Positions 1-41,620 of a DNA stretch of 41,620 nucleotides are shown one piece after another. How positions within the stretch are numbered: the stretch's first letter is position 1; each line of letters starts with the position of its first letter. The stretch is taken from the IMG/VR virus record IMGVR_UViG_3300011445_000041, positions 1 to 41,620 of that record; one strand, 5' to 3'. The notes under the pieces were generated by a model, which made no database searches, was not told the DNA's origin, and worked only from the letters and a program-made list of their open reading frames with translations. The position numbers and the translations under genes were made by a program. The stretch is from a virus.

Positions 1-453
1 AACATTCAGATCAACGGGGTGCGTGGGATTGCGGCAGACCTCACGGCGGATTGCGTGGTTTGTCTATCGACCTCACAACTCATTGACATCAGCCACAATG
101 CAACCCGCTCCGGCCGTACCGCATACCACACGGGGGTCCCAGGCGGTTTTCTCGTGAACAACGGGACCGGCACGAAGACGCTGACCGGCGCCGAAACAAC
201 TACGAGTGTCGCGAACGTGAGTTCGATCGTCCTGTTGCAGTCGGGTAATACTGTCTGGACCGATTTCACCAACTATCGCGATGGGCAGCTCTTGACGATC
301 AGTAATTTGAGTAGTTCGTTCACGGCCCAGTTTGCGACCGGCGCAATCTTCAAGTTGTCAGCAACGCCGTTTACGTTGGCCCAGTACGACACACTGACCC
401 TCTTGAACTGGGGCCCAGTTTGGGTCGAGGTCGCACGCAGTAACTTCCCATAG
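1..453 (+). CDS. C-terminal part of a phage tail fibre or spike protein (partial)
   Basis: The frame is open from the first base, so the gene is cut by the window edge; an internal GTG at 19 is not a convincing start. The visible ~150 residues are rich in Gly, Ser, Thr and Asn and form short beta-strand stretches, ending in a segment like the closing part of phage beta-helix proteins (short strand, turn, then WVEVARS near the C terminus). It lies immediately upstream of the large tail gene at 461, with the stop codon overlapping that gene's ribosome binding site (aggag at 452-456). A receptor-binding role is inferred from position and composition only. Confidence 0.55.
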   Translation, partial: NIQINGVRGIAADLTADCVVCLSTSQLIDISHNATRSGRTAYHTGVPGGFLVNNGTGTKTLTGAETTTSVANVSSIVLLQSGNTVWTDFTNYRDGQLLTISNLSSSFTAQFATGAIFKLSATPFTLAQYDTLTLLNWGPVWVEVARSNFP

Positions 454-460
454 GAGTGCG

Positions 461-2431
461 ATGCACATCGAGCCCTTGCATCGCGGACTGGTCACGAGTC
501 GCGACTCATCGTTGTTGAACGAGGGTGAGCTGGTCTATGCGCAGAATGTGCGCTACCGCCCTGGTGACCCAGCACTCCTCGCGGCTGAAGGCCACCTACA
601 GCTGCCCGATCACGCGTTTGATGGCACGCTGCCGGTGATTAATGTTGCGTGGGACGACGCGCCGCCAATGTTCATCTACGCGCGCCCGGATGCCACGCTT
701 CGGTACGTGCCGGCGGAAATCGATCCACTTACAGAGAGCATGTTTGATGCGAATAGCGCCGCGGCCGTTGCGATCGATGCGGTCGCGGCCCACTATATCG
801 GCCCAGGGCGACCCGAGGTCGTGCACTTCGAGGGCCAGCACATTCTATTGGATGGTGGCAGGCCGCGGCTGATTTCGCTGGATGATGTGGCGCCGGCATT
901 TTCGTTCCTCGGAATGCCTCGAAACGATACGCCTGTGTTGGTTGCGCACATCAACGTGACGGGCGCAATTCCGGCCGGGTGGTATCACTACTGGTTCACG
1001 TGGTACAGCAGCGTTACCGGCTTCGAACGCGAGGGCACGACGAGCGTCGATGCGGTCGGTAAGATCCAGCTCACGAGTGCTAAAAATAACCTGCGCATCT
1101 TCATCAAGCGCGATGACTTCACAGTTGCCAAGCCAGACTGGGCCGATCGAATTATCATCTACCGTGCACCAGTGCAAAATAACGAATTCCCTGGGCCGTG
1201 GCCCGCAGGCTATAAGGTGACCGATTCGATCGCGATTTCGTCATTCACGGTGACACAGGGAAGTGCTTTGCTGGCAGCCGGTTACGCTGGTGCAACCATC
1301 GACGCTGCTGCCGACTACTTCGTGCTACTCATCGACAGCCAAAGTGGCACGACGCTTGGTGGCACAATTCCATTTCCGATCGTGGCTATCTCTGCGGACG
1401 GCATCGCAAGTTCCATCGGCCAAAACGGTAATCCGCCTCGCGCAACGACCGGTGATGTGTTCGAAGAGTCGTTGCTCATGAACGATATTAATGACAAGCG
1501 CAAGGCACGATATTCGATGGTTGGCGAGCCCGGTAAGGTCCCAGATCTCTACTACATCAACTTCGACACACGTGAGCTGGACGAAGTGATTACGATTCGT
1601 ACCCTCGGGCGTGTAGCCGGCGCATTTTTGCGCAACGGTGTGTGGCGCATCAACTGGCTCCCGCGCTCGGGTGATTCTGAATTTGGACAGAATCGCGTGA
1701 AGGAACTGGTCGTGGAGGGCTTCGGAGTCGTGGGCCCGAATCTTGTGGCGTCGTTCACGATGCCGCAGGGACCTGCCCTCGCGTGGTACGGGCCGCGTGG
1801 ACCGTACGTGACCGACCTCAACGATTGGAGCGAACTCGCGCCGCAGGTCGATTGGACCGCGATCGCTGGGACACCGGTTGCGCTGCTCAACAACATCAAC
1901 GCCTACAGGCTCGAAATCTACTTCGTCGGGCCCGACGGCACTGGGTTTATTTACTACCTGCACTATCACGCGACTCACATCGTTGATGGGCATCTCGCGG
2001 TGACTGGGCCGATCATGCCGCGACCGACGCTCAAGAGCGCATTTACGGCGATTGTCGGTAGCACGCACCAAAGCGTGAGTCTCGATGATCGTGGGGGCAT
2101 CTACTACGAGGGGCTACCGGATGCGACGGTAGTGGCGGCGTTTCGCACTCGTGAGATATACTTGAATGGCGCAGGTCGGGAGTTTCGAACGAATCGCGTG
2201 CTTCTGCACGGCGCAGTTGCGCAGAATGTCGCGACCTTCGAGGTTCATACGCAGCCCGGCGGGAGCGCGGTTGAAGGCTTCATTGACATGGGAGTTTCGC
2301 GGCTTGCGCCACATGCGGTCACGACGAATGGTGAGTTCGTGCAACTGGGCGTGAACAACAACGGGCTCGGTGCGCTCAAGATCAACTGGGTCGGGGTTGA
2401 GTGGGAATCGTTGGGTGAGGTGGAGCGATGA
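461..2431 (+). CDS. Large phage tail/adaptor protein, 656 aa
   Basis: Start ATG is preceded by AGGAG 5 bases upstream. The N terminus (GLVTSRDSSLLNEGELVYAQ) has the look of podoviral tail-hub or stabilisation proteins, in which an early segment names the molecule's repeats and is followed by long beta-rich blades. The body consists of repeated beta segments with Trp/Tyr-rich strands (residues ~170-260) and a C-terminal beta domain ending GVEWESLGEVER. No enzymatic motif was seen. It sits in the tail gene row between fibre-like genes and overlaps the next gene by ATGA. Likely a structural part of the tail, perhaps a tubular/stabilisation protein; exact family not recognised. Confidence 0.6.
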   Translation: MHIEPLHRGLVTSRDSSLLNEGELVYAQNVRYRPGDPALLAAEGHLQLPDHAFDGTLPVINVAWDDAPPMFIYARPDATLRYVPAEIDPLTESMFDANSAAAVAIDAVAAHYIGPGRPEVVHFEGQHILLDGGRPRLISLDDVAPAFSFLGMPRNDTPVLVAHINVTGAIPAGWYHYWFTWYSSVTGFEREGTTSVDAVGKIQLTSAKNNLRIFIKRDDFTVAKPDWADRIIIYRAPVQNNEFPGPWPAGYKVTDSIAISSFTVTQGSALLAAGYAGATIDAAADYFVLLIDSQSGTTLGGTIPFPIVAISADGIASSIGQNGNPPRATTGDVFEESLLMNDINDKRKARYSMVGEPGKVPDLYYINFDTRELDEVITIRTLGRVAGAFLRNGVWRINWLPRSGDSEFGQNRVKELVVEGFGVVGPNLVASFTMPQGPALAWYGPRGPYVTDLNDWSELAPQVDWTAIAGTPVALLNNINAYRLEIYFVGPDGTGFIYYLHYHATHIVDGHLAVTGPIMPRPTLKSAFTAIVGSTHQSVSLDDRGGIYYEGLPDATVVAAFRTREIYLNGAGREFRTNRVLLHGAVAQNVATFEVHTQPGGSAVEGFIDMGVSRLAPHAVTTNGEFVQLGVNNNGLGALKINWVGVEWESLGEVER

Positions 2432-3495
2432 GATTTCGTGGGGTCGAGACGCGGGGGTTAGGGCGCCGGGAGCGCCGCGCGTTCAGCACGATCAGCGAGT
2501 ATCTTGAGCGGGTCAAGACACCCACGAGTGTTTCAACTACGCCCTCAGTGAGCGTGGTCTCGAAGGCCAGTGACCAGCTGGGGCGCGTGAAGTTCGTGCG
2601 CAGTGATCTCGCGGGAACGGTGACGTATCTGGAGCCGCCGGACGCAGATACGCTGCTCGTCATGCGCTTTACGGGGACGCCGACGCTCGCGACCGGCGGG
2701 AACCTCGTGCTGAATACGTCGTTTACGCCGGGCACCAACGGCGTGATCGTGTTCGTGTCGGATGGGACGCGCCTATACGAGATCGCCCGCAACATGGGGT
2801 CGTCGTTCTTTGACTGCCCGGTGGTCATTAATGAGGACGGGCACCCATGTGAGCCGGTGCTGCGGGTCGAGACCGACACCCTCGACGAGTTCATCTACGT
2901 CTCTGGTACTGCGGTCGCAGGGCGTGGGCAGCTACGCATTGGCACCGAGGGCGCACCCTCTGACAATACGTTCGCAGCGGTGGTTGGCGGTCCGGCACAG
3001 GAAGCAACGACTCGGCCTGGGTTGCTCGTCCAGGGCCGACATATCACGGCCTTTGCAGTTGCGGGGGCCTATGGCGCGGGTGGCGACGACGCGCTTGAGG
3101 TCGATACTACTCAAGGAAACGTCGTAATGCGCGTCAACGGTGACGTGAGCATTCGCGAGCAACTGCGCATGGGATCGGGAGACTCGACGATCTCTGCGAA
3201 CCAGAATCCGTGGACGCTGCCAGACACGAGCATCGTAAGGCTGGCGTCGGACGTAGACGGGCGGCTGATTCGGAGCATCGTCGCTGACGTTCAAGACACT
3301 GCCGGAGGAACGCTGCTCTACGACATCATCAACGTCGGGACGCACTTCGTCTCGTTCGTTCACGAGGACGCAGGAGCCACGGCGGCGAACCGGATCATTG
3401 CGAGCGCCAACGCGCAGCCGTTCGACCTCATGCCGAGCGATACATGCCGAGTCTGGTACGACCCAGGCAGTGCTCGCTGGAGGGTGCTCAAGTGA
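2428..3495 (+). CDS. Tail fibre-like structural protein, 355 aa
   Basis: ATG overlaps the previous stop (ATGA), so translation is coupled. The first ~30 residues are Arg-rich; the rest is beta-rich with Gly/Asp/Thr turns. The last ~90 residues (from about SIVRLASDVDGRL to the end) form a compact beta module that closes with a WYDPGSARWRVLK tail, reminiscent of the end of the partial fibre gene at the window start. No catalytic motif is visible. Probably part of the tail fibre or its collar; confidence rests on neighbourhood and composition. Confidence 0.55.
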   Translation: MRFRGVETRGLGRRERRAFSTISEYLERVKTPTSVSTTPSVSVVSKASDQLGRVKFVRSDLAGTVTYLEPPDADTLLVMRFTGTPTLATGGNLVLNTSFTPGTNGVIVFVSDGTRLYEIARNMGSSFFDCPVVINEDGHPCEPVLRVETDTLDEFIYVSGTAVAGRGQLRIGTEGAPSDNTFAAVVGGPAQEATTRPGLLVQGRHITAFAVAGAYGAGGDDALEVDTTQGNVVMRVNGDVSIREQLRMGSGDSTISANQNPWTLPDTSIVRLASDVDGRLIRSIVADVQDTAGGTLLYDIINVGTHFVSFVHEDAGATAANRIIASANAQPFDLMPSDTCRVWYDPGSARWRVLK

Positions 3496-3650
3496 GTTAC
3501 ACACGCGAACCGTTTGCTGACACGGTGAAAGCTGGAGCGCAGTACATCATCCCGGAGAACGTCCAGGTCATCGTAACCGGCTCCTTCATCGTCGAGGCAG
3601 GCGGAACGCTCATCATCAAGCCTGGCGGGAAGCTGGTGGTGTTGCCATGA
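3492..3650 (+). CDS. Tiny beta-helix-like tail accessory protein, 52 aa
   Basis: A GTG start at 3492 overlaps the previous stop and has GGAGGG 7 bases upstream; an upstream ATG at 3444 would lie deep inside the previous gene and is not favoured. The peptide contains alternating hydrophobic strands separated by glycine turns (VIVTGSFIVEAGGTLIIKPG), the pattern of a few rungs of a beta-helix. Such tiny genes between fibre genes may encode trimerising caps. Function unknown. Confidence 0.5.
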   Translation: MSYTREPFADTVKAGAQYIIPENVQVIVTGSFIVEAGGTLIIKPGGKLVVLP

Positions 3651-4033
3651 AGCTGATTCTCGCGGCGATGCTGATCTATCTCGGTCGCGCCGTTGCTGGA
3701 CCAGGAGAAGTAGCCGAGGTGTCGTTTGTGATCGAGACGGACGGGCAGTGCGTCGTGGACATCGAGACCGTGATCGAGTCCGACATCCCTGTTGACATCG
3801 TGATCGAAGGGCCGAAGGTACTCTCGTTTCTGCGAGTCGCGGGTCCGAACCGATACCGGGTCGAGTTCGAGGCGAGCGGTTGCCCGAACGGCGAGATTGC
3901 CAAGATCGGGTTCGTCTTGCCTGGCAACGCGAAGGGCACGTACCCGCTCAAGCTGATCCACACGGCGATGCGCCTTGAGAACGGGTTCCTGGCAGAGACA
4001 AAGAGCAGGAACGGGAAGGTGAAAGTGCGATGA
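3647..4033 (+). CDS. Exported Ig-like protein in the tail operon, 128 aa
   Basis: Overlaps its neighbours at both ends by ATGA, so it is part of the coupled tail operon. The N terminus has Lys, a hydrophobic stretch and a small-residue cleavage region (MKLILAAMLIYLGRAVAG), a plausible Sec signal peptide. The mature part is a ~100-residue beta sandwich-like domain with two Cys, of the general type seen in Ig-like or cohesin-like modules, rich in Val/Ile/Glu. A signal peptide on a gene among virion genes is odd; it could be a secreted or periplasmic factor, or the hydrophobic start could be a membrane anchor. Function not recognised. Confidence 0.5.
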   Translation: MKLILAAMLIYLGRAVAGPGEVAEVSFVIETDGQCVVDIETVIESDIPVDIVIEGPKVLSFLRVAGPNRYRVEFEASGCPNGEIAKIGFVLPGNAKGTYPLKLIHTAMRLENGFLAETKSRNGKVKVR

Positions 4034-6033
4034 GTTTCAGGCTCCCAGAGACACCAGCCGCTTCTGTTCCTACGCCTCCAGCAAACAACGCTGAGCTGTT
4101 CCTTGACGACGCTACCGACCCCGGTGTGCTCAAGGTCAAGAAGGACGACGGGTCTGTCGTCACCATCGAGGCAACTGCAGGCGCTGACGCGGACGCCATT
4201 CACGACAACGTGGCCGGCGAAATCGTGCTCATCGCAGAAAAGGCGACTCCGGTCGATGCTGATCTCATCGTAATTGAGGATTCTGAGGCCGCGAACGTCA
4301 AGAAGCGCGTGCAGCTCGGGAATCTTCCCGGCGGCACAGAGGTCAACGATCTCGACACAGATGGCGTGCTCGGGATCGCAGACGACCAGCTCGTCGTCGG
4401 AACCGGCGCGAATACTGCTGCCTATAAGACGCTGCCCGACGGCGCCGTCGCCTACGACACCGCGACCAACGCCTTCGCGCAGGCGAGCAGTGCTGATCTA
4501 TCGGACGGCCCGTTCGCAGCGCTCGCGCTCGACGACCTGACTGACGTGACCATCACCGCGCCCGCGACAGGCGCCGTTCTCGTCAAGAGCGCCGGAGATT
4601 GGGTCGATGGGCAAGTTGATCTGGCCGACGCAGACGCTGTGACTGGGGTGCTGCCGAAGGCAAACATGGCTGCGACCGCGGTTCACAACGACCAGTCAAA
4701 CACCTACTCGACCGGCACGCAGGATTTTCAGGCTGCGACTGATGTCCAGGTCAAGGACTCTGCGTTCGCCATTCACGACAACGCTGCGCCAACGAAGATC
4801 GCACACTTCCAGTGCTCAGCGCTAACGGCTGGCTTCCCAAAGACGATGACGATCCCTGACTTCGACGGCGTGCTTGTGACCGAGGATGGCGCACAGGCCC
4901 TAGACAACAAGACGCTCAACTCTCCAGTCCTGACCACACCAGCCCTCGGCACTCCGGCGAGCGGTGTTCTCACGAGCTGCACAGGCCTCCCGCTCACGAC
5001 CGGCGTGACCGGCGCGCTCCCGATCGTGAATGGCGGCACCGGGCAGGTGGCACAGGACGAAGCGTTTGACGCGCTTGCTCCGACTACGACCAAGGGCGAC
5101 GTGATCGTCATGGGGCCGTCGGGTGACAACGTGCGGCTTGCGGTCGGGACTGACACGCACGTTCTGACGGCAAACGCGGCCGCAACCAACGGTGTCGAGT
5201 GGGCAGCTCCAACGGGAGGCGGCGGCGATAGCGTGAGCGTAAACGGCAGCAGCGTCACCGATGCTGACCTGGACAATGCCACGCCGGTTGCACCGGCCGG
5301 CGGCAGCAACGTCAAATGGCAAACGAGCGGCGCGAGTCCAGCCGATATATCGGCCTATCTCGACTGGGGCGCCGTCATGGATGGATTTCGTAGGAAGCCG
5401 TTTTTCTATACTGATTGTCTGGAGGCTTCGTCCTCAACAACTCTATCCCATCCACCTTGGGTGCGGAGCGTTTCGTCCGGGACCCTTGCTGCGGTTGCGG
5501 GGAACGGAAACCACAACGGGATTCTCCGGTTCATTTCTGCTGCGGGAGCGAATACCGGGGGAGCGCTTTTTAGTCAAACCGCGACGATCATGCTGCTCGC
5601 TGGAGGAGAGAACTTTGAGGCGATCATTAATATCGACACGCTCACCAACACGACGATTCGCCTCGGGTTTTTTGATAGCAGCACTGGTGCCCCGATCGAC
5701 GGCGCATGGATCGAGATCCCTTCTACTGGGGCCGCCGTAGGCAAGACCAGCAGCAACTCGTCACTGACGACATCCTCTACGATCGCTACGCTCTCAGCGG
5801 GGACATGGTACAGATGCCGGATCGCCGTCAATTCTGACGCCACGAGTGTTGCGTTCACGATCTGGACTGACGACGGAACCCAGCAGGGCACGCAGAGCAA
5901 CACGACCAACATCCCAACAGCTGCCGGGAGAGAACTCGGACATGGCATCTCGTGTCTGTCTCAAAGCACAGTCAACATAGCGCAGCTCGACTGGATGGCA
6001 ATGTGGCAGGCTGATCGAGCACTCACAAGGTAA
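4030..6033 (+). CDS. Phage tail fibre with C-terminal lectin-like domain, 667 aa
   Basis: Starts inside the previous stop (ATGA). The N-terminal ~350 residues are Asp/Ala/Thr-rich, low-complexity shaft sequence containing the very common fibre motif LTTGVTGALPIVNGGTGQ (about residues 325-345), typical of tail fibre shafts. Residues ~345-430 form a second shaft block ending in a GGGGD hinge. The last ~220 residues, with Trp/Phe-rich beta strands and a GTWYRCRI strand, look like a concanavalin A-type jelly-roll that could bind host surface glycan. Expected to be a trimeric receptor-binding fibre. No chaperone domain or enzymatic residue was recognised. Confidence 0.75.
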   Translation: MSFRLPETPAASVPTPPANNAELFLDDATDPGVLKVKKDDGSVVTIEATAGADADAIHDNVAGEIVLIAEKATPVDADLIVIEDSEAANVKKRVQLGNLPGGTEVNDLDTDGVLGIADDQLVVGTGANTAAYKTLPDGAVAYDTATNAFAQASSADLSDGPFAALALDDLTDVTITAPATGAVLVKSAGDWVDGQVDLADADAVTGVLPKANMAATAVHNDQSNTYSTGTQDFQAATDVQVKDSAFAIHDNAAPTKIAHFQCSALTAGFPKTMTIPDFDGVLVTEDGAQALDNKTLNSPVLTTPALGTPASGVLTSCTGLPLTTGVTGALPIVNGGTGQVAQDEAFDALAPTTTKGDVIVMGPSGDNVRLAVGTDTHVLTANAAATNGVEWAAPTGGGGDSVSVNGSSVTDADLDNATPVAPAGGSNVKWQTSGASPADISAYLDWGAVMDGFRRKPFFYTDCLEASSSTTLSHPPWVRSVSSGTLAAVAGNGNHNGILRFISAAGANTGGALFSQTATIMLLAGGENFEAIINIDTLTNTTIRLGFFDSSTGAPIDGAWIEIPSTGAAVGKTSSNSSLTTSSTIATLSAGTWYRCRIAVNSDATSVAFTIWTDDGTQQGTQSNTTNIPTAAGRELGHGISCLSQSTVNIAQLDWMAMWQADRALTR

Positions 6034-6047
6034 CAGCGGGAGTCACG

Positions 6048-6296
6048 ATGCGCATTGAATACGAACGTGAAGTCCAACCGGAACGGGTCAGGGCCGCAGT
6101 CCACTTCACTGACGCGGACATCGCGGCCGCATTTCTCGTTGCAGACCCGGACGAAGTTCTCTTTTACCGGCTCTTTTCACCGGCTTGGGAAGGCCTGGAA
6201 ATTCCTGAACAGCTCCGTATCCTGGCGCGCGTTGCGGAGCTTACGCTTATGGCGCGCAGTCTCAATCTCACTGCGGACCAAGTGCTGCCAAAATAG
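6048..6296 (+). CDS. Small conserved-looking phage protein, 82 aa
   Basis: Start ATG at 6048 has GGGAG upstream. The protein is acidic, soluble, with a helical C-terminal half (EQLRILARVAELTLMARSLN). An overlapping longer frame at 6055 is a shadow until base 6307. No family recognised. It lies between the fibre gene and small virion genes, separated by only 14 bases from the fibre stop. Confidence 0.55.
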   Translation: MRIEYEREVQPERVRAAVHFTDADIAAAFLVADPDEVLFYRLFSPAWEGLEIPEQLRILARVAELTLMARSLNLTADQVLPK

Positions 6297-6306
6297 GAGG
6301 ACTCCG

Positions 6307-6630
6307 ATGTTGGAAATCTCTATGACGAATGAGCAAAAAGTGCGTGTTGTTTCTACCCCCGCGACCGCTGCTGGCCAGCCCGCTGCAGTCGAGGGCGCCC
6401 TCAGCGCGATCGTAGTGAGCGGTGATGGCACCTGGGAGCTGGATGTCGAAAATCCACTCGCATTGTTTCTCATCTCAGGCGCTGCCCCCGGCGACACCGC
6501 GTACATCATCCAGGCCGATGCGGACCTTGGTGAGGGCGTCGTCATGATTCAGGACAGCGCAATCATCCACGTGGCAGGGGCGCTCGCTGCAGCCCTCGGG
6601 CTCGCGGCGGAGGCGCCGGTAGCGAAATAG
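6307..6630 (+). CDS. Small beta-rich virion-associated protein, 107 aa
   Basis: The start at 6307 is chosen because AGGAGG lies 6 bases upstream and just after the preceding stop; the same frame is open further upstream but has no signal there. The sequence is a single Ala/Val-rich beta domain (residues ~10-90) resembling an Ig-like or decoration-type fold (VSGDGTWELDVENPLALFLISG). A role as head decoration or tail accessory protein is a guess from size and position. Confidence 0.55.
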   Translation: MLEISMTNEQKVRVVSTPATAAGQPAAVEGALSAIVVSGDGTWELDVENPLALFLISGAAPGDTAYIIQADADLGEGVVMIQDSAIIHVAGALAAALGLAAEAPVAK

Positions 6631-6655
6631 TGCTAAACTCTTGTGGGGGTGTGAC

Positions 6656-7228
6656 ATGGATCCAATGACGATTGCGGGTCTCGGCTCGACTCTTCTGCCG
6701 CTCATCCTCGGGCTCTTTGGAGGGCAGAAAGAGCGCAACCCCCAAGAGGTATTTGCACAGCTAAACGCGCTTCTCGGGGCGCAATTCCAGCCCATCCTGG
6801 CCGCCGCTATGCAATTAGCGGGGGTCCAGGGTGCGCAGGTCGGTCAACAGATCGCCGGCAGCGTGGGACGAGCAGGCGGGGGCGCGAGCGGCGTGGGGGC
6901 CGTGACGCGTTCTGTAGGCGCAGGCCTTGCCTCGAACCGCGCTGCCGACGCTCGTCTCAACGTGACGACTGCGCAGATGCAGATGCTGGCGCAGCTGTTC
7001 CCGTCGTTCATGAACCCAAGCATGAAGCCGCCAGGCACATTGCAGAATCTGAGCGGCGCCTACGGGATGAGCTTGCTCGGTGGGTCAAATCCGCTCATGG
7101 AACTCGTGAATCTGTTCAAGGGCGCACCCACGACGAAGGCTGCAACCCTCGGCGGTGGCAGCGCGAATAGCGGCATTGGCGCGAACAGCGGCGGCCGATT
7201 CTTCTCGCTTCCAGAAGGTCAGCCATGA
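6656..7228 (+). CDS. Gly/Ala-rich putative internal virion protein, 190 aa
   Basis: ATG at 6656 follows GGGGGTG; a TTG at 6641 is less likely. Residues 4-20 are hydrophobic (TIAGLGSTLLPLILGLFGG) and could insert in a membrane. The middle is Gly/Gln/Ala-rich with amphipathic helices (MQMLAQLFPSFM), the C terminus Gly/Ser-rich. Together with the two genes that follow it has the look of podoviral small ejection proteins that line up before a very large internal protein. The stop overlaps the next start (ATGA). Confidence 0.5.
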   Translation: MDPMTIAGLGSTLLPLILGLFGGQKERNPQEVFAQLNALLGAQFQPILAAAMQLAGVQGAQVGQQIAGSVGRAGGGASGVGAVTRSVGAGLASNRAADARLNVTTAQMQMLAQLFPSFMNPSMKPPGTLQNLSGAYGMSLLGGSNPLMELVNLFKGAPTTKAATLGGGSANSGIGANSGGRFFSLPEGQP

Positions 7229-8430
7229 CGATGCCTCTCCCGCCGATTCCGCCGCTGCCGCCCACAGAGCAGCAGGGTGCAGGTGCACCACAGCTTCCAC
7301 AGGTCCCGCTGCCGAGCGCGCTTCAGGCACTAAGCGGGCTCTTTATGCTCGCGCAGTCGATGCCGCAGATGTTACCGCAGGCCTCGCAGCAGCTCGAACA
7401 GCGCCGCGGCGCAGCTGGTGAGCGCGAGATTGCGCAGTTTCAGCTGCAACGCCAGGTCGAGCAAGACGAGGCCGCGAAACAAGAGCGCGCCGCGGAGGCA
7501 CAACAGCGCAGATTTGACCAACAGATGCAGCAGCTGGCGGCCTCAGATGCGCGCGAAAATGCGCTGGCTGCGCGCGAGCACGATGCGAAGATGCTCGATC
7601 TTCAGGAGCGCGCATTCTCGCTGCAAAAGCAACAGTCCGCGCTCGAAAAAACCCAGTTCGACGCAACCGCTGCGCGCCTCCTCGGTACTATGTACAGCGA
7701 GGCGCTTGATCGCGTTGATGCGACCGTGCTCGACCCGAAGGCGCGGGCCGCGATTCTCGCTGATCCACAGACCATGATGCAGTATCAGCTGCAGCGCGCA
7801 AAGGATCCGAAGGGCGCCGATACGTGGCTCGCACAGCTCAGCGGCGGGCAGCTCACGCAGACCGAGCGCCAGAAGCGCGCGATCGAACTCGTGCTCAACA
7901 ACCCCGGCGCCACACAGCTTTTCAGCGCGACCGGCCTCAAGCCCGAAGACGTATTCAACGCTGAGTTCATGCCGGTGGACTTGCCGCTTGAGGGTCCGCA
8001 GGCCGAAGCGCTCAACACGCTGTCGCAGGTCTCGCTGCGGCGCATGATGGTTGGAAGCGTGACACCGGTCGAAGAGGCGAACTTCGCGACTGCGATGCGC
8101 AATCTCGGTGGCACCGAGGCGATCAACAAAATCAGCGATGATCTCGCGCGCCTCGCAGAAGTGAAGTACGGGGTCGATCGCGACCAGTTCGAACAGAACC
8201 TTGCGCAGCTGATCGACACGGCTGCGGGGCCCGAGGCGGTCGCGCTCTCGGTGCCGAGCGCCCCACCGACTGAGAGCCGCATCAAGCGCTTATTTGGCCG
8301 TGATCGTGAAAGCGAAATTGAGGATCTGCGCCGGAAGCTCAAGTTCCCCCTCATGCCCGCAAAGCGCAAGGCTGAGATGCGGGCCCGGCTTAAAGAGCTT
8401 GGCGCAAATGAGGACTGGGAGGCGCGATAG
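7225..8430 (+). CDS. Coiled-coil virion protein, 401 aa
   Basis: Pro-rich N terminus (residues 1-30), then a long Gln/Glu/Arg/Ala-rich coiled coil from about residue 55 to 150, and a helical C-terminal domain ending in basic helices (KRKAEMRARLKELG). No enzymatic motif. Coupled on both sides (ATGA before; GTG overlap after). Size, helical composition and position just before the 1020-residue protein suggest an internal virion or ejection-complex component. Confidence 0.55.
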   Translation: MTMPLPPIPPLPPTEQQGAGAPQLPQVPLPSALQALSGLFMLAQSMPQMLPQASQQLEQRRGAAGEREIAQFQLQRQVEQDEAAKQERAAEAQQRRFDQQMQQLAASDARENALAAREHDAKMLDLQERAFSLQKQQSALEKTQFDATAARLLGTMYSEALDRVDATVLDPKARAAILADPQTMMQYQLQRAKDPKGADTWLAQLSGGQLTQTERQKRAIELVLNNPGATQLFSATGLKPEDVFNAEFMPVDLPLEGPQAEALNTLSQVSLRRMMVGSVTPVEEANFATAMRNLGGTEAINKISDDLARLAEVKYGVDRDQFEQNLAQLIDTAAGPEAVALSVPSAPPTESRIKRLFGRDRESEIEDLRRKLKFPLMPAKRKAEMRARLKELGANEDWEAR

Positions 8431-11400
8431 TGCCACTCTACGATCGCCTCAATGCGCAACAACTGCCGCCGCTCCCGCCGGTTGACGAGAGCAGCGCACT
8501 GGATACCATCATCCAGGTCGCGCGGCACACGGGGATTCCGCAGGTGGTGGGTCTGTCGTTCGAGGGCCTGAAGCGCGCGGACGCAGCATTTCGCGCCGGC
8601 ATCCTCACTGCCCGCGGCAAGATCCCGACCGCCGACTTTCCGCAATACTGGCGCGATGCGTGGGACGGCAAGCTCACCGACCTCACGACCAGCGAATTCA
8701 ATAAGCTTTTCTTGGGCGCTGCCATCTACGACCAAGCCAAACACCAGGCGCTCATTCCGGGTTGGACTAAGAAGGTCCTCAATCCAGAGACGCACCTCAC
8801 TGAAGATGTGCCGGTTATAAGCGTTGGGAGCGTACTCGACTTCAGCGCTGACATCTGGGCATCGCCGCTCAGCTACATCACGGCAGGTGGGCCTGGTGCT
8901 GTGAAGGCCCTCACAAAGACCCCGCTTTGGAGCCCATTTCGCACCATGGGCCGCGGGATCGGCGTGATCGACGATTACATCTTCGGCACCGCGAACAAGT
9001 TCCCGATGCTCGGGAATCTGTTGATGCACGCGCGGGAGCTACGACACGCATTCGAGCGCTGGCCGAATGTGACCAAGGACTTCGAGACCACGCGGGATAC
9101 GATGAACAAGGCCCTCATTGACTGGGCGCCGAAACTGCACAACATCTTGTTTCGTGAGGAGCGCGCTCTCGGCATCTTCAAGAAGTCCACGCACAAATAC
9201 TTGCCGACTGAAGAGCGCCGGGTGATGAATCACCTGTTCGATCTCAAGCTGCATCTTGGTGGTCCGCTCACGACCCGCGAGAGCACGCTTGCAGATGAGA
9301 TCATGACGACCGTGGGCACTCCGCTCATCTCGCGCCTGCAGTCAATGGGCTACTACACGCGATCGCGCACGCCGCCGCTGCTGAGCGGGTTAATGCCGAG
9401 CCTGGTCAATCTGCGCTCGATCCCCGCTGACGTGCTCCAGTCGTGGGACTGGAAGACGCTTGGGTGGCTCGGCGTGCCCACATACAAGTCGTCTAAGGCT
9501 GCGGTACTCAAGAAGATGCAGTTGCGCGAGGAGCACCTCGATCTCTCGACCGCGATTCGCGATCTCGTCTACGCGAGCGAAAAGAAGCTCCACTGGAACG
9601 CGCGACACCGCGAGTCGGTCACGCGCACCGTCACCACTGCGACTCGCGTCGGGACTGGGGGGTTGGTGCCGCGGGCAGGTGGCGCATCTACGCAGTTCGC
9701 GGGCGCGACGGTTGCGCGTACTTCGACCTTCACGCGACCCGGCTACAAGTGGGTCAACGACGGCCCACTGCTGAAGTATCGCCCTAAGAAGGTCACGAGT
9801 GCGAAGGGCCAGAATACGAACGTGGTTGACTGGTCGAGCGGCGAACGCAGCTACATGGTGCGCCTAATCAACGAGATTCAGGGTCGCGGGCGCGGCCGCG
9901 TGACCCTCGAACTCGGCGAACTGAGTCGGCGCGCAGTGTTCAACCTGCAAGACTTCGCGGGCCGCAATCGTGTGACCAAATATCTCTTTAATCGCACCTT
10001 CGAAGAGGCCGGGGCGAAGCTCAGCGTCTACGCGAAGCCACAATACGCGACCCAGTTTTTCGTGCACAACGTGGTTCGCAGCATGCTATGGGGCAATCTT
10101 GGCGCGGCCGTCAAGAACACCTCACAGCTACTCAACACCGCGGCCGTCAAGGGCATCCCCGCGACCATCAAGGGCATGTTCGAGCTTTCGAATCCTGAGC
10201 GCTATGCGCTCGCACAAACCGAAGTCTGGCACGAATTCAAGAAGCTCCTCATCGACGAGCGCTGGACAGCCCGGGTCGGGAGTCGTGTCGATGACCTCAT
10301 GATGCTGCCGTTCAATGCGACCGAAAATCTCGCGCGCGGGACTGCGTTCAATGTGTATCTTGATGATTACATGCGCAAGAACCGCATTCCGTCGTTTGCG
10401 GCCCTCATGACCGACCCGCGCCGTGAGCCTGCGATTCGAGCTGCTGTGCACGGCGCCTACGACACGAACTTCATCTATGGCGTCCTTGGGCGGCCCGCGA
10501 GCGCGCTCGGATCGCCGATGATGCGGCCGTTCACAACGCTCCTCTCATATGGGCCTAAGCAGCTCGAATTCTATCGCCGGGCGGTCAAGGAAGACGGGAG
10601 CGTGCTGCTGCGTGCACTTGGCATGCACGGGCTCGCGATTGATCTCGGTAACCGGTGGCTCGGGATCGCGCCGGAAGCGTGGATCGGCTGGGGCTTCGCG
10701 CCCCCGATGCAGTCGATTGATGGCATTCCGCTCATGACCTCCCCGCAGCTTCGGTGGGGCCTTGACATCGCGCGTGGGTTTGGGGCGCTGGGGGCTGGCA
10801 ACGAGGCCGAAGCTTCGAAGCACTTTCGTAGTGCGCAGGGCGCAACCGGCACGGTCCTCGCGCTCGCACCCGAATTCTGGCATAATTATACGACCCAGCC
10901 GGGGCTCCTGCCGCCGGGACAGGAGCTGGGGCGAGCACTCCTTGCAGCTGGCCCGCAGCTGGGTGCGCTCCCGGTGCCGATTGTCGCGATCGCGAAGGCC
11001 GCGAGCATCCTGCGCGGTATCAAGTCGATGGAGGGCGGCATGGGCCAGCAACTGTCGCAGACCGGCGAAACGTGGGTGCCGATCTCACGCGCAGATCTTG
11101 CGCGATCTACGCTATTCCAGACAACCGTCTCGCGCCAGCGCCAGCAGCTCTCGCAGATGACGCGGGATGCGCGGGGGCGCGTGGACCGTGTGCTCGACGA
11201 ACGCGTTCGCGCATATCTCACGGCTGCTGAGGACACGAACGGCGACAAGCTGGTCGAGGCCGGGCGCGAAATGTTCAGTCCCATTCGAATCTCACACGGG
11301 CTCGTACGCCAGGCGCCTACTACCTACAGCCCACTTGCAGAACAGATCGACAGCCGTATGGGGCGCTTGATTCGGGGCCGTAATCAGTCGCGGGATCTCA

Positions 11401-11492
11401 CCTCGATGATGGACAGCGGGTTCTTGAGCGGCATCTACTACGCAGCCTACATCGACCTGATGATGAAAGCTGAGGGACTACGTGAGCGATGA
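8430..11492 (+). CDS. Very large putative internal virion (DNA-ejection) protein, 1020 aa
   Basis: GTG start at 8430 overlaps the previous stop. The protein is helix-rich and basic. An early segment, SVLDFSADIWASPLSYITAG (about residues 131-150), resembles a motif that recurs in very large phage virion proteins. Residues ~530-760 contain amphipathic stretches, and the C-terminal quarter is Arg/Gln-rich. No lysozyme or transglycosylase catalytic motif could be read with confidence. Its size, its place as the last large gene of the late row, and the absence of a tape-measure pattern favour an ejection protein. Confidence 0.55.
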   Translation: MPLYDRLNAQQLPPLPPVDESSALDTIIQVARHTGIPQVVGLSFEGLKRADAAFRAGILTARGKIPTADFPQYWRDAWDGKLTDLTTSEFNKLFLGAAIYDQAKHQALIPGWTKKVLNPETHLTEDVPVISVGSVLDFSADIWASPLSYITAGGPGAVKALTKTPLWSPFRTMGRGIGVIDDYIFGTANKFPMLGNLLMHARELRHAFERWPNVTKDFETTRDTMNKALIDWAPKLHNILFREERALGIFKKSTHKYLPTEERRVMNHLFDLKLHLGGPLTTRESTLADEIMTTVGTPLISRLQSMGYYTRSRTPPLLSGLMPSLVNLRSIPADVLQSWDWKTLGWLGVPTYKSSKAAVLKKMQLREEHLDLSTAIRDLVYASEKKLHWNARHRESVTRTVTTATRVGTGGLVPRAGGASTQFAGATVARTSTFTRPGYKWVNDGPLLKYRPKKVTSAKGQNTNVVDWSSGERSYMVRLINEIQGRGRGRVTLELGELSRRAVFNLQDFAGRNRVTKYLFNRTFEEAGAKLSVYAKPQYATQFFVHNVVRSMLWGNLGAAVKNTSQLLNTAAVKGIPATIKGMFELSNPERYALAQTEVWHEFKKLLIDERWTARVGSRVDDLMMLPFNATENLARGTAFNVYLDDYMRKNRIPSFAALMTDPRREPAIRAAVHGAYDTNFIYGVLGRPASALGSPMMRPFTTLLSYGPKQLEFYRRAVKEDGSVLLRALGMHGLAIDLGNRWLGIAPEAWIGWGFAPPMQSIDGIPLMTSPQLRWGLDIARGFGALGAGNEAEASKHFRSAQGATGTVLALAPEFWHNYTTQPGLLPPGQELGRALLAAGPQLGALPVPIVAIAKAASILRGIKSMEGGMGQQLSQTGETWVPISRADLARSTLFQTTVSRQRQQLSQMTRDARGRVDRVLDERVRAYLTAAEDTNGDKLVEAGREMFSPIRISHGLVRQAPTTYSPLAEQIDSRMGRLIRGRNQSRDLTSMMDSGFLSGIYYAAYIDLMMKAEGLRER

Positions 11493-11752
11493 CCACCACG
11501 TCACAATCACGTGCTGTAATGCTGCTTGCGGCAGCGGTGCAGGCGCTTGCAGTAATCGCGCTCACCTATTGGGTCGGGCGAGTTGAGGGCATCGAAACCA
11601 AGCTCGATGGTCACGAAAAATGGTCCAACAATAAGGTCGTCGAATTTGAGAGTCGCATTCGCGCAAATGAAGAACGCAACAATGAAATTCTACGGCGCCT
11701 TGATCGAATCGAGGGCAAGCTCGACCGGCTTGATTTCCCAAAAGTAAGGTGA
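11489..11752 (+). CDS. Membrane-anchored coiled-coil protein, 87 aa (spanin-like?)
   Basis: ATG overlaps the previous stop. One N-terminal transmembrane segment (residues ~9-28, LLAAAVQALAVIALTYWVG) is followed by a charged helix with heptad pattern (residues ~40-82, FESRIRANEERNNEILRRLD). Signal-anchor plus coiled coil is the layout of inner-membrane spanins and of some holin-associated proteins, and the next gene is holin-like. No outer-membrane spanin partner was identified next to it, though a lipoprotein is encoded far away at 23132-23404. Confidence 0.55.
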   Translation: MTTTSQSRAVMLLAAAVQALAVIALTYWVGRVEGIETKLDGHEKWSNNKVVEFESRIRANEERNNEILRRLDRIEGKLDRLDFPKVR

Positions 11753-11770
11753 ACAGCGGCTGTAAGTGGT

Positions 11771-11790
11771 GCACCAGCCCCTGCTGGTGC
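11771..11790 (+). other. Intergenic hairpin between membrane protein and holin-like gene
   Basis: GCACCAG at 11771-11777 and CTGGTGC at 11784-11790 form a perfect 7-bp stem with a 6-base loop, 17 bases before the next start codon. There is no T run after it, so it is not a classic intrinsic terminator; it may shape translation or mRNA stability. Confidence 0.5.
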
Positions 11791-11807
11791 GAGGGGAGTG
11801 ATCGACT

Positions 11808-11972
11808 ATGTGGCTCAAGGTATTGAAGGGAACTGGTGTTGCGGCTGCAGGCGCCGGGCTCACGTACCTCGCACAGGTGCTTGGTGACATGGACTTCGGC
11901 GATGCCACCCCGGTTGTCACGGCTGCCCTCGCGGTGCTCGTGAACGTGTTGCGGAAGCTCCTGACAAAGTAG
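11808..11972 (+). CDS. Small holin-like membrane protein, 54 aa
   Basis: ATG at 11808 has GGGGAG about 10 bases upstream. The peptide has two hydrophobic segments (residues ~9-25 and ~36-48) separated by a short acidic turn (GDMDFGD), a positively charged start (MWLK) and a Lys/Arg-rich end (LRKLLTK). That is the size and charge pattern of small class II holins. It is the last gene of the rightward row and runs convergently into the leftward train. The likely endolysin is on the other strand at 17071-17535, so lysis genes are split. Confidence 0.5.
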   Translation: MWLKVLKGTGVAAAGAGLTYLAQVLGDMDFGDATPVVTAALAVLVNVLRKLLTK

Positions 11973-12108
11973 GGCGCGGCTCGCGCACCGTCTGCGGCCA
12001 CACCCATTGCAGCTGGTGACACCTGGAGCACACCACTACATTGTGGCGCCTATATCGCTTGACCAGCGGCATTCCGTAGACGATCTTCGCACATGTTGCA
12101 CACGTCAC
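11917..12108 (-). CDS. Small two-CxxC zinc-ribbon protein, 63 aa
   Basis: The chosen GTG start at 12108 overlaps the upstream gene's stop and has AAAGGAG upstream. Two CxxC pairs (CATC at residues 3-6 and CSRC about residues 27-30) suggest a zinc ribbon; the C-terminal half is Arg/Pro-rich. The last 56 bases overlap the convergent holin-like gene, so the 3' end is less certain. It would be the last gene of the leftward train. Confidence 0.45.
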   Translation of the reverse strand: MTCATCAKIVYGMPLVKRYRRHNVVVCSRCHQLQWVWPQTVREPRPTLSGASATRSRAPRGQP

Positions 12109-13349
12109 AACGACCACTCCTTTCGCCCGAACACCTGTAGCCCATTCTGCCATGCGAGCCCGGCCGCAACCATCGCCTGAAGCGCATCTACCTGCGCCCG
12201 CGGACTTGTCGCATCCAGCTTCTTATAGAACAGCTCCATGTTCCAGCCATCGGGCCCGGCCGCCTGCAACGAATCCGCGATTTCGAGCATGCGCTTCTTC
12301 TGTGGCGGGGCCGCGATCTCATCGATGACGCTCTCCAACACCGGGTAAAGCTTTGTATCAAGTAGACTTACGGCCGTGTCGATCGCTGCGATCGTGATCG
12401 CGCTCCCCCCAACTGCCAGCGCATATAGAGACGCGAATTTGAGCACCAGCATGCTGTATCGGTTCCAGTACCCAGTGAGGTGAATGGAGTCAAAGCCCCT
12501 GCGCCGAGCTTGTGCCCTCAACATGAGGAGGCGCTGTTCCACCTCACTAGGCACCACAATGGTAGCAGGTGCGCGTTCTCGAATGTTGCGCAGGTCTGCT
12601 GCGAGCGCTCCGATCTGCGCTTCCGTCGGCGTTGTCTCGGGCCCGTCGCGCTGTTGTGCTTCGTGCGCAATCACGAACCTGTGCATGAGGCCGCCGGTGA
12701 ATTCGTCGATGGAAACGCTGCGCCGCAGATATGCGATGGTCGAACCGAACCCGAACGCAACTGTGAACCCACGGATCTCGATCCGGCCTTCTCCGCGCAG
12801 CAGCTCCACCAGGTCCGTGTGTGACAAGCACCGAATCAACCAACTCGTGATCGTCTCAGTCCCGGTGCGTTCTTTCACGATGGTCGCGATCTCGTCCTCG
12901 ATGTGCAGGCCCTCAAGTATATCCGCGTGCGCGTGGCGCTGCCGGCGCTGCCATTCGGCTCGCGCGCCTGCAACCGTGAACCCACCTGTCCCGATGTAAA
13001 ACGCCTCGTCGCCGGCCATCGCCGCTTGCGCGACCCGCACCGCTTTCAATAGCGCAAGTGACTTCCCGGTGCCGCTGGGGCCCAGCAACAAGATGCTCGT
13101 TGGGGGCCAGAGTGTGCCGGCTGGGCGCACCAGGGCCGCGCGGCGTCCAATGACAGACGACATCGTGAGCATCCCCGCAAGAATATGGTAGCTCCAGGGC
13201 GCGCAATCGTTGCCCATGATCTCGCAGTACTTGCCGAGCCAGCCTGGCGCGTAGGGTGTAGGGTCGTTAACGCTGCAGCTCGGTATCACACTCGTCCCCT
13301 CGATGAGCGTAGCCCGCCTAGCGGCGTTTGGAGGGATTTGAAATGCCAC
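12105..13349 (-). CDS. P-loop ATPase, DUF3987-like, candidate replicative helicase, 414 aa
   Basis: Start is GTG at 13349; the frame is closed by a stop 18 bases further upstream. A clear Walker A, GPSGTGKS, is at residues 90-97, and an acidic Walker B-like segment (LHIEDEIATIV, D152/E153) follows. The N-terminal block with APWSYHILAGMLTMSS is the pattern of DUF3987-type phage ATPases that often lie beside family A polymerases. It probably unwinds or loads DNA at the phage fork; no primase domain is visible. A 43-residue frame (13286-13417) overlaps its start and is not called. Confidence 0.65.
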   Translation of the reverse strand: MAFQIPPNAARRATLIEGTSVIPSCSVNDPTPYAPGWLGKYCEIMGNDCAPWSYHILAGMLTMSSVIGRRAALVRPAGTLWPPTSILLLGPSGTGKSLALLKAVRVAQAAMAGDEAFYIGTGGFTVAGARAEWQRRQRHAHADILEGLHIEDEIATIVKERTGTETITSWLIRCLSHTDLVELLRGEGRIEIRGFTVAFGFGSTIAYLRRSVSIDEFTGGLMHRFVIAHEAQQRDGPETTPTEAQIGALAADLRNIRERAPATIVVPSEVEQRLLMLRAQARRRGFDSIHLTGYWNRYSMLVLKFASLYALAVGGSAITIAAIDTAVSLLDTKLYPVLESVIDEIAAPPQKKRMLEIADSLQAAGPDGWNMELFYKKLDATSPRAQVDALQAMVAAGLAWQNGLQVFGRKEWSL

Positions 13350-13413
13350 TTGCGTGTGTGGTCGCTACCGCCGAGCAGTGGCTCTCGGCGCGCGAGGGTG
13401 ACGCGGGCTACGC

Positions 13414-16371
13414 TCATTGTGTGTCTCTCCAGTTCGTACCTTGCGTGATCTTCGCCGGCACCATAAATCCCGGCGCGATCGCGGGCCATGGCTGTTCCAT
13501 GATAGCGCGTAGGCGCGCCGCGACTTCTTGTGCCCTATCGGGTGTTGATTCTATCACGATTTCGTCGTGGCAGAACAGCGTCGGGGGGCGTCCCGTGGCC
13601 CAGTGCGCGAGTTCGTGTACCTGTTGCATGCAGCGCCACAAGATGTCAGCGGCGTTCGAGCTTGGATGAAACGCCCAAATTTCGGGCGCAGCGGCCTGTG
13701 CATCATAAAAATAGCGGCGCCGGCCGAAGCGATTCTCCGCAAACCCGCACGTTTTCACCTGCGCCACTACGTCCTTGCGCCACCCCATTAGGCCTGCGTA
13801 CTCACGCTTGAATGCGCGCATCATCGACGCAACGTCTTCGTAGTCCACATCAAAGCCCTTGCCGAGCATCGTCTCGTGGATCTTCTTGGGGCCGGCGCCG
13901 TAGGTCGTATTTCCAGTAATCGTAATCGTGCCATCTTGCTTGACAAGCCAGAATCCAGTTATAACTTCAGGACACCACACATCGCCGTGTTCTAGCGGTT
14001 CCCACTGCACGCGCTGTCCTGTAATGTAACGACTCTTGCACGCTCTGATGTTGAGTGCCTTACCTGCTTTATCGTGATTACTAACTGCTGTTCTAATTCC
14101 ATGTAATGCAATCGCAAGCTGCATCGCATCGGCCAATTCGCCTTTATTCTGTCCAATTACAAAGGCCGCTGGTTGCTCATGTCCTTCACTAATTCGCACA
14201 GCATTAATGAATGCAGCGCGCTCAGTTGGGGTCATATTGAGCACATATTCAACCCAGTTCGTTTGCCATTTATGGTGCAGTTCAGTTCCTACACCATCAC
14301 CGCCGGCGAATGGTGCAGCAGTTACAATTGCATCTTCGTGGCCAATCTCACGAGAACGCAGCTCTCGATAAATAGGTTCATGATATTTCCAGGAACCGCC
14401 GCGCCATGATCTATACCGCATCGTCCACCAACGATGGTCAGCAGTACAACGATTACTCCATGATTTATGTCCAAGTCGCCCAAGTAACGCATTGGTATAG
14501 TGCACGATTCCGTTTAAGCGTTGCCACCCCAATGTATCGGTCACGGGGTCATACCCCATGATCTCGTCACCAACGCGAAGCTCGTTGTGCCGTTTCCACC
14601 CTGTTCGTGTAAGTGCTTTAGAATCAAGTGGCTGACAGCCGTAGTAGAAATTCTTCGCACGTGTGCGATCACACTTGAACAGCCCCGCATTCACCGCATG
14701 AATATCGCCCGAGATCGCCGACAGGAGCGCAGCATCTGTGCTGAGCGTCCCTGCGATCCACGCCTCAATCTGCGACCAGTCACCGACTACAAATACGTTC
14801 CCGGTCGCGTGCGGAATGAACATCGCTCGTAGGTGCTTGGGCACATTCTGGATGTTAGGATTCTGCGCGGACAGGCGCCCGGTCGCAGTCCCGTAGTTCG
14901 CGTCATCCTTCTGCACCGGAAAGTAGCTTGGGTGCACCGTGTCCGCGGCGCTCGTGAAATACGTGCTCAGCAGCTTCGAGTGCTCCCGCACTGCCAGCAG
15001 CGTCCGAATCACTTCTCGGGCGCGCTCGTCCGCGTGGCGCAACAGCTTGACCAGCGCGGTCTTCTCGGTCGTGATCTTGCCTTCCTTGTACTGTGCGGGC
15101 AGGCCCATCTCGTCGTAGAGGAGCTTCTTGAGCTGTGTTGGGGACGCAGCATTAGTAGTGGGGGCCAAGTGTGACCACGCGGCACGGGCCTCTTCGAGCT
15201 TCAGTTGCAAGCCTGCAGCCAGTTTCGTCCGCACCTCCCGATCCACTCGTACCCCCACCTCGGTCATGTCGATCAGTATCGGTAGACATCGCATTTCCAT
15301 CTCAAAAATGTCCAGTTGCCCAAGCTCCCGCAGCGCAGTTCGTTGTGGTTCGACCAGCGCAAGTGTATAGAGTGCATCCATTCGAGGGCGCTCAGGATTC
15401 GTAGTTGGTAGCGACTTGAACCTGGGGCAGTCGAGATAGAGGCTGCTCATGGTGTCGAGATTCTTTGCGAGATCCGGCTGCACCTTCTGCCCGGCCCACA
15501 TCGTGTCCCACACAGGCACATCGGCTGCGAACCCTGGTAGCTCGCGCCGAATATGAATGAGGTCAAACGACAAGTTATGCCCGACCAACAACTCTGCGCC
15601 CGTAAGCTCACTTAGCACCTGCGGGGGCGGGGGCCATGGGTAGCTGCACGATGCTATCCCCGTGGTGGTTGGCCCCGCGACCCCCACAAGCGTTATCGCG
15701 GAGGTTGCGTCGATGCCGTCGGTTTCGATGTCTACGCAGCGTGCGCCGGTGACCCACGCACTCTGGTCGTCAGTCGGTACACGGTGCAGGTCACCGCACA
15801 GGGCTCGCTTGACGCGCTCCACATCAGCCCACAAAAACGGCACCGGCTTGAGTCCTTGGCGCATGATGTATGCCGGATGCAACGACGGGATCACGACCTC
15901 ACATCTGGGCGGCAGGCACGGCTGAATGGTGCCGCCCTTCACCTTGATAGGAGTGGTGCATTCGTCGGGGCTGATGAGGTGCCCACGCCAGCGCGTGATC
16001 TCGCCCTTGATGCCAGTGAGCCGTAGAAGCGCATCGCCGCCGAGCGCGAGCACGACTCTGGCCCCGCTCGACATCACCTCATTTTCGAATCTGCTCGCAC
16101 ATGCCAGCCACTGCTCGGGGGATAGTTTCTTACCTGCACCAAGCACAGGGAAACAATCCGCCACGTTCATGACGCGTGCTTGATCTGGTGATAGCCCGGC
16201 TTCGTAGAACGCCCTCCACAACAGGCGCCCACTCGCACCTACGAACGGGCGCCCCTCGATCAGCTCATCACGGCCCGGCGCCATTCCAACTACTAATATC
16301 GGTGCGTTGAGCGGACCCGTAGACGCGCATGCCTGTTGCTCATCCCTTCGTGGGCAGTTACGACAATGCAC
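13414..16371 (-). CDS. UDG-exonuclease-DNA polymerase A fusion containing an intein, 985 aa (742 after splicing)
   Basis: GTG start at 16371. Residues 1-195 match family 4/5-type uracil-DNA glycosylase: GMAPG at 29-33, GRPFVG at 40-45, HPAYIM at 165-170, and early cysteines that could hold an Fe-S cluster. Residues ~200-390 look like a 3'-5' exonuclease (DIET, D214/E216; HNLSFD, D270); the usual Tyr of the third exonuclease motif is not evident. The polymerase follows: motif A GDWSQIE (D531), motif B RTRAKNFYYG|TTYGAG split by the intein, and motif C CHDE (D936, E937). UDG-PolA fusions are known from SPO1-like phages. This is the replicative polymerase candidate, next to the P-loop ATPase and just after an HNH gene. 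Confidence 0.85.
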   Translation of the reverse strand: MHCRNCPRRDEQQACASTGPLNAPILVVGMAPGRDELIEGRPFVGASGRLLWRAFYEAGLSPDQARVMNVADCFPVLGAGKKLSPEQWLACASRFENEVMSSGARVVLALGGDALLRLTGIKGEITRWRGHLISPDECTTPIKVKGGTIQPCLPPRCEVVIPSLHPAYIMRQGLKPVPFLWADVERVKRALCGDLHRVPTDDQSAWVTGARCVDIETDGIDATSAITLVGVAGPTTTGIASCSYPWPPPPQVLSELTGAELLVGHNLSFDLIHIRRELPGFAADVPVWDTMWAGQKVQPDLAKNLDTMSSLYLDCPRFKSLPTTNPERPRMDALYTLALVEPQRTALRELGQLDIFEMEMRCLPILIDMTEVGVRVDREVRTKLAAGLQLKLEEARAAWSHLAPTTNAASPTQLKKLLYDEMGLPAQYKEGKITTEKTALVKLLRHADERAREVIRTLLAVREHSKLLSTYFTSAADTVHPSYFPVQKDDANYGTATGRLSAQNPNIQNVPKHLRAMFIPHATGNVFVVGDWSQIEAWIAGTLSTDAALLSAISGDIHAVNAGLFKCDRTRAKNFYYGCQPLDSKALTRTGWKRHNELRVGDEIMGYDPVTDTLGWQRLNGIVHYTNALLGRLGHKSWSNRCTADHRWWTMRYRSWRGGSWKYHEPIYRELRSREIGHEDAIVTAAPFAGGDGVGTELHHKWQTNWVEYVLNMTPTERAAFINAVRISEGHEQPAAFVIGQNKGELADAMQLAIALHGIRTAVSNHDKAGKALNIRACKSRYITGQRVQWEPLEHGDVWCPEVITGFWLVKQDGTITITGNTTYGAGPKKIHETMLGKGFDVDYEDVASMMRAFKREYAGLMGWRKDVVAQVKTCGFAENRFGRRRYFYDAQAAAPEIWAFHPSSNAADILWRCMQQVHELAHWATGRPPTLFCHDEIVIESTPDRAQEVAARLRAIMEQPWPAIAPGFMVPAKITQGTNWRDTQ
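13909..14637 (-). mobile_element. Intein inserted in polymerase motif B, 243 residues
   Basis: The host protein reads ..KNFYYG, then Cys579 begins the insert (CQPLDSKAL), which ends ..TITGN at residue 821, and the host resumes with TTYGAGPKK. Joining the flanks restores the family A motif B. Splicing blocks are visible: N-terminal Cys with VGDEIMGYD (block A), CTADHRWW (block B, T-x-x-H) and DVWCPEVITGFWL..ITGN (blocks F/G). The penultimate residue is Gly rather than His; the +1 residue is Thr. Between them, residues near AAFINAVRISEGHE..QNKGELADAMQLA look like a reduced LAGLIDADG-type homing endonuclease. The segment is visibly richer in A+T than its flanks, which supports transfer. Confidence 0.9.
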
Positions 16372-16765
16372 GGCGCCGCCTTTGATGATAGGCCCGCTGC
16401 CATGCTAAATAACACGGCTTACACCGACGACCATAATGATTTCTGCGAATCAGATTCTCTTCATTATATTCGTGTCCTTGTGGGCAGTGCGTTTTGCGTT
16501 TATTTCGTGGCCCAACGCCGTCGCCACGCATAACATTAACTGCAAGTGTTACTTCTTCTAAATGATTCGGATTGAAGCAAGATCTGTGACGACAAAGATG
16601 ATCTAGCGTCATCCCAGCACAAATCTTTCGGCCGTGCCATTTTTCGAACATCAGTCGATGTAGATGTCGAGCAGATTTTTTATTTTCTCCACATAGCCGC
16701 CAAGTCACAATCGTGTAGCCAGTAACGTTCGGCTTTTGAATAGGGTATATACACGGCCCTATCAT
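16358..16765 (-). CDS. HNH homing endonuclease, 135 aa
   Basis: ATG at 16765 with GGGGATG upstream. The HNH core is clear: LDHLCRHRSCFNPNHLEEVT, preceded by a His-rich helix (ARHLHRLMFEKWHG). A C-terminal zinc-binding tail follows (CPQGHEY..CKPC) with an Arg-rich end. This is the layout of free-standing phage HNH nucleases. Its stop lies inside the polymerase start region (14-base overlap) and its DNA is richer in A+T than its neighbours, like the intein. It probably cuts homologous phage DNA near this site and spreads itself, perhaps together with the intein. Confidence 0.85.
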   Translation of the reverse strand: MIGPCIYPIQKPNVTGYTIVTWRLCGENKKSARHLHRLMFEKWHGRKICAGMTLDHLCRHRSCFNPNHLEEVTLAVNVMRGDGVGPRNKRKTHCPQGHEYNEENLIRRNHYGRRCKPCYLAWQRAYHQRRRRALS

Positions 16766-16977
16766 TTTTCATCCCCTTCCTCCACGTCAAACTCGATGAG
16801 ATTGCACAGATCGTTCATGACCGCTTCAAAGATCGCGTCCGACGCATCCAACAACTGATCCTCGTCGATCACGCGCTCTTCGCGGTGCTTGAAGATGCGC
16901 CGGATTCCGTACGCGACGCCGTTCTCAACTGCTTCCTGGACCAGCGGGTAGAGGCGCACTTTCACTTGGTGTTTCAT
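16762..16977 (-). CDS. Small acidic protein of unknown function, 71 aa
   Basis: ATG at 16977 with AGGTGA just upstream is preferred over GTG at 16983. Predicted helical, acidic C terminus (FDVEEGDEK). Its stop overlaps the HNH start (ATGA). No family recognised. Confidence 0.5.
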   Translation of the reverse strand: MKHQVKVRLYPLVQEAVENGVAYGIRRIFKHREERVIDEDQLLDASDAIFEAVMNDLCNLIEFDVEEGDEK

Positions 16978-17086
16978 GGTCACCTACCACGATGGATGCG
17001 CGGCACTCCTCGCAGATCCACACAACAACATCTTCGTCCCGTGCTTGTCCATGTTTACAAATCGGACACTCTATGAAAATTCGCAT
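16925..17086 (-). CDS. Tiny zinc-ribbon protein, 53 aa
   Basis: ATG at 17086 follows GAGAAGGG. Two CxxC pairs (C7/C10 in ECPICKHG; C25/C28 in WICEECRA) separated by 14 residues form a typical zinc ribbon. It overlaps the endolysin 3' end by 16 bases and the next gene's start by about 50 bases in another frame, which is large, so the final residues are less certain. Function unknown; several similar mini-proteins occur in this window. Confidence 0.5.
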   Translation of the reverse strand: MRIFIECPICKHGQARDEDVVVWICEECRASIVVGDHETPSESAPLPAGPGSS

Positions 17087-17535
17087 TTATAGCCCTTCTC
17101 TTCGCAGTGGCAAGGGTCGAGGCCATGCCCGCCATTCGTGATCGCGCGAATCAGCTCTTGTCGCGTCCCGTGCATCAGCACTCGTTCCATGTATGTGCGG
17201 TCATACTCGTGCACGCCCCAAAAGATTCCCGTCTGGAGGCCCTCTTCGCGTGCCGAAAATGCGAGTTCAACCATAAACGCGAGGGGTGTTCGGGGCCACG
17301 GATGATCCGCGCTGATGATGTCCATCGCCCGGCCGTCTTGGTGCTTACTGCGCTTCGTCCATGAGAGCCCGCGCGAGCGCAGCCATAGCTGCCGGGCGGC
17401 CCCCCGCCGCGTTTCCACGACGAGGGGGTTCCAGCCCGCACTCTCTAGTCGCTTGGTCGTACCCTCGAATGGGGCACGTCGGACGAGGGCGCCGAGGAGT
17501 CGGTCGTTTCGCGCCCAACGTTCCTGGTTCGTCAC
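17071..17535 (-). CDS. M15-type peptidase, probable endolysin, 154 aa
   Basis: GTG start at 17535 with AGGTG upstream. The motif SKHQDGRAMD (residues 63-72) is the S-x-H-x-x-G-x-A-x-D zinc site of peptidase M15 (D-Ala-D-Ala carboxypeptidase and L-Ala-D-Glu endolysin families). A later FWGVHEYD segment could supply the remaining ligand, though the usual late D-x-H is not clean. There is no signal peptide, so it would need the holin to reach the cell wall. It is followed by the block of exported proteins. Expected to cut peptidoglycan stem peptides at lysis. Confidence 0.7.
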   Translation of the reverse strand: MTNQERWARNDRLLGALVRRAPFEGTTKRLESAGWNPLVVETRRGAARQLWLRSRGLSWTKRSKHQDGRAMDIISADHPWPRTPLAFMVELAFSAREEGLQTGIFWGVHEYDRTYMERVLMHGTRQELIRAITNGGHGLDPCHCEEKGYKCEFS

Positions 17536-17542
17536 CGTACAC

Positions 17543-18025
17543 CTACTTGCCTAGGGTGAGCAGACTCCCGTTCTCATTTCCCCATGCCGCGGTAATCCCA
17601 AACAAGAAGGTGAGATTCCGCTGCGAATTATTGCCCGTGAACAGCCCGGTCCCGGCCCCGGCCTTCGTGTTGATGAGATCGTAGGTCGCGCCGACTGCGA
17701 GGTTCCCGAAGAAGCCCACAGCTACCCCAGCCTTCGCAGCGAACGCGTCCGTTGCGCTGTCCGCGCCCATCAAAAACGGGATCTCCAGCGACACGACCGG
17801 CACGTCCGCGGCATTCACCCAGTTGATCCCGACCTTCCAGCCCGCACCTTCTGTGAGCACATTCGTGTGGTACTCACCTGCATCATCCTGCCCAACCGCG
17901 AGGGCTGCGATCATCGGTCCGTGGGTCACGCGGGGCACGAGGCTCTCTGCGAACACGTCCCGCACGAACATAATCGCGACCAGTACAAGAATCACAAACA
18001 CGACGAACTTCATCGTCTTACTCAC
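17543..18025 (-). CDS. Exported small beta-barrel-like protein, 160 aa
   Basis: GTG start with an AGGAGG 6 bases upstream. Residues 1-26 form a signal peptide (KFVVFVILVLVAIMFVRDVFA). The mature part alternates Gly/Ala-rich beta strands with aromatic residues (WKVGINWV, AVGFFGNLAVGATYDL, NLTFLFGITAAWG), the pattern of a small outer-membrane barrel or a periplasmic barrel. It could alter the host surface, for example against superinfection; that is inference. It is the last of five exported genes in a row. Confidence 0.6.
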   Translation of the reverse strand: MSKTMKFVVFVILVLVAIMFVRDVFAESLVPRVTHGPMIAALAVGQDDAGEYHTNVLTEGAGWKVGINWVNAADVPVVSLEIPFLMGADSATDAFAAKAGVAVGFFGNLAVGATYDLINTKAGAGTGLFTGNNSQRNLTFLFGITAAWGNENGSLLTLGK

Positions 18026-18035
18026 AACGATCCTC

Positions 18036-19343
18036 CTATTCGATCACTGTCGTCTGATTAATCACCCCATGCCGCCACAACCACCGCTGCTGCGTTTCGA
18101 GCTGCAGCATCGGCCACCGCTCTCGCGACCGATCCGCAGTCGATAGCACCGCGCCACTCGGCACGAATCGCTCCGCGTCAATCACATCATCCTCTACCAT
18201 CTGACACCCAAGTTTCACCGTCGCGTTCCCATCGCGGAGCACCAGAAACGTCACGTCCACTATCGGTCCATCTGGCTTTAGTGCGCGCCATCCGCCTTGC
18301 GTGAACCACATCACTTTTGCGGCTGCTGAGTCGAGGCCGCAAATTGCTGTCACGCCACCACTTAGCATGGTCCAATCAATATACCCATCCGAGCCCAACA
18401 CGCGTCGGTCGCCGCCATCGATCACCTGTAGCGTATCGACTCCCGGCTCGTCCTGAGGCAGCACCCGCACCGCGCTCGTCTTCCAGCCCGGTCGCGGCTG
18501 AATGTTCACCAGTAGCAGCTCGTTCGCTTCCCACACGAGCGTGAACCCGATCGAGTCGTTGTTCGCAATCGCATATGGGAACCAGTCACTCACGGTCACG
18601 GTCACGTTGTCGTACTTTGCGGCGCTGATCGACGCAGGTAGCAGCGTGATGGCAGTTTGGAGACTTTCGGGATTCGAGGCAAAAAAGTCACCCTTACCCT
18701 TCGTATCCCCCGTGATGATCGTGCTCGACGAGACCATCGAATAGTTCGCGGTGTCTGTTGCGATCGCCGCATGATAATCATCTTCGATCTCCCAAATGAT
18801 CCCGGCCGGCTTGCGGTCGTAGTTCCCATCTGCGACCGTCGCTTCCACGCAATTCGCGATGGTATCGGTCCACGCAAACACTGCGGTTCCAGCCGCGATC
18901 GCAGTGAATTCAAGCTTGAAGTCCGCCTTGAAATCCCCGAAGCGGCGTTCGCGTGGCCGATGCGACCACGAGATTCCGCCAATCGCAACATGCGCCGCAC
19001 TTGGCGCAGTCTCGCACTCGGTTGTTCGCGCGCTCCCGTCCCGCATCTCCGAGATTCGCACCTCGTCGTACGGGTCTTGAATGCGCCCCGTAGGGCGCAC
19101 CAGGGTTGAGTCGTAGTAGAAGCTCCCGCTGAAGTTCAGCAGCGTTCCGCTTTCCACATCCACTCCCGCACGTACCCAAAAGCTCCCACCGGTTCGCGCG
19201 TGCGCTGGTGCATCCACCAGCACTGTTGCTGCTGCTGAGTCCGTTGCGTGCACAGTTTCCCCGTCGTAGACCAACACCGGGTCCATTGGGGCCGGCGCCC
19301 TGGCCGCGATCAACCCAAGCGCCAAAATGAGCCACTTTCGCAT
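18036..19343 (-). CDS. Secreted protein with two cohesin-like beta modules, 435 aa
   Basis: The start at 19343 is chosen for its GGAGG 7 bases upstream and the signal peptide that begins there (MRKWLILALGLIAA); the frame is open 23 codons further up. Module 1 (about residues 35-200) carries GSFWVRAGVDVESG..FYYDSTLV; module 2 (about 245-405) has a similar strand order (VTVTVSDWFPYAI..GFTLVWEANELLLVN). The YDST signature and strand order recall bacterial cohesin domains and related Ig-like folds. No dockerin was seen. The role is unknown; it may work with the glycosidase-like neighbour, whose C-terminal half has the same kind of modules. Confidence 0.6.
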   Translation of the reverse strand: MRKWLILALGLIAARAPAPMDPVLVYDGETVHATDSAAATVLVDAPAHARTGGSFWVRAGVDVESGTLLNFSGSFYYDSTLVRPTGRIQDPYDEVRISEMRDGSARTTECETAPSAAHVAIGGISWSHRPRERRFGDFKADFKLEFTAIAAGTAVFAWTDTIANCVEATVADGNYDRKPAGIIWEIEDDYHAAIATDTANYSMVSSSTIITGDTKGKGDFFASNPESLQTAITLLPASISAAKYDNVTVTVSDWFPYAIANNDSIGFTLVWEANELLLVNIQPRPGWKTSAVRVLPQDEPGVDTLQVIDGGDRRVLGSDGYIDWTMLSGGVTAICGLDSAAAKVMWFTQGGWRALKPDGPIVDVTFLVLRDGNATVKLGCQMVEDDVIDAERFVPSGAVLSTADRSRERWPMLQLETQQRWLWRHGVINQTTVIE

Positions 19344-19354
19344 CTTAACCTCCG

Positions 19355-22342
19355 TCATTCGCCCCAGGTGTACGTGAGCCCTTTGTGGTACAGAAACACG
19401 TAGTTCAGCCACGCATGGCGCGCGGTCTCGTAGACGTATGTCGCGCCCTTGCTGAGCGGCACGTTCCCGTAGTTGAACCGTGTCCAGCTCTGCTTGACCC
19501 CGTTTCCGATGTACGTGAACGGCCGGCCGGCGCCAGGCACCAGCTCGTTGTCATACCCGGCAAGCCCGATCTCGAACACGTCCTGGCAGTTTGCCACGAA
19601 CCTGAACGTGGCGGCGGCGCCGGCTATGCTCACCTTGGCCCCGTTGATCTTGTAGAGCCTGAACCAGGCGAGCTTGCTCGTGATGCTTGGTGGCGATGAG
19701 CCCAACCATCCCCTTGAAATTCTGTACGAGAGCGCACCTGCGCCTTGTGGCGAGGCGTCGTAGTCGAAGATGACCTCGAATCCGTCGAATGGTGATCCGG
19801 CTCCGGCGGCGGAAGCAACGAGTCTCTGCCAGTTCGCGGGGTCCTCGTCGCACCAGCTTGTGTACTCGACGAACCCTTCGATGCTGCTCACCGAGTCTGC
19901 CCAGACGCGCATGGTGACGGTCAGAGTGTCAGACACGCTCGCCGTCGAGTCGTTCGCCGAGAACACGACCGCAAGCGGAGCACAGTACGTTGCCCCCACT
20001 TGCGCCCCGGTTCCAGCGCCGCCTTCCTTCGGCGGGTGCCCGTCCCAATTACCAGCGTCGCACCGGCTGGTATTCACGCCAGTAGCTACGATCACTGCGT
20101 CGGAAACCGTGTGCCACGCGCTGTTACTTGGCGTAACGTACGTCGTTCCAGCACTATTCGTGATGATAGCAGCGCCGGTATTTGCACTATTGAACACCGA
20201 AAACATCGTTGTGCAGGCACCATTCAGTCCGTTCGCTCCGAACTGGTGCCGGGTGAGATCAAAGTCGGCAGTTGTGACTTGCGCTGATCCGGTCGCGAAC
20301 GGGAAGAACTGCACCCGTCCGATCATCTGCGAATCTGCGCTCGCGCTGGTCTTGTCATAGAGCATCCACAGATCAGCGTCCGCGAGCTTGGTGCCCTGCT
20401 TCGGGTCTCGAATCGTGATGTCGTCGAACTCTGCCATGCATCCGCGGGTCGCGGGTGCGCCCGTGAAGTCGTATCGCACTGGCATCACGCGGGTCGAGTC
20501 GTAGAACACCTTAATCGCTGCTGCGCGCCACGGGGCCGCGCTCCGCACCCACACGTCAGCCCAGAAGGCCGTCCCAGCTGCAACCGTATCCGGCACCGCA
20601 ACACGCACATAGTAGTTGTTGTCCGGCGCACCTGCAGCGCTCAGCACGATGAGGCCGCTTGCAGCAGGCATCTGGAACGTCTCGACCGCTGCCTGCAGCG
20701 ACCCGTCCGGCAGCACCTTCTGGAACATCGGGCTACTGTTCATATCCGGCGGATCGACTAGAACGCTCGTGAGCACCGAGTCGCTGGTCGTCGCCCCGGA
20801 GTCCATCGTTCGAACAAACACCTTGCCGTTGTCGTAGTCTCGGCGCCAGATTTTGTACGCTCGCCCGTTGACCGTGCTGCCCTGGTGCAGCACCAGATCC
20901 CCAATCGGTTCCCCGAGATAGCACGCGGCGGTCGAGTCTTGAAGCGCGTCCCACATCGGGAGCGATGTCGTGTTGACATAGCATGCGTCCCAGTCCGAGA
21001 CGCACGGATTCAATACATCGCCAACAGCATCCACGTGACAGGTTAGTCCGCCGTACGTGTTCTGGCGCCCAACTAGCGGGCTGAACTCGGTGCCAGGATC
21101 GCCTTCGACGGTCGATGCCGTTGCGTAGGCGAGTGCCCCGAGGCCGTAGAGGCTACGCTGGATTGACACACAGAGCGCGGTTGGGGATTCGGTGCATTTC
21201 CGTCCGCCGAGCACGTTGACCATCGAGGCGCTGACAACCAGAGCATTCTTGTTGCTCAGTTTCTCGCGCTTGTACATGAGCATCGGCCAGTCGATGTTGC
21301 CGGTGCTGTTGCCGCCGATCTCAAGCGCGCCGTTGTATTCGAGCACGGCGAAGTCGAGCAGGTCCTGCCTAAACAAGGAGTCCTGGTATACCGGGATGCT
21401 CGTGCAGCAGGTGTCGGCGAAAAAGAATCTGCTGCCGTCTCCAGCCACGTTCCTAGCCAAAAACTTTTTGGGATCCTCGGCGTTGAGGCTGTCTTTTAGC
21501 TCTTTGCAGAACACGTTCCACTTGCCGGGGCCGCGAAGCCAGCGGTTGAACCCGGTTGGCTGTCCAGACGGCGGCGGCTGCGTGATGCCTTGCTGGTAAA
21601 CAACTGTTGGTCCGGCTTCCTGGAAGTGGCCGCCGCTGAGCACAATACGGTCTTGGGGGTCAACGGCGTTGAACCCCGCGTTGTCCAGAAAAAGGCCGTC
21701 TGGGAACACGTCAGTTCCGCCAGGAAGAGGCTCGCGGGCGAGCGACAGGAGAAAATTGCGGTAGGTTGCTCTTGATAGCGGGTTCTTGAACGTCGTGATC
21801 CAGCGCGGGGCACTAACACCGACAGTTCCGCCCGCGCAGTTCACGAAATCGTACATAGGAACCTTGGAGCCTGGCAGGTACGTCTTGTCGAAGCAGCCGT
21901 AGCTGTTGGCGCAGCTTCCGGCGCACGGGACGTTGCTGCACGTCGCCGGAGCGGCCCAGGGGGCGCAGCGGAAGTACCTGACGGTGGTAGTGTCAGAGAA
22001 GTGCAGATACAGGTTCTCTGCCACTGAGTCTGGGAGCCCTTGCGCGGTCACGTATGCCCGCCACTGACCGTCGGCCGTGAACTGCGGCGTCGCCCCTCCG
22101 TTCGTGTGACTCGTCGGGCTGAAGTACCGCAGTACCTTCAGGTCGGGGTTGATGAGCTTTGCCGCCCGGGCACCGGCGCTGTAGCTGTACGAAATGTCGA
22201 AGCTCGACAGGTGCTGAACAAGCGAGTCGTTCGCGCACTCAAGATAGATTGGCGAGCTGAACCCAGGTGACGCGGCCACTCTATGAGCTGCAGACGCCAC
22301 CGCCAGAGCGACCAGGACCGCGAGAAACCACTTGAACCGCAT
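19355..22342 (-). CDS. Secreted glycosidase-like protein with cohesin-like modules, 995 aa
   Basis: The start at 22342 has GGAGGT upstream and begins a signal peptide (MRFKWFLAVLVALAVASAAH). Residues ~25-480 resemble GHL15-type TIM-barrel glycosyl hydrolases: strand PDLKVLRYFSP, then DGLFLDNAGF (residues 215-224) whose Asp residues are at the expected catalytic strand end, and LLDFAVLEYNG further on. Residues ~565-770 and ~800-990 are beta modules; the first shares VFYDSTRV with the FYYDSTLV of the next gene. Many Cys pairs suggest an oxidised, extracellular protein. Activity and substrate are not known. It is the largest leftward gene and an unusual cargo for a phage. Confidence 0.65.
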   Translation of the reverse strand: MRFKWFLAVLVALAVASAAHRVAASPGFSSPIYLECANDSLVQHLSSFDISYSYSAGARAAKLINPDLKVLRYFSPTSHTNGGATPQFTADGQWRAYVTAQGLPDSVAENLYLHFSDTTTVRYFRCAPWAAPATCSNVPCAGSCANSYGCFDKTYLPGSKVPMYDFVNCAGGTVGVSAPRWITTFKNPLSRATYRNFLLSLAREPLPGGTDVFPDGLFLDNAGFNAVDPQDRIVLSGGHFQEAGPTVVYQQGITQPPPSGQPTGFNRWLRGPGKWNVFCKELKDSLNAEDPKKFLARNVAGDGSRFFFADTCCTSIPVYQDSLFRQDLLDFAVLEYNGALEIGGNSTGNIDWPMLMYKREKLSNKNALVVSASMVNVLGGRKCTESPTALCVSIQRSLYGLGALAYATASTVEGDPGTEFSPLVGRQNTYGGLTCHVDAVGDVLNPCVSDWDACYVNTTSLPMWDALQDSTAACYLGEPIGDLVLHQGSTVNGRAYKIWRRDYDNGKVFVRTMDSGATTSDSVLTSVLVDPPDMNSSPMFQKVLPDGSLQAAVETFQMPAASGLIVLSAAGAPDNNYYVRVAVPDTVAAGTAFWADVWVRSAAPWRAAAIKVFYDSTRVMPVRYDFTGAPATRGCMAEFDDITIRDPKQGTKLADADLWMLYDKTSASADSQMIGRVQFFPFATGSAQVTTADFDLTRHQFGANGLNGACTTMFSVFNSANTGAAIITNSAGTTYVTPSNSAWHTVSDAVIVATGVNTSRCDAGNWDGHPPKEGGAGTGAQVGATYCAPLAVVFSANDSTASVSDTLTVTMRVWADSVSSIEGFVEYTSWCDEDPANWQRLVASAAGAGSPFDGFEVIFDYDASPQGAGALSYRISRGWLGSSPPSITSKLAWFRLYKINGAKVSIAGAAATFRFVANCQDVFEIGLAGYDNELVPGAGRPFTYIGNGVKQSWTRFNYGNVPLSKGATYVYETARHAWLNYVFLYHKGLTYTWGE

Positions 22343-22411
22343 TGGAGACCTCCAGTTAACCCTTGGCACAGCGTTGCCGAAACGATTCTAGTCCGTTCTG
22401 GCGGTAAATGT

Positions 22412-23119
22412 CTACCTGTAAAGCCCCTTCACGCGCTGCCACGAGGTCGAGGCGAGTGGCTTCTCGGTCACATTCTCGCACTCCGGCTTACACCCTGCTG
22501 GCCCATTCCCTACCGAGCGCAGATACGACTTCGAGTAAACCGCAGAGTATGCAATCCCGCAGGCGTCCGAGATGTCCGCATGCCAGATATACGCTCCAAC
22601 GCCTCCACCGTAAAATGGCGGCGGGCCCTCCGACGTACAAACCCCCGTAAATGGCACATGGTTGCTCGAATACTGCCCGAGATAGAATGTTGGTTCGGGC
22701 GCACTGTTTAACCACGCATGGATTGCGGTATTCATTGGCCCGTCTGCATCGTTCGGGGTCGTCAAGTGATAAACCCACGAGTCATTGTATTGACTCCCGT
22801 ACGACCGTCCGACGAGCGTAAACAACGCCCCCGGCGTAAACCACTCCGACCCATCGCACTCGTTCGTCCCGCAGTCGAGATAGACGTAGAAATCAGTAAA
22901 CCACCATTCAGGCCGGTGGTCGGACGCGAGATCAGTCCCCGTATGACACCGAAGCCCGCTCCCATTACACGCAACCCCGCCGTCATACTTCGAGACCGTC
23001 ATCCAAATCTGCCGGGTCGAAGTACGTACAACCGCATCCCCTGCGGTAGCCTTCCCGCTAACTCCCCACGACGTTGCAGCGCTTGCAGCGAGCATCAGAA
23101 TTGCAAACAGAAACTTCAT
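22412..23119 (-). CDS. Secreted Cys-rich protein, 235 aa
   Basis: ATG with AGGAGG 7 bases upstream. Signal peptide at residues 1-19 (MKFLFAILMLAASAATSWG). The mature protein has about ten Cys, many Trp and Tyr, and a segment YIWHADISDACGIAYSAVYS. It looks like a folded, disulfide-bonded extracellular domain, but no family was recognised. It sits between the lipoprotein and the glycosidase-like gene and shares their strong Shine-Dalgarno pattern. Confidence 0.55.
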   Translation of the reverse strand: MKFLFAILMLAASAATSWGVSGKATAGDAVVRTSTRQIWMTVSKYDGGVACNGSGLRCHTGTDLASDHRPEWWFTDFYVYLDCGTNECDGSEWFTPGALFTLVGRSYGSQYNDSWVYHLTTPNDADGPMNTAIHAWLNSAPEPTFYLGQYSSNHVPFTGVCTSEGPPPFYGGGVGAYIWHADISDACGIAYSAVYSKSYLRSVGNGPAGCKPECENVTEKPLASTSWQRVKGLYR

Positions 23120-23131
23120 GTCGATTCCTCC

Positions 23132-23404
23132 TTATTTCTCCTGATCCACGACAATCCCGCCCATGATATGCACACGCTTGCCGAAGGCATTGAGAAACGC
23201 CGCATCCGTTGGCCCATAGTCCACCGTGCTCTTCGTCTCCCATTCTGCAATGACATCACCGTCGTAATCATAGACGATGATCGTTCGGTACAGCCCATGA
23301 ATCTCGCTGTCGCAGCCCTTGAACGCCTGATCGCATCGAGCGCAGCTCATCAGGAGCGGCAGGCAACCAGCAAGAATCCACTTAGACCTGTTTCTGATCT
23401 TCAT
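23132..23404 (-). CDS. Small lipoprotein, 90 aa
   Basis: ATG at 23404 is preferred over GTG at 23413 because TGGAG lies at the right distance. The N terminus is Arg/Lys-rich, then hydrophobic, with two Cys that could be lipidated: ILAGC (Cys14, a perfect lipobox but a short hydrophobic core) or LLMSC (Cys21). The mature part has more Cys and a short beta domain (TIIVYDYDGDVIAEWE). Phage lipoproteins often act in superinfection exclusion or as outer spanins; either is possible here. Confidence 0.55.
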   Translation of the reverse strand: MKIRNRSKWILAGCLPLLMSCARCDQAFKGCDSEIHGLYRTIIVYDYDGDVIAEWETKSTVDYGPTDAAFLNAFGKRVHIMGGIVVDQEK

Positions 23405-23517
23405 GTTTTTCACTCCAATCCATCGCTTCTCTCAACACACGGGCACACTTGATGTCGCTGGCACGCTTGGCCGCCAGCTCGGCGGCAGATTCCTGGAAAT
23501 GCCGTTCTCTCGGTCAT
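23383..23517 (-). pseudogene. Possible short gene interrupted by a +1 shift
   Basis: ATG at 23517 overlaps the previous stop (ATGA). The direct frame gives an unlikely peptide. If one base is skipped after the third codon (at GAG-A-GAA), the frame reads an ordinary helical protein (FQESAAELAAKRASDIKCAR and onward) to a TAA at 23383, overlapping the lipoprotein start. Either a real frameshift, a sequencing indel or chance. Confidence 0.3.
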
Positions 23518-23705
23518 CGCCTGTCTAATGCTTTAAAGATAGAAACACTAACACCAATCTTAGGTAGATCTATCACGATTTCATCCGGGCCAGGCTCAAC
23601 TCCTCCGGTGCTCCATTCCAGCATGTCCTTCTTACGCAGTTTGTGGTTCTTCACGATCTCTCGTAGTTCCAAGAGAATCGCTGCTTCTAGCGTTGCCAGG
23701 CTCAT
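23514..23705 (-). CDS. Small phage protein of unknown function, 63 aa
   Basis: ATG at 23705 with GGAGGGG upstream. Helical N terminus, then LREIVKNHKLRKKDMLEWST and a C-terminal strand pair. This looks like a common type of small phage hypothetical protein, but no function is known to me. About 80 bases of mostly non-coding DNA precede it and hold one copy of a direct repeat. Confidence 0.5.
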   Translation of the reverse strand: MSLATLEAAILLELREIVKNHKLRKKDMLEWSTGGVEPGPDEIVIDLPKIGVSVSIFKALDRR

Positions 23706-23786
23706 TTCCCCTCCAGTTCAAAAAGGAGCAGCGGTCGGATTCGTGGTCGGGTGTACGAGCAACCACAGGGACCGCGCGGCTTCCGA

Positions 23787-24059
23787 CTACCCGTCTCCGC
23801 TGCTCCCCTTCACCGTAAATCCAGTGAGTATACCGCCAGGCCTACCATTAAGCGGTCGTATCGGCGCTCGAAGCTCTGTCCCATCAGCGTTGGTGGTCGG
23901 TTCATCCAACAACACACCAGACTTCGGGCTGATGAACACGAACCGCTCACCACAAGCCGCGCACTGTATACGCACCGTTGCCGAGAAGGCGTAAACGTCA
24001 GTGATGCGGTCAACATCGACCTCGGCCTGGAAGTCTGGATGTGAACAGTCGAGCCTCAT
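23787..24059 (-). CDS. Zinc-binding phage protein, 90 aa
   Basis: The start at 24059 overlaps the previous stop (ATGA). Ligand-like residues are DCSHPDF at the N terminus and CAACGERFVF in the middle, typical of a small family of phage proteins that use C-x-H and CxxC to hold zinc. The C-terminal part is Gly/Pro-rich. Function unknown. The stop lies inside the direct repeat. Confidence 0.55.
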   Translation of the reverse strand: MRLDCSHPDFQAEVDVDRITDVYAFSATVRIQCAACGERFVFISPKSGVLLDEPTTNADGTELRAPIRPLNGRPGGILTGFTVKGSSGDG

Positions 24060-24247
24060 TCGCCGCTCCTCACCTTCTTCAGAAACGCCTCGACCCTGCG
24101 CTCGAAGTCGTGCGTGCCGCAAGTGCACGGCTTCCACGGTTCAGCTCCGGTTGGCCTACGGTCGTTGATCGCGCACTTGTATTCGTGTGGCAGGTCGTAC
24201 TGATCCATCTCCCGCAACAGCGCGACGGCCTCTTTTTTCGCGCTCAT
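24056..24247 (-). CDS. Zinc-motif mini-protein B2, 63 aa
   Basis: The start at 24247 overlaps the previous stop. Helix KEAVALLREMDQY, then CTCG and a C-terminal helix FERRVEAFLKKVRSGE. It is a clear paralogue of the protein at 24646-24918, which ends YVRRVEELLKKVGSGE after CDCG. Confidence 0.55.
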   Translation of the reverse strand: MSAKKEAVALLREMDQYDLPHEYKCAINDRRPTGAEPWKPCTCGTHDFERRVEAFLKKVRSGE

Positions 24248-24492
24248 TTCGCCCTCACCTTCGCGAACCAAGCGTGCACCTTATCCCAGTAGTCCTTATA
24301 GACCGACCCGTGGCGCGGATCGCGTAGCAACTCCTCCGCCTCTTCGAGCAGGAGAATTGCGTCGTGGAGTCGGTCGCGAATGAAATCTCCACGAGATAAT
24401 ACAGGCGTCGGTTCAGTCCAGTATCGTTCGCACTCGTCCATCAACGTCCCTGCCCGCCCCCGATGCACCTTCCCGCAGATCGCGCAGTTCAT
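24244..24492 (-). CDS. Zinc-motif mini-protein A2, 82 aa
   Basis: The start at 24492 begins MNCAICGKVHRG, identical over 12 residues to the protein at 24915-25175, which fixes the start of both. CxxC plus His suggests metal binding. The middle helix ILLLEEAEELL also matches. A second copy of a two-gene module. Confidence 0.6.
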   Translation of the reverse strand: MNCAICGKVHRGRAGTLMDECERYWTEPTPVLSRGDFIRDRLHDAILLLEEAEELLRDPRHGSVYKDYWDKVHAWFAKVRAK

Positions 24493-24581
24493 GTTCCAGC
24501 TCCGTAGATTCTCAACGGACACCAGCGGTAGTTGTGCGCCATCGACCCACACCGCTTACAGCGAGGCCTTTTTGCCCTCAT
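24489..24581 (-). CDS. Tiny CCHC zinc-knuckle peptide, 30 aa
   Basis: ATG at 24581; stop overlaps the next start (ATGA). The peptide contains C-x2-C-x4-H-x4-C (CKRCGSMAHNYRWC), the exact spacing of a zinc knuckle known from nucleic-acid-binding proteins, flanked by Arg/Lys. The Shine-Dalgarno is weak. It has no counterpart before the other A copy. Too short for certainty. Confidence 0.4.
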   Translation of the reverse strand: MRAKRPRCKRCGSMAHNYRWCPLRIYGAGT

Positions 24582-24645
24582 GGGTATTCCACCCATCCAT
24601 CGATTCTCTCACAGGGACCGTCGCACTCGGCTTCCGACTACCCGG

Positions 24646-24918
24646 TCATTCGCCGCTCCCCACCTTCTTCAACAACTCCTCGACCCTGCGCACGTAGTCA
24701 ACCTTGCCGCAGTCGCAGTAGGCCTCTCGGAATTTGTGAAGTCCAGGAATAGACTTGCACCAGACTGGCCCCATTCCCTCGTACTTCTGCATTTCCCGCA
24801 GCAGCGCGATAGCCCCGTCGGCCAAATCACAGGCGTTCTCGAACTCGGCGGCCATGTTCTCACCGGCGCCGAATACGTCGTTGAATCTAGCGCGCAGCTC
24901 GTCGATTTTCGAACTCAT
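24646..24918 (-). CDS. Zinc-motif mini-protein B1, 90 aa
   Basis: The start at 24918 overlaps the previous stop. Helices ARFNDVFGAGENMAAEFENA and ADGAIALLREMQKY, then YCDCGKV and the shared C-terminal helix. Paralogue of the protein at 24056-24247 with a longer N terminus. Confidence 0.55.
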   Translation of the reverse strand: MSSKIDELRARFNDVFGAGENMAAEFENACDLADGAIALLREMQKYEGMGPVWCKSIPGLHKFREAYCDCGKVDYVRRVEELLKKVGSGE

Positions 24919-25175
24919 TCCACCCTCGCCTTCGCCAGCCACGCCAGCGCGCTCCTTTGATCGTCGCTCAGATCGTAGTATTTCGACGCCGGTCCTAGAA
25001 CTAAGCGGCAATTCAGTGCCTCGATGATCTCCTCCGCCTCTTCGAGCAGGAGCACCACGCCATGAGCGATCATCATCTGACGCGACGGCGGACCAAGCCA
25101 GATGTATTGCTTATTGTCGGCGAGTTCATTCCACAACTGCCCCCGATGCACCTTCCCGCAGATCGCGCAGTTCAT
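24915..25175 (-). CDS. Zinc-motif mini-protein A1, 86 aa
   Basis: Starts MNCAICGKVHRG; ATGA overlap with the previous gene. The shared helix VVLLLEEAEEII and a C-terminal helix LAWLAKARVE match the A2 copy (HAWFAKVRAK). Function unknown. Confidence 0.6.
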   Translation of the reverse strand: MNCAICGKVHRGQLWNELADNKQYIWLGPPSRQMMIAHGVVLLLEEAEEIIEALNCRLVLGPASKYYDLSDDQRSALAWLAKARVE

Positions 25176-25435
25176 GGCTTCTCCCCATCCAGGAAGGCGT
25201 CAATGTCGTCCAAAATCTCTACCTCCGTGTCAACCCTCTCGCCGGTGCCAGTATCAACAAAGTCACCTTCTGCATTCCACCTTTGCAATCTTCGCAACAG
25301 CGTGATTGCCTCGTTGGCGAGTTCTAATGTCTCCTCAATCGGAGGCTCCCAGTAATTACTTGCGATGCCTGTCAGCGTCGCCAACCACTCTTCGGCCGTG
25401 CCGGTGCGCTCGCCAAAGTCAAGGAAATCGGTCAC
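25172..25435 (-). CDS. Small acidic helical protein, 87 aa
   Basis: ATG overlaps the previous stop. It has the helix LANEAITLLRRLQRW, which aligns with ADGAIALLREMQKY of its neighbour, so it is probably a distant member of the same set without the cysteines. C terminus is very acidic. Confidence 0.5.
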   Translation of the reverse strand: MTDFLDFGERTGTAEEWLATLTGIASNYWEPPIEETLELANEAITLLRRLQRWNAEGDFVDTGTGERVDTEVEILDDIDAFLDGEKP

Positions 25436-25698
25436 TTCCCACCCTCCATCGCGTCTACGATCACCCGGGCTGCCCGCACTGCACTACAACCAGCGCATAC
25501 ACAATCGTCTGTCCTAGTGCGTAGAAGATGTCGATTGTTATCAACTGTCTGCTTTGCAACGGCCCTCACGAACTGCTCCATCGCAAAGCCCAGATCAGAC
25601 TCACGCTCTTCGCAGTAAGAAATTCGGCAATCGGCGTGCTGCCCGGAGTGGGTCTTCGCCCACTCCCTCACCTCATCCGCGTCTAGCCAATTCACCAC
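25432..25698 (-). CDS. Cys-containing small protein, 88 aa
   Basis: GTG start at 25698 follows GGGGGTG. Contains CRISYC and CVCAGC clusters that may bind zinc, and helix FAMEQFVRAVAKQ. First gene of the coupled mini-protein run. Function unknown. Confidence 0.45.
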   Translation of the reverse strand: MVNWLDADEVREWAKTHSGQHADCRISYCEERESDLGFAMEQFVRAVAKQTVDNNRHLLRTRTDDCVCAGCSAVRAARVIVDAMEGGK

Positions 25699-25738
25699 CC
25701 ACCCCCGAGCGGCTCGTGTCCTGGGCTGTGTTGCGGGC

Positions 25739-25882
25739 TCACTTCAGTCTCCTCCCACACCAAGAGCACACTTTATACGGCGGCGTCGCGCCCATCATCC
25801 AGACCGGCACATGCTTGCGCCTGATCCAGCAAATCCACAGCTTCCCGACGAAAGAGGCGTCAGGATTAAGAACGCCGCTCAC
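25739..25882 (-). CDS. Tiny zinc-ribbon protein, 47 aa
   Basis: GTG at 25882 has GAGGG at good distance. The C terminus reads YKVCSWCGRRLK, with an earlier ICWIRRKH that could supply the other ligands; such sequence is common in small phage zinc proteins. The ~90 bases on the 5' side hold only very short frames (28 and 23 codons) that I cannot support. Confidence 0.4.
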   Translation of the reverse strand: MSGVLNPDASFVGKLWICWIRRKHVPVWMMGATPPYKVCSWCGRRLK

Positions 25883-25972
25883 CTTTTTCCCTCACTCTCT
25901 CACGAATTTCCTGGCGTCTCAGCGTTGTGAGGCGCACCCCCTCGCACCTCGTGTGCCCGCAAAAACAACGTC

Positions 25973-26362
25973 TCAATCTTTCTCATATAGCTCCTGTCTC
26001 GCGCGCTCTTCCCGCGCGTTGCGCTCGTCACGATACAGGGGCCACTCACCATCGAGGCACAACACGCCCATCATCGCGTAGTTGCAGCAGTCCATGAACG
26101 TGTCCCGCGCAGTCTCGTCCTTGGGCGGCACGTACCCCTCGAAGTAGATTTGTCGGAGGCGTTCGATTTTGTCGGTCATGCGGACCACGATCCCTAAGTC
26201 CTTGAAACGACTGATGTTGTGGGGGCCGTAGGAAGCCTGCTTTCGTGCCCACAGCTCGAAGGCCCGCGCAAATCCGCGCACCATCGCTTCGTCCAGCTCG
26301 CTGTCCCCGCCGGACGGGCAGTCCAATAGCAACCACCCGTCCGGGACGCGCTTCACCTTCAT
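25973..26362 (-). CDS. DUF1599-type protein (nucleotide modification associated), 129 aa
   Basis: Contains the family pattern: helix FELWARKQASYGPHNISRF, then GIVVRMTDKIERL, then ARDTFMDCCNYAMMG and a final GEWPL. This is the DUF1599 / Nmad1 family found in phages, associated by genome context with modified nucleotides. Active residues are not established. ATG at 26362 overlaps the stop of the upstream gene. Its presence alongside a UDG-polymerase may point to unusual base chemistry, but that is inference. Confidence 0.7.
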   Translation of the reverse strand: MKVKRVPDGWLLLDCPSGGDSELDEAMVRGFARAFELWARKQASYGPHNISRFKDLGIVVRMTDKIERLRQIYFEGYVPPKDETARDTFMDCCNYAMMGVLCLDGEWPLYRDERNAREERARQELYEKD

Positions 26363-26862
26363 TTGGGTGCCCTAAAATACCCGATGTTCTGCCGCGGGAT
26401 CATGTCCTTGTCGGGTGCGAGCTTGACCTGCGCACTCACGCGCATGTTGCGCATCTGCGGCACGGGCAGCTGGTCGAGACTCGTGATCGCACCCTCGTGC
26501 CCGATCGCGGTCATGAGGCCGATCAGCTCACGGTAGTTGATACTCACCCGCGTCTGCGCGCCCTTATCACCCTTCTCGGCTGCCCGCCACGGAAAGAACA
26601 ACGATGACATCGCGGTTCGACCCTGGTTCTTCGACACAACATCGCTCGGGACCGTGAGGGTCAGTTGCACAAACTCCTGATCCCCGTCTACCTTCACTGC
26701 GACATCGCGAATCACGAACGTCTCGCGCCAGACGTGCTTCGGGAAGTCGGGGTCGTCGCTCTCGGTCACCTTGTGACCCTGAACGCCATCAGCCGGCGGT
26801 GACAGAAACTGTCCTGCGCGCAGATCCTTCGCGAGATCAGGACTAATCTTGTAGAATGCCAC
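26359..26862 (-). CDS. Unknown phage replication/recombination-linked protein, 167 aa
   Basis: GTG at 26862 is chosen because GAGGAG lies 6 bases upstream and right after the preceding stop; the frame is open to 26913. Beta-rich core (FVIRDVAVKVDGDQEFVQLTLTV), basic patches and a C-terminal strand MRVSAQVKLAPDKD. Position behind a Sak4-like ATPase and size fit a single-strand-binding or DUF669-like accessory, but I cannot assign it to a family. Confidence 0.5.
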   Translation of the reverse strand: MAFYKISPDLAKDLRAGQFLSPPADGVQGHKVTESDDPDFPKHVWRETFVIRDVAVKVDGDQEFVQLTLTVPSDVVSKNQGRTAMSSLFFPWRAAEKGDKGAQTRVSINYRELIGLMTAIGHEGAITSLDQLPVPQMRNMRVSAQVKLAPDKDMIPRQNIGYFRAPK

Positions 26863-26872
26863 TTCTATCTCC

Positions 26873-27373
26873 TCACTTGTTAATGCTGAATCCGGGCTCG
26901 TTCCAATGCGCAACTACGAACTTCTCACGTGACTTTGTGTGCTCCACCTCCAAAAATGGGTCCTTGTCTTCGACAACGTGTAGGATGTTGAATCGTACCT
27001 CGGCTTTGAATTCGCTCACGAGGGCGGCGCTCAGACGCAGCACCTCAATCGGAATCGCGGCATCGTAGACCGATTCGCTTCGCCAAGTGTCCTTGTCCGT
27101 GGCTCGCATCGGGCTGCGCTCGACGGTCGCGCGAACCCACTTGTTCTCCTTCGCCATGTTCATCACGTATCGGTCGATCGCGTCCTGCGGATACACCACG
27201 ACCTCATTGCGTTGCAACCAGCGCGCGAGTGGGTGCGCAGCCGGGTCCCACTTCGACCCATATCCTACGGCCTTGCACAGCTGGTCGTACTCAGCTCCAC
27301 CTTCGACCTCCACCGGCAAGTGCGACTCGATCATATCGCACACCCCGAGGCCGATTTGCTCAAGCAGTTTCAT
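26873..27373 (-). CDS. Unknown protein in the recombination cluster, 166 aa
   Basis: ATG at 27373, overlapping the Sak4-like gene's end by 14 bases; GAAGGGAACG precedes it. Mixed alpha/beta, two Cys near the start, no recognised motif. Kept as real because it is coupled to both neighbours and its frame is long. Confidence 0.5.
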   Translation of the reverse strand: MKLLEQIGLGVCDMIESHLPVEVEGGAEYDQLCKAVGYGSKWDPAAHPLARWLQRNEVVVYPQDAIDRYVMNMAKENKWVRATVERSPMRATDKDTWRSESVYDAAIPIEVLRLSAALVSEFKAEVRFNILHVVEDKDPFLEVEHTKSREKFVVAHWNEPGFSINK

Positions 27374-28190
27374 TCACGTTCCCTTCGTTTAGGAGGCGCC
27401 AAAAATGCGTGGGGTCGTTTTGGAGCGCGACCTGCGGCGGTAGCTCGCGGGTCCCGCGCACGCCGGCTACCCAAATCCCACGCTGCATCGTGTTCACGAT
27501 CACTTCACTCTTCTCAGTCGTCGCCATACGGCGCTGCATGTGCAGCACCGTATCGTACTTCGCAGGAATCCACCGAATCGACTTCTTGCCCACAGTTGCG
27601 GGCCCACCTACGAGGCCCTCGATGGAGCCACTTTCAGGTTCCACGAAGTCCTCGTGGAAGATCACGATCAAGTGCAGGGGCTGGCCCCACAGGTGCTCTT
27701 GTAAAAACGCGACCGTGTTCTGTGTAGCACCATAGTCGCCTTCCATCGGTGAGGTGTGCCACGAGCCAAGCTGTCGCGTGCCGACCTGCACCGCGTGTTT
27801 GTCGCTGAACACACCAGTGTCGCTGTAGAAGCGCAAGATGCGCTTGCTGGTCTCGGTCATCGTGTCCCAGATGAGCGTCTTCACACCCGCTTGTTTATAG
27901 CTCGTGCGGGCTATTGCGACCGCCTCTTCGAGCCAGTTGGGGCTCCCGTCAGGTACGACCATGATGAACCGGTCACGATTTGCGTCGAGCACGGGCTTGA
28001 TTGCGCTGGCAGCGGCGTCGGCAGCGCTCATGTCTGTGCTCTTCGGCATATCGGCGGTCACGAGAATCGCGCGCTCGCCCCAATAGGGTCCCCACGGGAG
28101 GCTCGTTGCGAGGCGCGTCTTGCCGACCTTCGGGCCGCCGTAGAGACAGATGCGTTCGAGGGCGGCGCCGGGCGTTTCGACTATTTGCAT
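27360..28190 (-). CDS. Sak4-like RecA-fold ATPase (AAA_24 type), 276 aa
   Basis: ATG at 28190 with GAAAGG upstream. Walker A GGPKVGKT at residues 18-25; then ATSLPWGPYWGERAILVTAD and a strand FIMVVPDG, as in the RecA-like core. TLIWDTMTE is the Walker B. Phage proteins of this type (Sak4 group) are thought to promote single-strand annealing or strand exchange and often lie beside an SSB-like gene and a Cas4/RecB-type nuclease, as here. Confidence 0.7.
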   Translation of the reverse strand: MQIVETPGAALERICLYGGPKVGKTRLATSLPWGPYWGERAILVTADMPKSTDMSAADAAASAIKPVLDANRDRFIMVVPDGSPNWLEEAVAIARTSYKQAGVKTLIWDTMTETSKRILRFYSDTGVFSDKHAVQVGTRQLGSWHTSPMEGDYGATQNTVAFLQEHLWGQPLHLIVIFHEDFVEPESGSIEGLVGGPATVGKKSIRWIPAKYDTVLHMQRRMATTEKSEVIVNTMQRGIWVAGVRGTRELPPQVALQNDPTHFWRLLNEGNVNETA

Positions 28191-28248
28191 GTGGGCCTTT
28201 CATAGAAAAGGAATGTCTGATTCGCTGTAGTTAATGTGCTGGTGCTTG

Positions 28249-28434
28249 TTAAGCGCGCAAAAAAGGGCGCACCAGCACGCGAATTCCTTCCGCCTCCCGT
28301 AGCTTCGCCGTAACGACCGCGACGATGCGAACTTCTTCGCTGTTTGCGGCGGCCACACAGTGTGGTCCCGCTACAATGTCGAGTTCCTCGTCGCGCTCAC
28401 GCACGATCACGTACTCGTAGATTTCCTGCTTCAA
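28249..28434 (-). CDS. Small protein, possible shifted SSB-like tail, 61 aa
   Basis: TTG start at 28434 overlaps the nuclease stop and has GAAGGGAG upstream. The direct frame ends at 28249 after VLVRPFLRA. Just before the stop is a run of six T on the coding strand (28259-28264). One base fewer there would continue the protein into the next 60 bases and end NYSESDIPFL at 28200, overlapping the start of the following frame. That acidic -DIPF ending resembles the C-terminal tip of bacterial SSB proteins. So either the short form, a frameshift product, or an indel in the sequence. Confidence 0.5.
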   Translation of the reverse strand: MKQEIYEYVIVRERDEELDIVAGPHCVAAANSEEVRIVAVVTAKLREAEGIRVLVRPFLRA

Positions 28435-29252
28435 CTCGTGCTCCCTTCGTATCGTTCCAGTGGATTCGCATCTTCGAACAGCGCACTTTCGATCGGTATC
28501 CCGCGCCAGCAGGGCCCGTAGTAGGCGCACAGCGAATTCCCGAACTTACCAGTGCACGACTTTCGCGCACGACGCTTTGAGTCGAGGACTTCGCAAAGCT
28601 CAATCGCATCCCGCCTCGCTCGCTCGATGTCGGCTTCGTCAACCGGAATGAACTCAATGTGAAGGGCTTGCGCTGCGTCCTCGTTCGTGCGTCGTTCAGC
28701 CAGCTTGCGCACGATATTAGCAAGTGTGCCGCCGTACGGCAACCCCGGCCACGACGCGCGCACGAGCAGCGGGTATAGGCACTCGTGCAGCTCGCGTGCC
28801 AACCCAGCGCAAAAAACATCCACCGGCGAATAACCGCTTAAGCTCTTGTGACTACAGTGCCAGAGCGCCCCGTCCCACACGACAACCGCATCTGGGATCC
28901 CACGAAACACCACGCGGCGTCCACTTTTTAGCTTACCGATGTCCACTGATAAGGACTTCTCAGCCACCAGCACGCTTTCCCACGGGTGCTCGCGGCCGTA
29001 CTTGGCCCACCATGCGTGGACTGCGGCGAGCAGGGCGCGACCCTTCGCGATCGGAATTGGCGGGGTTAGTTGCGCAGAGGGTGGATGGCCCTGGATCATG
29101 CTCTCCATCTGCAGGTGGAGCCATTTGCCGAGGACTGCCCACTCGGGTTCGGGGCCCGACAACCTGCGCTTGGTGCGCCATCGCCACTCGTGATATTGCG
29201 GACACCATTCGTGGTCGTCGAGTTCACTCGCTGTTACTACTAGAGGTTCCAT
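28431..29252 (-). CDS. Cas4/RecB-like PD-(D/E)XK nuclease, 273 aa
   Basis: The start at 29252 has GGTGG upstream. N terminus TASELDDHEWCPQYHEW is the classic opening of Cas4/AddB-type nucleases (Cys17). Core: FRGIPDAVVVWDGALWHCSHKS (D121, K136); the second acidic residue usually before K is replaced by Ser, which is seen in some phage members. Three more Cys near the C terminus (CTGKFGNSLC, then C six residues later) complete a 4Fe-4S-type pattern. Likely a 5'-3' exonuclease that feeds the Sak4-like ATPase. It overlaps the upstream HTH gene by 29 bases. Confidence 0.65.
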   Translation of the reverse strand: MEPLVVTASELDDHEWCPQYHEWRWRTKRRLSGPEPEWAVLGKWLHLQMESMIQGHPPSAQLTPPIPIAKGRALLAAVHAWWAKYGREHPWESVLVAEKSLSVDIGKLKSGRRVVFRGIPDAVVVWDGALWHCSHKSLSGYSPVDVFCAGLARELHECLYPLLVRASWPGLPYGGTLANIVRKLAERRTNEDAAQALHIEFIPVDEADIERARRDAIELCEVLDSKRRARKSCTGKFGNSLCAYYGPCWRGIPIESALFEDANPLERYEGSTS

Positions 29253-29664
29253 TATCCACCGCTTTCGTGTGCATTCGATTTTTGTACCTTGCGCGATTCC
29301 ACTGTCTCCACACACGCTTCTCGGGCGCATCCGGCGTGATCTCGCCGCTCCTGATCCCCTCGTCTACCACCACCTTGAGGCGTTCGACGGTTGCGTCCTT
29401 GAGCGCTCCCCAGATCACCTCGGGTGCGCTGAGGCCGCTCTCAGCCGTGAGCCTGTTCACGAGGTCCATCCACTGACGCCGGGGCCGCGTGCGTTGGTGC
29501 CGGTTCGGCATCCAGCCGAGCCTGTGCCAAACTTCGGTGACTGTCTTCGGGCTCACGTTGAGCGCCTGCGCGATCTTGTACATGCTGATCCCGCGCTGGT
29601 ACGCGGCCCATGCTTCGCGGCCCTCAGCCTCGGTCAGGTACGGGCGCCCCCGGCCAGATCTCAT
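29224..29664 (-). CDS. Helix-turn-helix DNA-binding protein, 146 aa
   Basis: ATG overlaps the previous stop (ATGA). N-terminal HTH: AAYQRGISMYKIAQALNVSP and TVTEVWHRLGW (residues ~20-52); the rest is helical and basic. It resembles the divergently encoded HTH protein at 30308 (GLSVPKIGKAVERDPRTIR..LKRLGY). Probably a regulator of this or another operon, or a DNA-binding replication factor. Confidence 0.6.
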   Translation of the reverse strand: MRSGRGRPYLTEAEGREAWAAYQRGISMYKIAQALNVSPKTVTEVWHRLGWMPNRHQRTRPRRQWMDLVNRLTAESGLSAPEVIWGALKDATVERLKVVVDEGIRSGEITPDAPEKRVWRQWNRARYKNRMHTKAVDNGTSSSNSE

Positions 29665-30056
29665 TCGCTGTCCCCGATCGGGAACTTCCTTGACAGCTGC
29701 GCATGTGTGATCAGTTTTTCTACGTAGTTCACGTACAACAGCAACGAAGCATCATCATCGTGTAAGAGGCCTTTTGGCACGAGATACTGGTAGATTGCTG
29801 CAATCAACAGCTCGTATTTACGCACCGCTGTCTTTCGACAAAAGTCGTTGAGCTGCTCCATCAGATCCGCCGGAATTGCGGCCGTGTAGTTCACCGGATA
29901 CTTTGCGCGCGTTTCGATCGCGTTCAGCATTCCCTTCGATTTTGGACGGGGCAAAATTGACCTCCGCGTGATGAGTCGGTAGAGCCGGTCGGACATTTCG
30001 GCTGGTTTGATGTCTCGGGCCTCGTACGCTGCCTGCTCTTCGAGCGTTCGTCGCAT
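29661..30056 (-). CDS. Ribbon-helix-helix-like regulator, 131 aa
   Basis: First gene of the long leftward train; ATG with AAAGGAG 7 bases upstream. Residues ~50-95 (VNYTAAIPADLMEQLNDFCRK, then RKYELLIAAIYQYL) match the strand-helix-helix pattern of MetJ/Arc-type repressors. Basic N terminus. Position behind a palindromic control region suggests autoregulation. Confidence 0.55.
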   Translation of the reverse strand: MRRTLEEQAAYEARDIKPAEMSDRLYRLITRRSILPRPKSKGMLNAIETRAKYPVNYTAAIPADLMEQLNDFCRKTAVRKYELLIAAIYQYLVPKGLLHDDDASLLLYVNYVEKLITHAQLSRKFPIGDSE

Positions 30057-30086
30057 GTGCTCTCCTTTGAGGAATAGTTTTGAGGC

Positions 30087-30195
30087 GGCATAGGTGGTGT
30101 CCGTGAGGAGAGAAGAAGAAGAGAGAGTCTATAGAAGCGCCACTCGCACCTCTCAGATCCTCAATATATGCTCTTGTCACCGCACCACCTATGCC
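30087..30195. repeat. Perfect 13-bp inverted repeat in the leader of the leftward operon
   Basis: GGCATAGGTGGTG at 30087-30099 and CACCACCTATGCC at 30183-30195 are perfect inverted copies with 83 bases between. The right arm would begin at about +1 of the leftward transcript, and the left arm lies ~30 bases before the first start codon, so the leader could fold back on itself, or a protein could bridge the two sites. Confidence 0.7.
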
Positions 30196-30201
30196 TAAAG
30201 C

Positions 30202-30230
30202 AAACTACTCCACAACAGCCTGGATGTCAA
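30202..30230 (-). promoter_or_regulatory. Leftward sigma70-type promoter
   Basis: On the minus strand: TTGACA (30225-30230, perfect -35), a 17-bp spacer and TAGTTT (30202-30207) as a weaker -10. It faces the first gene of the leftward train (start 30056) with a ~140-base leader. Confidence 0.6.
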
Positions 30231-30240
30231 GCGCTTGTCA
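30225..30240. promoter_or_regulatory. Palindrome across two divergent -35 boxes (operator candidate)
   Basis: TGTCAAGCGCTTGTCA: the inner CAAGCGCTTG is a perfect palindrome and the outer bases pair except one position. It covers both the leftward and the rightward -35 element, so one bound dimer could control both promoters. A related site, TGTCAAG-gaaa-CTTGACA, lies at 34287-34304 in the other divergent region. Confidence 0.5.
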
Positions 30241-30264
30241 GCGCGCGATCGTGTAGACGATAAT
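30235..30264 (+). promoter_or_regulatory. Rightward sigma70-type promoter
   Basis: TTGTCA (30235-30240), 18-bp spacer, GATAAT (30259-30264). It would drive the lone HTH gene at 30308 with a leader of about 37 bases. Confidence 0.55.
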
Positions 30265-30309
30265 CGCGAGGGCGATCGGCGCTGCGACGCCCAGAAGGAG
30301 CCGCTTCAT
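30238..30309 (-). CDS. Possible 23-residue transmembrane peptide
   Basis: ATG at 30309 with an excellent GGAGGTG upstream on the minus strand; the peptide is a single membrane helix (MKRLLLGVAAPIALAIIVY). Its start shares the bases CATG with the divergent HTH gene, and it covers the rightward promoter's -10. It may be fortuitous. Confidence 0.3.
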   Translation of the reverse strand: MKRLLLGVAAPIALAIIVYTIAR

Positions 30310-30823
30310 GAACACCTCCAATCTGTCACGTAAGGAACTCGACCGCATCGGGAAGCTCCACCTTGAGGGCCTTAGCGTGCCCAAGATCGGCAAGGCCGTT
30401 GAACGCGACCCCCGAACGATTCGAGTGGCCCTAAAGCGCCTCGGATACAAGACGCGGATGGGCCCGAGTACTGGTAAGAGGGGCAGGATACCGATGCCCC
30501 CACGCATTCCTGAGCCCGTGGCTGCGATTTCAGCGCCGGAGGCCACAGATCCGCAGGTCGAGCGCGCTACGGCCGCTAGGGGCCGTTTGTGGGACGTGCT
30601 GATGGATGGTGCGAGCCCCGGCCAAGCCGTCGTCCAGGCATTCAACGCGCTCGCTGAGTCCGAAGGGTGGGCCGCGGCGCCACCCAAGCCCCTACCTGAG
30701 CCGGTTGATGAGACCGAGGTACTTGCACGCTTCTGTGGCCTGTTCGACTCATATCCTGTGTCGATGCAAAGGGCTATTTTGGAGCGCCTGGCTGCGTTTC
30801 GAGCCGCTTCACCGCAACAGTAG
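30308..30823 (+). CDS. Lone helix-turn-helix protein, 171 aa
   Basis: ATG at 30308 has AAGGAG 9 bases upstream. HTH at residues ~10-45 (KLHLEGLSVPKIGKAVERD, then LKRLGYKTR), a Pro/Ala-rich linker (about 55-80) and a helical C-terminal domain (LFDSYPVSMQRAILERLAAF). It is the only rightward gene between two leftward trains, so it is a candidate master regulator acting on the nearby palindrome. A small terminase subunit is another possibility: it has the right size and no other candidate was seen near the large subunit. Confidence 0.6.
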   Translation: MNTSNLSRKELDRIGKLHLEGLSVPKIGKAVERDPRTIRVALKRLGYKTRMGPSTGKRGRIPMPPRIPEPVAAISAPEATDPQVERATAARGRLWDVLMDGASPGQAVVQAFNALAESEGWAAAPPKPLPEPVDETEVLARFCGLFDSYPVSMQRAILERLAAFRAASPQQ

Positions 30824-30941
30824 TGGGCGGATTCACGGTCGGCACGAACTGGTCGATAGCGTATTTGATCGCTTCTTCTTGGCTGGTCGCGGTCACGATT
30901 AGTTACACCTGGACTGCGTAGACGTGTGTGGGTTTGTTCAT
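30774..30941 (-). pseudogene. Small gene interrupted by an in-frame TAA
   Basis: ATG at 30941 has a perfect GAGGAGGTG upstream. The frame reads MNKPTHVYAVQV, then TAA (30903-30905), then LIVTATSQEEAIKYAIDQF and on to TAG at 30774. The two halves fit one small alpha/beta protein of a very common phage type. Either a nonsense mutation, read-through, or re-initiation at the GTG shortly after. The end overlaps the convergent HTH gene by 50 bases. Confidence 0.45.
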
Positions 30942-30981
30942 CGGGTCACCTCCTCGATGTTAGGGCGCACGGTCCCTTCGG

Positions 30982-31080
30982 CTAGTTCACGTCTCTTTCT
31001 CTACGCACTTCTGCGAGGCACTGTTTGAACGCATGCATCATCTGGTCAAGCTCGCCTGGCTCGATCGGCGACAGGGAAAT
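30982..31080 (-). CDS. Possible 32-residue gene with ATT start
   Basis: A protein-like frame (SLSPIEPGELDQMMHAFKQC and onward) runs to TAG at 30982 without an ATG/GTG/TTG at its beginning. ATT at 31080 has AAGGA 6 bases upstream. It is in the same frame as the membrane peptide just before it, separated by TGA. Low confidence. Confidence 0.3.
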   Translation of the reverse strand: MSLSPIEPGELDQMMHAFKQCLAEVRRERDVN

Positions 31081-31089
31081 ACATTTCCT

Positions 31090-31170
31090 TCACTGTCCCG
31101 CCCCTTCCGCGAGTTCGAGCAACGCCGCGATTAGCGGTAGGAGGAGGAGAGATAGGAGGAGGACTAGCAT
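31090..31170 (-). CDS. Tiny membrane peptide, 26 aa
   Basis: ATG at 31170 overlaps the end of the preceding gene with AAGGA upstream. One hydrophobic segment (MLVLLLSLLLLPLIAALLEL). Frame continues after TGA into the next small frame. Confidence 0.35.
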   Translation of the reverse strand: MLVLLLSLLLLPLIAALLELAEGAGQ

Positions 31171-31442
31171 GGCGTCCTTCGTGCCTCAAACTCAGCCCGT
31201 TCTTGGCACAGCACTTGATAGTGTGTGTCGCAAACCCAAAACCAATCACCAAAACGGAATCGTAAGCTAGACTCCGGATAACCGCAGTCATAGTGGATTG
31301 CGCCGTGTCCATGATACTTATTATCATATGGACAGACTTGCGGCTTCGCTTGGTTTTCGCAATCCAAAACCGCGCAGGCGTCGGTGCGCGCGGTTACACC
31401 AAACCCGCCGCCAGCTCCTTTGCTCCGCGTGTTTATAGTCAT
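31164..31442 (-). CDS. Cys/His-rich protein, 92 aa
   Basis: ATG at 31442 overlaps the preceding mini-ORF's stop. At least six Cys and several His (CAVLDC, CPYDNKYHGHGAIHYDC, VCDTHYQVLC) suggest metal binding. It resembles small phage proteins with a CxxxxxC..C pattern, unassigned. Confidence 0.5.
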   Translation of the reverse strand: MTINTRSKGAGGGFGVTARTDACAVLDCENQAKPQVCPYDNKYHGHGAIHYDCGYPESSLRFRFGDWFWVCDTHYQVLCQERAEFEARRTPC

Positions 31443-31507
31443 TGTCCCGTTCCTTCCTGAGAATGACTAGGAACTTCCGAGTCAGCCCGGATGTCTTCAT
31501 TTACCAT
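31439..31507 (-). CDS. Possible 22-residue peptide
   Basis: ATG at 31507 has AGGGAG 6 bases upstream; TGA overlaps the next ATG. Hydrophilic sequence, no motif. The tight spacing suggests it is translated, possibly as a coupling leader. Confidence 0.3.
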   Translation of the reverse strand: MVNEDIRADSEVPSHSQEGTGQ

Positions 31508-31508
31508 A

Positions 31509-31757
31509 CTAGCTCCCTACGCAGAACGGACACTTGGTCGTGCGGTGCCACCAGCGGCGCGGGCGGCCCACTTGAATGATGCCGAATAGGTCGCGCAGGA
31601 CAGTGCCGCTATTTTGGCACAGTTGGCACGTCTTGTTGCTTTCGCAGCGTTCGCAGAGGACGCTCCACCACTCGGCGGGGCGCTCGCAGCGTTCGCATTT
31701 TTCGCTGAGCGGGCGTGGGTCGTCAATTATGCGGTCCAATCCCTCTCCTCGGGCCAT
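31509..31757 (-). CDS. Four-CxxC zinc protein, 82 aa
   Basis: The start at 31757 (MARGEGLDRII) is chosen over the longer frame to 31862 because the upstream part is coded better in another frame. Four CxxC pairs (CERC, CERC, CQLC, CPFC) are regularly spaced, as in double zinc-ribbon or DnaJ-type folds. Trp/Arg-rich linker before the last pair. Function unknown. Confidence 0.5.
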   Translation of the reverse strand: MARGEGLDRIIDDPRPLSEKCERCERPAEWWSVLCERCESNKTCQLCQNSGTVLRDLFGIIQVGRPRRWWHRTTKCPFCVGS

Positions 31758-31919
31758 AATCTGTTGAACTCTGCTACTGCTACGTTGTAATCGTCCACGC
31801 TCCATGCTGTACGACCACCATGTCGCATGACCCGATTCGCTGCATCTAGTGCAGCAGCCCACGCGATCTCACGTGTGAGTCGCGGCGTTGTGGGATGCTT
31901 TTAGTGGATTAGCACCCAT
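31727..31919 (-). pseudogene. Small gene with a one-base shift at an A4 run
   Basis: ATG at 31919 overlaps the preceding stop. The direct frame closes after 16 codons. If one A is removed from the four at 31899-31902, the frame reads on for 62 codons as a good protein (LTREIAWAAALDAANRV, then AWSVDDYNVAVAEFNRLWP) to TAA at 31727. Such sequence is typical of small phage proteins, so this is a real gene with either a mutation, a recoding site or a sequencing error. Confidence 0.5.
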
Positions 31920-32112
31920 GGCTGCACCCACTTAACCAACCATGGGACTTCCAGTGCTCAAGTGCTTTAAGCATCTGTTCAGGTTGCCTCGGGTTCCGTA
32001 ATGCACGACAATCCGTGTCGCAACTTACAAACGGGCATGGCTCTTCGTGTGCTCCCGGTTTGTATTGTTGCTCTGGGTCACACAGGCAACCAACGGGCGT
32101 CCAGCTTTTCAT
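31909..32112 (-). CDS. Cys-rich small protein, 67 aa
   Basis: The start at 32112 overlaps the previous stop (ATGA). About eight Cys (CLCD, CPFVSCDTDC, SGCSHGC) and no signal peptide, so probably zinc-binding. Function unknown. Confidence 0.5.
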   Translation of the reverse strand: MKSWTPVGCLCDPEQQYKPGAHEEPCPFVSCDTDCRALRNPRQPEQMLKALEHWKSHGWLSGCSHGC

Positions 32113-32588
32113 GCTCCCTTCGCTTTGATACGACACCACAAAATCGCCTGCCAGGTCGCGGGCGGGATCTCGCGGCGTTCGGCCTCGCGTCGCACGCGTT
32201 GTGCGAGCTTCTTGTACTGCTTCAGTGTTGGCTTCTCGCTGTGGCGGTAGTGCCTGCACATCCAGGTGTCGATCACGACCGCGTTGTCGTTGCCCATCAG
32301 CGCACGGTAGAAGGCGCGTATTTTGGGCCCTCGGAGCACATCCAGGGGCGCTTCCCCTGCGAGGATGCGTAGGGCGCGGTCACGTATGATGCGCATCCCT
32401 GGCACGCCTTCGCCGCGGAGGGCGCGTTCGGCTTTGCGCACGTTGCGGCGCCACTCTTCGCGTTGGCTGCACACTGCGATCACGCCGGCAACCATCGTAG
32501 GTGGACGGGCGTAGATGTCCGCCAGCCCCGCTACGATCGCGCGGGCGTCGCTGTACCAGCGCCAACCAGCGCAGTCTGCGCTGTTCAT
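32109..32588 (-). CDS. Phage protein with DNA glycosylase-like pattern, 159 aa
   Basis: The start at 32588 overlaps the previous stop. Helix-rich; the segment VLRGPKIRAFYRALMGNDNA followed by VVIDTWMCRHYRH resembles a family of phage proteins with helix-hairpin-helix-like folds (a K..fy..l.G..-vviD.w pattern as in HhH-GPD glycosylases). The family assignment is tentative; a DNA-repair or DNA-binding role is an inference. Confidence 0.5.
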   Translation of the reverse strand: MNSADCAGWRWYSDARAIVAGLADIYARPPTMVAGVIAVCSQREEWRRNVRKAERALRGEGVPGMRIIRDRALRILAGEAPLDVLRGPKIRAFYRALMGNDNAVVIDTWMCRHYRHSEKPTLKQYKKLAQRVRREAERREIPPATWQAILWCRIKAKGA

Positions 32589-33313
32589 GCGAGGACTTCC
32601 ACAAAGGTATCGGTCACCTTGCGGGTCCTTTCGAGCTGCATCAATGGGCTCCAGGTCTTCGCGACCTGCGTCACCGCGTTGTACAGCCGCCACGCGTTTC
32701 GTGGCTCTTCGTTCCAAGCTTCGACCGTCGGGGCGTCGAATTCGCGCAGCACAGGCAAGATCTCAGTCGCGTTGATTGCGCCACGTCGGGCACACTCAAC
32801 CACTAAGTGATCCCGGCCCGCTGCGCCTAGTGAGCAGCCTCTCCAGGCGTCGCGGTGGCTGAGAAACTGGGCGTGGTTTTCGAGCACGCTGCGCAGCCCA
32901 CCAAACAGGAACGCATAGAGATCGTCCCATGCGCCCGGCGTGTGCTTGCGCGTCTTCATCCACTGGCCGCTGAGTGCCATGTTGTCGCACACGAACACGT
33001 TTGTTCCGGCCGCGATGCCCACGCTGAGAGATGCATCGTAGCTATTCCGCACTCCCACCATCAGTCCAACTTCGCGGTCATTGTGGCCGTTGGAGAATTG
33101 CAGCAGGCCAAACATTTGCGCGCCCTCACGTGCCAGTGCGAGGCGTTCGCCGGTCGGTTCCAGGTTCCACGTCCGACCTGCTCGCACGATTGTGTCGATT
33201 AGGTCGAGATGGCGAACTGGACCATAGCTAGCGGTTGCCTGCGGCACCGTGACTGCTTCGATCTGATCGCGCGAAGCCTGCCAGCCGCCGGCGTGTAGTA
33301 CCATGCCTTGCAT
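32585..33313 (-). CDS. DUF932 protein, 242 aa
   Basis: ATG with AAAGGAG 8 bases upstream. The family core is present: MVGVRNSYDASLSVGIAAG, then VFVCDNMALSG and RKHTPGAWDDL, as in phage/plasmid DUF932 proteins (TIGR03299-like). Function unknown, often early-expressed. A hairpin lies exactly 19 bases before the start. Confidence 0.75.
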   Translation of the reverse strand: MQGMVLHAGGWQASRDQIEAVTVPQATASYGPVRHLDLIDTIVRAGRTWNLEPTGERLALAREGAQMFGLLQFSNGHNDREVGLMVGVRNSYDASLSVGIAAGTNVFVCDNMALSGQWMKTRKHTPGAWDDLYAFLFGGLRSVLENHAQFLSHRDAWRGCSLGAAGRDHLVVECARRGAINATEILPVLREFDAPTVEAWNEEPRNAWRLYNAVTQVAKTWSPLMQLERTRKVTDTFVEVLA

Positions 33314-33332
33314 TGGGGTCTCCTTTGATTGA

Positions 33333-33351
33333 CAGCGCCTATTCGGCGCTG
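33333..33351 (-). promoter_or_regulatory. Leader hairpin 1, 19 bases before the DUF932 start
   Basis: On the minus strand CAGCGCC-GAATA-GGCGCTG: a perfect 7-bp stem with a 5-base loop, then exactly 19 bases to the ATG. Two hairpins with the same GCC-GNNNA-GGC core and spacing occur before the genes at 33698 and 34173. A second hairpin (GGGTGC/GCACCC, 33354-33371) and an inverted repeat GGCAGG/CCTGCC (33378-33402) lie further upstream. Confidence 0.6.
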
Positions 33352-33410
33352 GGGGGTGCGAAATTGCACCCGCTGGTGGCAGGTTGATAGGCTCAGCCTG
33401 CCAAAGCCGC

Positions 33411-33698
33411 TCACTTATGATTCACGAGCTTCGTTGCGGCCGCTATCACATCTTTTGTGTCTGCATCTGCGACGGTTGCGATGATTTCCTCGCACAGCTT
33501 GTCAAGGTGCTTCCCCAAGTCCACAACCCTAGCGTCGGTTGTTTGACCACATGCGAGCATGGTCACGTGTAGCAGCGCACACAGCGTGTCCATGTCCAGC
33601 TGCACGATCATCGACTTGGGTGCCCGCACAGTCTCGCCGAGCCTATTCTGATACTCAGTAAGGTGTGCGGTGTCTGCGTAGCGCAGTTTGCACTGCAT
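33411..33698 (-). CDS. Small protein of unknown function, 95 aa
   Basis: ATG with AAGGGAG upstream. Helical, with MIVQLDMDTLCALLHVTMLA and an acidic helix LGKHLDKLCEEIIATVAD. No family recognised. Preceded by leader hairpin 2. Confidence 0.5.
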   Translation of the reverse strand: MQCKLRYADTAHLTEYQNRLGETVRAPKSMIVQLDMDTLCALLHVTMLACGQTTDARVVDLGKHLDKLCEEIIATVADADTKDVIAAATKLVNHK

Positions 33699-33717
33699 CG
33701 CTTCTCCCTTGTTGATT

Positions 33718-33736
33718 CGCAGCCTGCGCGGCTGCG
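33718..33736 (-). promoter_or_regulatory. Leader hairpin 2, 19 bases before the gene at 33698
   Basis: Minus strand CGCAGCC-GCGCA-GGCTGCG, perfect 7-bp stem and 5-base loop, then exactly 19 bases to the ATG. A further hairpin GCGCGG/CCGCGC (33738-33757) follows on the 5' side. Confidence 0.6.
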
Positions 33737-33762
33737 TGCGCGGAGCCTATCCCGCGCGTTGG

Positions 33763-34173
33763 CTAGGGCGCAGCCCGGCCCATGGTTGCGAGCGCTTGTG
33801 CGAGCGCCCCCGCGTGCTTGCGCTTTGCGTCCTGCATGCGACGGGTGCGCTTGAAGCCGCGCGCGTCAATGTAGAACTGAACGCGGCTTGTCCACTTGCG
33901 TACGATGCGTGCGCGTGGGCGTTGCGGCATTGTGAAATGCACGTGATACCCGATGGCTTCACGACGCGTCACAATGTGCTCTGCATCGTCCCACATAATC
34001 CAGCGACGCTCGGCTGGCCCGTAGATTCGCAAGTTGTGACACACTTGCGCAGTCGCGCTTGCGTGCTCACGCTCGGTGCCTACGTGCTGCTGCGCCTTGC
34101 CACGCGCGATCGCGCGTTTCATGGTGCGCCTGCTGCGTCGTCGCATCGCACGCCACGTCAACTTGCGTTGCAT
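33763..34173 (-). CDS. Highly basic protein, 136 aa
   Basis: First gene of the second leftward train; ATG at 34173 with GAGGA upstream. Very rich in Arg/Lys throughout (MQRKLTWRAMRRRSRRTMKR at the start), with a beta segment WIMWDDAEHIVTRREAIGYH in the middle. A nucleic-acid-binding role is likely from charge; it could be an RNA-binding factor for the hairpins. Family not recognised. Confidence 0.5.
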   Translation of the reverse strand: MQRKLTWRAMRRRSRRTMKRAIARGKAQQHVGTEREHASATAQVCHNLRIYGPAERRWIMWDDAEHIVTRREAIGYHVHFTMPQRPRARIVRKWTSRVQFYIDARGFKRTRRMQDAKRKHAGALAQALATMGRAAP

Positions 34174-34190
34174 GGCGTTTCCTCGTTTCG

Positions 34191-34211
34191 CCCGTGCCTG
34201 TTCGGCGCGGA
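34191..34211 (-). promoter_or_regulatory. Leader hairpin 3, 19 bases before the gene at 34173
   Basis: Core on the minus strand CGCGCC-GAACA-GGCACG (34193-34209), stem with one C-A mismatch that extends outward by one C-G pair and one U-G wobble pair, then exactly 19 bases from the core to the ATG. Same core and spacing as leader hairpins 1 and 2. Confidence 0.5.
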
Positions 34212-34601
34212 TGATTGGGGAATAGCTGGAATCGAGCCAAGGTTAGGCTTTTTGTAATCGTGTGTGAATTCGCAATTTAACTAGTGTGTCAAGGAAACTT
34301 GACATCTGTAAGTGTAGTAAAATCAATACGTTAGCGTCCTTTTAAGAGGACACTAAACACTTGAGTAGTAAGTGTACCCACAGGAGCACATAGCCTGTGC
34401 GGGCTGTCCACTTTTTAGGACGCTCGGGGCAGCGGGAGGCGCAGGTAGGAGCGGCTCCGACGTAGGATGCGCTGGTAGGTGCGATGGCGTCGCAACTACC
34501 CCCTGGGAGCCCCCCTTCGAGATTGCGAATGGAGCCTCCCCCCTACCTCGCGCTCTATCCGAAAAAAATTCATTCGTGTACACTCCCAGGTGGAGGTGCC
34601 T
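34212..34601. other. Non-coding divergent region with several hairpins
   Basis: No convincing gene in ~390 bases. Contents: inverted repeat at 34287-34304; a 9-base direct repeat GTAAGTGTA (34308, 34368); hairpins GTCCT/AGGAC (34336-34351), CACAGG/CCTGTG (34379-34399), GTCC/GGAC (34406-34421) and a longer one at 34474-34500 (GGTAG-g-TGCGA / TCGCA-a-CTACC). It may encode a small RNA or a long leader for the rightward late genes. Confidence 0.5.
34287..34304. promoter_or_regulatory. Perfect inverted repeat, operator candidate
   Basis: TGTCAAG-gaaa-CTTGACA. Each arm includes a TTGACA -35-like box pointing outward. Good -10 boxes were not found at standard distance on either side. Half-sites match those of the palindrome at 30225-30240. 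Confidence 0.5.
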
Positions 34602-34772
34602 ATGCAACGCAAACGCCCTCAAGTGCGCAACGCAGCCGGCAAAATGGTAGTTGCGCCACCCCGCGCACCAATGACCGACCGCAAATCGCGCCTCGTACAG
34701 TATCGTGACGAGCACGGCAAGCTCGTGACGGTCGATCTCGCGCTCTGGCGCCCACGAAAGAAGGCACCTTGA
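34602..34772 (+). CDS. Small basic protein, 56 aa
   Basis: ATG at 34602 follows GGAGGTG. Arg/Lys-rich with a C-terminal strand pair (VQYRDEHGKLVTVDLALW). Starts MQRK like the divergent basic protein. First gene of the rightward packaging row; overlaps the next start. Confidence 0.5.
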   Translation: MQRKRPQVRNAAGKMVVAPPRAPMTDRKSRLVQYRDEHGKLVTVDLALWRPRKKAP

Positions 34773-35119
34773 GGTGGAGCTGTCGTAAGCTGCTGGGCGC
34801 CTGCGAGGTGCTCATGCAACGCGACGATTGTGCCCTCAAGCTGCGCAAGCTGAATGACGCAACTGCACAAAACACATTCACTTGGCGCGATGGGGCCGCG
34901 AGCAAAATTACGCTCGTGGTGGATCCCGCGCAATCGAGCTTGGTAGAGGGCTTCCTACACGAGGCCCTTCATGTCGTGCTGGCTGAGGAGATTGGGGAGC
35001 ACTTCAACGAGGTGGCCGAGGAGTGTGTGATACGCGCCCTCGAAGAGCACCTGTGGCGCAAGACGATGCGTCGGGAGGATACCGAACGGTGGCGTCAAAT
35101 CATAAACGCGCGGCTGTAA
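34769..35119 (+). CDS. HExxH metallopeptidase-like protein, 116 aa
   Basis: TTG at 34769 overlaps the previous stop; ATG at 34814 with GAGGTG upstream is an equally good start. The motif LHEALHVVLAEE (about residues 63-74) is an HExxH zinc site followed by acidic helix EVAEECVIRALEEHL, as in small phage metallopeptidase-like proteins. Substrate unknown. Confidence 0.55.
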   Translation: MRWSCRKLLGACEVLMQRDDCALKLRKLNDATAQNTFTWRDGAASKITLVVDPAQSSLVEGFLHEALHVVLAEEIGEHFNEVAEECVIRALEEHLWRKTMRREDTERWRQIINARL

Positions 35120-35517
35120 TGGCGTGGGTTGCGGGGGTCGTGGACGGCGAGGGGTGCCTCGACTACACCTGCGCAGCCCGCACGGTCAGGCTACGAGTGA
35201 AAATGACGCACCTGACTACGATCAAAAAACTGAAGCAAGTGACGGGTGTCGGGAACGTGCGTACCTACCAAACCGGAAATGACCGCCGAGTGTGGGAATG
35301 GTGTGTTGTGGGTCGTGAGGAGCTACAGCGGCTGCTGTGCGCGCTTTTGCCCTATAGCGTGACGAAGCTGCGCGAGATCGAAGCGGTGCTCGCGTTCTTT
35401 GTAACTAGCCCGCTGCACCCAGGAGTGCCATACTCACCTCGGGAGCTGCGCGCTCGTGACCGGCTCTACAAGCGCCTGAGGCGCCTGAAACATGAGGGAT
35501 GGCGTGACGAGAAGTGA
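35119..35517 (+). CDS. LAGLIDADG homing endonuclease, 132 aa
   Basis: ATG overlaps the preceding TAA. N-terminal WVAGVVDGEGCLDY is the LAGLIDADG motif with the acidic catalytic residue; then TIKKLKQVTGVGNVR and a C-terminal helical part, as in single-motif free-standing enzymes, which act as dimers. Ends 26 bases inside the terminase gene, a typical place for a homing endonuclease that spreads near a conserved late gene. Confidence 0.75.
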   Translation: MAWVAGVVDGEGCLDYTCAARTVRLRVKMTHLTTIKKLKQVTGVGNVRTYQTGNDRRVWEWCVVGREELQRLLCALLPYSVTKLREIEAVLAFFVTSPLHPGVPYSPRELRARDRLYKRLRRLKHEGWRDEK

Positions 35518-37186
35518 GCTAGAACGTGGGCTGTGGGCCGAAGCGTGCAGGCGCAAGTTCTGGACCTTCGCGCGATATGGGTTCGGCATCTCGAACTGGA
35601 TGAACGCGAACCCGCACCAACCGTGGCTCACCGAGCGCATGCACCGTCCGCTGTGCGACTGGTTCGAGTGGCACGTGCGTGACTGGCTCGCAACGCGTCA
35701 CAAGGCGAGCCGCCGACGCAAGCTGGCCGTGATCTGGCCCCGGCACTTCGGGAAAACTACCCTCATCACGAAAGCCGGGCAGCTATGGTGCCATCTACAG
35801 AATGCCGACCTCGCGACCGTGACGGACAGCGTGACCCAGACGAAATCGTACGAGTTCATGAACTCAATTCGAGACACGATCGAAGGCGCGAACCCATACG
35901 CGTGGTTTCCGCAGCTCTACGGGAGCTGGGTCGGGCAACGAAACTGGAAGTTGGGCAGCCTCACCCACAACCAGCGCATCGCGAATGCGCGAAGCGAAGC
36001 GAGCTTCGAGGCGAGCAGCGTCGAGGTGGGGCTCACTGGTAAGCACCCCGATGCGGTGTTCATTGACGATCCAGTGACCATCGAGAAGCTGCGCGAGGGC
36101 GAAGCGTGGCTCAAGCTCGTGGACGACCACGTGAATGCGCTGATCCCGGTGGTGCCGAAAAATGGCCTCATCGTGGCCTGCGCGACCCGCTATCGCGATT
36201 ACGACTGGATCGGCCGGTTCATCAAGGAAGAGGGTGTGCGCAGCTTGGATGGCATGCAACTGCGCGACCCCGATTTCAAGCTGAGTCGTGATGGGCAGTG
36301 GGACCTCTATCTCATGCGGGCCCGAACTGACCTTGGAGACCCGGTGCTGCCTGAGGTGTGGGACGAACAAGCGCTCCGCGACTACGAAAATAAGGATCCC
36401 ATGGGGTTTGCTGGGCAGATGATGAACGAGCCGGGCGAAGGCGCACATATGCCGATCTCGTGGGCCCAGGTCGAGGGGATGCTCATCGAAGATCGTGAGC
36501 TTCCGCGCACCATGCGCTACAGCCTGCACTGCGACGCGGCGTTCAAGAGCGCGGACAAGATCGCAAGCGGCGATTACAGCGTGATTCAGGTGTGGGGCCA
36601 CGAGCCGCAAACGGGCCAAGTCTACTTTTTAGGTGCCAAGCGGTCGAATGTGTGGAAGGCCGAAGAGTTTCTGGATGCGTTCGTTGCGACCCTTCAAGGG
36701 CTGGTCGCGCAGCGGAAGCGCGTGTTTGTCGTGACCTACGACGAGGAGACGGGTGGGCTCCGCGGCACGATGCAGATGGCGCTCATGAACGCGTGTCACG
36801 CGATCGGGCTGCCGCTCCCGCCGTGCAAGCCGATGAGGCGCAATGTGCGCAAGGATACGCGAATTCGGGACGCCGCGATGTACTGGGCAGATGGCCGCGT
36901 GAAAATCCTGCGTACCGCGCCCGAATGGCGGCAGCTCGCAAGTGAGATGGTGCGACTGGGCGTTGCGAGGACACGCGATATGGCGGACGCCGCAGCCGAT
37001 GTGTTCGCAGAGGGCGTCTACAAGCCCGAGACGACCGGCTCCAGCATCGGTAACTACCGGCCCGTGCGGCCATGGGACGAGGAACTCGGAACCCCCACAG
37101 GACGTTGGTCGGCGGATTTCGTGCGACGGGTGGCGGATAGTGCGCAGGTGCAACGAGAGGAAAAGCTGGAATGGCCGATTCATTAA
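35492..37186 (+). CDS. terL: Large terminase subunit, 564 aa
   Basis: ATG at 35492; GTG at 35504 is a possible alternative. ATPase: Walker A WPRHFGKTT (residues 82-90), Walker B DAVFIDDP (D192/D193), and a coupling segment VACATRY. Nuclease: SLHCDAAFKSADKIASGDYS (D348, D361), then VVTYDEETGG and a late DAAADVF. It cuts and packages phage DNA into the prohead at the portal. A small terminase subunit is not evident directly upstream. Overlaps both neighbours. Confidence 0.85.
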   Translation: MRDGVTRSELERGLWAEACRRKFWTFARYGFGISNWMNANPHQPWLTERMHRPLCDWFEWHVRDWLATRHKASRRRKLAVIWPRHFGKTTLITKAGQLWCHLQNADLATVTDSVTQTKSYEFMNSIRDTIEGANPYAWFPQLYGSWVGQRNWKLGSLTHNQRIANARSEASFEASSVEVGLTGKHPDAVFIDDPVTIEKLREGEAWLKLVDDHVNALIPVVPKNGLIVACATRYRDYDWIGRFIKEEGVRSLDGMQLRDPDFKLSRDGQWDLYLMRARTDLGDPVLPEVWDEQALRDYENKDPMGFAGQMMNEPGEGAHMPISWAQVEGMLIEDRELPRTMRYSLHCDAAFKSADKIASGDYSVIQVWGHEPQTGQVYFLGAKRSNVWKAEEFLDAFVATLQGLVAQRKRVFVVTYDEETGGLRGTMQMALMNACHAIGLPLPPCKPMRRNVRKDTRIRDAAMYWADGRVKILRTAPEWRQLASEMVRLGVARTRDMADAAADVFAEGVYKPETTGSSIGNYRPVRPWDEELGTPTGRWSADFVRRVADSAQVQREEKLEWPIH

Positions 37187-37725
37187 CGGTTGTGTGGGAC
37201 AGTGAAGCAGCGGACACAAAACGAGACGATGAGAGCTGGGACGAATATCGCGAGCACGCTGGGATCAGCCTCGCAGGCATCTACGTGGTTGAGCGTGGCG
37301 AATATGAATTCTACGACGAACAAAGTCTGGAAGAGCTGGCTGCCCGGCTCGAAGGTGCGGGGCTGGTTGTTTCGTACAACGGGGTGCACTACGATCACCT
37401 GGTGCTCGATGCGGCGCTCGGCCGGCGCGTCTACATGCCGAATGAACTTGACCTGTGGGATGTGATTAAGTGTGCTCAAACGCGTAGCTGGCCCAAGGGA
37501 AGCTGGACGCTCGGCGCAGTCTGCGAGCGTACGTTCGGCGAGGGCAAGAAGGGCGATGGCGCGTTCGCGCCGCACCTGGCTGCAAAGGGCCGCTGGGGCG
37601 ATCTGGCGACGTATCTGGTTCGTGATGTGTGGTTGACGTGGAAGCTGTGGGAGTTCATGCGCGCTATGGGCTACGTGATTGATCCCGACGGATGCAAGAT
37701 GGTAGTAGGGGTGAAAAATGGCTGA
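37171..37725 (+). CDS. DEDDy-type 3'-5' exonuclease-like protein, 184 aa
   Basis: ATG inside the terminase gene's end. All motifs of the DEDD (RNase H-like) exonucleases are present: WDSEAA (D10, E12), SYNGVHYDHL (D75) and YLVRDVWL (Y148, D152). It is a single domain without polymerase. Lying between the terminase and the portal is unusual; it may trim DNA ends or act in repair, and its early function could be independent of packaging. Confidence 0.7.
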   Translation: MADSLTVVWDSEAADTKRDDESWDEYREHAGISLAGIYVVERGEYEFYDEQSLEELAARLEGAGLVVSYNGVHYDHLVLDAALGRRVYMPNELDLWDVIKCAQTRSWPKGSWTLGAVCERTFGEGKKGDGAFAPHLAAKGRWGDLATYLVRDVWLTWKLWEFMRAMGYVIDPDGCKMVVGVKNG

Positions 37726-39556
37726 ACCACTTCAACGGCGCGAGCTGGAAGACCGCTATTTGCAGCTTGTGCGCGAGCACTTCGAGCATAGTAAGACGAC
37801 GTTCTCGGCGTATTTCAACAAGCTGCAGCGCAGGTACGACCTGTATCGTGGGTCATACAAGACGGTGAGCGAGGGCGGCTGGAACGACATCCATATTCCG
37901 CTGCTATTTAGTGTTGTGCAATCGGACGTTGCGCGCAAGCTACGAATCATCTTCGGTGGGAATCCGGTGCTCAGTTTCGTGCCAACGGGCGGCGAGGATC
38001 AGGAGAAAGCGCGCCGTATGGAAAGACTCGTCGATTATCAATTGTATGATGCGAAGACGTACCAGAAGGGCGCGCGGTTTTTGTTGAATGCGGACCTCTA
38101 CGGCACGAGCATCTACAAGTACTCATGGAAGAGCGTCTACGGGAGCACCCGGCGCCGCGGACAGGGCGCAGTTGCGAACGTGCGCACGGGCTCGAAGACC
38201 CTGCGCTTCAACGGCCCCTGGTGGGAGCACAAGGACTCAACGGACTTCTTTCCGTTCCCGGGCATCATCGATATTGAGGACATGCCGGGGGTTGTGGACC
38301 GATACTACATGGAATTTGAGGACATCCGCGCAGGTGCGGAGCTAGGGCCGAATGGCGAGGAAGCGATCTACGATGAGGCGCAGGTGCGCAAGTTGGGCGA
38401 GAATCCCCCGAGTCCGCCAGTCAACGACGAACGGGCGCTCAGGCGAAATGTCGCGACTGCGCAGCAGGACGAGTCGTGGCTGCGCATCACGAAATTTTCG
38501 AAGCCGGTCGAGATTCTCGAATACTGGGGCCGGGTTCCCGACGACATGAGCGTCACCGACGAGGCTGGTGAAGAGGTTACTGAGCTATTAATCACGGTTG
38601 CTGATCGCAAGTGGGTGCTGAACGCGATCCCGAACCCGCACTGGGATCGCAGTAAGCCGTTTGGCGCCTACAGGCCGTTCGAGGACCCGCACTTCTTCCA
38701 TCCGCCAGGTAAGGCGGATGTTGTCGAGAAGCTGCAGGTTGCGATGAACCGGCTCGCGAACAGCCGACTCGACCTATTGGACCTCACGATCTTCCCGCCG
38801 ATGCTCTACAACGAGAATAGCGGCCTCATGCCGCGGCGGATGTTCAGCGGCCCAGGCGCGATGATCGGCGTGAACGGCAGCGTCGCGGAGACCGAGATTC
38901 GGCAGATGCAGTTTGACCTGCGGGGTGCGCAGCTGAGTTTTGCAGAGGGCGAGACCATCTGGAAGTGGATGCAGCAAGCGACCGGGATCATCGAGGATGT
39001 GTCGCAGGGCGTGGGCGCGAGTGACCGCCAAACGGCGCGCGAGTTTATGGGTAGGGCAGAGGCAGTCTCGACACGCCTCGAACAAGAAGTGCGGCTTGCG
39101 GAAGTGCAGTGGATGGAGCCACTTGGGAATGCGTTCGTGGAGATGAACCGCCAGTATCTGCCGCTCGATACCGAGGTGAAAATGATCGGGAGCCACGCGA
39201 TCTGGGATACGGTGAGCGAGCGCATCGTGCCGCCCGAGCAGATTCGCATCACGCAGCAGGACCTGGATAGTGACTACGATGTGCGCGCGACAGGCGCCAC
39301 GCGTTCGCTCGGGCGGGCGCAGAAGGTCGCGGGGCTGCAGCAGGCTGCGCAGATCCTTGCGCCGATTCCGCAGGTGGCATCGACGGTTAATTGGAGGTTG
39401 TTCGTGCGGCAGTATCTCGCGGAGCTGCTACCGAATGTCGATCAGGTGATGAACACCGAACAGCAGCAGCAACAAGCACTTATGATGGCGGCGCAGATGA
39501 ATGCGAAGGGTGCTGCGCCGAGTCCCTTTGTCGATCAACTGATGGGAGGCATGTGA
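37718..39556 (+). CDS. Portal protein, 612 aa
   Basis: ATG overlaps the previous stop by a few bases. Identified by place (terminase, exonuclease, portal, scaffold, capsid) and by pattern: helical N terminus (YLQLVREHFEHSKTTFSAYF), the WNDIHIPLLFSVVQSDVARK segment, a stem/clip region near DSTDFFPFPG, and a Gln-rich helical tail (EQQQQQALMMAAQM). It resembles SU10/P22-type portals. Forms the dodecameric DNA channel. Confidence 0.75.
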   Translation: MAEPLQRRELEDRYLQLVREHFEHSKTTFSAYFNKLQRRYDLYRGSYKTVSEGGWNDIHIPLLFSVVQSDVARKLRIIFGGNPVLSFVPTGGEDQEKARRMERLVDYQLYDAKTYQKGARFLLNADLYGTSIYKYSWKSVYGSTRRRGQGAVANVRTGSKTLRFNGPWWEHKDSTDFFPFPGIIDIEDMPGVVDRYYMEFEDIRAGAELGPNGEEAIYDEAQVRKLGENPPSPPVNDERALRRNVATAQQDESWLRITKFSKPVEILEYWGRVPDDMSVTDEAGEEVTELLITVADRKWVLNAIPNPHWDRSKPFGAYRPFEDPHFFHPPGKADVVEKLQVAMNRLANSRLDLLDLTIFPPMLYNENSGLMPRRMFSGPGAMIGVNGSVAETEIRQMQFDLRGAQLSFAEGETIWKWMQQATGIIEDVSQGVGASDRQTAREFMGRAEAVSTRLEQEVRLAEVQWMEPLGNAFVEMNRQYLPLDTEVKMIGSHAIWDTVSERIVPPEQIRITQQDLDSDYDVRATGATRSLGRAQKVAGLQQAAQILAPIPQVASTVNWRLFVRQYLAELLPNVDQVMNTEQQQQQALMMAAQMNAKGAAPSPFVDQLMGGM

Positions 39557-39885
39557 ACGACGTACTGTTTGACGCTGATCGAAAGCGTCGAGAAGCTGAG
39601 GCCATGAGGCGCCTGGTTGGTGATGTGGATTTTGCGATTCTGACCGACCTAATCGATGCGGTTGCGACCGCGTATGTGAACCAGCTCATCCAGCCGATAC
39701 CAGAGGAGTGGAAGAACCACTACCTGCGCGGACTCATCAAGGGGCTGGACGAGGCGAAAACGTTGCCGTTGCGTGTGGTTAGGATGTATGATAAGGAGCT
39801 GGAGCAGGCGAACGCACCTGCGCCAGCGCAACCACTGGACAACCCGGTGATGCGCTTGAGCCCTGAGCCTGAGGAGATCCAATGA
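39553..39885 (+). CDS. Small protein between portal and scaffold, 110 aa
   Basis: GTG at 39553 overlaps the portal stop with GGGAGG upstream. Helical, acidic, with a Pro/Ala-rich C terminus. Perhaps a head-completion or scaffold-associated protein; no family recognised. Confidence 0.5.
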   Translation: MNDVLFDADRKRREAEAMRRLVGDVDFAILTDLIDAVATAYVNQLIQPIPEEWKNHYLRGLIKGLDEAKTLPLRVVRMYDKELEQANAPAPAQPLDNPVMRLSPEPEEIQ

Positions 39886-40685
39886 GCGAGGACAACCCTC
39901 GTCGTGTTACGCACCCTGCACTCGTGCCACAGGCCCCACCGCCTGTGGAACCGGTCGAAGTAGCGGAGTCAACCCCCGCTCCTGAGCCCGAACCCGAGGC
40001 GCGGGTATTTGTTGGTGGCAGAGAACGGACGGTCGGGGAGGTCGTGAGCGGCTACGAGGCAAGTTCGCAAGAGGCCATGCGGCTTCGTGCGGAACATGCG
40101 GCGCTCATGGCAGAGAGAGATGCCATCCGGCGTGAGGCCGATGCGTATAGGTCACAGCTGACCCGCGCACCTGAGCCAGACGTGCCGGAACTCGGCGAGG
40201 ATCCAGACCCAAAGCAGCTGGCTGCCTGGGTCGAGACCATCGCTGAGAGGCGCGCTCAGAAAATCGCAGATGAGCGCGTCAGAGGTGTTGAGGAACGCTT
40301 TCAGCAATTCATTGGAGCGGCGCAGCAGTTCAATGCTGTGCAGGCCGAGATGAAGCAGGGGGATGCGAGCTTCGACGCTGAAAAGTTGAGTGCATATCTC
40401 TCGACGAACCCCGATGTTCAGAAGCGATACAATTCGATTTTTGCGGTCGATCAGGCCGCAGCACTTGAATATGGGTGGACCAAAGCGAAGGGGCAACTGG
40501 GAGTTGCGCCCGATTCGTCGCGTGTGGTGCAGGCTCCGACCAAGCGCCGTGCGCCGGCCGAAGCACCCGATGATGCCGCGAAACGGCGTCAGCGGATGCT
40601 GGATGAGGCTGAGCGCACCGGTAATTGGGAGAAGTTCTACGCTGAGCGCGCTCGTGGAACGTCCATGCAGGTGCCTTCTGAGTGA
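39882..40685 (+). CDS. Scaffold-like protein, 267 aa
   Basis: ATG overlaps the previous stop. N terminus Pro/Glu-rich (APPPVEPVEVAESTPAPEPE), central coiled coil (residues ~60-105: ASSQEAMRLRAEHAALMAER), then helical and basic C terminus with AKRRQRMLDEAERTGNW. This layout, directly before the capsid gene, is that of phage scaffolding proteins. Confidence 0.65.
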   Translation: MSEDNPRRVTHPALVPQAPPPVEPVEVAESTPAPEPEPEARVFVGGRERTVGEVVSGYEASSQEAMRLRAEHAALMAERDAIRREADAYRSQLTRAPEPDVPELGEDPDPKQLAAWVETIAERRAQKIADERVRGVEERFQQFIGAAQQFNAVQAEMKQGDASFDAEKLSAYLSTNPDVQKRYNSIFAVDQAAALEYGWTKAKGQLGVAPDSSRVVQAPTKRRAPAEAPDDAAKRRQRMLDEAERTGNWEKFYAERARGTSMQVPSE

Positions 40686-40694
40686 GGTTGAGAG

Positions 40695-41620
40695 ATGCCA
40701 GGTAACGTAACAGTTACCGCCTATGGGACCGGTCCGACCGGGCAGGGTCCTGCAGGCGTTAACATCAACGCTGAGGACGTTCTGGACCTGATCGTAGACG
40801 TGACGCCCTGGGAAAACCCAGTGGTCACGATTCTGCCGAAGGTGCAGGCGACCTCGACGCGGCACGAGTGGGTCAACGACTTTCTGCAGAACGCGCGCCC
40901 GCGGCACGGGCTTGCTGAGGGTGCAGACTTTGGTGTTGATACCACGACCATGCCGACCAAGACGCGTACTGCGAACTTCTTGCAGCACTTCCGGTACGAG
41001 ACGAAGGTGTCGAACCTTCAGCGACTCATGAATCCCTACGGGATCAGTGATTCGTATGCGTACGAGATCGGGAAGTTGAGCAAGCAGGTCGGCAAGGACA
41101 TTGAGGCACGTATTCTCGAAGACAGCGTGCTCTCGACCGGTACGGCCGCAACGTATCAGGGGTCGGAGTCGTCTAACCGCATGCGAACGCTCATCGAGTT
41201 GATTGCGGGCCAAGACGCAACGATCGCAACTGGTACGGGTGGCATCGCGAACGGCTCGAAGTCGAATATTCGTGATGCGGAAACGTTGACGGCAACGACG
41301 ACCGCGACGGGTATTTGGGACGGTACGACCCCGAGTGCCGCAGGTGTTGACCAGGTTGCGCTTTCTGAGATCATCACGACACGAGTGCTGGGGCTCGTGC
41401 ACGGTGGTGGCGCAGGTGGCGGCGACGGTAGCGGCGATGGCGGTGGCGGACATCCTGATACGATGGTCGTGCCGCCCGCAACGTATGGCATGATCGGTGC
41501 ATGGGGCAGCTCCTCGACTGGTAGCTACCCGTTCCCGAGCGTGCTTCCACCGCTCACGAATGCGCGACTCGCGCGTGTCGTGCGCTTCTATGACTCGAAC
41601 TTCGGGCTCATTGAAGTGAT
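40695..41620 (+). CDS. Major capsid protein, SU10/DUF5309-like (partial, 308+ aa)
   Basis: ATG at 40695, nine bases after the scaffold stop, with GAGGTTGAG upstream; the gene runs off the right edge. The N-terminal region has the family pattern DVLDLIVDVTPWENPVVTIL and EWVNDFLQ..., then a long helix (DSYAYEIGKLSKQVGKDIEA). Residues ~235-255 carry a very Gly-rich loop (GGGAGGGDGSGDGGGG). Expected HK97-like fold. Unique Gly loop could be a decoration-exposed insertion. Confidence 0.75.
   Translation, partial: MPGNVTVTAYGTGPTGQGPAGVNINAEDVLDLIVDVTPWENPVVTILPKVQATSTRHEWVNDFLQNARPRHGLAEGADFGVDTTTMPTKTRTANFLQHFRYETKVSNLQRLMNPYGISDSYAYEIGKLSKQVGKDIEARILEDSVLSTGTAATYQGSESSNRMRTLIELIAGQDATIATGTGGIANGSKSNIRDAETLTATTTATGIWDGTTPSAAGVDQVALSEIITTRVLGLVHGGGAGGGDGSGDGGGGHPDTMVVPPATYGMIGAWGSSSTGSYPFPSVLPPLTNARLARVVRFYDSNFGLIEV

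Follow-up and report, generated by a model that had tools for sequence, protein, structure and literature searches.

As a rule, phage proteins with a role outside the cytoplasm are encountered singly. Llp of phage T5 excludes superinfecting phage, and the exported morons of lambda-type phages may do likewise. In lambda itself, the outer-membrane protein Lom and the lipoprotein Bor are exported envelope proteins, dispensable for virion assembly, that come from single scattered genes and have no enzyme-like partner. Viruses are also known to encode glycoside hydrolases with proven activity, among them a permafrost GH5 endomannanase (PMC6786970) and a soil viral chitosanase (PMC9485262). The locus described here lies in a virus record of 41,620 bases, the whole of which we call the window. 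Its products resemble Lom and Bor in being exported and dispensable for virion assembly, but they match neither in sequence, and they form a run of five that includes a conserved pair. No matching case turned up in a literature search for exported blocks of a comparable kind.

Results

The block consists of five adjacent leftward open reading frames, 17543-23413 (-), in the place where an earlier reading of the DNA, made without database searches (the sequence-only reading), had proposed five consecutive exported proteins. In transcription order, P5 to P1 are followed by the endolysin gene, two small ORFs, an HNH gene, polA and the primase gene. The features discussed below are:

23132..23413 (-): P5, small lipoprotein of 93 aa, or 90 aa from the ATG at 23404; lipobox LMS/C
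22412..23119 (-): P4, secreted Cys-rich protein, 235 aa
19355..22342 (-): P3, secreted protein, 995 aa
18036..19358 (-): P2, secreted protein, 440 aa, or 435 aa if the start is 19343
17543..18025 (-): P1, exported protein, 160 aa
17071..17535 (-): endolysin gene, M15-like, with an H-x-x-G-x-A-x-D motif (phrog_465 endolysin, E=2e-6)
13414..16371 (-): DNA polymerase A with an N-terminal UDG domain and an intein-like insertion; in the relative G002, polA adjoins the P4-P3 pair

The successive junctions from P5 to the endolysin gene measure 12, 69, -4, 10 and 7 nt. Strong Shine-Dalgarno sequences precede P4 (AAGGAGG), P3 (CTGGAGG) and P1 (TAGGAGG), and P2 has one as well (ACGGAGG) if its start is 19343, the alternative being 19358, which overlaps the P3 stop in an ATGA and has the poorer Shine-Dalgarno. 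P5 has GGAG. A promoter and terminator scan gave a signal no higher than that of shuffled sequences.

Export was called by a hydropathy and charge heuristic (10-residue hydrophobic core, net positive N-region), not by SignalP, and this check flags every one of the five. Four N-termini are signal-peptide-like (P1, MSKTMKFVVFVILVLVAIMFVRDVFA before ES; P2, MRKWLILALGLIAARAPA before PM; P3, MRFKWFLAVLVALAVASAAHRVAA before SP; P4, MKFLFAILMLAASAATSWG before VS) and P5 has a lipobox (...WILAGCLPLLMS before C), all cleavage points being read by eye. Among the 53 called ORFs of the window seven are flagged, and the longest run is exactly P1-P5; the other two stand apart from it, 29489-29710 (+) lying opposite the leftward genes, in antisense, and 35089-35517 (+) being only weakly flagged. 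Convincing export signals within the window are confined to the five block genes, and the chance of five scattered exported genes forming one run is about 2e-5. The proposal of five consecutive exported proteins is thus borne out, the run being unique in the window.

The same script was applied to a relative from another metagenome (IMGVR_UViG_3300031576_000555, 48,004 bases, hereafter G002) and to lambda, phiKMV, SIO1, BPP-1, MW202455, MW202489 and part of MaInes. The longest runs of exported genes in G002 and the seven other phage records (one partial) were 0-2, against five here, which agrees with the expectation that such a block is unusual in phages. The only run of two called by the script resembles a spanin-type pair; the G002 homologues of P4 and P3 (P4h and P3h) form another once the start of P3h, miscalled by the script, is corrected. 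Cysteine accounts for 37 of 1808 residues in the mature block proteins and for 74 of 8375 in other phage proteins (2.3x, Fisher p=8e-5), an enrichment expected for a location outside the cytoplasm, and the mature counts in P2, P3 and P4 (4, 22 and 8) are even.

The window encodes a terminase, a portal-like connector, a primase, a Sak4-like annealing protein and an exonuclease-like protein, and the leftward train that carries the block also encodes the endolysin, polymerase and primase, so that the label 'early' given to the operon in the sequence-only reading is tentative. G002, the only relative found with P4, has the order P4h, then directly P3h, polA and primase, while its homologue of P1 (P1h) lies directly upstream of an Amidase_2 endolysin gene, the P1-amidase pair being about 4 kb from P4-P3. 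Shared proteins other than P4 are about 25-37% identical between the two phages (blastp: terminase 31, portal-like 33, polA 36/33, primase 31, Sak4 25 and exonuclease 26%). Because G002 keeps P4-P3-polA-primase and P1-endolysin while the conserved proteins of the two genomes are 25-36% identical by blastp, the block is phage DNA and old. No counterpart of P2, P5 or the P3 modules after aa ~570 was found in G002, and on this comparison of sequences the block is a composite, in which a conserved pair, P4-P3, and a second pair, P1-endolysin, are combined with P5, P2 and the C-terminal modules of P3. The idea that the five genes make up one fixed system is not supported: G002 keeps the P4-P3 order and the P1-endolysin adjacency, at separate places.

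Other searches for relatives returned little. A pattern scan for P3 relatives in viral contigs and GTDB genomes found none, tblastn searches with P1-P4 against phages and with P3 and P4 against plasmids gave nothing of note, P1h and P3h had no matches in phages, profile searches of the PDB were empty or gave chance matches, and a terminase alignment run against GTDB as a host search found none. The nearer relatives by terminase (45-48%), L012 (G001, 17.9 kb) and L004, are fragments that seemingly do not cover the block region; G001 yielded no P3, and the viral relatives L003 and L004 are without the block region or fragmentary. In the window, a capsid-like ORF (40690-41620, +) runs off the right end and has no in-frame continuation at the left end, from which we conclude that the record is incomplete.

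P4 is by far the most conserved protein common to the window and G002. It is 72-73% identical to P4h (31579-32283), with 67% nucleotide identity, whereas terminase, portal, polA, primase, P3 and P1 reach 28-37%, and all eight cysteines of the mature protein are conserved (8/8). At the four-fold degenerate sites of conserved residues, 0.39 are the same against 0.32 expected at saturation (n=67). Since these sites are near saturation, strong constraint is likely and we judge recent transfer of P4 unlikely; with two sequences compared, an older exchange followed by saturation may have taken place. P4 had no match in Pfam, PHROG, NCBIfam, PADLOC, the PDB, phages or plasmids.

P3 has a glycoside-hydrolase-like region at aa ~25-570 followed by two extra modules at aa ~570-955, and its aa 1-568 are homologous to P3h (blastp 4e-39). 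The sole Pfam match in the hydrolase-like region, at its C-terminal end (YKIWRRDYDNGKVFVRTM), is to GHL15 (PF14885; profile positions 236-271, 49 residues aligned, E=0.024), at 15.0 bits against a cut-off of 27, a score that falls short of family membership; neither P3h nor six-frame searches gave a GHL15 match. Both phages keep D220 (F-x-DNA) and E335 of P3, within the motifs DGLFLDNAGF / RGIFADNAQW and, later, LEYNG / MEFEG, residues which we take to resemble the two acids of TIM-barrel hydrolases. These motifs suggest a TIM-barrel type for aa ~25-570 and a catalytic role for the two acids. The structure model of the region (pLDDT 30) is uninterpretable. The glycosidase label proposed earlier for P3 is supported in part, by the conserved acidic motifs, by general features of the family and by the sub-threshold GHL15 match.

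The two C-terminal modules of P3 and those of P2 look cohesin-like by eye, and the sequence-only reading had called them cohesins shared by the two proteins. The first label fails, PF00963 giving no match to the P3 and P2 modules up to E=10. The second is weak: the first C-terminal module of P3 and the N-terminal module of P2 show a marginal likeness (1/40 shuffles reach the score), and the other P3/P2 pairs show none above shuffles. Between the two modules of P2, at aa ~216-240, a single dockerin-like half-repeat (GDTKGKGDFFASNPESLQTAITLL) can be seen by eye.

P1 is 28-29% identical to P1h (E=1e-9) and immediately precedes the endolysin gene in the window and in G002 alike, the endolysin being M15-like here and of the Amidase_2 type in G002; this adjacency is the best functional clue for P1. 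The mature protein has no Cys. Its low-confidence model (pLDDT 38) is an eight-strand meander, compatible with a small barrel, and the best Foldseek matches (E>=0.065) are not significant; the earlier beta-barrel label finds partial support in the export signal and the eight strands of this low-confidence model. Spanin profiles matched neither P1 nor P5, and no recognisable spanin pair occurs within the window. At the end of the late operon, 11489-11752 (+) encodes a holin-like candidate of 87 aa that has a single membrane stretch at its N-terminus and a charged tail resembling a coiled coil; with this gene present, P1 need not be the holin.

P5 belongs to phrog_2316 (E=8e-9), a phage lipoprotein family, by both profile and lipoprotein signal. 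A homologue with 37% identity occurs in the Lysinibacillus phages LysYB1/2, that of LysYB1 also having a lipoprotein-type N-terminus. Because the family is thus present in phages of a Gram-positive host, P5 is by that token not a spanin.

The neighbourhood of the block has further features. The polA of the window has an intein-like insertion at about aa 579-823 (YYG/CQPLDSKALT...ITGN/T) that is absent from the G002 polymerase, where the alignment is contiguous; the HNH gene (16358-16765) adjoins polA. In both phages (G002 polA, 10761-13514 of L005) the family A polymerase begins with a fused uracil-DNA-glycosylase-type domain. Tandem paralogous small ORFs with common repeats of 24-66 nt occupy 24056-25176 (-), and one of them, 24056-24271, has a relative within a G002 gene (4581-5309 of L005, E=2e-8).

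Discussion

An action of the block on the envelope or outside the cell, as the sequence-only reading had supposed, is plausible. P1-P4 matched no known family, apart from the sub-threshold GHL15 match of P3, and the anti-phage defence profiles of PADLOC matched none of P1-P5. In the reading that we prefer, though with rather less than even confidence, the proteins would be an exported kit acting on the host envelope or on extracellular glycan and tied in part to lysis. During infection the leftward non-structural operon would supply them, and the Sec pathway of the host would export them. The old core of the kit would be P4-P3, in which a disulfide-rich, extremely constrained P4 is joined by a secreted, glycoside-hydrolase-like P3 that diverges fast, both acting at the host surface or on its extracellular glycan, with the lipoprotein P5, P2 and the extra P3 modules as additions of the lineage. 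P1 would probably be an outer-envelope helper, of the small outer-membrane barrel type, of lysis or of the phage-altered surface, which presumes a host with an outer membrane; the link to lysis covers only P1, since P1 is not adjacent to P4-P3 in G002. By binding and degrading or masking surface or extracellular glycan, the kit would keep virions released from a lysing cell from being trapped on debris, and perhaps it would also exclude other phages. A bolder version, which we think improbable, is that P4 is the founder of a new family of disulfide-rich effectors secreted by phages and stays nearly constant because it binds an essential, conserved target on the host surface, with P3 as its fast-evolving, glycan-facing partner, the whole being a dedicated extracellular system of an undescribed phage lineage.

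Several other accounts of the block have to be weighed. Multi-modular secreted proteins of similar look are common in bacteria, and host DNA could have been joined to a phage contig through assembly error; however, P4-P3-polA-primase recurs on an independent contig from another metagenome, a synteny by which we rule this out, the tight or overlapping junctions continue into the endolysin gene, and the GC and third-position GC of the block match those of the rest of the phage. A misjoin is thus extremely improbable. If the genes are the phage's own, they might be a nutritional set of auxiliary metabolic genes, in which secreted P3 degrades environmental polymers with its binding modules and P2 as accessories and so feeds the infected cell. 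P3 is exported, glycoside-hydrolase-like and multi-modular, and active enzymes of this kind are encoded by viruses, as the GH5 endomannanase (PMC6786970) and the chitosanase (PMC9485262) show. Yet the best conserved protein is P4 and not the enzyme-like P3, two distant phages share P4-P3 as an old, fixed pair, and GTDB genomes contain no near relative of P3 at the sensitivity of the scan, where a borrowed host enzyme might show one; we therefore consider a nutritional role unlikely.

We are equally doubtful that the block serves mainly in superinfection exclusion or surface conversion, with exported proteins coating or altering the infected cell and blocking adsorption or injection by other phages. 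A lipoprotein, a possible small outer-membrane barrel and secreted proteins from a non-structural operon would suit that role, and the comparable lambda pair, Lom and Bor, is flagged by the same script. Against it, the block shows no homology to exclusion proteins, PADLOC, PHROG and Pfam being silent for P1-P4, and the genes examined include no recognised integrase or lysogeny gene, so that conversion of a lysogen is not indicated. It is less likely still that all five are late breakers of the outer envelope that replace spanins. The position of P1 directly before the endolysin gene in both phages and the window's want of a recognisable spanin pair speak for such a lysis-only kit, but in G002 P4-P3 sits beside polA, about 4 kb from the P1-amidase pair, and P3, with its 995 aa, greatly exceeds the known spanins and disruptins in size. 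The reading as an exported kit with a P4-P3 core is the one that we retain.

The constraint on P4 exceeds that on terminase, portal and polymerase, which reverses the usual pattern of accessory genes evolving fastest and points to a surface job important to these phages; the conservation of P4 suggests that this job, at the surface of the host cell, is one not recognised so far. About 6 kb of the 41.6 kb is given over to exported proteins, and P4 and P3 offer a small, testable target in a lineage that has no close relative in the collection of isolate phages searched.

Set against described proteins, several members of the block resemble something known in part. P1, like spanins and disruptins, is exported and endolysin-adjacent, but it does not match them in sequence, and in its model it looks all-beta where they have a coiled-coil, a proline-rich segment or an amphipathic helix. 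P5 shares sequence family and lipoprotein signal with the phrog_2316 proteins of LysYB1/2, in a different gene neighbourhood. P3 has in common with GHL15 proteins the weak match at the end of its hydrolase-like region and motifs of TIM-barrel type, at a score below the cut-off. It is also, like the viral endomannanase and chitosanase (PMC6786970, PMC9485262), a glycoside-hydrolase-like protein of an environmental phage, but it can be assigned with confidence to no glycoside hydrolase family, and its partner is the highly conserved P4. Exported phage proteins and virus-encoded glycoside hydrolases are thus known kinds; what sets this locus apart is that five such genes form a run, that distant phages keep the P4-P3 pair, and that P4 is the most conserved protein which these phages share.
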